DNA from: an uncultured Bdellovibrionales bacterium
GTDB lineage: Bacteria > Bdellovibrionota > Bdellovibrionia > Bdellovibrionales > UBA1609
Length of the DNA stretch: 38,983 bases
Reading direction: 5' to 3'
Assembly (NCBI GenBank): GCA_938001965.1
Contig: CALLBC010000257.1
Location: 1 to 38,983, forward strand
This document shows positions 1-38,983 of this stretch, piece by piece. The position numbers and the translations under genes are program-made. Below the pieces are notes generated by a model. It saw only the letters and a list, made by a program, of their open reading frames with translations. It was not told where the DNA came from and searched no databases. The number at the start of each line of letters is the position of its first letter. Within the stretch, counting starts at the first letter, position 1.

Positions 1-213
1 CTAAGATAATTTCAATGATTTTATTAGTTTATCCCTTCCTAGAGGGCAAATTAGACGAACAGCGCTTAAAAACCAAGCTATAGTCCAGGGAAATCAAGTT
101 TCTTTAATCTTAACCAGGGTTTAATAGCTCTTATGGGCTAAATCTTGATGATTCTACCTTAGTGAACCTATGGACTATTTTTTAACAAACTCAGCAAAGA
201 TAGCCTGACAAAT

Positions 214-990
214 TTACGGTAAAATTTGGCGACAAGAGCGAACTGGCTCATGAGCTTTAATAATTTTTTCAACTTGCTCTTGGTGATATTCATTACCATA
301 ATTTTTTACAGGTGAAAGTTGCTTAACCACATCAAACATTGAATCTAATCCTGATTCATACACAAGACTTTTAAACTCAATATTAACATCAAGCTCATTA
401 TAACTTATAGCCTTAGCTTTTTCTTGCTCAGACATTCCTTCAAGAACATAACGCTCTTTATTACCTTCTCTTATTGCCTTATCTAACTCAATAGAGGCTT
501 CAACAACTGGAAGTCCTGTTTGGTGGTAAACTTGATATAATAAATGATCTGGGTATGGGACGCTTGATGATGTACCTCCACTTATCTGAGTATTGACTGT
601 GGATCGATGTGAGTTTCTGCCATGAACAGATAACACTGGCTTTCCGTCTTGTTGCTCCAGAAAAAAAGTTCCAGCTTTATATCCATGCTTAGTCTTTTTT
701 GCATCTGCTAAGTTATTCACAATTCCAGCCTCAACAAGAAGCCTTGCATGCACACCATTACGAGCTCGTTTTGAAATCCCTATACCAAAAATGGCCTCCC
801 CTATTTCATTATTAAAAATGAAATGCACTGGCAAAGGCTTACCTGTTTTCTCAAACAAGGTGCTAAGCTCTGTTAAGTCTTGATTAGAAGGCATTAATAA
901 AAATTCAGTTTTTGCCTCTATCAATCCAGAGATAGATAAGGCGAAAAGAAGTATTAAATATTTAGTTGATTTAAAAAAGCTCATATCCAT
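214..990 (-). CDS. Hypothetical secreted protein, 258 aa
   Basis: Function not recognised. The N terminus has a short charged segment followed by a hydrophobic stretch ending near SGLIEA, which looks like a Sec signal peptide of about 26 residues. The mature part is mixed alpha/beta with no transmembrane segment. It contains a Ser/Thr/Gly-rich central segment (around residues 130-145) and a single Cys near the C terminus, so it is probably periplasmic or secreted. It stands alone, separated by about 150 bp from the PAP2 gene upstream. Two Met codons lie three codons apart at the start (MDM), and either could initiate. Confidence is high that it is a gene and low for any role. Confidence 0.7.
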   Translation of the reverse strand: MDMSFFKSTKYLILLFALSISGLIEAKTEFLLMPSNQDLTELSTLFEKTGKPLPVHFIFNNEIGEAIFGIGISKRARNGVHARLLVEAGIVNNLADAKKTKHGYKAGTFFLEQQDGKPVLSVHGRNSHRSTVNTQISGGTSSSVPYPDHLLYQVYHQTGLPVVEASIELDKAIREGNKERYVLEGMSEQEKAKAISYNELDVNIEFKSLVYESGLDSMFDVVKQLSPVKNYGNEYHQEQVEKIIKAHEPVRSCRQILP

Positions 991-1074
991 ACTAAATATT
1001 CAAAAATCGTTCTCACCAGTTCAAATTTACAAGCTATTTAGCATCTAAAATCAATGGTTTACAAATATTGACAC

Positions 1075-1101
1075 TAGGCTGTTAAGTACTTTAACAGGCT
1101 A
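1075..1101 (-). terminator. Hairpin downstream of the pheS-pheT-PAP2 unit
   Basis: An 11-bp inverted repeat with one mismatch (arms 1075-1085 and 1091-1101, 5-nt loop) lies about 36 nt past the PAP2 stop codon. No clear U-run follows on the minus strand, so it may be a weak terminator or an mRNA 3'-end stabiliser rather than a classical intrinsic terminator. Confidence 0.4.
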
Positions 1102-1136
1102 ACTCAGAGCTATATCCACTAATTTACCTAATGAGG

Positions 1137-1661
1137 TTAAAAGCTATAAATTAGCACTGCACACAGAGCCCCAAGCCCCGCCCCGGCGACAATATCACTG
1201 GGGTAATGGACTGCTACATAGTAGCGAGAAAAAGAAACAATCAATGCCCAAATACTTATAATTGCCCATAACGGGTGGCCAAATAAAGCTAAGGAAACCG
1301 CAAAGGCAACTGCAGAGGAGGTATGACTGGATGGAAAAGATTTATCTTTAACAATAGTATCTAATTTATTCACTCCCGGCACATTGGGTCTTTCACGGTT
1401 AAGTAACTTTTTAATAAAAATACCGGCAATCCAAGCTATTAATGGTGCATACAAACAGTATAAAAAAAGCTCCTGACGAGGTAAAAAATCAGATTGAATA
1501 TACTTAGAAAGCATTAATAATAAAAAAAGAAAAAACCATGTGAGCCCATATGCAGTCATGGTGATCATCCACATAGGACCATCCAACCACTTAAAGCGAA
1601 GCTTGGGAATATGACTCATTAAAGAGTCATCCATTTTTTGAATATAATTTAAAATACTCAC
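1137..1661 (-). CDS. PAP2-superfamily membrane phosphatase
   Basis: A lipid phosphatase of the PAP2 family, an integral membrane enzyme that removes phosphate from phosphatidic acid, undecaprenyl-diphosphate or a related lipid. All three signature motifs are visible: K84-x6-R91-P92, P110-S-S-H113, and S145-R146-x5-H152-x3-D156, with the catalytic and phosphate-binding residues intact. About five hydrophobic segments surround them. At 174 aa it is a compact member. It begins one base after the pheT stop, so it is almost certainly translated from the pheS-pheT mRNA. Undecaprenyl-diphosphate phosphatase is one possibility, but the substrate cannot be read from sequence. Confidence 0.9.
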   Translation of the reverse strand: MSILNYIQKMDDSLMSHIPKLRFKWLDGPMWMITMTAYGLTWFFLFLLLMLSKYIQSDFLPRQELFLYCLYAPLIAWIAGIFIKKLLNRERPNVPGVNKLDTIVKDKSFPSSHTSSAVAFAVSLALFGHPLWAIISIWALIVSFSRYYVAVHYPSDIVAGAGLGALCAVLIYSF

Positions 1662-1662
1662 T

Positions 1663-4083
1663 CTAAGAAAATTTTGCGCTAACTTTATTTAAAATATCAC
1701 TGTGAAGCTTTTTAATAACATCATCAGTAAGTGTTGTATTCATATCTTGGAATAATACTTTATAAGTTAGTGAGTGCTTACCCTCTGGTAATTTATCACC
1801 AGAAAATATATCCACCACTTCAACACTTTTTATTAAGTCTTTTTGAGTCTTAGTAATAAACTGCTTTAACTCATTAGACGCTACTGATTTATCCACCACA
1901 AAAGAGAAATCTCTTTCAACAGCTGGGTATTTAGAAATTTCACTTAGTTTTGGTTTTTTAGGAAAAGACCTCATTAAAAGCTCTAAGTTAAATTCAGCAA
2001 AGGCAACATCCTCTCTGATCTTGCTATCATCTTTCAACTTAGGGTGAATCTCCCCTATATAGCCAATATTCTTACCTTCAAAAAATAATGTGGCAGACTT
2101 TCCTGGGTGTAAATAGGAAAGCTCTGAGTTCCAAGTTTTCCAAACCCAAGACTTTGCCTTTAAACTTCTAAGGAAGTTTTCAACGCTCTCTTTTAAACTC
2201 AACACTAAGGGAGCCGGTTTATTATTTTGCCAAAGTTCATTTTTTTGCCCCCAGGCAATCATTCCTAAATGCCTAGTTTCAAAATAACCATCACCTTCAA
2301 CACCAAACACCTTGCCAATTTCAAATTGCCTAGAAGAACTTATGCCACTCCTGTAGTTGGTCATTAAATTTTTAAATAAACTTGGAGCAAGGCTTGGCCT
2401 CATTACATTATATTCTTCACTGAGTGGATTTTGTAATTTAGCAGATTCATCAGACACTTTAAAGCCACAAGACTTAAAACCTGCAACTTTACCGACAAAA
2501 TTATTTAAGTACTCCTCACCTAAAAAGTTATAATTCACTGACTGATAGTATCCCTGCTTAGAAAAAAACTGATAGGTATGACGATCTTGAATATAGCCTG
2601 GATCATGAGTTAAGGGTTCATAGTTTAAAGCCGGTAAACTTTCAGGTATTTTATCATAACCGTTTAAACGCCCGTACTCTTCAACTAGGTCTTCTTTAAT
2701 CTCTAAATCCCAACGCCAACTTGGAGGATTAAAAGTGGATACTTCTCCATCTTGTTTTACTAACTCACAACCTAAACGCTTCATCCAATTATTAAAGTCA
2801 CCACCCTCCACTTTATAGCCCAGACGTTCACCAGCATAGTTAGTATTCACCGTGATAGGCTCTTTAACAATTGGGTTAGGATATAAATCAACTATATCTT
2901 CACTGACTTCACCACCGCAAAGCTTTTGAATAAGGTGACAAGCTCTATTCATGGCATCAGTAACAATATTAGGGTCAGTCCCTCTAGAAAATCTATAACT
3001 AGAGTCTGTGCTTATTCCTAATCTTCGAGATGTTTTTCTAACTGTGCTCTGTGTGAAGTGGGCAACCTCTAATAGTAGGTCAGTTGTATCATCACTAATT
3101 CCTGAGTTTTGTCCGCCCACAACTCCAGCTAATGCTACAACACGCTCGCTATCACAAATACCAAGATCTCCAGCCGACAACTTATATTCTGCACCGTCTA
3201 AAGAGATGAAAGTTTCACCTTCACTCACTTGTTTTACATTGAGTATACCACCGTTAATATTTTTTAAATCAAAGGAATGCATGGGCTGACCATACTCAAG
3301 CATTATAAAGTTTGTGATATCAACAATATTATTAACTGAGTTAATATCCACCTGTTCTAATCTAGTTTTTAACCATGCTGGACTTGGACCAACTTTAACA
3401 CCCTTTACTACTCTTGCTGAATACCTAGGGCAGTTTACACCATCTTTAAGCTCTACTTTTACATGATCACTCACTTTAAAGGCTGAGGTCTTAACATCCA
3501 GTGCTGGATACTTTAGTGGCTTATCTAATAAACAGGATAATTCTCTGGCTAGTCCAATATGACTCAAACAATCTGCTCGGTTTGCAGTCACACTTAACTC
3601 AAAAACAATGTCATTTAGGCGAGCATGCTCGGCAAAACTTTTACCAGGTTCTGCATCAGCCTCTAGTATAGTGATACCATCACTATCGCCTGGCAGTCCC
3701 AACTCAGAGGTTGAGCAAAGCATCCCTAAACTTTCTACACCACGTATTTTTGATTTTTTAATTTTAAAGTCACCCGGTAATACAGCCCCAGGCAGGGCCG
3801 CCACAACTTTATCTCCAGCTTTATGGTTTTTAGCACCACAAACAATTTGCTGTAAACTTTCTGCTCCAACATCAACAGAACAGACTGTCAGTTTGTCGGC
3901 ATCAGGGTGTTTCTCCAAAGTTTTGATATGACCAACCACTACATGATTGAAGTTTTTAGCCATATCTTCAACGCCATCCACCTCAAGACCTGCATCTGTT
4001 AATATTTTATCAAGCGCATCCGTATTTTTATAAAATTCAGACACATCTACATAATCATTTAACCAATTTAATGAAACTTTCAC
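1663..4083 (-). CDS. pheT: Phenylalanyl-tRNA synthetase beta subunit
   Basis: The beta chain of the cytoplasmic (alpha-beta)2 phenylalanyl-tRNA synthetase. At 806 aa it matches the usual bacterial length. An EMAP/OB-type tRNA-binding domain lies near residues 40-150 (VVVGHI...HPDADKL). The B3/B4 editing domain and B5 domain follow. Next comes the catalytic-like fold, and the C-terminal ferredoxin-like anticodon-binding domain spans about residues 715-806 (KYPAVERDFSFVV). The gene starts 12 nt after the pheS stop and is followed one base later by the PAP2 gene. Alpha and beta are therefore co-transcribed as usual, but the unit is detached from infC-rpmI-rplT, which often lie directly upstream in other bacteria. 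Confidence 0.98.
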   Translation of the reverse strand: MKVSLNWLNDYVDVSEFYKNTDALDKILTDAGLEVDGVEDMAKNFNHVVVGHIKTLEKHPDADKLTVCSVDVGAESLQQIVCGAKNHKAGDKVVAALPGAVLPGDFKIKKSKIRGVESLGMLCSTSELGLPGDSDGITILEADAEPGKSFAEHARLNDIVFELSVTANRADCLSHIGLARELSCLLDKPLKYPALDVKTSAFKVSDHVKVELKDGVNCPRYSARVVKGVKVGPSPAWLKTRLEQVDINSVNNIVDITNFIMLEYGQPMHSFDLKNINGGILNVKQVSEGETFISLDGAEYKLSAGDLGICDSERVVALAGVVGGQNSGISDDTTDLLLEVAHFTQSTVRKTSRRLGISTDSSYRFSRGTDPNIVTDAMNRACHLIQKLCGGEVSEDIVDLYPNPIVKEPITVNTNYAGERLGYKVEGGDFNNWMKRLGCELVKQDGEVSTFNPPSWRWDLEIKEDLVEEYGRLNGYDKIPESLPALNYEPLTHDPGYIQDRHTYQFFSKQGYYQSVNYNFLGEEYLNNFVGKVAGFKSCGFKVSDESAKLQNPLSEEYNVMRPSLAPSLFKNLMTNYRSGISSSRQFEIGKVFGVEGDGYFETRHLGMIAWGQKNELWQNNKPAPLVLSLKESVENFLRSLKAKSWVWKTWNSELSYLHPGKSATLFFEGKNIGYIGEIHPKLKDDSKIREDVAFAEFNLELLMRSFPKKPKLSEISKYPAVERDFSFVVDKSVASNELKQFITKTQKDLIKSVEVVDIFSGDKLPEGKHSLTYKVLFQDMNTTLTDDVIKKLHSDILNKVSAKFS

Positions 4084-4095
4084 TTTGAATAACCT

Positions 4096-5118
4096 TTAAA
4101 CAAATTGCTTTAAGAAGAAACTATTATTATCAGAAAATAATCTTATATCACTGACGCCATATTTAATAATTGCCATACGCTCTATCCCAAAACCAAAAGC
4201 AAAGCCTTGCCACTGATCAGGGTCAATTTTGGCAGAGGTTAAAACCTTAGGGTTTACTAAACCACAGCCACCGATTTCGATCCAACCCGTATTCTTACAC
4301 ATACGACAACCTTTGCCTTTACAAATGGGGCAAGAGCAATCCACTTCCGCTGAAGGCTCAGTAAATGGAAAAAAGCTCGGACGAAATCTGATCTTTATGC
4401 TGGAATCAAAAAACTCTTTTACAAAAAAGTTAATCGTTCCCTTTAAATCGGCCATAGAAACTTTTTTATCTACAAGTAAACCTTCAATTTGGTGAAAGTT
4501 GGGAGAGTGTGAAATATCACTGTCAGATCTAAACACCGACCCTGGAGATAAAACTCTTAACGGTAAACTTTCATTTTCTAATGTATGAATTTGCACAGGA
4601 CTTGTTTGCGTACGCAATACATAACCTGGCTTCATATAAAAGGTATCTTGTTCATCACGAGCTGGATGATCAGCAGGAATATTTAAGGCTTCAAAGTTAT
4701 ACCAATCCTTTTCAATCAAAGGGCCAGTACGAACGCTATAGCCAAGCCTAGCTAATATATCTACGATTTCATCAATAACTAGTGGTATGGGGTGTACACT
4801 GCCAACAGGCTGATGGGGCCCAGGTAAAGTCAGGTCCAATGTGTCCACAGCTAACTTCTCAGATAGTTCCTTATTTTTAAGGCTCTCTTCACAGGTGTTA
4901 TATAAATTCTCTAACTCTTTTTTATACTTATTTACAACCTTACCAAATCCAGGTCGATCTTCTTTGGGTAAAGAGCCCATCTCTTTCATTACTAATGAAA
5001 GTTCTCCACTCTTCCCTATAAATTTTACCTTAAGATCATACAGTGATTTACTGTCTATTGCCGCTGACATGGCGGATTTAGCCGAATTATATATAAGTTT
5101 AACTTTTTCCTCTAACAT
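4096..5118 (-). CDS. pheS: Phenylalanyl-tRNA synthetase alpha subunit
   Basis: The catalytic alpha subunit of PheRS, which charges tRNA-Phe. At 340 aa it is of normal length. An N-terminal coiled-coil arm (about residues 1-90) precedes a class II aaRS core. Motif 2 is visible as [18 protein letters not shown] and motif 3 as [14 protein letters not shown] Cys-rich insertion ([14 protein letters not shown]) resembles that found in many bacterial PheS proteins. No clear Shine-Dalgarno precedes the ATG at 5118. The gene is divergent from rsmG, whose own start lies only 13-52 bp away, so the pheS promoter must overlap the beginning of rsmG. Confidence 0.98.
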
Positions 5119-5170
5119 TCGCTAATTATTAATGATTTTTCTTATTTTTTCAATTATTATTCCAGTCCTT

Positions 5171-5878
5171 ATGACAAAACCCACAAAGAAATCTCGACAT
5201 AAAAAACCTGAGGTCATCTATGAACTGGATGAGGCCAACAACCGTTTGGTGGATGCCTTTTCTCACCACGGCCTAGAAGGCTACCCTTATGACAAGACCA
5301 TGCAGCTTAGTCGCTTTTACCGCCTACTAATGCAGCAACAAAATAAGGAAAACTTCACCCGCCTTCTTAAATTTAGAGACATTGCCATTAAGCACTTTGT
5401 GGACTGCCTTATAGTTCCCCTGGAGCATTACAAGCTTAAATTCCCACTTATAGATATGGGCACAGGCCCTGGCTTCCCGGGCATTCCTCTCAAGATTCAT
5501 TTTCCTGATGAAAGAATAATTCTCGTTGAAGGTGTTAAAAAACGAGTGAACTTCTTAAAAGAGGTTCGTGATAAATTAGACTTAAAAAATCTAGATATTA
5601 TCGGCCGCTATGTAGACGAAGACTTCAACTTTCCTGTTCAGTCAGTCATCACGCGCGCTGTGGATGCAATCATACCCACCTTGAAATACACTTATAACTG
5701 TCTTCCTGATGGCGGAGAAGTGGTCTTCATGAAGGGCCCCAATGTTGATCACGAGCTTGAGAAGGCCATTCCATTAGTGAAAGATAAGTTTTATTTAAGT
5801 GATGATATCACCTACAACCTTCCAAACACTCCTCACAATCGTAGGTTAGTTGTTTTCAAAAAAGGTCGTAAGCAGTGA
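5171..5878 (+). CDS. rsmG: 16S rRNA m7G527 methyltransferase RsmG (GidB)
   Basis: An S-adenosylmethionine-dependent methyltransferase that modifies G527 of 16S rRNA. The SAM-binding glycine loop is clear (DMGTGPGFPGIPL, about residues 95-107 from this start). It is preceded by the family's NFTRLLKF...KHFVDCL segment, and the later ITRAVD and FMKGPN segments also fit RsmG. An upstream in-frame ATG at 5132 would add 13 hydrophobic residues not expected in this soluble enzyme. I therefore prefer the ATG at 5171, although neither start has a good ribosome binding site. The gene overlaps the next one by 4 nt. About 235 aa. Confidence 0.92.
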   Translation: MTKPTKKSRHKKPEVIYELDEANNRLVDAFSHHGLEGYPYDKTMQLSRFYRLLMQQQNKENFTRLLKFRDIAIKHFVDCLIVPLEHYKLKFPLIDMGTGPGFPGIPLKIHFPDERIILVEGVKKRVNFLKEVRDKLDLKNLDIIGRYVDEDFNFPVQSVITRAVDAIIPTLKYTYNCLPDGGEVVFMKGPNVDHELEKAIPLVKDKFYLSDDITYNLPNTPHNRRLVVFKKGRKQ

Positions 5879-6612
5879 CTATCGAAAGTTCAGAAAATAC
5901 AAACTTTAAACTTTTTAAAAGTTTGTTAAGCGCTAAGGGCATAAAAAAAAATAATCTTTGCATTGTATCTGGAAGAAAGATTGTTCCTGAGTTTATAAAC
6001 TGCCCTTCAGTATATGCCGTAGTGGCTAGTGAAAAAAGTCTTTCTGATTTAAAAATGAGCTCCAATGATTTAAAAACAATAATTTTTAAAGATTCTCTGT
6101 TTGCTGAGCTCGACAGTAATGGCACTCATTTTCCTCTTTTAATTTACAAAACGCCGATCATCCAAGATTACAATTTTGAGGCCGACCCCGAGGGCCTAGA
6201 GGTTGTGACCGGCTTAGGTGACCCCTCTAACCAAGGTGCTTTAATTAGATCTTGTGAAGCCTTTAATGTTAAAAAAATTATACTGCTCAAAAATTCGTGC
6301 CATCCTTTTTTACCTCGAACTATAAAGGCCTCTAGCGGGTCAAGCCTCAGAGCGCCCTTGTCCTATGGTCCATTTATTCATGAGCTCCCGGCTAATAGCT
6401 TCTACTCATTAGATAAAAAAGGAATAAAACTTAAAGATTTTACTTGGCCTAAAAATATTCGCCTTCTTATGGGTGAAGAAGGGCCAGGGCTTCCTCGCGC
6501 CATCACCCCCATTGAGACCCTAGCAATTCCAATGAAAAACTCTGTAGAGTCCTTAAATGCCACTATTGCCAGCAGCATTTCCCTGTATAGTTACTATCAG
6601 ACTTATAATTAG
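5875..6612 (+). CDS. SpoU/TrmH-family RNA 2'-O-methyltransferase
   Basis: A SPOUT-class methyltransferase expected to 2'-O-methylate rRNA or tRNA ribose. The C-terminal half carries the three SpoU motifs: VTGLGDPSNQGALIRSCEAF (motif 1 with the N-x-G-x-x-x-R pattern), LLMGEEGPGLP (motif 2), and IPMKNSVESLNATIASSISL (motif 3, trefoil-knot SAM site). The N-terminal half is less conserved and presumably binds substrate. Translation starts at a GTG that overlaps the rsmG stop (GTGA), so it is translationally coupled to another RNA methyltransferase. The target nucleotide is not identifiable from sequence. Confidence 0.92.
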   Translation: MTIESSENTNFKLFKSLLSAKGIKKNNLCIVSGRKIVPEFINCPSVYAVVASEKSLSDLKMSSNDLKTIIFKDSLFAELDSNGTHFPLLIYKTPIIQDYNFEADPEGLEVVTGLGDPSNQGALIRSCEAFNVKKIILLKNSCHPFLPRTIKASSGSSLRAPLSYGPFIHELPANSFYSLDKKGIKLKDFTWPKNIRLLMGEEGPGLPRAITPIETLAIPMKNSVESLNATIASSISLYSYYQTYN

Positions 6613-6748
6613 GCCTTTTTCTCTGTAACTATTACGCTGAGCTGTAAAATCTCTACATGAACCTTGAAAACAAAGTGAAAAATGAGCTGTTTTTTTATAT
6701 TGTACGCCACAGGAAGGGTTCAGTTTTACCTGCACTCACGTTAAATTT

Positions 6749-8863
6749 ATGAGTCAGATATATTATTTAGTTATTATTATTTTATTTAGTATAGGTTCTA
6801 CTCATGCCTATGCCAGTGAACTCCCTTTCGAAAAGCACTACCGAAACATTGTTAATATAGACTTTTTAAATAAAGAAATCCGTCAATTACAAGATCAAAA
6901 ATCAACAAATACTCAACTCCTGGATGATAAAGAGAATTTTGCCCCCAATAATTATGATCAAGAGATCTTAAAGTTACAATCTAAGGTCAACAGACTTAAA
7001 CAAGAAAACTCTGAACTCCGTCTAGAGGCCCCCAATAATATACTCCAAAATACTGACCATAATTTTTCTAATTATTATTTACGACCAAAAGCAATGGCTG
7101 GTAAACAAAAAGACACACAAAGTTTCATAATCAGTAACCTTAATAACTATTCCCCAAAAAACAAAAATGGTTTTTATTATAAAAGTAACTTTACTAATAG
7201 AATAAAAATTAATTTTCGCTTAAAAGCATTTCCTGGAGTTAAAAGTAAATACAAAATAAATATAAAATGCTCAGGTCCATTTAAACAAAAAGTTGTTTTT
7301 GGCTCAAAAATAGCCAAAAAAACTAATCACTCCTATGGTCTTAAAAGCACTTTATTTCCAGACAAGGACTTATATAAATTAAAACTTGAATTAAACCAAA
7401 ACACTGGCAATTGCTCGGTTCACCTTAAAGGACATACAAAAGCTGTATCCTTCTTTTTAAAGCCCGAAGTACATTATTTGAAACAACTGGAACTTCCTCA
7501 TCCACAAAGTGTTGGCTTCTGTAATAGCCCAAAGAGTTTACATAACCCAACCAGTACACAAAATTACTTCCATAGGCTATCTGGCAATTATACATCTTGT
7601 ACTGACAGAGTTAGTCATATTAAAAGTCTTCCTGAGGGGCTTGCTGGTCTGCAAGAGAGGATTAAAATCTTAATTGGCAAAGAACTCCCTTATGACCAAT
7701 TAAAAGAGATCGATCAAGATTTTAGTAAACTCAATCAAATTGACTTTTCACATGCTCCCAGGCTGGATGCCATTTTTATTAGTTCTCTCGTATTTATAGA
7801 TGATTTAAGTGGAAAAATTATTTTAAAGTTATTGGATCACCATGCTAAAAATGGAACTCAAATTAGAATTATAGTTTCCAATAAAACCGCAAAGAAAAAA
7901 GACACTCTAGCAATCCAAAATTTTCAAGATAAATACCATAATGTTCAATTTAAACTTCTTTCTGTTAAAGGCGGTTCTCCACTATTAACTCTCAAAAAAG
8001 TTATTGATACCAAACATAGAGTCAACCACGTAAAAATGTTTATGACTTATTCCAAGAATAACCCAGAAAACAACCATGCTATTTTAGGCGGGAGAAATCT
8101 TCGTGATGTCTATTACTTTAAAGACCTACCTTCTGGCAATGAGGATATTCATTACACTGATTTTGAGTATAGCTTTAACTCACAGAAAATGGTTAGAAGC
8201 CTCTCTCATCAGTTTTTAAAGTTTTGGTCCTACTTTGAGCCATCTTTTTACGTACCTCCAACACACCTACACTACTTCCCAGAGAGAGGCCCATTCAGCT
8301 ATGACCTCGATCAAATATATATTAAGAATCAAATTAGTTATCCGGCTATTAGTCAATTTGAACTGGAAGATGACTTTGCAAAACTTTTTGACTCAGCTAC
8401 AGAAACAATAAGTATCATTACACCTTACCTACATCTCACCCCTAAGCTTTCATCGAGTATATTTGATGCCATAGAACGTGGCGTGGAAATAAAAATTGCT
8501 ACTAATTTAGACCTTAATGGCGATTCATTTGGCGGATTTTTAACTACCATCAATGGCAAAAGCGTTAACAAACTATTTAAAAATGTGACTATGTACAAGT
8601 ATGATAAAGCTCAGCGTATTTTACACTCAAAAATTATATTGATTGATGACGATTTAACAGTCCTTGGCTCTGTAAACCTTAATCAAAGATCCTTCTATCA
8701 CGACACAGAATTGATAAGCTATATACTTTCAAGGGACTACAATAATGAGATCAATCAAATTGCCCAAGAGTATTACTTTGATGAGAATTCTATTATTGAA
8801 AATAAAGTCTCCTCTAATATATTCTACAGACTCCTTGTTAGACTAATGCCAGATGTTTTTTAA
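6749..8863 (+). CDS. Exported phospholipase D / cardiolipin-synthase-like protein
   Basis: A 704-aa protein with a Sec signal peptide (about residues 1-22), then a probable coiled coil (about 30-95, rich in Q, L, K, E). A basic region of unknown fold follows (about 110-250), then two PLD-type phosphodiesterase repeats. The second repeat has a complete HxKx4D motif (H626, K628, D633: LHSKIILIDDD). The first keeps H427 and K429, but Tyr stands where Asp is expected, followed by an AILGGRN segment typical of PLD folds. It probably acts in the periplasm or outside the cell on phospholipids or nucleic acid. The N-terminal half is not recognised. There is no strong ribosome binding site at this ATG. 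Confidence 0.8.
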   Translation: MSQIYYLVIIILFSIGSTHAYASELPFEKHYRNIVNIDFLNKEIRQLQDQKSTNTQLLDDKENFAPNNYDQEILKLQSKVNRLKQENSELRLEAPNNILQNTDHNFSNYYLRPKAMAGKQKDTQSFIISNLNNYSPKNKNGFYYKSNFTNRIKINFRLKAFPGVKSKYKINIKCSGPFKQKVVFGSKIAKKTNHSYGLKSTLFPDKDLYKLKLELNQNTGNCSVHLKGHTKAVSFFLKPEVHYLKQLELPHPQSVGFCNSPKSLHNPTSTQNYFHRLSGNYTSCTDRVSHIKSLPEGLAGLQERIKILIGKELPYDQLKEIDQDFSKLNQIDFSHAPRLDAIFISSLVFIDDLSGKIILKLLDHHAKNGTQIRIIVSNKTAKKKDTLAIQNFQDKYHNVQFKLLSVKGGSPLLTLKKVIDTKHRVNHVKMFMTYSKNNPENNHAILGGRNLRDVYYFKDLPSGNEDIHYTDFEYSFNSQKMVRSLSHQFLKFWSYFEPSFYVPPTHLHYFPERGPFSYDLDQIYIKNQISYPAISQFELEDDFAKLFDSATETISIITPYLHLTPKLSSSIFDAIERGVEIKIATNLDLNGDSFGGFLTTINGKSVNKLFKNVTMYKYDKAQRILHSKIILIDDDLTVLGSVNLNQRSFYHDTELISYILSRDYNNEINQIAQEYYFDENSIIENKVSSNIFYRLLVRLMPDVF

Positions 8864-8968
8864 TTATTAGAAAGTTCATAATTATCCACCTGTCTCATAG
8901 TGAGAAAATTAGAATAAAATCTGCCTGCAAAGGACACTTAGTATATATGAGGCCAGTTTACTCCAATA

Positions 8969-8996
8969 TTGGCTTGTTTTGAGCCACCTTTATAGT
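8969..8996 (+). promoter_or_regulatory. Predicted sigma70-type promoter
   Basis: TTGGCT (8969-8974) and TATAGT (8991-8996) are separated by 16 nt, and the -10 ends 25 nt before the ATG of the 236-aa secreted protein. A GGTAGGGG ribosome-binding region lies between. This is pattern recognition only. Confidence 0.42.
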
Positions 8997-9021
8997 ACAC
9001 TATTTAGGTAGGGGATATTTT

Positions 9022-9732
9022 ATGAAATCAATTTTTGTTTTTGTTGCCATCATTTTAATTTCTATTACTTCTCAAGCTAAATCTTTTAATAGTCCATTTT
9101 TAAGCTTTGACTTACCACCAGGCTGGAATTGTCAAAACTACGCAGGCACATGGAATTGCAAAAACTCTAATGCTTCCAAGCATAAAGCTTTTATTGCTGT
9201 AACCGCCAAAAAAGCTCGCCTTGGAACCAGCCTAACCACCTATAAAAATAAACTCTTAAAGCCATTTACCAGAACTTGGAATAATAAAACCATAAATTCA
9301 AAACCGCAAAGTGCTGAAGAAGTAAGTATAAGAGGACAAAACTGGATCCAGTCCACACATATTGATGGAGAGATTCCCAATAGCACAACAAAATACTTAG
9401 TTACAGTTAGAAGCGGCCTTGCTATTTTGGTTACTTTTTCAGCTCACAATGATGACTACCCTATGCTATCTAATGATTTTATGCGCTCAATTGAATCTTT
9501 AAAATTAAACCCTAAATTATCTCCTACAATGGCTGCACCAAAAGCTACAAACAATATTGCCGCCAATAATATGGACACAGGCAATGAGTTAGATGATATA
9601 TTTGATACAGACCCAACTCAAACTAAGGGTGACAGCAAACTAACAATAGGATCACTGAAAAAGATTGGCGCAATTGCACTACTAATAATGGCAGCTCTAC
9701 TTTTTCTTATTTCCAGAAAGAAAAAACATTAG
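9022..9732 (+). CDS. Exported protein with C-terminal membrane anchor, 236 aa
   Basis: Function not recognised. It has a signal peptide (about residues 1-19, ending SQAKS). A globular domain with two nearby Cys (WNCQN...TWNCKN) follows, spanning about residues 25-160. A Pro/Ala/Asn/Asp-rich linker runs over about 165-210. A single C-terminal transmembrane helix ends in a basic tail (ISRKKKH). The expected topology is a periplasmic domain tethered to the inner membrane. A GGTAGGGG-type ribosome binding site and a plausible promoter precede it. It is convergent with the mevalonate kinase gene, 25 bp apart. I see no sortase- or rhombosortase-type motif before the helix. Confidence 0.75.
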   Translation: MKSIFVFVAIILISITSQAKSFNSPFLSFDLPPGWNCQNYAGTWNCKNSNASKHKAFIAVTAKKARLGTSLTTYKNKLLKPFTRTWNNKTINSKPQSAEEVSIRGQNWIQSTHIDGEIPNSTTKYLVTVRSGLAILVTFSAHNDDYPMLSNDFMRSIESLKLNPKLSPTMAAPKATNNIAANNMDTGNELDDIFDTDPTQTKGDSKLTIGSLKKIGAIALLIMAALLFLISRKKKH

Positions 9733-9757
9733 TCATTTAATTAACTATCTCTTTGCT

Positions 9758-10645
9758 TTATAATTTTATTAAGCCAAGTCCGTCACAAATTATTGGACTT
9801 GGAGGGTTGGTCCATAAACTCAATACATAACCGCCACCACCAGAACCAGTCGGCTTGATGGCAATGGCTCCATTTTTTGTGAGTTCAAGCATATGCTGCT
9901 TTAGAGATCCATGCACTAAACCCCATTGTGTAAAAGCACCACTTGCTAAATCAATAGACTGAGTTAATAGTTCATTGCCTCTAACTTTATCTGTTAATGC
10001 TAAGGCTTCAATGGCTTTATCCACAGAAGATGTCATCATGCGATCAATTTTTTTACCCACATCTGGTGTTTTTTCAAGAATAGACTTTACTTTAGTAATG
10101 CAACTGGCAGTGGCTCCTTTTTGCTTACAGTCACTAATATACCAGTTGGGCTCCCAGTTAATTTGTAAAGGTGTGATTTCACCTGTTTTATAAAATAGGT
10201 TACCATTCTCCGACATAGCTCCAACAATGTCCACACCACTACTCTCACCATGTATAATATGTTCGATCTCCCGGGAGGCAGCAAAAATATTACTTTTATC
10301 TAACCATCCAAGGTACTCAAACCAACTCATTAAAGCCACACAAAGTGCTGAAGATGAGCCAAGCCCTCCTCCAATTGGAATTTGAGCATTTATATTGAGC
10401 TCTCCAGTTAGGTCCGATCGTTTTTTATTTACAATATGTAATGCTTTTTCAACTATACCCCAGAAAAACATTTCCATGGCATCTTGCGAGGAGTTCACTG
10501 TAATTGCTAACTCGTTAGAGCTGTTAGTGTAATTAAATTCTATAAAATATTTTTTAAATGGAAACACTAAAGCCGGTCCACCACGTAAAACAGTGTGCTC
10601 ACCGGCTAAAATCCACTTGGCATAGGACTTTTTACTGTAATCCAT
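9758..10645 (-). CDS. Mevalonate kinase (GHMP kinase family)
   Basis: An ATP-dependent kinase expected to convert mevalonate to 5-phosphomevalonate. The N-terminal motif AKWILAGEHTVLRGGPAL matches the GHMP motif 1 with the GEH of mevalonate kinases. Motif 2 is IPIGGGLGSSSALCVAL, the phosphate-binding loop. Motif 3 near the C terminus is KPTGSGGGGYVLSL. At 295 aa the size is typical. It is the last gene of the five-gene mevalonate operon, starting 2 nt after the decarboxylase stop. The assignment as mevalonate kinase rather than phosphomevalonate kinase rests on motif 1 and on the other GHMP genes in the operon. Confidence 0.85.
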   Translation of the reverse strand: MDYSKKSYAKWILAGEHTVLRGGPALVFPFKKYFIEFNYTNSSNELAITVNSSQDAMEMFFWGIVEKALHIVNKKRSDLTGELNINAQIPIGGGLGSSSALCVALMSWFEYLGWLDKSNIFAASREIEHIIHGESSGVDIVGAMSENGNLFYKTGEITPLQINWEPNWYISDCKQKGATASCITKVKSILEKTPDVGKKIDRMMTSSVDKAIEALALTDKVRGNELLTQSIDLASGAFTQWGLVHGSLKQHMLELTKNGAIAIKPTGSGGGGYVLSLWTNPPSPIICDGLGLIKL

Positions 10646-10647
10646 AA

Positions 10648-11580
10648 CTATAAAACCTTAAAGCCACTAAAATGCTCTTTCATAATCTGATTACAAAATT
10701 CTTTTTGATCATCTCTAAATAAAAAATGTACATTTGGCCCTGCATCCATAGTTACTATTGGACCATCTAGTTTATCTTCCCAAACGGACCTTATAATATT
10801 TAGACACTCCATAGTTTTTCCATTCATATAACCAAAGCCCGGCACTGAGGTTTCAAAAAGAGCATGCATGTCCCAAAACTCTGCCCAAGAAACTTGGTAA
10901 GCCTTTTGCCAATCTTTATTTTGAAAAGCTTTTGTTAATTCATGCAAACGAAGCTCTGCCCTCTCAGGGCGACCAGGAAACAATGAGCTACCAGCCACTA
11001 ACTTATGGGCAGCACTTGAAGACACCTTTTTCTCACCATCTTCAACCACTACAACTTTATGAATTAAATTTTTATAGGGAAAATCTTGCTTTTCAATTTT
11101 ACCAGCTTGCCACTTCACCCAACCACTTTCTAAAGAGCGACAAGAAGAACCAGAGCCTTTGGCACTGACCTCACCCAACTCACTCATAGTAAGCGTTTTA
11201 CCGCCTTTATTAAGTGATAACTGGTATGCGGCCTTAGTTAAAGCAGAAAAACTGGAAGCTGAGCTTGCCAAACCACATCCATAAGGGAAGTTATTCGCTG
11301 ACTTCACGGTATAGTTCCCTTCAATATTAAATCTGTCTTTTAAGTAAGACCAAAAGTTCAAAAACCTCTCAACAGACTTTTCAGAAAGATCTATGGCAAA
11401 CTCACTTTCTAATGGAAGCCAATTATCTTTATTATTATTAGAGGATTCAATTTCAACAAAAGTTTTTAAATGATCTATTGACCAAGATAATGAAGAATTT
11501 GTGGGAATATTATTATTTACATCAGTTTTACCCATGTATTTAATTAATGCAATATTTGATGGTGAACTGACTTTAATCAT
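10648..11580 (-). CDS. mvaD: Diphosphomevalonate decarboxylase
   Basis: A GHMP-superfamily enzyme that converts mevalonate 5-diphosphate to isopentenyl diphosphate with ATP, releasing CO2. Diagnostic features are SPSNIALIKYMGKTD at the N terminus followed by IPTNSSLS. GCGLASSASSFSAL serves as the phosphate loop, GSGSSCRSLESGWVKW follows, and the catalytic Asp lies in the TMDAGPN segment near the C terminus. The length of 310 aa is normal. The ATG overlaps the stop of the preceding kinase gene by 4 nt (ATGA), indicating translational coupling. This is the step that distinguishes the classical mevalonate pathway from the archaeal variants. Confidence 0.95.
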   Translation of the reverse strand: MIKVSSPSNIALIKYMGKTDVNNNIPTNSSLSWSIDHLKTFVEIESSNNNKDNWLPLESEFAIDLSEKSVERFLNFWSYLKDRFNIEGNYTVKSANNFPYGCGLASSASSFSALTKAAYQLSLNKGGKTLTMSELGEVSAKGSGSSCRSLESGWVKWQAGKIEKQDFPYKNLIHKVVVVEDGEKKVSSSAAHKLVAGSSLFPGRPERAELRLHELTKAFQNKDWQKAYQVSWAEFWDMHALFETSVPGFGYMNGKTMECLNIIRSVWEDKLDGPIVTMDAGPNVHFLFRDDQKEFCNQIMKEHFSGFKVL

Positions 11581-12479
11581 AACTGCCCCTTTACTTCAAA
11601 AGCAGGGTCCATCTCAACATGCATACCTTCACTAAATTTATTACCACTAAAAATCACTTCTAAATTGTTTGAATTAAAGTATCTCTTTACTTTTTTTGTA
11701 TCCTTAACGGCATGAATAGCTAAAACAGTGTCTGCACCGGCTGCACCACAAGCCTTCACAGCATGAAAGCATGTGGTTTCACTTTTAATCTTAGCCACTA
11801 AAGATCTCGACTCTTCACAAATTAGATTTAGATTGATTAACTCAGCATAATACTGGCTTATCCCTTCAGTAAAATTACTTAAATCTGCACCTTTGAAACT
11901 ATTAACTGTATTTAAACCAATTTGCTCAAGTGTAGTTAAATTATTTAATTTAACGTTCTTTAAATGCTCATGGGTTTTAACATTATTACCTGTACGAATA
12001 ATAGTTACTGCCATTTCAGGAAATGGCCACTCAAGGCGCTCAATAGTTTTGTCGCTTATATTTACATGACAGATCTTGCCATTAAATTGAGATATAACAT
12101 CGTAACCACTTTGTTTAGATTTACTGTAAAATAATAACTTTTCTCTAAAGGCCATTGAGTTAAATAATGGTTTTTTATCAATAATAGTTTTAAGAGCCAC
12201 TAAACCATTGAATTGAGCTCCCGAAGCACCAAAGCCACCTTGCTCCCTATGAGGGTCGTTAAATTCAAAGCTATACTTACTAAAAAGTTCAGAGTTTTCT
12301 AAAAAAAATATTCCAGTAGGGCTATTCGCATGAGGAGTAAAACTATTTTCATCAGTAACGGAGTCAGTTATGGTGTAGCAAAACTCTGGGCCTGTATTTA
12401 ATAATAAAGCCGGGCCCTCATTTAAAGCTACATACTCACCCACTAAAAAAGTTTTACTTGGTATTTTTATTTTTATCAC
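11577..12479 (-). CDS. Probable phosphomevalonate kinase (GHMP family)
   Basis: A 300-aa GHMP kinase-like protein. Motif 1 is present as KTFLVGEYVALNEGPALL. The phosphate-loop position reads GGFGASGAQFNGL, a departure from the usual GLGSSAA. A SGYDVISQFNG segment follows, and the C-terminal motif is CGAAGADTVLAI. The other two GHMP genes are assigned to mevalonate kinase and decarboxylase. Phosphorylation of phosphomevalonate is therefore the missing step and this gene the natural candidate, an assignment partly by elimination. It starts with GTG overlapping the HMG-CoA reductase stop (GTGA) and overlaps the decarboxylase start (ATGA). The divergent P-loop is worth noting. Confidence 0.72.
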   Translation of the reverse strand: MIKIKIPSKTFLVGEYVALNEGPALLLNTGPEFCYTITDSVTDENSFTPHANSPTGIFFLENSELFSKYSFEFNDPHREQGGFGASGAQFNGLVALKTIIDKKPLFNSMAFREKLLFYSKSKQSGYDVISQFNGKICHVNISDKTIERLEWPFPEMAVTIIRTGNNVKTHEHLKNVKLNNLTTLEQIGLNTVNSFKGADLSNFTEGISQYYAELINLNLICEESRSLVAKIKSETTCFHAVKACGAAGADTVLAIHAVKDTKKVKRYFNSNNLEVIFSGNKFSEGMHVEMDPAFEVKGQL

Positions 12480-13777
12480 AGGCTTTCTTTTAGCCTCATT
12501 TCTTTTAAAATCTCAGCAGCTTGTGACGGAGAGATTCGTTTTGTCTCTTTTAAAACTTGCTCCAATCTTTTTTGCAAAATTAAAGATTCACTTTCTTTTG
12601 CACCAGCACCCAAAGCTAAGTTTTTTATATGAAGCTTCATATGCCCTTCAATTATACCTTCAGTGGTTAATGCTTTTAAAGCTCCAAGGTTTTGGATTAA
12701 GCCCACTGAAGCACATATTCTTGATAACTCTTCTGCATTTTGTACACCCAACATTCGTAAGGACATTTGTGCCATTGGATGGAGGCGAGTTACCCCTCCA
12801 ACAACACCTAAAACTAAAGGAGCCTCAAATTTACCGATTAATTTATTACCATCAAAAGACCAAGATGTAATTGAGCGATATTGTCCACTTCTTGCAGCGT
12901 AGGCATGAATTCCAGCTTCGACAGCACGCCAATCATTACCTGTAGCAATTAATATGGGGTCAATTCCATTTAAAACTCCCTTATTATTTGTAGCAGCTCT
13001 ATATGGATCTTGCTGTGCAAAAAGGGAGGCTTCCACTATTTTTTCAGCTAATTTTTTTTCAATATTATTCACTTCAACTCTTGCATGAGTCACTTTGCTA
13101 TCTACTAAATTACTTAAGATACACATAGTCACTGTTTCTCGAGTTAACTCTTCAATGGGTTCTTTTAAATACTCACAGACTTGGTTAACAATATTTGCAC
13201 CCATGGCATCACATGCATCTAAAAATACATGAACAACAGCCATAAATTCGCCATCACCCCGTTCTACAGCGCGAACTGTAATGTCAGTAACACCACCACC
13301 ACGCCTTACTAAGCCATGGGCAACATTTTCGTTGGCCATATCTATAAATTTATTTTTTTCTTCTAAAATTATTTTTTTAAATTTTGCATAGTCAGACACT
13401 TTTGCAACTTGTATTTGACCAATAATTTCTTTACCAACAATATGAGTAGTGATTTTACCATTATCACGCACCCATTTAGCCGTTTTACTAGCGGCGGCAA
13501 TAATTGAGGTCTCTTCCACAGCCATTGGTATTGTATAGGCTTTTTTATCGATTACAAAATTTGTGGCTACTCCCATTGGTAATTGAAAATATCCAATCAC
13601 ATTCTCAATAAATTTTTCCGCCAGTAGCAAGTCCATTTTACAGCCACCGGCTAAGAACTTTTTATCCTCTATACTTATGGCTCCGAGCTTTGTTAAGCGA
13701 TCTAAACGCTCATCAAAACTTAGTTTTGAAAAGCCACTAAAGTACTTTTTTGCTAAATCTAGTTTTTGTTTATCCAT
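12476..13777 (-). CDS. mvaA: Hydroxymethylglutaryl-CoA reductase, class II type
   Basis: Reduces HMG-CoA to mevalonate, the committed pathway step. Family landmarks are ENVIGYFQLPMGVA (with the catalytic Glu), DAMGANIVN, NNKG (catalytic Lys), and the C-terminal EGHMKLH segment carrying the catalytic His. The length (433 aa) and absence of membrane segments match soluble class II bacterial enzymes. I prefer the ATG at 13777, with GGAAAG five bases upstream, over the in-frame GTG at 13783. The start lies inside the end of the IPP isomerase gene (19-nt overlap) and the stop overlaps the next kinase, so the operon is fully coupled here. Confidence 0.96.
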   Translation of the reverse strand: MDKQKLDLAKKYFSGFSKLSFDERLDRLTKLGAISIEDKKFLAGGCKMDLLLAEKFIENVIGYFQLPMGVATNFVIDKKAYTIPMAVEETSIIAAASKTAKWVRDNGKITTHIVGKEIIGQIQVAKVSDYAKFKKIILEEKNKFIDMANENVAHGLVRRGGGVTDITVRAVERGDGEFMAVVHVFLDACDAMGANIVNQVCEYLKEPIEELTRETVTMCILSNLVDSKVTHARVEVNNIEKKLAEKIVEASLFAQQDPYRAATNNKGVLNGIDPILIATGNDWRAVEAGIHAYAARSGQYRSITSWSFDGNKLIGKFEAPLVLGVVGGVTRLHPMAQMSLRMLGVQNAEELSRICASVGLIQNLGALKALTTEGIIEGHMKLHIKNLALGAGAKESESLILQKRLEQVLKETKRISPSQAAEILKEMRLKESL

Positions 13778-14814
13778 TTCCACTTTCCATCTAATTGGCT
13801 CAACGATTCACTACCTGTACAAAACATGGCAATCTTTAATTCATGCTCTAAAAGATTCATATAACTAATTAACTGAGCTTGCCCTTTTATTGCCGCTTGC
13901 AAAATAGGCCTAGCCAAACCCACGGCCCCTGCTCCCATAGCAATAAACTTGGCAACATCTAAACCAGTGCGCACACCACCGGAGGCCCAAATTGAATAAT
14001 TGGGATCTATAGATATGGCAGACATCAAAGATGATAACGTGCTCTCCCCCCAATTAGAAAATGTCTGAGAAGCTATGCTAGACATTTGTGAGTTTATGTC
14101 TGTTCTATCTTCAGCTCTTAAGCCCTCTACTCTTCCCCAATGTGTGCCGCCATAGCCACTTAAGTCAACAGCTTGAATGTTTGTGGATTTTAATTTTAAT
14201 AGTGTTCCCACAGAAAAACCACAGCCAGTTTCTTTGACAATCACTGGGACTGACAAGCTTTCACTAATTAATCTAATTTTATCAAGACCACCTTTAAAAT
14301 TAGTAGTTCCTTCTGGCTGAATGGCCTCTTGTAATGGGTTTAAATGAATAATTAAACCTATGGCATCAATGGATGTAACTAGAGACTCTAGACTATCCAA
14401 ATTGCACTCAATAGCCTGAGCAACACCGATATTGGCTAGCATTTTTAAATTTGGATGTTTTGCTTTAATGTCTTTCCACTCATTAGCCGCGCTATCATCC
14501 ATTAGCTGTCTACGCTGAGACCCCACTGCAAATAACCAATTCTTCTGTTCACAAGCAGAGGCAAAACTATCATTTAGTTTTTTTCCTTCAGAGTGACCAG
14601 CTGTCATGGAAGATACATAAATTGGTGATGAGAACATATGCCCTAAAATATTTTTAGATATATTAATTTCTGAAAAATTAATATCGGGCAATGCTTCGTG
14701 CACCAAAGCAATCCCTTGTAATTTATTATTTGAGACATCGACGTGGTTGTTTAAACAATGGCTGATATGATCTTTTTTTCGTTGCTCAAAATCTTTAAGA
14801 TTTTCTGGTTCCAT
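13759..14814 (-). CDS. fni: Isopentenyl-diphosphate isomerase, type 2 (FMN-dependent)
   Basis: Interconverts isopentenyl and dimethylallyl diphosphate using FMN and NADPH. Recognisable pieces are FEQRKKDHI near the N terminus, ISKNILGHMFSSPIYVSSMTAG, VGSQRR, HLNPLQEAIQPEG (substrate and Mg site), VIVKETGCGFS, VDLSGYGGTHWGRVE, and the FMN phosphate-binding ASGGVRTGLDVAKFIAMGA. Two starts are possible. The ATG at 14844 has no ribosome binding site and sits at the end of a terminator U-run. The ATG at 14814 follows an AAAGG, giving 351 aa, and I annotate that one. This is the first gene of the mevalonate operon. Confidence 0.95.
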   Translation of the reverse strand: MEPENLKDFEQRKKDHISHCLNNHVDVSNNKLQGIALVHEALPDINFSEINISKNILGHMFSSPIYVSSMTAGHSEGKKLNDSFASACEQKNWLFAVGSQRRQLMDDSAANEWKDIKAKHPNLKMLANIGVAQAIECNLDSLESLVTSIDAIGLIIHLNPLQEAIQPEGTTNFKGGLDKIRLISESLSVPVIVKETGCGFSVGTLLKLKSTNIQAVDLSGYGGTHWGRVEGLRAEDRTDINSQMSSIASQTFSNWGESTLSSLMSAISIDPNYSIWASGGVRTGLDVAKFIAMGAGAVGLARPILQAAIKGQAQLISYMNLLEHELKIAMFCTGSESLSQLDGKWKWINKN

Positions 14815-14845
14815 AAAACCTTTAAGCCCTTTAACTCTACTCATT

Positions 14846-14881
14846 AAAAAAAGGTGAGTTACTTCTCAGCGACTCACCTTT
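14846..14881 (-). terminator. Intrinsic terminator after rplT, abutting fni
   Basis: On the minus strand, a perfect 10-bp stem (arms 14872-14881 and 14850-14859, reading AAAGGTGAGT and its complement) with a 12-nt loop is followed by a run of seven T. It begins about 29 nt after the rplT stop and ends one base before the upstream candidate ATG of fni. It looks like a strong Rho-independent terminator, so transcription of the mevalonate genes would need read-through or a promoter inside rplT. Confidence 0.85.
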
Positions 14882-14909
14882 AGTTAATTATTATAATTGT
14901 AAGCTGCCT

Positions 14910-15254
14910 TTACAGACCTAATTGCTTAACTAAATGTGTGAATCCCTCGGAATCATGTATTGCCATATCGGAAATCACTTTACGATCTAGCTCTAGTTCA
15001 GATTTATTTAAAGCACCAATCAGTCTTGAATAAGTTGTACCATTCATTCTTGCTGCTGCATTAATTCTTTGAGTCCAAAGTTTTCTGAATTCTCTTTTTT
15101 TCGTTTTTCTGTCTCTGTAAGCATATACTAAGGCACGGTCGTTCTTTTCTACAGCTGTGATGTAACACTTACTGTTTGAACCTCTGTAACCTTCTGCTCT
15201 TTTTAAAACTTTATTTCTTCTACGTCTTGCTTTAAAACCGCGTTTTACTCTCAT
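14910..15254 (-). CDS. rplT: Ribosomal protein bL20
   Basis: A large-subunit assembly protein of the 50S ribosome. The 114-aa sequence is a standard bL20: very basic N-terminal extension (MRVKRGFKARRRRNKVLKRA), the YRDRKTKKREFRKLWTQRINAAARMNGTTYSRLI core, and a globular C terminus. AAGGAG lies nine bases before the ATG. It is 13 nt downstream of rpmI. In several bacteria L20 represses its own operon by binding the mRNA leader. The leader upstream of rpmI here is long enough for that, but I cannot show a binding site. Confidence 0.98.
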   Translation of the reverse strand: MRVKRGFKARRRRNKVLKRAEGYRGSNSKCYITAVEKNDRALVYAYRDRKTKKREFRKLWTQRINAAARMNGTTYSRLIGALNKSELELDRKVISDMAIHDSEGFTHLVKQLGL

Positions 15255-15267
15255 GTCTAACTACTCC

Positions 15268-15459
15268 TTACAGTACTAAAAGTCTGTCGACTTGGTAAGA
15301 GTTAGCGTCATCAACATAAGTGCCTTGGCCCAAATGACGTTTTAATTTTGAAGAGTGATGCCATAGCCTGTGACGTAAGCCCACTTTATGTCTTTTTACT
15401 TTTCCACCAGGTTTAGCGCGCATACGTTTTTTCGCACCACTGTGAGTTTTTGTTTTCAT
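15268..15459 (-). CDS. rpmI: Ribosomal protein bL35
   Basis: A small basic protein of the 50S subunit. The start MKTKTHSGAKKRMR with the following KPGGKVKRHKVGLRH is the classic bL35 N-terminal half. An in-frame ATG five codons upstream (15474) is possible, but TAGGAG sits seven to eight bases before the ATG at 15459, giving the usual 63-aa protein. The gene heads the rpmI-rplT unit. The infC gene, its usual upstream neighbour, is almost 9 kb away on the same strand. Confidence 0.97.
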   Translation of the reverse strand: MKTKTHSGAKKRMRAKPGGKVKRHKVGLRHRLWHHSSKLKRHLGQGTYVDDANSYQVDRLLVL

Positions 15460-15586
15460 TGTTTCTCCTAACATCTGAAGAGGCGCGGATAAGCCTTATT
15501 GCTATCCATCTTTGAAGCCCATTTCAGGTAATAAGTAAGGGATATAACTACCTAAATTGGCACCCCTTGTCTAGCCCGAAATAAAT

Positions 15587-15615
15587 AATATAGGCCTCAA
15601 ATCTAATACAATCAA
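15587..15615 (-). promoter_or_regulatory. Predicted promoter of rpmI-rplT
   Basis: On the minus strand TTGATT (15615-15610) and TATATT (15592-15587) are spaced 17 nt apart. Transcription would start near 15580, leaving a leader of about 120 nt before rpmI, long enough for autogenous L20 control. Having its own promoter fits the separation of rpmI from infC. Confidence 0.5.
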
Positions 15616-15681
15616 CTTGATGTAAAATATACCCCAAAAGTCTCCATTGCCTATCAAACTCCCCTATTATATGAAGTCAGA

Positions 15682-16041
15682 ATGAAGGATAAATCACCAC
15701 TTTTTAGAAGAACAGTGGCTCTTGTAAAAGCCATTCCAAAAGGAAGGGTAACCTCTTATGGACAAGTAGCCGCCTTAATTTCATCTCCCGGCAGTGCGAG
15801 ATACATCAGTTATATTTTAAGATCATCATCTACGAAATACAGTTTACCCTGGCACAGGGTAATTAGCTCCACTGGTAAAATTGCTTCTCACACCTACTGC
15901 CAAACTCAAGCCCGCAAACTCAGGAAAGAAGGGGTTGAAATTGAACATAATAAAATTGATTTAGAAAGATATTCTTGGCAGCCAACAAAAGCTAAAGTAA
16001 AAGCCCTAATGAAGGGGCTGCCAAAACATAAAATAAAATAG
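15682..16041 (+). CDS. Alkyltransferase-like protein (ATL), MGMT fold without catalytic Cys
   Basis: A 119-aa protein of the O6-alkylguanine DNA alkyltransferase C-terminal fold. It has the winged-helix SYGQVA segment (residues 25-30), an Arg-containing recognition helix (SARYISYIL, where R40 would be the base-flipping arginine), and the active-site loop PWHRV at 56-60. Trp57 replaces the nucleophilic Cys of PCHRV. That substitution defines ATL proteins, which bind alkylated guanine without repairing it and pass the lesion to nucleotide excision repair. It is divergent from rpmI and convergent with the tldE-like gene 12 bp away. There is no strong ribosome binding site. Confidence 0.9.
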   Translation: MKDKSPLFRRTVALVKAIPKGRVTSYGQVAALISSPGSARYISYILRSSSTKYSLPWHRVISSTGKIASHTYCQTQARKLRKEGVEIEHNKIDLERYSWQPTKAKVKALMKGLPKHKIK

Positions 16042-16053
16042 ACTCTCAATTAC

Positions 16054-17286
16054 TTAATTAATCTTTACATTCATATGAGTAACAATACTTGGGTTATAGT
16101 GAGACGGCCTTATTGAATCACTAGCAATATCAATTAAATCATCACCTAAGTAATCTTGCACTTTCGCAGTTAAGGTTAATTGTGGTAAACGCCCAGCCAC
16201 CTTACCGTTTTTCATTAAAAATCCAAATTGCACTGGAGTTGAAAAACTACCATCATCAGTGAAGTCGCCACCAGCAGCCAGCTCAACAACTAAACATTCA
16301 GGTAAATCCGCTAAAATCTCACTAATGGACTTACTTCCCGGACCAATATAAACTTTATTAAAACCAATTTGTGGCGAAGAGTTATAACTACGCATTCCGT
16401 TACCAGTGCTTTGCATATTATATAGCTTTGCATTCCTAGCATCACAAACTAAATTAGAAAAAACACCTTTTTCAAACAAACTTAAAGATGGATCCTCTCT
16501 TAAAAAACCTTCCCCATCAAATGCACGCAAAGCGCTAACTTCAGGATTATAAGAGATATCAAAAATATTTAATTTTTCATTTAAAACTTTTTCACCAAGC
16601 TTACCCTTAAAAAGACCAACGCCTTTATGATACATATTGGCTTTATGCCCTGAGATAGCTTTTGATGTGATCATCTCTGAACCAGTAAATACAACCGGAA
16701 GCTTGCCTTCTTTTAAGTTTACAACGGTTTCGTAACACTCAAGGTAAGGGGCATAGTTACTAATTGTTTTTTCAAAATCTAGTTTACCCACTTCCATAGA
16801 TTCAAAGTAACTATCCATAATACCAGTTGAACTTTCATGCTTATAAATAATCTCAGATCGGCTAATATCATAGCTGTTAGTCATTGCCGTCCCATCAATA
16901 CTCATATTAGTTTGGTTTGAGTAGGTTGCCACATTGCCACTAAAAATAAATTTTGGAAAATTCTTAGTTAAATAGTTTAATGACTTAGTGGCTACCTCAT
17001 AGGCAGAATCAAACTCATTATTCAAAAATTGTACTTTTTTACTTACTGCCTTTGGTGCTGTTAATTCATAATCAAATGGCAAACTACCTAGCTCATTGCC
17101 AAGAGCCTGACTTATTAGTTTATCATCATCTATTTCTCCAATATTAGATGCCGAATAAACATTATTATCTTTGAAAACTCGAGCCCCTTTTTTGACAATG
17201 TTTTTATTCTTAACAGATACAATTTTATTACCTGCAATCTCAATTTTTTTCTCTTTAGTGTTATAACTTAATATTTCTTTTCTCAT
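16054..17286 (-). CDS. TldE/PmbA-like protein, first pair
   Basis: A 410-aa member of the TldD/PmbA family, the partner that forms a heterodimer with TldD. It lacks the HExxxH zinc motif, as expected for the TldE side. Conserved traits are the central VFTGSEMITSKAISGHKANMY region and the C-terminal GGDFTDDGSFSTPVQFGFLMKNGK block. The gene starts 3 nt after the stop of the TldD gene, so the pair should be made in equal amounts. TldD/TldE proteases degrade unfolded peptides and process CcdA or microcin B17 in Escherichia coli. The substrate here is unknown. Confidence 0.88.
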   Translation of the reverse strand: MRKEILSYNTKEKKIEIAGNKIVSVKNKNIVKKGARVFKDNNVYSASNIGEIDDDKLISQALGNELGSLPFDYELTAPKAVSKKVQFLNNEFDSAYEVATKSLNYLTKNFPKFIFSGNVATYSNQTNMSIDGTAMTNSYDISRSEIIYKHESSTGIMDSYFESMEVGKLDFEKTISNYAPYLECYETVVNLKEGKLPVVFTGSEMITSKAISGHKANMYHKGVGLFKGKLGEKVLNEKLNIFDISYNPEVSALRAFDGEGFLREDPSLSLFEKGVFSNLVCDARNAKLYNMQSTGNGMRSYNSSPQIGFNKVYIGPGSKSISEILADLPECLVVELAAGGDFTDDGSFSTPVQFGFLMKNGKVAGRLPQLTLTAKVQDYLGDDLIDIASDSIRPSHYNPSIVTHMNVKIN

Positions 17287-17289
17287 AAA

Positions 17290-18663
17290 CTAACTCACCA
17301 TCATATTATTAATTAAAATACTTGGACCACCATCATTCACAGGTAAAGGCGCTTGATCCCCCTTACCACAGCCACCAAAAGCTGAATTTTCTAGTAAGTA
17401 GTCATCGCCACATGCGTCTATATTATTTAAAGTTTCCATCATATCACCGGATATCACCGAAACTCTTATTGGCTCAGCAATTTTACCATTTCTAATCATG
17501 TAGCTTTTTCTAGGAGCAATTGTAAATGTACTTAAACCACTACCGTGGTTATAGTCTTTTATCAAAATACCTTCACCGGTTTTTTTAATCATATCTTCAA
17601 ACTTATCTTTACCAGGCTCCACATAGGTACTTGTCATTCGCACAATTGGCTCATATTCAAAATTAATTGCTCTACCGTTACCTGTTGGTGCTTCGTCTAA
17701 CACTTGTGATGTGTATTGTGAATGAAGTCTTCCAGTTAAAATCCCATCCTTTATTAGGTAGGTCTTCTTTGTAGGGAAACCTTCATCATCAATTGGACAA
17801 TAACCCGTACCGGTGCTGTCGGCCCCATGATCTACAATGGATACACACTCATTAGCAACCCTCTCCCCTAACTTCCAACTTTCTTTCATTTTAGGGTCTC
17901 CTAACATAAAATCAGCCTCTGACTTATGCCCAAAAGATTCATGAGCAAACACACCCACAACATGGCTTTCCATAACTACTTTATATGACCCTGCCTCCAC
18001 ATTTTTAGCATCTAAAAACAAATGGGATTCTTCCATAGCTTTTTTAATTTTATTTTCCTTGCCTGCGAAGTCTGATAAATCCTGGCCATAGAACATAATT
18101 AAATCTGAAAATTGATTATCACCCTCAGTCAAAGTATAACTTATTGCCAGACCAATATTTTGCACATCATAAGAAAATTCAACACCTTCAGAAGATATAA
18201 AAAACTTTTCTTTATACTTGTCTGTATAGTAAACGTTAATTTTACTCACTTTTTCAAATTTTTTAATCTCGGGAAAATAACTTTCAGCTAACTTCTTTTT
18301 ATCTTCAATGGAAACCTTAGTGATTTCTTTACCAGAAAAATTATTAATATGCTTAGCGTAGGAGTTTTGATTATAAGGTTTTAAATTATAATCTTCTTTA
18401 TTTCCTTCAAATTTTTTAGCATCTATAGCTAAGCTAATTATAGTTTCAGTTAAATCTGTTAAATTCGTAGTTGAGGAGTAATGCCACATACCTTTTTCAA
18501 AAACTCTAATAAAGGCACCCAAAGAAGGTTTAGTGTCACAAGCTACGATCTCATAGTTGTCATAGTTAATACTTGTAACCACTTCGTTTTCAATTCTAAC
18601 ATCCCAATACTGACAAGTGTCTGCTGGCACGTTGATAGATTTTAAAAGTTCGTTATAGTTCAT
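17290..18663 (-). CDS. TldD-like zinc metalloprotease, first pair
   Basis: A 457-aa metalloprotease subunit of a TldD/TldE heterodimer. The zinc motif HExxxH is at H241-E242...H246 (AHESFGHKSEADFMLGDP). The third ligand is probably the Cys in the C-terminal GCGKGDQAPLPV block, as in E. coli TldD. AAGGAG lies five bases upstream of the ATG, and a good promoter lies 45-75 bp upstream. The transcript should carry tldD-tldE only. A second, dissimilar TldD occurs at 32.8-34.2 kb, so this genome has at least two such systems. Confidence 0.9.
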   Translation of the reverse strand: MNYNELLKSINVPADTCQYWDVRIENEVVTSINYDNYEIVACDTKPSLGAFIRVFEKGMWHYSSTTNLTDLTETIISLAIDAKKFEGNKEDYNLKPYNQNSYAKHINNFSGKEITKVSIEDKKKLAESYFPEIKKFEKVSKINVYYTDKYKEKFFISSEGVEFSYDVQNIGLAISYTLTEGDNQFSDLIMFYGQDLSDFAGKENKIKKAMEESHLFLDAKNVEAGSYKVVMESHVVGVFAHESFGHKSEADFMLGDPKMKESWKLGERVANECVSIVDHGADSTGTGYCPIDDEGFPTKKTYLIKDGILTGRLHSQYTSQVLDEAPTGNGRAINFEYEPIVRMTSTYVEPGKDKFEDMIKKTGEGILIKDYNHGSGLSTFTIAPRKSYMIRNGKIAEPIRVSVISGDMMETLNNIDACGDDYLLENSAFGGCGKGDQAPLPVNDGGPSILINNMMVS

Positions 18664-18708
18664 TTTCGCTCCTTATTTAACAATATTAATAGTTAAATCT
18701 CACCACCA

Positions 18709-18737
18709 TTTATAATCTTCCCTACTGATAATTACAA
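18709..18737 (-). promoter_or_regulatory. Predicted promoter of the first tldD-tldE pair
   Basis: On the minus strand TTGTAA (18737-18732) and TATAAA (18714-18709) are spaced 17 nt apart, about 45 nt upstream of the TldD start codon, which itself has a strong AAGGAG. Confidence 0.55.
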
Positions 18738-18803
18738 TTAGCTAAAGTTACTTTCCTCTGAATACTGACCTTTGGCCACAAAGAAATTTAGGTTAGCATT
18801 GAA

Positions 18804-19349
18804 CTAACACCCAGGGTCACACCCTCTACCTGGGTTACTAAAGCCAGAACAACAAACTCCACCTAAAGGCTTAGCAATAATACTAATGTTTTCATTAAAA
18901 CTTAAGTCACTGCAAAATTTATTTTGCAATACTGCCTGATGGATATCAGCTTCTCCAAACTCATTATGGATCAAAACTATGTGGTAATTATATTTACAGT
19001 CCTTAGAGTCAATCACAGTATACAAGCCATTATAACTATGCGGTTTAAGTGCAACAATACTTTTCACGGCACTTGTCAGTGGCATTTCTTTAGCTACAGC
19101 TGTTAATAGAACTTGTAAGTTCTGAATACTTACCGAACGAGGAGGCAAAGCCCCTTGCAAGAAAATACCTACACTACCACCCAGTAAGTCAGCTTTGTTC
19201 TCACCATAACATGGTCGAGGAGTTGGTTTTGGCTTTGGCCTTGAGGGACAAAGTTCAGGATATACAATGCATGGATCCACCGCTGCAAAAGTATCTAGTG
19301 TAATTAATGCTGTCATTGTTATTGCTATTATTAGTAATGCTTTTTTCAT
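18804..19349 (-). CDS. Secreted Cys-containing protein, 181 aa
   Basis: Function not recognised. A signal peptide (about residues 1-22, ending TFA) is followed by a Pro/Lys/Arg-rich stretch with three Cys (PCIVYPELCPSRPKPKPTPR). A compact domain of about 100 residues follows. The C-terminal tail is Cys-rich with a CC pair (GGVCCSGFSNPGRGCDPGC). The even spread of Cys suggests disulphides formed after export. AAGGAT is seven bases before the ATG, and a promoter is visible at 19387-19415. It is divergent from an HTH regulator 121 bp away, which may control it. Confidence 0.75.
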   Translation of the reverse strand: MKKALLIIAITMTALITLDTFAAVDPCIVYPELCPSRPKPKPTPRPCYGENKADLLGGSVGIFLQGALPPRSVSIQNLQVLLTAVAKEMPLTSAVKSIVALKPHSYNGLYTVIDSKDCKYNYHIVLIHNEFGEADIHQAVLQNKFCSDLSFNENISIIAKPLGGVCCSGFSNPGRGCDPGC

Positions 19350-19386
19350 TTAATTCATCCTTTGTTTGAAATAAATCCACTATATT

Positions 19387-19415
19387 TATATAATCAGATG
19401 TGGTACTTAAATCAA
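19387..19415 (-). promoter_or_regulatory. Predicted promoter of the Cys-containing secreted protein
   Basis: On the minus strand TTGATT (19415-19410) and TATATA (19392-19387) are 17 nt apart in the space between two divergent genes. A regulator encoded on the other side could bind here. Confidence 0.5.
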
Positions 19416-19470
19416 TATTCACTTAAAAAGTATCAATATACGACCATATTTTAGCTCTGGAGTACCGAAA

Positions 19471-20214
19471 ATGGTTCAAATCGAAATTAACTTATTATTA
19501 GACACATTAAAAAAAGCCTTGAGCGCTAAAAAATGGACTTATAAAGCTATAGGTAAAAAGTTAAACTTATCTGAAACTACTATTAAAAGAATATTTTCCA
19601 ACTATGACTGTTCACTTACAAGACTTTCGCAAATCTGTAATCTTATTGGAATAACAATTATTGAGTTGGGCGAAATGGCCAAGTCCATTTCAACAAATGA
19701 AAATTACTTTCTAAATAAACAACAAGAGTCCTTTTTTGTTAAACACCCCTCCCTCCTTGCCATTTTCAGAAGCCTATACCGAGGATACTCACCTGAAAAA
19801 ATTAAAAAAGAATGGAATTTAAACAAGAATTCATTTTTTAAGACTCTATTAGAGTTTGAAAAATTGGGATTACTAGAGGTTCTGCCAGATAACAAGTATA
19901 AATTTAAAATCACTGGCAGACTTCGGTTTAAACTTAATGGCAAGCTCTTCAATAAAATTATTAAGCCACAAACGATAGATTTTATAAACACTGTGTACGA
20001 AAATATTGAAAGTGAAGACTGCTCTTTCCACAGTGCTGAACTACAAATGACTGCTCCCACAATGAAAAAAATGATTCAAGAAATTAATGAGCTTGGCGTG
20101 AAATATCGATCTCTTTCTTATTTAGAAGAACGAACCATGAATAAACAACTCTTAAAAGATGTGAAGTGGATTTTTGCTTTCCTCCCCTACACAACTGATT
20201 GGCATAAGTATTAA
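19471..20214 (+). CDS. HTH (Cro/CI-like) transcriptional regulator with unknown C-terminal domain
   Basis: A 247-aa protein. Residues about 5-65 form a helix-turn-helix of the Cro/CI type (WTYKAIGKKLNLSETTIKRIFSN, then SLTRLSQICNLIG). The remainder is a predicted all-helical or winged region containing a second HTH-like segment (about 100-135, LYRGYSPEKIKKEWNLNKNSFFKTL). No enzyme motif is seen. GGAG is eight bases before the ATG. It is divergent from the Cys-containing secreted protein, and its 3' end is only 6 bp from the arfB fragment. This organisation resembles the many HTH regulators with a conserved effector region found in Bdellovibrionota, but I cannot name the family. Confidence 0.75.
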   Translation: MVQIEINLLLDTLKKALSAKKWTYKAIGKKLNLSETTIKRIFSNYDCSLTRLSQICNLIGITIIELGEMAKSISTNENYFLNKQQESFFVKHPSLLAIFRSLYRGYSPEKIKKEWNLNKNSFFKTLLEFEKLGLLEVLPDNKYKFKITGRLRFKLNGKLFNKIIKPQTIDFINTVYENIESEDCSFHSAELQMTAPTMKKMIQEINELGVKYRSLSYLEERTMNKQLLKDVKWIFAFLPYTTDWHKY

Positions 20215-20220
20215 ATAGAT

Positions 20221-20452
20221 TTAATAATCAGGTTTTTTCTGGCGAAGCTTTTTAGTTTCAGATTTCTTTTTCTTATCTTTTAATCGGCGTTCTTTGGAAC
20301 CTTTGGTGGGCTTGGTTTTTTTTCGAGCCTTAGGGACATGGGAAGCCTCTTTCAGGCATTGAATTAATTTGTCTATACAGTTTTGCTTATTCATGTGCTG
20401 GCTTCTCGCCTGCTCACTGGCAATAATTAACTCACCTGTATTTGTAAGTTTT
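20221..20452 (-). pseudogene. 3' fragment of a second arfB
   Basis: Read on the minus strand, this stretch encodes the C-terminal 75 or so residues of ArfB, from SLKLTNTG to KKLRQKKPDY and stop. The intact gene lies at 23769-24188. By hand, about 24 of 230 bases differ, and all but one difference (Lys for Arg) is silent. Upstream of about 20452 the similarity falls away. In-frame stop codons follow near 20533, and the N-terminal GGQ domain is absent. It is therefore a broken copy. The silent-only divergence shows that both sequences came from functional arfB genes. Confidence 0.88.
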
Positions 20453-20555
20453 AATGATAAAGAAATAGCCGCTCTCTTAATTCCATCAGTAAAGGTAGAT
20501 GATGACTGGGAATTACTTCTCTTTGAATCTAATCAATTATTACTCTGTTACAAAA

Positions 20556-22781
20556 TTACTGCACTCCACGTAAATCTGGCCTACTAGGGGCCTCTATAGT
20601 TGGGCCATTAACTGTGCAGTCTTTTCTCTCAACTGGATTAACATATCGAAAGTAACGTTCATCTGTAATTGAACTTAAGTAAGCTAATAAATCTCTCTGT
20701 TGGCTAGAGTTAAAACAATCACCTCCATTACATCCAAAAGGCATACGAGGAGAGATATCTCCTTTCAAGTGACCCGTAACTTTACCCCAAAAATCATCCG
20801 AAGATGAGAACTGAGTTAAGCGAACAACTTCGACCTCATTAGCATTTTTTGGGTCCTGCGGAATAAAGCCTAACTCTTGATCACCAGTGTGGCACCTATT
20901 ACATCTTTGCGCTAACTGTTGACCTGACTTAACTTGGCTAACCTCAGCTTCTGTCATTGGGTTAACTTCTAAATTATCTATTCTAAGTTTAGAAGTGGAG
21001 CAATCTGGCTGTACAGTTGGTCGGGCAGATGCTAGCGCTGGTTCTTCATTTAACTTTGCTAACTCCTCATCTAATTTTCTTTTAAGGATAGCACAAGCTG
21101 AGTTAGAGTTATTTTGAAATTCACCACTGTCAACATCTCTTGAAACACCTCTCCCTAATTCATCAAAGCATGAAAACCTTGATCCAAAATGATTAGCTAT
21201 TCCATCAACAAGTAAATTATCTTTATCTTTAATCAGTTGCGGATCCCCTAATGAACTTGCAACATCATCCAATACATGACCTAAAGTAATATCATGAATT
21301 CCATGATCACTTCCAGTATCTGAAAAAATTACAGTGTTATACACTCCAGTACCTGCCCTAGGGTTTGAACTTAAGTCTTCTGGTGGATGCATTGTAAAGT
21401 CATTTTCTTCAAAACCAACAACTTCTTTAGCAAAGCTTTTAAAAAGAGGAAATGAATTCGGATCTCTAGCATTACTTGCTGAGTTAGCTATATTTTTTAA
21501 GCCCAACAAAGCTCCTATTCTTTGTCTATCTGCATCTGTAAGACAAGTTCTAAGTGATTCCATTGCTAAAACAATTTTAAATTTATCGTAATTCGGGTTA
21601 TCTTTAAGTAAACGATAATTTCTAACTCCAGTTAAATGTCCATAGGCATCAGTCATACGAGCATTAGTTCTAAGGCTATAGTTAAATGGATCTCTACCAC
21701 CAGGAACTCCAGTGCCGTCTCTTGACCTTTTCTGCGCACTGTCGGCATAAGGATAGTGTGAGTAATCTTGGTCTGTCCAGGCTTGCTCAATACCTTTGCG
21801 TTCTCCTTGCGGCAATTGAGCCCAAGGTAACGTCTGCAAACAAGGGTCAGTTTTAGATTTAGCTTGAATATCTTTAAATGAATTTTTTAACCTTTCATGA
21901 GCGGCCCTATCTAAATTCCTATTACAACCTGGAAAGCTATAAAACCTATTTCTATAAGCAGTGCGCCCCATATTATCATCACTCATTCCATAGAAAGTAA
22001 TTCCACGTTTTTCATCACAATCTCCCCAAAAAAAGTATTCAGGCCAATTTAATTTTAAATGCTCTGAGCCAGACTGACCATTTTTTGGTGTGGTTGAATG
22101 GCAGGACACACAAGACTGAGGTGAATGATGCACTCGTTTTCCTTTACCAGCAGCCCCTACTCCTACTCCATTTCTTGAATTAAAATCATAACTAAGAGTT
22201 TTAAACTTATCCTGCTTATCATCAAAATAAATCACCTCAACAGTATTATGCTTATCTTGCTTAGGGTGACAAACATAAGATATAGTGATCTTTCCATCAA
22301 TACTTCCTCTGAGTATTCGAGGGTTTTTCTCATCAACTAAATGATCACCTTCTCCTCTTTGTAATGACCTTGTATTAGTTATAAATGTAAACCCCTGCAA
22401 AGTTCCATCTGGAATTTTTTGCAAGAAGTCTAATAAATTATTACTCTCTAACGCTATGTCATCTAGTCTATCAATTGACAAGCCAATTTCAGAACAGTCA
22501 GACCTAACACCAAATGGAACTCGTTCCTCTGAAGATATTAACGAAGTCGGTATATCATATTTTACAGGCTCATTTTTGGCGCTCGGCTTTGATAATAAAG
22601 CTCTTAATTCCATAGCCTCTTTAGATGAACCATCAAGATTTATTGTATAATCAGCTTTAGCTCCTTTAAACTTAGCTTCTTTTGTTGTATCATTATAATC
22701 AACCACAACACCTGTTATTTCCTTTGCAAACAAAGCCCCAACAAGCAAATAAAATAATATAGTTATAATTTTAAAGTTCAC
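20556..22781 (-). CDS. Exported c-type cytochrome-like protein with two CXXCH motifs
   Basis: A 741-aa protein with a signal peptide (about residues 1-18). Two haem c attachment sites are present: CVSCH at 224-228 and CNRCH at 627-631. The second lies in a C-terminal monohaem-like domain, followed by RMPFG, whose Met is a candidate axial ligand. The middle (about 235-600) is a large region without recognised catalytic motifs. It is expected in the periplasm or on the outer membrane, after haem attachment by the cytochrome c maturation system. The start is GTG at 22781, preceded by AAGGTAA and overlapping the upstream gene by 11 nt. I cannot name its electron donor or acceptor. Confidence 0.78.
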   Translation of the reverse strand: MNFKIITILFYLLVGALFAKEITGVVVDYNDTTKEAKFKGAKADYTINLDGSSKEAMELRALLSKPSAKNEPVKYDIPTSLISSEERVPFGVRSDCSEIGLSIDRLDDIALESNNLLDFLQKIPDGTLQGFTFITNTRSLQRGEGDHLVDEKNPRILRGSIDGKITISYVCHPKQDKHNTVEVIYFDDKQDKFKTLSYDFNSRNGVGVGAAGKGKRVHHSPQSCVSCHSTTPKNGQSGSEHLKLNWPEYFFWGDCDEKRGITFYGMSDDNMGRTAYRNRFYSFPGCNRNLDRAAHERLKNSFKDIQAKSKTDPCLQTLPWAQLPQGERKGIEQAWTDQDYSHYPYADSAQKRSRDGTGVPGGRDPFNYSLRTNARMTDAYGHLTGVRNYRLLKDNPNYDKFKIVLAMESLRTCLTDADRQRIGALLGLKNIANSASNARDPNSFPLFKSFAKEVVGFEENDFTMHPPEDLSSNPRAGTGVYNTVIFSDTGSDHGIHDITLGHVLDDVASSLGDPQLIKDKDNLLVDGIANHFGSRFSCFDELGRGVSRDVDSGEFQNNSNSACAILKRKLDEELAKLNEEPALASARPTVQPDCSTSKLRIDNLEVNPMTEAEVSQVKSGQQLAQRCNRCHTGDQELGFIPQDPKNANEVEVVRLTQFSSSDDFWGKVTGHLKGDISPRMPFGCNGGDCFNSSQQRDLLAYLSSITDERYFRYVNPVERKDCTVNGPTIEAPSRPDLRGVQ

Positions 22782-23358
22782 AAGTTACCTTAAATCCACT
22801 CTTTTGTTTTTTAGAATTTACTAAATTCGTATACGTAAAATTAAACCTATTTTCATCTTCAAGAGTAAACATCAATATAGTTCTACCACCATAAACTATA
22901 CCTACAGCCGACTGATTTAAATCCCATTCGGGAATCTTTTTTGTAGACCAAACACCGTTGAACTTAACTTTGTGTGATCTTTTACATTTTAAGTTTAGAT
23001 TACACTGTAATTTAAAACGAATATGATCCTTCTCCTCTCCTCCAAAAATAGGCAAGTAAAGATCTGCCAAATAACTGTCATCAACCCGAGACACTCTAAG
23101 CTTCCTCTTTTCATTTATAATAAAAGTATTTGGAATAGTTTTAATTTCTGGAAGATCAAATGACTTAGTAAACTCAATTACTTCACTCACGCATTTAGCT
23201 TTTCTTTTTCTAGCCACTCTTCGAGACTTAGATCTTTTGCTACGTTTTATTTTCTTATTTTTTATTACTTTTGACTGAGCAGAAACAGTAGAGTTATTTG
23301 CACTATAAGCAATACCTATAAATATTATTAAGAAGATTTTAATAAAAATTTTCAACAT
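22771..23358 (-). CDS. Exported partner of the cytochrome-like protein, about 195 aa
   Basis: Function not recognised. It has a hydrophobic signal peptide and then a very basic segment (Lys/Arg-rich, about residues 35-60). A beta-rich domain of about 130 residues with a few Cys follows. A GTG five codons upstream (23373) is also possible. The ATG at 23358 begins directly before the hydrophobic core, and neither start has a convincing ribosome binding site. Its 3' end overlaps the start of the cytochrome-like gene, so the two are coupled and may form a complex in the periplasm. The basic stretch could bind an anionic surface. Confidence 0.65.
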   Translation of the reverse strand: MLKIFIKIFLIIFIGIAYSANNSTVSAQSKVIKNKKIKRSKRSKSRRVARKRKAKCVSEVIEFTKSFDLPEIKTIPNTFIINEKRKLRVSRVDDSYLADLYLPIFGGEEKDHIRFKLQCNLNLKCKRSHKVKFNGVWSTKKIPEWDLNQSAVGIVYGGRTILMFTLEDENRFNFTYTNLVNSKKQKSGFKVTCEL

Positions 23359-23768
23359 TTTCAAATGATACACTTGTTATTAAGAATACACGAGCTCGAT
23401 ATTAATAACTAAACTTTTATATTAAGCAGACTTTTTTATGATTTAATTAGGTTTACGAAACCAAGGAAATTCATAACTCTATAATATATATAAATTAAAT
23501 TAGTTTCCAAACAGCCATTCTTAAGTCAACAAATACTTTTGTATGAGCTTAATCATCAAATATTTTATACATTTTATAGACTAAAGTCGAACTTCTTGTG
23601 GGTTCAAATTCTATTATTTTCCAGGGGTGGGGGGGGAAAGCACTTAGTCAGAAGTGGAATTTCATAAGTTATTAGGTGTTATATGTATGATTCTTAGTTC
23701 TAAAACCACTATCTCAAAGATTTCAGAATATAATAATGCTTTAGTTTTTTTAAATAATTTAAAAGCAA
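23359..23768. other. Intergenic region between arfB and the cytochrome cassette
   Basis: About 400 bp with no convincing open frame on either strand. It is very AT-rich except for a guanine-rich tract (about 23624-23636: four G, T, eight G). A T-arm-like stretch lies just before it and was rejected as a tRNA. The region borders the arfB duplication and could contain the left junction of inserted DNA. No integrase, terminal repeat or clear terminator was seen. Confidence 0.5.
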
Positions 23769-24188
23769 TCAGTAGTCTGGCTTTTTTTGCCTTAGCTTTT
23801 TAGTTTCTGATTTCCTTTTTTTGTCTTTCAAACGACGTTCTTTGGAGCCTTTGGTGGGCTTGGTTTTTTTTCGAGCCTTAGGGACATGAGATGCCTCTTT
23901 CAGGCATTGAATTAATTTATCTATACAGTTTTGCTTGTTCATGTGCTGGCTTCTTGCCTGCTCACTAGCAATAATTAACTCACCTGTATTTGTTAGTTTT
24001 GACGATAGCTTATCAATTAATAAAGACTTAACTTTATCATTAATACTTGGGGACTGAAATAAATTCCATCGCAGCTGCACTTGCGAGTTCGTTTTATTGA
24101 CCTTTTGACCACCAGAGCCACTAGCCTTAACAAAGCTAAATTCAAGCTCATTTTCTGGGATCTGAATATCTTTATTTATAAAAACCAT
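23769..24188 (-). CDS. arfB: Alternative ribosome-rescue factor / peptidyl-tRNA hydrolase ArfB
   Basis: A codon-independent peptidyl-tRNA hydrolase that frees ribosomes stalled on truncated mRNA. The release-factor-like domain has the GGQ motif (SGSGGQKVNKTNSQVQLRW, residues 28-30 counting from the GTG at 24194). The C-terminal tail is long and Lys/Arg-rich, as required to enter the empty mRNA channel. About 139 aa, the normal length. ATG at 24188 or GTG at 24194 could start it, and no ribosome binding site is evident. It lies 44-50 nt after infC on the same strand and is probably in the thrS-infC transcript. A broken 3' copy lies 3.3 kb downstream. Confidence 0.95.
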   Translation of the reverse strand: MVFINKDIQIPENELEFSFVKASGSGGQKVNKTNSQVQLRWNLFQSPSINDKVKSLLIDKLSSKLTNTGELIIASEQARSQHMNKQNCIDKLIQCLKEASHVPKARKKTKPTKGSKERRLKDKKRKSETKKLRQKKPDY

Positions 24189-24238
24189 AACCACTTAAGT
24201 ATAACCTAAGTGTAAGCATATTTAAAATTGATCAGGAC

Positions 24239-24922
24239 CTATTCGGTAGATTTAGCTTCTTCAGCCTTGGCAGCAGCATCAGCTTTTTCAGCTGCATCAG
24301 CTTTAAGTGCTTCTTCACCACCAGCTTCTTCAAGCTTTCTTAGGCGTTCCTTCTCTTTTTTATACTCTTTAATTTTAGCCGGGTCTGGGTTAAACAGCAC
24401 AAACATTTGGCGACCTTCACGCTTTGGGTTTGTTTCCACAACAGCTACATCATCTAAAAGTTTAATTACTCTTTGTAACAACTTTAAACCTTGCTCCTGA
24501 TGGGCCATTTCTCGACCAGAGAACCTTAAATTTGCTTTTACCTTGTTTCCATCCAGTAAAAACTTTCTAGCATTACGTAACTTCACATTTAAATCATGGT
24601 CTTCTGTGCGTGGACGGAACTGAACCTCTTTGATAACAACAATAGTTTGTCGCTTCCTAGACTCTTTGTCTTTTTTTTGGTTTTCATATTTCCACTTACC
24701 AAAATCCATAATCTTACAAGTGGGCGGTTTCGCTGTGGGAGCAATCTCAATTAAATCTAGGCCCTTATCTTCAGCCATTTCTAAAGCTTCTTTTGAGGAC
24801 ATCACCCCAACGGCCTTACCTGTTTCATCAATTAAACGAACTTCTGGTGCAACTACATCTTTATTAACTCTGTATCCACCATTTTTCTTATGTTGCTTTT
24901 GGCCTCTTCTCATTGCAGCGAT
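24239..24922 (-). CDS. infC: Translation initiation factor IF-3, probable ATC start
   Basis: Binds 30S subunits and controls start-codon choice. The IF-3 N-domain (VNKDVVAPEVRLIDETGKAVG...ALEMAEDKGLDLIEIAP), linker and C-domain (EVQFRPRTEDHDLNVKLRNARKFL) are complete. An Ala/Glu/Lys-rich tail extends the C terminus by about 40 residues. The first ATG (24913) is 16 nt from a perfect AAGGAG (24935-24930), which is too far. An in-frame ATC at 24922-24920 is spaced 7 nt from it. IF-3 genes classically use AUU or AUC for autoregulation, so I set the start there. It lies 32 nt downstream of thrS. Confidence 0.95.
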   Translation of the reverse strand: MAAMRRGQKQHKKNGGYRVNKDVVAPEVRLIDETGKAVGVMSSKEALEMAEDKGLDLIEIAPTAKPPTCKIMDFGKWKYENQKKDKESRKRQTIVVIKEVQFRPRTEDHDLNVKLRNARKFLLDGNKVKANLRFSGREMAHQEQGLKLLQRVIKLLDDVAVVETNPKREGRQMFVLFNPDPAKIKEYKKEKERLRKLEEAGGEEALKADAAEKADAAAKAEEAKSTE

Positions 24923-24954
24923 ATGTATTCTCCTTGTTCCTTAATTAGGAATCC

Positions 24955-26898
24955 TTAATTAACTTCCTCAAAAAAAGTTTTTAAATTTTTATTTTCAATT
25001 TCATTTTTTATATTTTTAACAAAATCAGACTTAGCATAGCCTTTTTTATTGTCACCCGTTAGTAAACGAACAGCCACTGTGCTGTCGGCCACTTCTTGAT
25101 CACCCACAGTGATCATATAAGGGATTTGCTTAAGCTGTGCTTCACGGATTTTATAACCAAGCTTTTCATTACGATCATCGTAGTGCACTCGCACTCCAGC
25201 CTCTTTTAACTCTTGCTCTAGTTTTTTACAGTACTCATCATGACTAGAAGTGATATTCATAATTACAACTTGCCTTGGCGATAACCAAGTTGGTAAGCGC
25301 CCTGCTGTGTGTTCTAAGTAAACGCCAATAAAACGCTCTAAACTTCCAAGGATCGCTCTATGAATCATCACTGGCTGATGATTGGCGTTGTCTTCACCCA
25401 CATATTTTAAATCAAAATTATTAGGCATATTGAAATCAAGCTGTAATGTTCCTAGCTGCCAAGGCCTTTTTAAAGCATCAACAAACATAATATCTAGTTT
25501 TGGCCCGTAAAAAGCACCATCACCTTCATTCACTGTGTAATCTAAACCCAAGGTTTTAAGCGCATCTTCTAAATAGCCCTCAGCCTTGTCCCAAACTTCA
25601 TCAGAACCAACGCGCTTTTCAGGACGAGTGGAAAAGAAGATTTTATAATTGGACATTCCTAACTTATTGTAAACTTCGTCTAAAAAAGTCATGAATGATT
25701 TTATTTCATCTAGTAACTGATCGATGCGACAAAAAATATGTGCATCATCTTGGCAAAAAGTAGTTACGCGAGTTAAACCATGTAAAGCACCGGTTTTTTC
25801 ATTGCGATGTAAACGACCAAAATCTGCAATCCTCCACGGCAGGTCACGGTATGATTTTTTAGTAGCCCCATACAACAAACAATGGCCAGGGCAGTTCATT
25901 GGCTTAACGGCAAAGTCTCTTTCACCTACTTGAGTGGCAAAAATATTATCTTTATAATTGGCATCATGACCTGAGCGATCATAAAGTTGGTTATCAAAAA
26001 TTTGCGGTGAAATCACCTCACTGTAACCATACTTTTTATAGCCTTCACGCATATAACTTTGCAGCTCGTTATAAACTATTGTTCCATACTCAGTAAAAAA
26101 CGGAGCTCCTGGTGCAAAAGGGTGATTATAAACCAAGCCTAAGTCTTTACTTAGCTTTCTGTGGTCACGCTTTTTTGCTTCTTCTAAAATTTTTAAATAC
26201 TCAGCCAACTCTTCTTTAGAGTTAAAGGCCGTAGCGTAAATTCTTTGTAGCTGTGGATTGTTTTCATCACCACGCCAGTATGCACCAGCAGTGCTTAAAA
26301 TTTTAATGGTTTTAATTTGACCCATTTTTTGCACATGAGGACCACGGCATAAATCAAACCAATCACCCTGCTTATAGATACTAACTTCGTCTGCACCTAA
26401 GTCTTTTATAATTTCAACCTTAAAGGTTTCACCCATCTTTTCAAAAGTTTCAATGGCCTTTGCTGTTGGCCAAACTTCCCGAGTTACAACTTCATTTTTT
26501 TTAAGTAAAAAGTTAACTTTTTTTTCAAGCTCTTTTAAGTTTTCAGGAGTAAATGCAAATGGAGAATCAAAGTCATAGAAAAATCCATTTTCTATCACCG
26601 GACCAATAGTCACTTTAACTTCAGGCCATAACTCTTGCACCGCTTGCGCCATTACATGAGCCGCGGAATGCCTGATCACTTCTAAGGACTCCTCGCTACC
26701 TTTAGTTACAATTTTTAACTTTGTATCATTTGGTAGTACTGTGCGCAGATCAATAACTTCTGGGTTACCATTAATCTGCCCGCCTAAAGTGTCTTTTGCT
26801 AAACGCGAACCAATACTTTCTGCCACCTGTAATACAGTGGGCTGAAAATCGAATTCTTTAATTGAATTATCTGGGAGGTGTATACGAACTTGAGACAT
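24955..26898 (-). CDS. thrS: Threonyl-tRNA synthetase
   Basis: Charges tRNA-Thr. All domains of the 647-aa bacterial enzyme are present. These are the TGS domain (about 1-60), the editing domain with HSAAH and CRGPH zinc-type residues (about 75-240), the class II catalytic core (about 270-535; PMNCPGH, RLHRNEKTGALHGL, LGSLERF) and the C-terminal anticodon-binding domain. There is no obvious Shine-Dalgarno before the ATG at 26898, but a good promoter lies about 87-116 bp upstream. It heads thrS-infC-arfB. In E. coli thrS is autoregulated through a leader, and the 80-nt leader here might allow this, but no tRNA-like structure was identified. Confidence 0.98.
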   Translation of the reverse strand: MSQVRIHLPDNSIKEFDFQPTVLQVAESIGSRLAKDTLGGQINGNPEVIDLRTVLPNDTKLKIVTKGSEESLEVIRHSAAHVMAQAVQELWPEVKVTIGPVIENGFFYDFDSPFAFTPENLKELEKKVNFLLKKNEVVTREVWPTAKAIETFEKMGETFKVEIIKDLGADEVSIYKQGDWFDLCRGPHVQKMGQIKTIKILSTAGAYWRGDENNPQLQRIYATAFNSKEELAEYLKILEEAKKRDHRKLSKDLGLVYNHPFAPGAPFFTEYGTIVYNELQSYMREGYKKYGYSEVISPQIFDNQLYDRSGHDANYKDNIFATQVGERDFAVKPMNCPGHCLLYGATKKSYRDLPWRIADFGRLHRNEKTGALHGLTRVTTFCQDDAHIFCRIDQLLDEIKSFMTFLDEVYNKLGMSNYKIFFSTRPEKRVGSDEVWDKAEGYLEDALKTLGLDYTVNEGDGAFYGPKLDIMFVDALKRPWQLGTLQLDFNMPNNFDLKYVGEDNANHQPVMIHRAILGSLERFIGVYLEHTAGRLPTWLSPRQVVIMNITSSHDEYCKKLEQELKEAGVRVHYDDRNEKLGYKIREAQLKQIPYMITVGDQEVADSTVAVRLLTGDNKKGYAKSDFVKNIKNEIENKNLKTFFEEVN

Positions 26899-26984
26899 TT
26901 ATTTAATTTGATTCGTATTTCTAAAAATTTGGTTCATATATATTTTTAAGTTCCTTGTAAAAAAGCTCTGAAGCCTAAGGATCC

Positions 26985-27014
26985 ATTATAGGCTAAAAGC
27001 ATAGCAATTCTCAA
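26985..27014 (-). promoter_or_regulatory. Predicted promoter of thrS-infC-arfB
   Basis: On the minus strand TTGAGA (27014-27009) and a perfect TATAAT (26990-26985) are spaced 18 nt apart. Transcription would start near 26978, giving a leader of about 80 nt. Confidence 0.6.
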
Positions 27015-27183
27015 GTTTTAATGGGCTTACAGCCTAGTTTTGGACGCATCAAGTCAGCTCTCAAGAGTAAATCGACCATAATGATGGTCAATCTCGGCAA
27101 TACGACTAAGGTACATATCGCTAATCTAGTTAAATAATTCTATATGTTTACCAACCAGTAGTCTCTAAAACTAGCCTCCCGAA

Positions 27184-27212
27184 TTGAATGAGTTAATTAA
27201 GTAATATATTAT
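27184..27212 (+). promoter_or_regulatory. Predicted promoter of the 156-aa secreted protein
   Basis: TTGAAT (27184-27189) and TATTAT (27207-27212) with a 17-nt spacer, about 39 nt before the ATG at 27251, which has an AAGGAA ribosome binding site. Confidence 0.52.
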
Positions 27213-27250
27213 TAAAGAAATATTACCCATAATCTTACAAGGAACTCATT

Positions 27251-27721
27251 ATGAATCTAATAAAAATTCTCTTTTGCGCACTGGTATTAACTTCTATTTC
27301 TCAAGCTACTGCAAAATCAAATGAGATTCGCCCAGTGACTTACAAAGAAGTTAGACGAAGCATAAGTACACTTTCTAGAGCCATGCCAAGCACTGTTGTT
27401 GCCCAGTTTGGAACACCCTATGCCAGTGTTTTTTGCAAAGATGAAAAAGATGAAGCCTCTTCTTATTACGAGCTAAGATACCCAGTTAAAGCTGCAACAA
27501 GCAGTGAAATCAATGACAGCTTCAGCAATAAAGATAAAACTGCTGCGGAATGCACACCAATACGTTTTTATAAAAAGAACTCCTATAAATTAGGCTTAGT
27601 GCTAACAGAAGCAACAAACGTAACGCCCCTTAGTTGTGAGTACCCATGTCAAAAAGGGCGATCAACTAACAAAATCGTAAATATTTCTGTGACTGATTTT
27701 CAAAAGCAGATACAAAAGTAG
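27251..27721 (+). CDS. Small secreted protein, 156 aa
   Basis: Function not recognised. It has a signal peptide (about residues 1-21, ending SQATA) and a soluble mature part. Four Cys are present (FCKDE, AECTPI, LSCEYPCQKG), an even number consistent with two disulphide bonds in the periplasm. AAGGAA is seven bases before the ATG and a good promoter precedes it. It is followed 100 bp later by the beta-barrel gene on the same strand, which has its own strong ribosome binding site, so the two may or may not share a transcript. No enzyme motif was seen. Confidence 0.75.
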   Translation: MNLIKILFCALVLTSISQATAKSNEIRPVTYKEVRRSISTLSRAMPSTVVAQFGTPYASVFCKDEKDEASSYYELRYPVKAATSSEINDSFSNKDKTAAECTPIRFYKKNSYKLGLVLTEATNVTPLSCEYPCQKGRSTNKIVNISVTDFQKQIQK

Positions 27722-27820
27722 TAAACATAAGTTTTCTTCAAAATTATATTGTTTGCATAGGTAATAAATTTTGTTTATCGTAAATACTCAATAAAAAACT
27801 AATTTTTTATAGGAGAATTT

Positions 27821-28402
27821 ATGAAGTCATTAATAATCAAAGCTACTATTGTAGCCTTTATATCCACGTTTACATTTTATGCCAATGCAGGCTTTCACCT
27901 TGAGCCAAATATTGACTATACCCTTAGTGGCGAGTGGGAGCAGGGTAACGCTGATGATGACTTATCCATGTTACTAATAGGTGTTAAATTAGGTTATCAA
28001 GCTCCAATGGGGCTACAAGTGGGTGGAGACATTCAAATTGGGGCTGGCTCAATAGATGCTGGAAATTCAGATTTTGATAGCGCTCAGGTGGATTTTGGTG
28101 CTTATCTTGGTTACCAATCTCCAATCGGAATCAGAGCTTCATTTTCCTATTATCTAGGTTCAGCATTAGCAATTGATGGAGCTGGAGACCCTACTTACAC
28201 TGGAAATGGATTTAGATTAGGTGTTGGCTATTCATTCAAAAGGCAAAACTTAAGCTGGTTAGCAGTTAACTTAAATTACTCTATAAGAAGCTATGATGAA
28301 ATTGATGATAACTTTACAATTGGCTCACAAAGCTTAATTAATGACTTTGAAACAGAGTCTATCATGCTATCAGTAAGCTTCCCTTTTAACTTCGGAAGAT
28401 AA
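27821..28402 (+). CDS. Outer-membrane beta-barrel protein, 193 aa
   Basis: A signal peptide (about residues 1-23, ending ANA) is followed by alternating amphipathic strands with repeated Gly and aromatic residues (LLIGVKLGYQAPMGLQVGGD, VDFGAYLGYQSPIGIRASFSYYLGSAL). The final strand ends SVSFPFNFGR, with a terminal aromatic as recognised by the BAM complex. The size suggests an eight-stranded barrel of the OmpA/OmpW-like general type. The role is unknown; small structural or adhesion barrels are the common class. AGGAG is seven to eight bases before the ATG. A clear terminator follows at 28424-28461. Confidence 0.78.
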   Translation: MKSLIIKATIVAFISTFTFYANAGFHLEPNIDYTLSGEWEQGNADDDLSMLLIGVKLGYQAPMGLQVGGDIQIGAGSIDAGNSDFDSAQVDFGAYLGYQSPIGIRASFSYYLGSALAIDGAGDPTYTGNGFRLGVGYSFKRQNLSWLAVNLNYSIRSYDEIDDNFTIGSQSLINDFETESIMLSVSFPFNFGR

Positions 28403-28423
28403 CAATAAAACAAAAAAGTTAAC

Positions 28424-28461
28424 GGGCACATACAAAGAAAAATATGTGCCCTTACTTTTTT
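28424..28461 (+). terminator. Intrinsic terminator after the beta-barrel gene
   Basis: A perfect 9-bp stem (28424-28432 and 28443-28451, GGGCACATA with its complement) with a 10-nt loop is followed by TTACTTTTTT. It lies 21 nt past the stop codon. Confidence 0.85.
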
Positions 28462-28487
28462 AGACTTTTACATGTACCTTATTAGGT

Positions 28488-29078
28488 ATGACTAAAAAAG
28501 AAATCACCAAAGACGAAATCAACGAACTTCCCATTGTTAAATTCTCAGGCAACATCCACCTTATTACAGAGCAAGAAGCTTATTTAAAAGCCATTGATAA
28601 GCTCAAAAATGAAACCCACTTAGGGTTTGATACTGAAACCAGACCTTCTTTTAAAAAGGGCGAAAAAAATAATGTTTGTTTACTACAGCTATCTACCCTT
28701 GATGATGCCTATTTGTTTCGTTTAAACAAATACCCGCTTGGTGACAAACTCAAAGAGCTTTTGGCCAATAAAAATATAATTAAAACTGGAGTGGCAGTAA
28801 GAGACGACATCAAGGGGCTACGCAAAATTAATGATTTTGAGCCCGGTAGTTTTATTGAATTAGCCGACCTCGCCAAGCAACTAGAAATTAAACAACTAGG
28901 TTTGCGCTCACTCGCTGCTATAGTCTTAAATATTCGTATTAGTAAGCAGTTTAAACTAACAAATTGGGAACAACCCAACCTTAATAAAGACCAACTCTGT
29001 TATGCAGCCACTGATGCATGGATAGGACTAAAGCTACATACAAAAATGACTGAGCTGTTAACACTTCAAAGACAATAA
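28488..29078 (+). CDS. RNase D-like 3'-5' exonuclease (DEDDy family)
   Basis: A single-domain exonuclease of 196 aa. The catalytic residues of DEDDy nucleases are visible: D48-x-E50 (LGFDTETRPSF), D107 in VAVRDDIKG, and the Y172-x3-D176 motif (YAATDAWIG). It lacks the HRDC domains of full-length RNase D, so it resembles the short Werner-exonuclease-like proteins. Probable substrates are RNA 3' ends such as tRNA precursors, but DNA cannot be excluded. It starts just after the terminator of the preceding gene and is convergent with the chalcone-isomerase-like gene, with a shared terminator between them. Confidence 0.9.
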   Translation: MTKKEITKDEINELPIVKFSGNIHLITEQEAYLKAIDKLKNETHLGFDTETRPSFKKGEKNNVCLLQLSTLDDAYLFRLNKYPLGDKLKELLANKNIIKTGVAVRDDIKGLRKINDFEPGSFIELADLAKQLEIKQLGLRSLAAIVLNIRISKQFKLTNWEQPNLNKDQLCYAATDAWIGLKLHTKMTELLTLQRQ

Positions 29079-29166
29079 GAGCTTTTATTACTTTTGAATA
29101 TCCAAAATTTCTGAATAAATATTCTTAAAAATTATTCAGAAGCTGGGTTACTACCGCCAATAATAA

Positions 29167-29195
29167 AAAAAGGGCAACTACTTGCTGCCCTTTTT
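29167..29195. terminator. Bidirectional intrinsic terminator
   Basis: A perfect 10-bp stem AAAAAGGGCA (29167-29176) and its complement (29186-29195) with a 9-nt loop. It is flanked by A and T runs on both sides, so it can stop transcription from the exonuclease gene and from the convergent gene. Confidence 0.85.
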
Positions 29196-29219
29196 AAATC
29201 TAAATTAATTTATTAATCC

Positions 29220-29795
29220 TTAGTCAATACCAAGAGGCCCTCGGAAAGCTTTAGTTTTAGCCTGAACAAAGGCCTTTAAAATAATATCTGCAAACTTTCG
29301 ATCAGCAATGGTCACTTTTGTAGTTTTCTTTTTCTTTTCTAAAGTCACTTCTAATTTATCTTTGTAAAAATCTAAAATCATTTTATCGTTTTTAGTCATG
29401 GTCTTAACTTGCTTATTAAAAATTTTTAAATTGGCCTTTTGAGCTTTACAAGTGGCTTCATCACCACAATTAGCTTTAAAAGAATCCTTCCAACCCTGTT
29501 TTATTTTTTTACCGGGAGCCCTGAAAAAGATATAATGCATAACAATTCGCTTCATAGTATCAGAGGCCACAATCTTTGGACCGTTAGACTCTTTTGCTTC
29601 TAAGTACAAACCACCCACATATACTTTAACAGTAACACCCATTTTACTAGCCATTCTTGTTGTCATTCCGTTTAGTAATAAAGTTTTCCCGGCAACAGTG
29701 ATACTGTCTTCCATAGTCACCTTATCTCTAGTGGCAGCAAAAGTTTGCAGTGAAAGAAATAAACCAATAAATAGACTCAAGCTTAATTTTAACAT
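29220..29795 (-). CDS. Exported chalcone-isomerase-like domain protein
   Basis: A 191-aa protein with a signal peptide (about residues 1-20, ending TFA). A single domain matches the bacterial chalcone-isomerase-like family: VAGKTLLLNGMTTRMASKMG, VKVYVGGLYLE, KRIVMHYIFFRAPGKKI and FKANCGDEATC. These bacterial members usually act as periplasmic binding proteins for fatty-acid-like ligands rather than as flavonoid enzymes, and this one should be read that way. Two Cys (NCGDEATC) could pair. AGGAG lies six bases before the ATG. The gene is on its own, with a shared terminator downstream. Confidence 0.85.
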   Translation of the reverse strand: MLKLSLSLFIGLFLSLQTFAATRDKVTMEDSITVAGKTLLLNGMTTRMASKMGVTVKVYVGGLYLEAKESNGPKIVASDTMKRIVMHYIFFRAPGKKIKQGWKDSFKANCGDEATCKAQKANLKIFNKQVKTMTKNDKMILDFYKDKLEVTLEKKKKTTKVTIADRKFADIILKAFVQAKTKAFRGPLGID

Positions 29796-29968
29796 TCCAT
29801 TCTCCTAATAGATTTTGTTTACACTCTATTATTATACATCATAGACCTAAGACTAATGGCAAAACACAAGAATAACAAGACCAAAATAGGGCCTAATTTT
29901 TGGTCCCTAAGTTGCAATAAATACTGGATATATAGTTGTTTTAATAAATACATCTAGGAGAAAAGAGC

Positions 29969-30172
29969 ATGGGACACCCAATAGAAACATATGAACCGAC
30001 CCAAGAAGAAAAGTATGACCATTACATTGAAATGCAGAACCACTGCCCGCTTTGCAACAGTGAACTTAACATCAAGGTAACCTCTTATTTAGAAAATAAC
30101 ACGATCAAAGAAGAGGCTTATTGCGAAAGCTGCAATATCAAAACACGTAGCAAAGACCACAAATACCACTAA
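29969..30172 (+). CDS. Small zinc-ribbon protein, 67 aa
   Basis: A cytoplasmic small protein with two CxxC pairs (CPLC at about 29-32 and CESC at about 52-55) spaced as in a zinc ribbon, an acidic N terminus and a His-rich C-terminal tail (DHKYH). The function is not known. Zinc ribbons of this size bind RNA or DNA or serve as RNA polymerase or ribosome accessory factors. The gene is supported by a good TAGGAG about eight bases before the ATG, and by its own terminator 22 nt after the stop. It is divergent from the chalcone-isomerase-like gene. Confidence 0.82.
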   Translation: MGHPIETYEPTQEEKYDHYIEMQNHCPLCNSELNIKVTSYLENNTIKEEAYCESCNIKTRSKDHKYH

Positions 30173-30193
30173 GAACTGTCAAATTTTTAGCAC

Positions 30194-30223
30194 AAAAAGA
30201 GTCAATAATTTGGCTCTTTTTTT
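30194..30223. terminator. Intrinsic terminator after the zinc-ribbon gene
   Basis: A 12-bp stem with one G-U pair (arms 30194-30205 and 30210-30221, loop of 4), then a T-run, on the plus strand. The A-run at the other end lets it also serve the convergent minus-strand gene ending at 30250. Confidence 0.85.
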
Positions 30224-30249
30224 ATGTCCAAAACAAATTGTGGTTTGGT

Positions 30250-30696
30250 CTAGTTGAAAGAGCACCTAGCGATTTCTCTTCCGTGTGCTAACATAACAAC
30301 TTCACCTAACACAGATAAATCTGGTGAGATCCCTACGCGAGCTGAATACTTATGTATAGTTTGGTGGATAATGGTTTCGTTACTATATAAAAGTCTATCG
30401 CTCTCTCCCTCTATTAAGGGTATAGAATAACCGATGGTAAATTCCATACCATATGTTTCCCAACCCCTTGAAAAAAAGTCGTTCACAGAATCAAGCTTTT
30501 CGTCTGAAAATCTAAACTTTAATTGCAGTGGTGCTGTACTGCTGTCAGGCTGAAAAATTAAAACAGCACAGGACTGTAGAGGCTTCTTAGACTTTAAGTG
30601 CTTACCACTAACATTATATGATACAGCCTCTTGAATAGATGCTAATGTTTGGAAAGAAAACAAAATAAGAAAAATGCTTATAAATAATTTGTACAA
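30250..30696 (-). CDS. Exported hypothetical protein with TTG start, 148 aa
   Basis: Function not recognised. It begins with TTG preceded by a strong GGGAGG five bases upstream, which decides the start. It has a signal peptide of about 19 residues (ending TLA), then a mostly beta domain with two Cys (CAVLIFQ and CSFN at the C terminus) that could form a disulphide. A role in the periplasm is likely. It ends 26 nt from the bidirectional terminator at 30194-30223. A 7-bp hairpin (30805-30811/30817-30823) lies in the 288-bp region upstream, which otherwise shows nothing convincing. Confidence 0.7.
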   Translation of the reverse strand: MYKLFISIFLILFSFQTLASIQEAVSYNVSGKHLKSKKPLQSCAVLIFQPDSSTAPLQLKFRFSDEKLDSVNDFFSRGWETYGMEFTIGYSIPLIEGESDRLLYSNETIIHQTIHKYSARVGISPDLSVLGEVVMLAHGREIARCSFN

Positions 30697-30984
30697 TTCG
30701 ACCTCCCTAAGCTTTTATTAACTTTGTTGTACATAAAAACAACCAATCAAAGCAAATAGTGCTTAAAAGGATGTAATCTTTATAATGTAAGCACTCGTAA
30801 ATCATTTGCTTTCTTTAAGCAAAACCAATTTGATTCCCACGAGTAATCCCGTGGTACTCTGTTTTCGACCACATAGATAAAAAATAATTAATAGTTTTAT
30901 ATTTACACCAAAAAAACAAATACCGCCCTTAACAAAAGATCTTGCTATATAATGAGACTGTAAAATAGGAGCTAATTAAAGTTT

Positions 30985-31374
30985 TTAGTCTTGATTATTA
31001 GAACTAACATAAGCAAAGTCCCAATAAGTATCCAAAACATCACCACTCATGGGGTCTATTCTTACAACGTACCGAGAAGATGAACTAACAGGAGTTATTG
31101 TTACTACATATAAACACTCCCTCTTAAAGAAATCCACTTGAGTTTCAACCTTAGTGATATCTTTAGAAAACAACTTTGCCAGGTCATGTTCAAAGTTGCC
31201 GTTGAATGTTCCTAACTCTTTGTGTTGCTTATCATTTAATGACTCATGAGTATAACTAACTCCAGCCAATAACACCGCTGTATCTTCAGAAATTGCAAGA
31301 GGGCAATACTTAGTTTGCGCTAACGAGAGTTGACTAAATAAAATTGAGAATAAAATAACAAATGTAAATTTCAT
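30985..31374 (-). CDS. Exported hypothetical protein, 129 aa
   Basis: Function not recognised. An upstream in-frame start (31425) is possible, but the ATG at 31374 is preceded by GGGAG. It opens directly on a signal peptide (MKFTFVILFSILFSQLSLAQ), so I choose it. The mature part is about 110 residues with two Cys (YCPL and ECLY). It contains a VVTITPVSSSSRYVVRIDPMSGDVL segment resembling small PepSY-like beta domains that sit in the periplasm, a weak resemblance only. It follows the second TldE gene by 80 bp on the same strand. Whether it belongs to that operon is unclear. Confidence 0.7.
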   Translation of the reverse strand: MKFTFVILFSILFSQLSLAQTKYCPLAISEDTAVLLAGVSYTHESLNDKQHKELGTFNGNFEHDLAKLFSKDITKVETQVDFFKRECLYVVTITPVSSSSRYVVRIDPMSGDVLDTYWDFAYVSSNNQD

Positions 31375-31454
31375 AAATATATCTCCCATACTATTTTTTA
31401 GTAAATAGACATGCCCAAGACTCAAAGCAAGGACATGCCATTACACATAAAAAA

Positions 31455-32804
31455 TTACAGTGTAAAATTAAACTTGTTGATTAAAGCCCCTGGCGCACTA
31501 CTGCCGCCTATGTAGCGTTTATCATAAGTCATTGTATTAGGGTTAATTTCTGACTCTTTAGTGAAGTCATTAAGCTCAGAGCCGAAGCAGTTATATAAGC
31601 TCTCATCAAACCTTAAATCTTTTATAGGCCCAACGATCTCACCATCTTCTACCCAAAAGCAGGCAAAGCGAGTCATACCTGTAATCCTTGCACTCATGCG
31701 GTCACTCCAATTTAAATAATGTAAATTAGATAAGTAGAGTCCAGTTCCTAATTCTTTTAAGACATCCTCTTGTGATAAGTTACCAGGCTTAATTACTGGA
31801 GAGCCAAGCATCTCATAATCATTAGCTTGATTAGATGGCACGTTAAACTCTGCCGATGATTTTGAAGACACTAACAATGTTTTTAGTTCTCCATTTTCAA
31901 TTAAGTTTAATTTGTTCGCTCTCACCTCGCCTAATTCATTAAATTTTGGTGATAAGCCTAATTCAAAATTTTCTTGTAAACTAAATTTTGGCGACAAAGA
32001 CTCTTTACCTTCTTTTAACTTAGCAAAGGCGCAGTACCCTTGCTTGAAAGCGGACATACTCAAAGAACCCCACGACATGGTGCCTAAAATTTCACTAACA
32101 GCACCAGGAGCCAAGTATGTTCTATGTGCGCCAGGCTTAACATTAACCACTGGTAAATCCATTTTAGTTAATAGTTGTTTTGATGTTTCAATATTAGCTA
32201 AATACTTTTGGCTATCCCATTTACTTCCGGCATAACAGTTTTTCACTGCCTTTTGCTTAGCTGAGTAAAGTGAGTAATCAAAATAAAAAGTATTGGATGT
32301 AAACCAATGCTTTAAACCTTTTGAGTTATATACCCCCTCACTCACAGGCCCTGATACAAAAATCCCTGCCATGTCCACATCTTGCAATGGAGCAAGAACT
32401 TCAGTGGTTACATCAATAAGGCTAGCCGCTTCTGTTTCAATAATTTGAGAGCTATCCGTCCCGGCCTGTGGCAAAACTACACTTTGGCTTTCTGGTAAGT
32501 TTTCAGCATCTTGCTTACAATCCGCAATTAACTCTAAGCCTAGCTTTAAATCCACTGACTCATCAAAACTAATATTCATTGATTTTGATAGTGACCGATT
32601 ATTTTTAATAAAAGTTAGACCAATAGCATTTTGGGAAACATTAGTTGCTTGTCTTAGTTTTGACTGGTTAAACCTATAAAACTGAGTCTCTTCACCACTG
32701 TATGAAATCGTTAAGTGCTCATCACTTGCCAAGGCTGCAACTAATTTTTCACTAAGGCTATAAAAATACTTTTCTTGTTTTTTAATTTTATCAAACACAG
32801 ACAT
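31455..32804 (-). CDS. TldE/PmbA-like protein, second pair
   Basis: A 449-aa TldD/PmbA family protein without the HExxxH motif, so the non-zinc partner. Conserved sections are VYNSKGLKHWFTSNTF in the N-terminal half, KPGAHRTYLAPGAVSEILG in the middle, and the C-terminal LNWSDRMSARITGMTRFACFWVEDGEIV segment. Its ATG overlaps the TldD stop by one base (TAATG), so the two subunits are coupled in translation. It differs clearly from the first TldE in this window, including length. It is the last member of a four-gene operon with a transporter and a membrane protein. Confidence 0.88.
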   Translation of the reverse strand: MSVFDKIKKQEKYFYSLSEKLVAALASDEHLTISYSGEETQFYRFNQSKLRQATNVSQNAIGLTFIKNNRSLSKSMNISFDESVDLKLGLELIADCKQDAENLPESQSVVLPQAGTDSSQIIETEAASLIDVTTEVLAPLQDVDMAGIFVSGPVSEGVYNSKGLKHWFTSNTFYFDYSLYSAKQKAVKNCYAGSKWDSQKYLANIETSKQLLTKMDLPVVNVKPGAHRTYLAPGAVSEILGTMSWGSLSMSAFKQGYCAFAKLKEGKESLSPKFSLQENFELGLSPKFNELGEVRANKLNLIENGELKTLLVSSKSSAEFNVPSNQANDYEMLGSPVIKPGNLSQEDVLKELGTGLYLSNLHYLNWSDRMSARITGMTRFACFWVEDGEIVGPIKDLRFDESLYNCFGSELNDFTKESEINPNTMTYDKRYIGGSSAPGALINKFNFTL

Positions 32805-34228
32805 TACTTACCTCCACCAAAAACTTCAATATTAGAAAATAAAGCCGTGGGAACTGCATGCCCTACTCGAATAACTTGGTTTGGCTCACCTTTACCACAA
32901 TAAAAACTTCCAGATACTTCCATAGTACTTTCATCACCCAACATTTTTAAATTCGTCCAAAATGGTGTGCATTGTCCACGATAGTTAGGGTTTTTTACAA
33001 CTTTAGTTAGTTTTCCATTTTCAATAAGTTGTCCGTACTCACAACCAAACTGGAATTTGTCGCGATAATCATCAATTGACCATGACCTATTGGCTTTCAT
33101 CAAAATCCCTTTTTCGGTAGCGCTAATCATATCAGCCATGGTTGATGTCCCAGTTTCCACATTAATATTGGCCATTCGATCAATAGGCGGCCTGTTCCAT
33201 GACTGCATTCTAGCACAAGAAACACCATCCACACCTAAACGAGCCTGGCTTTCTAAACTTCCAATCCCAGCCACTAGCTTTCCACCTTTAATTAAATATT
33301 TCTTCTCAGCCTTTGCGCCCGTATCATCAAAGTCATAGGATGCCAGCTCACTAGTTATGGTTGGATCAAAAGTAACATTTAAAAGTTCAGAGCCGTACTG
33401 TAATGTTCCAAAGTCTTCTTTATTTAAAAAACTCCAGCCAGCGTAATTTCGTTCATCACCTAAAATTCTATCAAGCTCAAGTGGGTGTCCAATAGATTCA
33501 TGCACCTGCAAATACATTTGGTCTGGGGTGATCATTAAATCACGAGTGTCTGATGGGCAGTTTTCTGCATTTAATATTTCATTGAGCTCTCTAGAGATTT
33601 CAATGGATTGTTGTTTCAAACTATCCTTATTAAAATAATCTAAACCAAATTGACCAACTTGCCCCCCGTTAGAACGGGTTTGGTTGTCGCCATTAAGCGA
33701 CGCTGCCATTCCTAAATCTAAAGTGCATTGTGTGAGCTTTTGATGGTAATCAGAACCATTACTACTTAAAAATAAAGTTTCAGTATCAGAAACAATGGTC
33801 CTTGCACTACGGCTCATTAATTGGGCATCACCACTTACAGTCATAAACTTTGTAGCATTCACTAGGTTATCAGCAATTTCATAGATACTTGATTTATCAA
33901 ATTGAGTTTTCACCTGGCTTGAGTACGTACCAACAGCCTTAGGCCTTTGCTCCATACTAAAATTATATAAATTCCATTTTTCATTTTTTAGAGCCTGTTC
34001 AGTGGCCTGATCAAAAGCTCTTTGTATGGAGTCAAAACTTAAATCATTAGTAGCAACAAATGAAAACTGACCATTAACTAAAACTTCGGCCATGACCCCA
34101 TTGTCATAACCTGTATTAATACCATCTAATTTCTCATCTCTAACAGATAAACTGGTTTGAGTTTGGTTGATATGGCGCAATCCCCACCAATCAGCTTTTA
34201 CATTTAGTTTTTTAAATATATCACGCAT
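32804..34228 (-). CDS. TldD-like zinc metalloprotease, second pair
   Basis: A 474-aa TldD. The zinc motif is H243-E-S-I-G-H248 (VHESIGHPLELDRILGDE) and the C-terminal YCGKGEPNQ block holds the probable Cys ligand. A GGAAGG ribosome binding site sits nine bases before the ATG, which follows the stop of the membrane-protein gene directly. The partner TldE starts on its stop. Compared with the first TldD, only the motif neighbourhood and general plan agree on inspection, which suggests separate orthologous groups rather than a recent duplication. Confidence 0.9.
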   Translation of the reverse strand: MRDIFKKLNVKADWWGLRHINQTQTSLSVRDEKLDGINTGYDNGVMAEVLVNGQFSFVATNDLSFDSIQRAFDQATEQALKNEKWNLYNFSMEQRPKAVGTYSSQVKTQFDKSSIYEIADNLVNATKFMTVSGDAQLMSRSARTIVSDTETLFLSSNGSDYHQKLTQCTLDLGMAASLNGDNQTRSNGGQVGQFGLDYFNKDSLKQQSIEISRELNEILNAENCPSDTRDLMITPDQMYLQVHESIGHPLELDRILGDERNYAGWSFLNKEDFGTLQYGSELLNVTFDPTITSELASYDFDDTGAKAEKKYLIKGGKLVAGIGSLESQARLGVDGVSCARMQSWNRPPIDRMANINVETGTSTMADMISATEKGILMKANRSWSIDDYRDKFQFGCEYGQLIENGKLTKVVKNPNYRGQCTPFWTNLKMLGDESTMEVSGSFYCGKGEPNQVIRVGHAVPTALFSNIEVFGGGK

Positions 34229-35377
34229 TTATAAAACCTTCCTTTTAGTAATTAAGTTAGTCATATAGCCTACACTCACAGCCATTAAACAAAGTAAAAT
34301 TATATATCCAAGCACTGGTATAAACATTAATAATTCAAAAATTAAAAAGCCAACAATAAGATATAAATATTTAGATCTTTTTACCGCACCATCAGCAAAC
34401 TTCTCAAACACTTTATACCCTAAATAAGCACAAATCAGCCCATAGCCTAGCATTCCCATTATATAAAACAAAAATGAGTAAATAGGAACTATGGCTAAAC
34501 CCACCACTGTTACGGTCAACACAAACATAATAAATGGCATTAAACAAAAATGAATTAAACCTATAAAGCCTTCATAGGCCCACTTTTCATGGCGGCTAAA
34601 TAAATTTTCACTAATATAGGGTACCACCTTAAAGCCAAGCCAAAATAAAAATATTACTTGAATAAAACGCACAATAACCATCATTAGTTTTGCACCAGAA
34701 GAACTAAAGTTAGAAAAGTTACCTAAATCGCCAGAGAAATTAAAGTTATCTAACATTCCTGATTTGTTAGTGGTAACAAACCCGCCTTGATCCACCTGTA
34801 AGGTCCCAGAAAGCTCAGTGATTTTATCTGTTATTTTGCCATTTGGGCCCACATTCACTGTGCCCTTTATTAAAATCAAAGTACCCACATCACCATTAAT
34901 TTTAACAGTTCCACCAGTAACAATGAGAGTATCAACTAACTCTCCCTCTTCCACCACATATTCGTCATCTTTATTAACGACAACAAAGCCTTTTGTATCA
35001 AAAACTTGTATTTGTGAATTATCGTCATCGGTTACTTCAATATCTACCTTGTTTTTTCCGTCATCAACTTTAATAGAAACCACATTTTTATGACTCATTA
35101 TACTTTTAGATATTTTACTCTTTAAATCTTCCAAACTCTCCTTGTTTTGATCAAAGGCAATTGTACTTTTTTTAATTGAGCTAGAAAGAATTTTATTTGA
35201 TAAACTATCATCAATTAGTATTTCAGTTTGTAAAACCTTTAGCCCTTCAGCTAAGCTTTCATCTTCTGACAAATCATTAATTTTTAACTTACCATTGCCC
35301 CACTGGATTTCCACATCTGCAAAGGCTAAGTTAACAAAAAACAAACTTATGATTAGCAGTAATATTTTTTTAATCAT
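34229..35377 (-). CDS. Exported/membrane protein with bactofilin-like strand repeats
   Basis: A 382-aa protein of unknown function. A signal peptide (about residues 1-20) precedes a charged, partly helical region (about 25-125). Next comes a strand-rich segment at about 140-200 with spaced Gly and hydrophobic residues (TLIVTGGTVKINGDVG, TLILIKGTVNVGPNG, ITELSGTLQVDQGG), like the right-handed beta-solenoid turns of bactofilins. Four or so transmembrane helices fill the C-terminal third (about 228-375). Polymer-forming domains fused to membrane helices occur in envelope proteins. The ATG overlaps the stop of the MFS gene (4 nt, ATGA), and its own stop abuts tldD, so it belongs to that operon. 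Confidence 0.72.
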   Translation of the reverse strand: MIKKILLLIISLFFVNLAFADVEIQWGNGKLKINDLSEDESLAEGLKVLQTEILIDDSLSNKILSSSIKKSTIAFDQNKESLEDLKSKISKSIMSHKNVVSIKVDDGKNKVDIEVTDDDNSQIQVFDTKGFVVVNKDDEYVVEEGELVDTLIVTGGTVKINGDVGTLILIKGTVNVGPNGKITDKITELSGTLQVDQGGFVTTNKSGMLDNFNFSGDLGNFSNFSSSGAKLMMVIVRFIQVIFLFWLGFKVVPYISENLFSRHEKWAYEGFIGLIHFCLMPFIMFVLTVTVVGLAIVPIYSFLFYIMGMLGYGLICAYLGYKVFEKFADGAVKRSKYLYLIVGFLIFELLMFIPVLGYIILLCLMAVSVGYMTNLITKRKVL

Positions 35378-36525
35378 TTATGACTCCTTAAACCATATTT
35401 TTTATCAAATACAAAAAGTGAAATAATACAGATTAAAATTAATAGTGGCGAAACCAATAATGCCTTGCTCACGCTAAACATATCAGTGAATACACCTAGC
35501 GCGTAATGAAAAATTAAGACCGTTAAAGATGTCATCGACATAACTTGCGCCATTATTTTGGGCGACTGATTTTGGTAAACTTCAGCAATATAATCCATAT
35601 TTAAAGCGTAACAAGGAGCCATGGTTACACCACAAAAAACTAAAAACCATGGGTTTACAAATAAACCCAGCAGAAAGCTCACTAATGAAACAAAATGACA
35701 AATTAGTAGTAAGTTGGCAGCACTTACTTTTTGAAAGCTCACAAAAGTAAAAAACACTCTGCCAATAAAAAGGAGTAAAAAGAAGTAAGTTACATATTTA
35801 GTGGCCTCAGAAAGTGGCATTGCGTGTTCAGTTGTCAATAATTGAGTTATTCTTGTGGCAATACTAATTTCTGCACTCACATAAAAAGCCACAATAATAC
35901 AAATTAAAAATAATGATGTTCTTGAGTTGGCATTTAATTCAAAAACATCTTTACTAATAATTTTCATAGCATGATCTTTTTTTGAATATAAAAACATGAC
36001 CACAAACAAAAAGCACACCACAGCTACACCGACCAAAGAGAATGCAAACAAAGTGTCACGCCAACTATAGTTATTTTCTAAAGCCCAATGTATTAAAAAG
36101 GGAGCAACTACCGAGGCAAAGGCATAAATTGCATGCAAACCAGAGAGCCACTTCCTACGAGAATTTTCATCGGCTGCTTTTTGAATGGCCACATGTTCAA
36201 ACACTGAAGTAACACCAAGACCAAAACCGAACATCCCCAGGGATAAAGCCACGAAATTAAAAGAAGGCGACATACTAAAAAATAAATAGCCTAATGCCAT
36301 CAAAATGGTCCCCAAAAATAAACCTTTAATGCTGGCTATGGACTGAACAAAGTACTTGGCTAAATAGCTACCAATGAATGAAAAAAAGGACGGAACCACA
36401 AAGACTAATGAGCCCACAGAGCTATTTAATTTAAAATCAGCTAAAATTTGAGGATATAGCGGGCCACGTGAGTTATCTAAAAAACCTAAAACAAACAAAC
36501 TTAAATATGAACAGCTAATGAGCAA
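35374..36525 (-). CDS. Major facilitator superfamily transporter
   Basis: A 383-aa, about 12-helix inner-membrane transporter. The first helix is followed by LDNSRGPLYPQI, and there are Gly-rich helices (SLGMFGFGLGVTSVFEH, FVVPSFFSFIGSYL) of the MFS plan. Closest in style to sugar or drug-type permeases, but the substrate is unknown. The start is uncertain. TTG at 36525 has weak spacing, while a CTG at 36543 lies five bases after AAGGGGAA and adds a positively charged N terminus. It heads a tight operon with the beta-solenoid membrane protein and TldD/TldE, so export or import of a peptide-derived product is one idea, not shown. Confidence 0.85.
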   Translation of the reverse strand: MLISCSYLSLFVLGFLDNSRGPLYPQILADFKLNSSVGSLVFVVPSFFSFIGSYLAKYFVQSIASIKGLFLGTILMALGYLFFSMSPSFNFVALSLGMFGFGLGVTSVFEHVAIQKAADENSRRKWLSGLHAIYAFASVVAPFLIHWALENNYSWRDTLFAFSLVGVAVVCFLFVVMFLYSKKDHAMKIISKDVFELNANSRTSLFLICIIVAFYVSAEISIATRITQLLTTEHAMPLSEATKYVTYFFLLLFIGRVFFTFVSFQKVSAANLLLICHFVSLVSFLLGLFVNPWFLVFCGVTMAPCYALNMDYIAEVYQNQSPKIMAQVMSMTSLTVLIFHYALGVFTDMFSVSKALLVSPLLILICIISLFVFDKKYGLRSHK

Positions 36526-36895
36526 CAGGCCTAAACGACTCAGGAATTCCCCTTTTATATGGAGTTAAAATAGCCCTAGAACATACCCTACTCAACTGCC
36601 CTTGTTAAATTAATCTCAATATTTTTAATTTAAATCTTCTTAAATTGATTAGATTTCTGTGAGTTCTCTTGTCTCTTTACTGAGCAAAGCAATCACTCAA
36701 AACACAATCCCTAGTGATTTCAATGACCTAGAATCCTTTATAGACAATGGTTTCCCGACTTAACATTTTTTCTTAATGTTTAAAATCCTTTGCAACCTGA
36801 GTATAATAAACAGTATATTGGCGCCATATCTGGGGGCAGTGATTTGGTGGGGACTAAACCTATATACTCCCAGGCTAACCATTAAGGGAAGTCTT
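36526..36895. other. Divergent intergenic region MFS / outer-membrane barrel
   Basis: About 370 bp without a supported gene. It contains the barrel promoter at 36779-36807 and about 90 nt of barrel mRNA leader. An ATG at 36776 opens an in-frame extension of the barrel gene, but it lies upstream of the predicted transcription start and adds 40 residues ahead of a normal signal peptide, so I leave it out. Confidence 0.6.
36779..36807 (+). promoter_or_regulatory. Predicted promoter of the outer-membrane barrel gene
   Basis: TTTAAA (36779-36784) and a perfect TATAAT (36802-36807) with a 17-nt spacer. Transcription would begin near 36814, leaving a leader of about 80 nt and supporting a start at 36896. 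Confidence 0.5.
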
Positions 36896-38410
36896 ATGAG
36901 CAAGTATCTATTTCTGTTATTTTCAATATTACCAATGAGCCTTATGGCCGCTGAATCTTCAAGTGTTTCATTTGACGACGTACACCGTGCGGTAACAACT
37001 AATTTAAAACTTAAAAAAGCTAAGCCTAGAAAAAAGAAGTTGAAAACATTTTATGTGGATTACGCTCGCTACGAAGAAAACATTTATGCCCGCTCAAGCA
37101 AATATGAAATTGGCGATCAAATGGAGTTGGATTTTTCTGCTCGCTGGAACTTAACCCCAAAAACACATATGAAGTTTGGTTTTGAAATTGACCCTGATGA
37201 AAAGTCTCTAACGGCTGGTAGTGAATCCAAAGCGCAAAAGTTTGACATGTTCTTTAACCATAAAGTGGGTAATTTTACAGTACAAGCAGAACTTGAGCTG
37301 GATACCAATACTAAAAATGAAAAAGCCGACGCTAGTGTCGATTTTGGCGGAATTAGCCTTGGTTTAGACAATGACTCAGATGGAAGTTACATTTCTTACA
37401 GTGCTTTTGACGGCGTCATGGATTTTACTTTTTTCCCATTCAATTTTAATAGTGAAGTGGGTGATGAGTTCAATAGCTGGGATGTGGCTAGACTTTACTA
37501 CATTGATGGCGCTCCATCTTCAATTAAAAGCTCCCCTTTTAGTAATGAAACTTTAAAGTTCAAAACCATTCCTGGTGCATCAATCACCTTTAGGCCTGCT
37601 AAAGATCTATTTTTTCGTGTGGGTGGTGGTGTAACATCTTACCTTTACCCTTCTAACCCTAACTTTGATATTTCAAACACGACCACTTCAAACTCTTGGG
37701 AACGTAGACAAGATGTGGGAATTAAAGCCTCTGCTGGTTATATAAATAAAAACTTTCGTATTCTTGGTGAGTACGCCGTTCATGACAAAGACAAAGAAAC
37801 CGGATCACTTTTAAAAGCCGCCGGTTCATTAACTAGTGCTGTTTTAATTAAAAACTTAATCTTAAGTGGTGAAGTTGGGATGTCACAAGCTGGCCGAAAC
37901 CCATATCGTGTAAAAAATGGTGGTGGCTGGTTTGAAGACGAAGCTCCTTTTCACCCTGTTTACTCAAGTGTTAATGGCAAACCCCATAGCTGGATAGGAT
38001 CCACTGACTATGCCTATATGGCTAAAGTTGGTTACCGCTTTGGTAAAAGCTTTGTTCCTTATGTCTTTTATAAGTTTCAAGGTGAAGATTATATTTTTAG
38101 AGACAATGAGTCAGCCCACAAACTTCGTAACTTTAATGACGAACTCTCTCATGGTGGTTTAGAGCGCATTGGTCTTGGTGCTCAATTTCAAGTTAATAAC
38201 TTTACAGTGCGTCCAGACATAGAGTTCCGCAGAGCTAAAAACGATGTATTCAATAGAAGTGCTGGCATACAAGATGAAAAATTTAATACCGGTTACAGAA
38301 AAAATGATTTTGCACTATCACTAGTGGTTTCTTATAGTTTGAATGACTCAAGCTTATGGGGCTGGTGGAAAGACCAAGGAGAAGGTAATTATGGCAAAAC
38401 TTATAAGTAA
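36896..38410 (+). CDS. Outer-membrane beta-barrel (porin-like) protein
   Basis: A protein of 504 aa from this start. A signal peptide (MSKYLFLLFSILPMSLMAAE) follows AAGGGAA, which decides the start. The N-terminal 30 mature residues are Lys-rich (KLKKAKPRKKK). The rest is an array of amphipathic beta strands with turn residues and many aromatics, typical of a 16-18-stranded barrel. Examples are MELDFSARWNLTPKTHMKFGFEID, VQAELELDTN, MAKVGYRFGKSFVPYVFYKFQG and FALSLVVSYSLND. It is probably a porin or substrate-specific channel in the outer membrane. The next gene starts inside its last 20 bases, so the two are coupled. The substrate is unknown. Confidence 0.78.
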   Translation: MSKYLFLLFSILPMSLMAAESSSVSFDDVHRAVTTNLKLKKAKPRKKKLKTFYVDYARYEENIYARSSKYEIGDQMELDFSARWNLTPKTHMKFGFEIDPDEKSLTAGSESKAQKFDMFFNHKVGNFTVQAELELDTNTKNEKADASVDFGGISLGLDNDSDGSYISYSAFDGVMDFTFFPFNFNSEVGDEFNSWDVARLYYIDGAPSSIKSSPFSNETLKFKTIPGASITFRPAKDLFFRVGGGVTSYLYPSNPNFDISNTTTSNSWERRQDVGIKASAGYINKNFRILGEYAVHDKDKETGSLLKAAGSLTSAVLIKNLILSGEVGMSQAGRNPYRVKNGGGWFEDEAPFHPVYSSVNGKPHSWIGSTDYAYMAKVGYRFGKSFVPYVFYKFQGEDYIFRDNESAHKLRNFNDELSHGGLERIGLGAQFQVNNFTVRPDIEFRRAKNDVFNRSAGIQDEKFNTGYRKNDFALSLVVSYSLNDSSLWGWWKDQGEGNYGKTYK

Positions 38411-38983
38411 GTTATTTTTAGTTTTTATATTAAGTTTGGCGGCTGCTTCTTGCAGCGAAGATATAGATCCCTCAAACAGCACCACAGAGGTGAGTAAAGA
38501 GTTTACTCCTGCTGCCAACTCCATTGAAGAGCTACAGGATGAAATATCCAACAATGTTATTTTAGGTTCCTCAGACAATCGTAGCAGAAACCAAACTAAA
38601 ATCTACTTAGTCGATTTAAAAAACTTACTAACTTACCTGTCTAGCTACCCTAACGACAAACAAGCCATTGTTCGTGCGCTTAAGACGGCAAAAAACTTAG
38701 AAGAGCTGCCTTTGCCAATTGCTGATCGCGCTCGAATAGACCCAGTTATTCAGCAGTACACGGCCATAATTGCTAAACATGCCAAGTCAAAAAGTGTTGA
38801 TATCAGCGATATAAACTGGAGAATATTCAGTTATGATTTTAATGATGGTTTAAAGCCTTTTTGGACGCAAGCCTCTAAAAGCACTTGGCTAACTACTGAT
38901 GGTAACGCTGTTAACCCTCAAACTAAAGCCACAGCCCGTGCCTCTAAGTTTGACCCCAATAAAGCATGGCTAGTTTCCCCTCA
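38391..38983 (+). CDS. Lipoprotein, partial, with choice-of-anchor-J-like domain
   Basis: Runs off the window's right edge; about 197 codons are visible. The N terminus is a lipoprotein signal (LFLVFILSLAAASCSED) with a Cys at about residue 21 as lipidation site. A helical region spans about 25-135. The last visible part (FSYDFNDGLKPFW... then KAWLVSP) has the look of a choice-of-anchor J or cleaved-adhesin type domain, in which FDFN...W and WLVSP are recurrent. The gene overlaps the barrel gene by 20 nt with GAAGG seven to eight bases before the ATG. It is probably an outer-membrane-attached partner of the barrel, exposed at the surface or in the periplasm. Confidence 0.82.
   Translation, partial: MAKLISKLFLVFILSLAAASCSEDIDPSNSTTEVSKEFTPAANSIEELQDEISNNVILGSSDNRSRNQTKIYLVDLKNLLTYLSSYPNDKQAIVRALKTAKNLEELPLPIADRARIDPVIQQYTAIIAKHAKSKSVDISDINWRIFSYDFNDGLKPFWTQASKSTWLTTDGNAVNPQTKATARASKFDPNKAWLVSP

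Follow-up and report, generated by a model that had tools for sequence, protein, structure and literature searches.

Foreign genes can enter a chromosome during natural transformation by homologous or homology-facilitated recombination, making use of sequence that is shared on one side only. It is also known that inserted DNA can give a protein-coding gene a new 3′ end. A described case is the icd gene of E. coli K-12, the site of e14, where the remnant icdC is found (Hill et al. 1989, as cited in PMC6379469); e14 is a 15-kb prophage with an integrase and an excisionase. In Streptococcus pneumoniae merodiploids, uptake of DNA that is partly repeated in the chromosome is described as giving rise to repeat-bordered duplications of the cell's own DNA, about 100-900 kb in size (PMC3784515).

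We describe here a locus in an uncultured Bdellovibrionales bacterium where the 3′ end of the ribosome-rescue gene arfB occurs twice, on either side of a two-gene cassette. The window, which is the whole stretch of 38,983 nucleotides that was analysed, is contig C257 of a genome assembled in 266 contigs. As in e14/icd, the insert is bordered by the intact gene on one side and, in direct orientation, by the displaced 3′ end on the opposite side; as in icd/icdC, both ends are coding-compatible and differ mainly at silent positions. Unlike e14, the arfB insert is small (approximately 3.3 kb), holds two genes and has no integrase, and the divergence between the two ends is both larger than that of icd/icdC and strongly uneven. 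The locus also differs from the pneumococcal merodiploids, as these are described in PMC3784515, in that only 239 bp are duplicated and the 3.3 kb of genes that they enclose are foreign to the genus. Homology-facilitated recombination would fit an insert that has arfB sequence at its flanks and lacks an integrase.

Results

Two arfB 3′ ends that differ almost only at silent positions

The intact copy scored 158 bits in an NCBIfam profile search against the ArfB equivalog NF006718, passing the curated cut-off of 100, and matched PF00472 (RF-1); the GGQ motif falls at codons 28-30 and the basic C-terminal tail is present. The genes infC and thrS adjoin it (feature coordinates are collected in Table 1). 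A repeat search of the window returned an ungapped direct repeat of 249 nt (20211-20459 versus 23759-24007; spacing 3548, identity 88%), which bears out a prior sequence-only reading that some 230 bases of the arfB 3′ end occur twice in direct orientation about 3.5 kb apart.

That reading had also counted, by hand, about 24 differences with one amino-acid change, and eight silent changes plus a different stop codon in the last ten codons; both counts were reproduced. Over codons 66-142 (231 bases) the copies differ at 24 positions: 21 codons are changed silently, one carries an R-to-K exchange, and the stop differs (TGA versus TAA). Among the last ten codons there are 8 silent nucleotide changes in addition to that of the stop. 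Within codons 66-141 there are 23 nucleotide differences in 22 codons, and R127K is the sole amino-acid change (dS 0.72, dN 0.011). When 23 positions were changed neutrally in simulation, a mean of 17 nonsynonymous changes resulted, with a minimum of 8 in 20,000 runs, against the 1 observed. Divergence of this silent-only type indicates that protein-level selection acted on the fragment until a recent time, and hence that its source was a functional arfB already distinct from today's gene, in support of the proposal, already made from the sequence, that it came from another functional arfB lineage.

The edges of the repeat are abrupt. Past the stop codon, the copies are no more alike than background within 10-20 bases, and at the other edge their similarity stops near codon 64, where the difference is silent, followed by an S to L change at codon 65. 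Since the fragment starts near codon 64, beyond the GGQ, it is missing the RF-1 domain with this motif, and it has no usual start codon ahead of Met85. A search alignment hinted that the fragment might extend upstream to approximately codon 41; DNA and profile tests gave P values of about 0.01-0.07, and the extension is not established.

Table 1. Features of the arfB locus, with positions in the window
Feature	Position	Strand	Basis
Displaced arfB 3′ end, codons 64-142, without GGQ motif	20221..20459	-	Repeat search and codon comparison
Joint between end of cytochrome-like gene and fragment; possible, unproven further arfB similarity	20460..20555	.	Sequence comparison
Cargo gene 2: 741-aa exported-type protein, two CXXCH motifs	20556..22781	-	ORF; relatives in a different family, same phylum
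Cargo gene 1: 200-aa secreted-type partner, overlaps gene 2	22771..23373	-	ORF; small gene at same position in G075 and G050
Non-coding stretch from cargo gene 1 to arfB, 27% GC	23374..23768	.	Composition
Intact arfB, 141 aa, GTG start, RF-1 domain with GGQ	23769..24194	-	NCBIfam ArfB equivalog NF006718, Pfam RF-1, ORF
Tail of intact arfB, codons 116-142, silent divergence from fragment at saturation; counterpart 20221-20301	23769..23849	-	Codon comparison
Possible crossover zone: longest identical run between copies (codons 103-116, 41 bp); counterpart 20302-20342	23850..23890	-	Codon comparison; run length alone P=0.15

Uneven silent divergence along the repeat

Silent differences are not spread evenly over the two copies. 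In codons 66-115 only 7 of the 49 comparable codons are silently different, where independent codon choice would give 27, whereas in codons 116-141 the figure is 14 of 25, with 13 expected under independent choice. The contrast between the two parts is significant (Fisher P=3e-4; clustering P=1e-4). Constraint does not account for the low divergence of codons 66-115, as the same codons of the window's own arfB are saturated relative to G003, one of three other genomes of the genus (G001, G002 and G003; ArfB identity 61-74%) with which the locus was compared: 20 of 38 differ. The different depths of divergence in the two parts require recombination inside the repeat block, and no one divergence time fits its whole length.

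A second identical run of 26 bp covers codons 67-76. Taken as a candidate attachment core, the 41-bp run has a length no greater than chance (P=0.15). Compared with G003, the tail of the intact gene differs in 6 of 23 silent codons (P=0.005 against saturation) and that of the fragment in 12 of 23. These counts hint at a G003-like origin of the intact tail, which we do not claim because trees of the 78-base tail gave it no support; the same trees left undecided which end is resident and which imported.

The two-gene cassette

Both cargo genes are intact open reading frames, overlapping by 11 bases, and a Pfam scan of the two proteins assigned neither to a family. The 741-aa protein, with its two CXXCH motifs, matched a CxxCH cytochrome domain of NCBIfam only below threshold (E=0.048). 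It is missing from the three congeners, the only other genomes of the genus compared, and has weak matches alone within the family. Its best relative in the phylum belongs to another family (G075, 53-56% identity), and further relatives at 30-36% identity were found in G050, G060, G131, G148 and G353. The 741-aa homologue is preceded in both G075 and G050 by a small gene of exported type, 20-23% identical to the 200-aa partner in the window. We infer a two-gene, cytochrome-like cassette that has been transferred among families of the phylum. In G353, also of another family, the gene of the 741-aa, two-CXXCH type is present in two tandem copies (L116; C36:29531-33587).

Several searches for signs of mobility were negative. 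Codon usage of the cargo is ordinary for the window, so there is no compositional sign of foreign origin; no cargo relatives were found in the plasmid search or in viral contigs, and a phage search with cargo gene 1 only gave no match. Neither terminal inverted repeats around the insert nor RNA families and tRNA targets were found. The insert consists of the two cargo genes only and holds no integrase; the 14 tyrosine-recombinase matches in the genome are all on other contigs, unlinked to arfB. As a separate observation, 14 phage-integrase family matches in this genome compare with 3 to 8 in the congeners, which suggests many mobile elements.

Discussion

We favor the possibility that the arrangement is the scar of an insertion, in which DNA carrying both the cassette and a separate arfB 3′ end was joined at arfB, one end completing the gene and the other being left 3.5 kb away; we regard this as probable, if by no means secure. 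In this scenario a segment with the two cargo genes and an arfB 3′ end of its own would have joined the chromosome at arfB, recombination within the shared arfB sequence would have provided the resident gene with a complete 3′ end, and the other 3′ end would have stayed behind at 20221-20459. Because arfB would have regained a complete 3′ end, ArfB would have stayed functional. DNA of a related lineage may have recombined with the chromosome by a homologous or homology-facilitated route, or an integrase working from elsewhere or since lost may have acted; given that the insert is without an integrase, the former is at least as likely as the latter. What the sequences show is two copies that differ at silent positions, sharp edges of the repeat, a cargo missing from the genus and an uneven divergence that requires recombination within the block; the insertion, its direction and its mechanism are our inference.

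Our reasoning for favoring an insertion is that: (i) the divergence between the copies is silent only; (ii) the repeat ends abruptly, at codon 64 and at the stop; (iii) the 741-aa gene is missing from the three congeners and has its closest relatives in a different family; (iv) G001 has arfB and rpmI without an insert; (v) the divergence is split between codons 66-115 and 116-141 and (vi) the pair bears the icd/icdC signature. With regard to the last point, icd and its displaced 165-base end icdC in E. coli MG1655 were measured likewise as a control. They differ at 12 bases, which leaves 9 codons silently changed and two Asp/Glu exchanges, and identity to icd is lost at once upstream of icdC. 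As this pair is also silent-biased, the arfB pair shares the signature of a known insertion that supplies a 3′ end, and the arfB scar is best explained as one of that type. Against an insertion stand the missing integrase and terminal inverted repeats, the lack of plasmid, phage or viral relatives and the ordinary codon usage of the cargo; moreover, one uniform event does not by itself account for the uneven divergence. The integration model of the sequence-only reading, in which a related strain would be the donor, is supported in part: recent protein-level selection on the fragment, the foreignness of the 741-aa gene to the genus and a layout like that of e14/icd all speak for it. That reading did not take in the strongly uneven divergence along the fragment.

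Three other explanations merit attention, each of them weaker than an insertion scar. It is conceivable, though unlikely, that arfB once stood here in two complete copies, the second being an old duplicate or an acquired gene, with both under selection, and that the downstream copy later lost its 5′ half to the cassette or to a deletion. Such an ancestor would explain the silent-only divergence without a tail swap, and a trace of the lost half might survive in the weak similarity ahead of codon 64, but this similarity is not significant (P 0.01-0.07) and the uneven divergence would call for added recombination all the same. Furthermore, a second arfB was found in no genome of the genus, and within the family in G026 alone, as a partial match. 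A somewhat less probable explanation is that the contig is an assembly artefact joining two co-occurring strains, one contributing arfB and the cassette and the other a second arfB allele and the regulator side. Assembly in 266 contigs, the fact that the close relatives are metagenome assemblies and a break inside the arfB 3′ end of G002 as well would be in keeping with such a chimera. False joins usually track shared words, however, and the joint at 20460-20560 has no long exact repeat; the two arfB copies share no identical run longer than 41 bp.

The uneven silent divergence is what would be left behind if an older displaced fragment had been partially overwritten by gene conversion from the intact arfB, with the first two thirds converted and the tail unconverted. 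An old tail without function should show amino-acid or frame changes, yet there is one conservative change in 26 codons, and all 7 changes in the "converted" part are silent too; we consider this improbable, slightly more so than a chimeric contig. More speculative than any of these, and quite doubtful in our view, is a variant of the insertion scar in which the cassette is a small mobile unit without an integrase that repeatedly inserts at the arfB 3′ end, bringing its own recoded arfB tail. If this were so, the recoded tail would preserve the ribosome-rescue gene of the host even though the incoming and native tails would have little DNA identity. Under the favored insertion scar, a gene and a displaced end that have diverged at silent positions only would together record an insertion involving another functional lineage. 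We found no earlier description of arfB as an insertion point in a limited literature search.

Variation around arfB in the genus

The order of genes around arfB differs among the window, G001, G002 and G003, a pattern that suggests a variable arfB neighbourhood within this Bdellovibrionales genus. G001 has the order thrS-infC-arfB-rpmI-rplT, where arfB is followed by 0.3 kb of non-coding DNA and no insert; as an empty-site comparison G001 thus offers an insert-free arfB, but at 61% ArfB identity it is too distant to give an exact empty site. The distance from arfB to rpmI is 8.3 kb in the window, and set against the gene-free 0.3 kb of G001 the interval up to rpmI/rplT looks like a variable spot. 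Several genes lie ahead of rpmI in G002, and in G003 one gene separates infC from arfB and further DNA follows arfB. In 16 other genomes of the family, where approximately 1.5 kb on each side of arfB was covered (less at contig ends), infC, thrS, rpmI and rplT were not found.

Contigs C91 and C3 of G002 share an exact 55-bp overlap (L073 and L074, the first 55 bases of each), so that this assembly breaks inside the arfB 3′ end. A break there is as expected at a branch of an assembly graph, and strain variation at this point is possible.

Between arfB and rpmI/rplT (14910-23769), the window holds an ogt-like gene, a PmbA/TldD pair, a 181-aa cysteine-rich protein and an HTH regulator, in addition to the fragment and the cassette. 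There are two separate TldD/PmbA-like gene pairs in the window (16054-18663 and 31455-34228), whose TldD members are approximately 24% identical. Beside rplT, at 9758-14844, is a run of mevalonate-pathway-like genes (kinases, a decarboxylase, HMG-CoA reductase and a type 2 isomerase, all named by eye), and a run of this kind next to rplT is common to G001 and G002.

Follow-up and report, generated by a model that had tools for sequence, protein, structure and literature searches.

The locus raises the question of whether four closely packed genes, encoding an MFS transporter, a solenoid membrane protein, TldD and TldE, form one peptide-processing and transport module, as a preliminary description had proposed, or became neighbours by history. 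They lie in a window of 38,983 nucleotides (the whole stretch of DNA analysed) from an uncultured Bdellovibrionales bacterium. With a probability of roughly 0.85, the genes were brought together in one lineage only and do not constitute a machine dedicated to peptide processing. Tight spacing alone is a poor ground for inferring a functional module, and a widespread, self-contained peptidase pair can end up operon-like behind unrelated genes.

Gene layout of the locus

The four genes and their surroundings are as follows:
36776..38410, plus strand: F7, divergent gene, 544 aa; no Pfam match
35374..36525, minus strand: MFS transporter with a TTG start, 383 aa; Pfam MFS_1, E 6.4e-20
34229..35377, minus strand: solenoid membrane protein, 382 aa; described from a predicted model and homologue distribution
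32804..34228, minus strand: TldD-type metallopeptidase subunit (TldD2; second copy in the window), 474 aa; assigned from Pfam, motif and model
31455..32804, minus strand: TldE (PmbA)-type partner without HExxxH, 449 aa; Pfam PmbA_TldD_3rd, 7.2e-25
30985..31425, minus strand: secreted-looking ORF between tldE and the zinc-ribbon gene, 146 aa; no Pfam match above cut-off
30250..30696, minus strand: secreted-looking ORF, 148 aa; no Pfam match
29969..30172, plus strand: zinc-ribbon-like gene, convergent, 67 aa; Zn_ribbon_Elf1, E 4.3e-4, below cut-off

Four overlapping or abutting minus-strand ORFs had been described at 31455-36525, and their coordinates and all junctions were reproduced. The MFS and solenoid genes share a 4-base ATGA overlap, the solenoid gene and tldD meet with a 0-base gap, and tldD and tldE share a 1-base TAATG overlap. 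Co-transcription is plausible given this tight spacing and the retention of the order in a second, diverged species (G003). Promoter and terminator scans, which carry no information on transcript ends, returned 17 promoter-like sites (22.8 in shuffles) and five terminator-like sites (3.5 in shuffles). Scanning the window for Rfam families and tRNAs found nothing, the 146-aa and 148-aa ORFs had no match in any other fetched locus, and the solenoid, 146-aa and F7 proteins had none to phage families. A second, diverged TldD/TldE pair, absent from the preliminary description, is encoded elsewhere in the window (17290-18663 and 16054-17286).

The proteins of the cluster

TldD2 matches Pfam PmbA_TldD_1st (4e-10) and PmbA_TldD_3rd (1.7e-29) above cut-off, with domain 2 reaching 15.9 of 20.9 bits, and TldE2 exceeds the cut-off for domain 3 alone (PmbA_TldD_3rd, 7.2e-25). 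In a published account, E. coli TldD is described as carrying HExxxH and a Cys, with conserved Glu, Asp and Lys near the site, and TldE as lacking the motif (PMC5810440). The same features recur here. The motif of TldD2 (residues 243-248) reads HESIGH or HESVGH in all 13 aligned rows, with position 246 varying once, and is found in 0 of 14 TldE rows. C444, K446, E251 and D253 are invariant in 13 of 13 rows and are spaced as C454, K456, E270 and D272 of the E. coli protein. The predicted model of TldD2 (pLDDT 80.9) aligns with E. coli TldD (5nj5_A) over 438 residues at 3.7 A, with a Z score of 29.1. The pair differs from its E. coli counterpart in that identity to E. coli TldD is about 22% over the aligned structure, in that its genes are adjacent, and in that the NCBIfam equivalog cut-offs of the E. 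coli type are far from reached (TldD 66.9 of 513 bits; PmbA 22.5 of 438 bits). The best curated full-length match to TldD2 is archaeal TldD (NCBIfam NF040952), which aligns with residues 6-465, although its score of 98.4 bits falls well short of the 635-bit cut-off. Judged by motif, residues and predicted fold, TldD/TldE here is a genuine peptidase pair of a diverged subfamily, documented through TldD2 in 127 of the 368 sampled genomes of the phylum, 57 of them in one family (f8). Irrespective of the neighbouring genes, tldE lies immediately behind tldD (-100 to +32 bases) in 44 of 48 loci.

In its mode of action the pair most likely resembles E. coli TldD/TldE. Zinc would be held on TldD by the two His of HExxxH and the C-terminal Cys, with TldE inactive, and the two subunits would form a closed cytosolic heterodimer, inside which unfolded polypeptides would be cut down to short peptides. 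Both the dimer and the range of substrates are carried over from the E. coli pair.

The MFS protein resembles TsgA (NCBIfam NF002982), to which it aligns over its full length (E 6.6e-14), but its 51.8 bits fall far below the cut-off of 221 and the likeness is remote. A PDB sequence search with this protein gave no match.

The solenoid protein is predicted to have a signal-peptide-like N-terminus, a short beta-solenoid and C-terminal membrane helices. In its model (mean pLDDT 67.6), a signal-peptide-like helix precedes roughly four turns of paired strands (residues 128-195), and helices make up the C-terminal part. The preliminary description spoke of bactofilin-like repeats. A short solenoid is indeed predicted, as in bactofilins (PF04519), and two of seven homologues touch that Pfam family, but the best E value of 0.059 is sub-threshold, and membership was rejected on sequence. 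Unlike bactofilins, the protein has a signal-like N-terminal helix and several C-terminal membrane helices. Foldseek with this model (pLDDT 67.6) returned no PDB structure at E <= 0.001, the bactofilins 6rib (E 2.1) and 2n3d (E 2.8) lying above that limit, and searching PDB sequences with a profile of the solenoid protein gave chance-level matches only. No match was found in a plasmid search, and a literature search on bactofilin, transmembrane and Bdellovibrio, judged by listing, held nothing on such a gene. Homologues occur in 12 of 140 genomes of the order and in 20 of 368 of the phylum.

Conservation of the order and history of the slot

The preliminary description had made conservation of the order in other genomes a check on functional linkage. 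Among the 48 TldD loci laid out, the MFS and solenoid genes adjoin TldD in two, this genome (G000) and its congener G003 (L054), whose solenoid and TldD proteins are 44% and 66% identical to those here. The 48 loci include two duplicates (L033 = L125; L034 = L147) and come from 58 sources, ten of which show no TldD. These ten are L055-L058, fetched for other genes, and L035, L121, L124, L129, L145 and L154, where TldD was missed as the ORF picker preferred a conflicting frame. In a second congener, G002 (L055), a chalcone-isomerase-like gene, the zinc-ribbon gene, the solenoid gene, the MFS gene and F7 stand in line with no tldDE, and its genome yielded no TldD2 orthologue at E <= 1e-60. The four-gene order was not found in any other genus examined, and on this check functional linkage is largely unsupported. 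Each of the three components (tldDE, MFS and solenoid) is also found without the others.

The MFS gene is a conserved resident of the neighbourhood within the family. Its homologues occur in 38 of 58 relatives and those of the zinc-ribbon gene in 45 of 58. In family f1, the only family covered by this count, the two genes are convergent in 15 of 15 genomes that carry both on one contig (27 genomes have the MFS gene and 24 have both, on different contigs in 9 of the 24); outside f1, as in G042 and G047, they are not near each other. The interval between them in f1 ranges from 20 to 10,739 bp, and its content is variable. In four genomes, each of a different genus (G002, G009, G021 and G035), the solenoid gene is directly followed by the convergent zinc-ribbon gene, which in this genome lies beyond tldDE, at the distal boundary of the slot. 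Other genes also keep company with the solenoid gene: F7, F8 and F17 adjoin it in another genus (G025, L072), and the F7 family is linked to it in G035 as well (L069, L190).

The genus-limited order, the lack of tldDE in G002, the direct solenoid/zinc-ribbon junction in four genera and the variable MFS/zinc-ribbon interval suggest that tldDE moved into a site of variable content downstream of the MFS gene, and insertion here rather than loss elsewhere is most likely. It is proposed that the TsgA-like MFS gene and the zinc-ribbon gene face each other in the family with anything from nothing to several genes between them, that in this genus the solenoid gene occupies the slot directly behind the MFS gene, and that in the G000/G003 lineage a self-contained tldD-tldE pair entered between the solenoid and zinc-ribbon genes in the same direction. 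The resulting four-gene run would then probably share the MFS promoter. Gene layout and distribution, the conservation of catalytic residues and the predicted fold were observed directly, whereas the insertion, joint transcription, heterodimer formation and substrate range are inferences. Counting against insertion, a search around tldDE gave neither traces of a mobile element nor clear repeats at its flanks, but only short imperfect repeats. Gain in the genus ancestor with loss in G002 is possible, since the F7 tree leaves the three congeners unresolved and does not settle whether G002 branches before G000 and G003. That tldDE was ancestral between the solenoid and zinc-ribbon genes and was lost repeatedly is quite unlikely: TldD2 of G000 and G003 does form a group with the G025 and G035 proteins from the same family (support 98/92), which is compatible with vertical descent, but G035 has an empty junction with tldDE on another contig, and independent loss or relocation would be needed in four genera. 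Retention of the order by two species that have diverged from each other counts against juxtaposition, as does the solenoid/TldD2 association in family f1 described below.

Peptide processing and natural products

Solenoid and TldD2 occur independently across the phylum, TldD2 being present in 7 of 20 genomes with the solenoid protein and 120 of 348 without (7 observed together, 6.9 expected). No co-occurrence was found at the order level, and in the five other genomes with both, the genes lie on different contigs. Family f1 shows a weak association, with TldD2 in 5 of 10 genomes with the solenoid protein and 1 of 26 without (p 0.0035) or, by genus, 3 of 6 and 1 of 20 (p 0.028), both uncorrected for kinship and genome size. 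This association, the tight junctions and the shared order of G003 are what favour a real module, with TldD/TldE trimming a peptide, the MFS protein as its carrier and the solenoid protein as the anchor of the system at the inner membrane. Such a module is very unlikely, given that the order is missing outside the genus and in G002, that the MFS gene reaches 38 of 58 relatives and TldD2 orthologues 11 of 58, that co-occurrence fails at order and phylum level, and that no precursor ORF is conserved. The short precursor genes that the preliminary description proposed to look for did not emerge: positions 28401-36899 hold, apart from the four genes, 44 ORFs of 20-160 aa, of which the zinc-ribbon gene is the only one conserved as a gene, and it does not track tldDE. 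The remaining small-ORF matches are antisense to the ends of tldD or tldE or to the zinc-ribbon gene.

The four genes and the neighbours scanned had no match to peptide-modifying enzyme families. Around 25 TldD/TldE pairs outside f8, no transporter, envelope or peptide-modification family recurs, two g1 genomes aside (89 of 94 neighbour proteins scanned, the other five being short or cut by a contig edge; judged on the 25 most frequent of 106 families). Together with the genus-limited order and the separate occurrence of the genes, these results leave the proposed peptide-processing and transport module without support. A peptide natural-product module was likewise rejected, there being no conserved precursor nearby and no recurring partner family, and YcaO and MNIO matches in whole-genome searches falling on other contigs only. 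A literature search on Bdellovibrio and TldD returned, as judged by listing, only an unrelated survey.

TldD/TldE might instead process a RiPP whose gene lies at another site in the genome, in the way that the E. coli pair acts on microcin B17. The genome has an MNIO (PF05114, 265.8 bits) beside a 116-aa secreted-looking, Cys-containing ORF, and a 276-aa SagD-like YcaO-type protein (51.8 bits, below the 219.25 cut-off). However, these genes are on other contigs, the larger YcaO protein conforms to the RimO-accessory type rather than to a RiPP enzyme (TIGR03549, 1165 bits, and NF040716, 858 bits, above cut-off), and the spread of TldD2 over the phylum suggests a general role. A RiPP function is thus unlikely. 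It is highly improbable that in this genus TldD/TldE was recruited to a transcript shared with an MFS carrier and a periplasmic beta-solenoid membrane protein, such that a single control would govern both the trimming of peptide fragments made in the cytosol and their passage through the inner membrane. Imported or digested protein, or turnover of the envelope, would be examples of sources for such fragments.

The cluster genes and the diverged TldD/TldE pair

The window comes from a 3.55 Mb draft genome (contig C257), and a check of its sequence reproduced the four reading frames and junctions of the preliminary description, while Pfam confirmed the TldD and TldE identities. The genes concerned are as follows:

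29969-30172, plus strand: 67-aa zinc-ribbon gene
31455-32804, minus strand: tldE
32804-34228, minus strand: tldD
34229-35377, minus strand: solenoid gene
35374-36525, minus strand: MFS gene
36776-38410, plus strand: F7, a divergent 544-aa gene adjoining the MFS gene

From this layout, co-transcription of the four cluster genes is plausible. Every residue tested is retained in the cluster TldD, with H243, E244 and H248 of HESIGH, C444, K446, E251 and D253 invariant in 13/13 orthologues. According to the published account, the zinc ligands of E. coli TldD are His262, His267, and Cys454, and its clamp is tethered by Cys454 and Lys456, with Lys acting through Glu270 and Asp272 (PMC5810440); the spacings agree with those of the cluster TldD. 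Compared with E. coli TldD (5nj5_A), the cluster TldD model gives a match of Z 29.1 over 438 residues at 3.7 Å. HExxxH is found in 0/14 TldE rows, which fits the expectation for an inactive partner. At 44 of the 48 loci, tldE comes after tldD with a spacing of -100 to +32 bases. The pair is no E. coli-type equivalog, its NCBIfam scores lying far under the cut-offs. The subfamily formed by the cluster TldD and its orthologues (TldD2, called at E <= 1e-60) is present in 65/140 genomes of the order and 127/368 of the phylum. The named relatives of the cluster TldD are found in Pseudobdellovibrionaceae, Oligoflexia, and Bdellovibrionales MAGs. We would class the pair as a divergent representative of the TldD/TldE kind, in a setting specific to its lineage. 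A second, diverged pair in the window (16054-18663) has HESFGH intact; its TldD shares 24% identity with the cluster TldD and scores 223 of 635 bits against NF040952.

Neighbours of tldDE and peptide-related genes

The surroundings of tldDE differ greatly among genomes. In family f8, the location of the pair is stable, its flanking families being shared by approximately 20 loci; from their sequences, we take these to be an EpmA/GenX-like protein, a Lys/Ala-rich coiled-coil protein, and glycine dehydrogenase, kinds that would give no pointer to peptide export there. For 25 pairs outside f8, 89 of 94 neighbouring proteins were scanned against Pfam; no family recurred in more than three of them, and the two MFS_1 matches equal the number contributed by this genus's two genomes. 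The four-gene order itself occurs in 2/48 loci, those of the source genome (G000) and its congener G003. Near the cluster genes, 44 short ORFs of 20-160 aa were searched for precursor peptide genes; of these, only the zinc-ribbon gene proved to be a conserved gene, the other matches being antisense readings of the tldD/tldE ends or of the zinc-ribbon gene. The proposed peptide-processing and transport module has no backing from comparative evidence.

Encoded on other contigs of the genome are a YcaO of the RimO-accessory type, a small SagD-like protein, and an MNIO, and no tie of these to the cluster tldDE was found. The SagD-like protein is a short YcaO-type protein of 276 aa whose similarity to SagD stays under the cut-off (L159 2651-3481, contig C239), and it has no obvious RiPP neighbours at its locus. 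The MNIO (PF05114, 265.8 bits; L199 3248-4921, contig C250) directly follows a 116-aa secreted-looking Cys-containing ORF and precedes a 172-aa ORF, a neighbourhood that strikes us as reminiscent of bufferin-type clusters.

Links of the solenoid gene

No family over threshold was found for the solenoid protein in Pfam, NCBIfam, phage-family, and homologue scans; in its predicted model, of modest confidence, a helix resembling a signal peptide is accompanied by a short solenoid of strand pairs (residues 128-195) and by C-terminal helices. Across the order, the solenoid gene and TldD2 occur independently (TldD2 in 5/12 genomes with solenoid vs 60/128 without; p 0.77), as they do across the phylum (7/20 vs 120/348; p 1.0). 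Counting against this independence is their co-occurrence in the 36 genomes of family f1, with TldD2 in 5/10 genomes with solenoid vs 1/26 without (p 0.0035) and, by genus, in 3/6 vs 1/20 (p 0.028), kinship being ignored in both. However, TldD2 of the f1 genome G023 falls together in the tree with that of a genome from a different family (support 100/99), so one of the three f1 genera may represent an independent acquisition. In the five other genomes with both, the genes lie on different contigs. Near the solenoid gene, genera g1 and g23 share a conserved run of F7 (no family), F8 (weak DUF5017), and F17 (endonuclease/exonuclease/phosphatase family), at 36776-38983 of the window, L054 9872-15637, L072, and L190. 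This run is a more lasting solenoid-gene link than TldD/TldE.

The slot between the MFS and zinc-ribbon genes

The MFS gene is present in 38/58 relatives, and in f1 it faces the zinc-ribbon gene in 15/15 genomes with both on one contig, at distances of 20 to 10,739 bases. Nothing lies between them in G006, G011, G024, and G029 (gaps of 79, 163, 20, and 102 bases, respectively). In G002, G009, G021, and G035, the solenoid and zinc-ribbon genes abut directly in tail-to-tail orientation, and tldDE sits exactly between these two genes in G000 and G003, beside extra unrelated ORFs (146 and 148 aa in G000, 244 aa in G003). These three arrangements indicate how the four genes came together, a single entry of tldDE into the slot being the simplest history. 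In G002, of the same genus, the solenoid/zinc-ribbon junction is uninterrupted and no TldD2 orthologue was found at E <= 1e-60. Possibly tldDE entered in the genus ancestor and was then lost in G002, since the F7 tree does not settle the branching order of the three congeners. The layouts of G025 (contig end beside the solenoid gene), G007 (a different ORF after it), and G023 and G034 (a 562-570 aa ORF between the solenoid-like and zinc-ribbon genes) are of no help either way.

The f1 interval (window 30173-35373), highly variable in content, is a possible gene-insertion spot, and holds a 638-654 aa ORF in G008, G010, G014, and G027. G023 has a weaker zinc-ribbon homologue (37%; L066 441-611) immediately upstream of tldD and oriented the same way. 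The G002 MFS gene (L055 5469-6625) is split over two frames with its remaining sequence well conserved, which looks like a recent disruption or an assembly error. Elsewhere in the window, a gene run at 9758-14844 resembles a mevalonate-pathway cluster in sequence.
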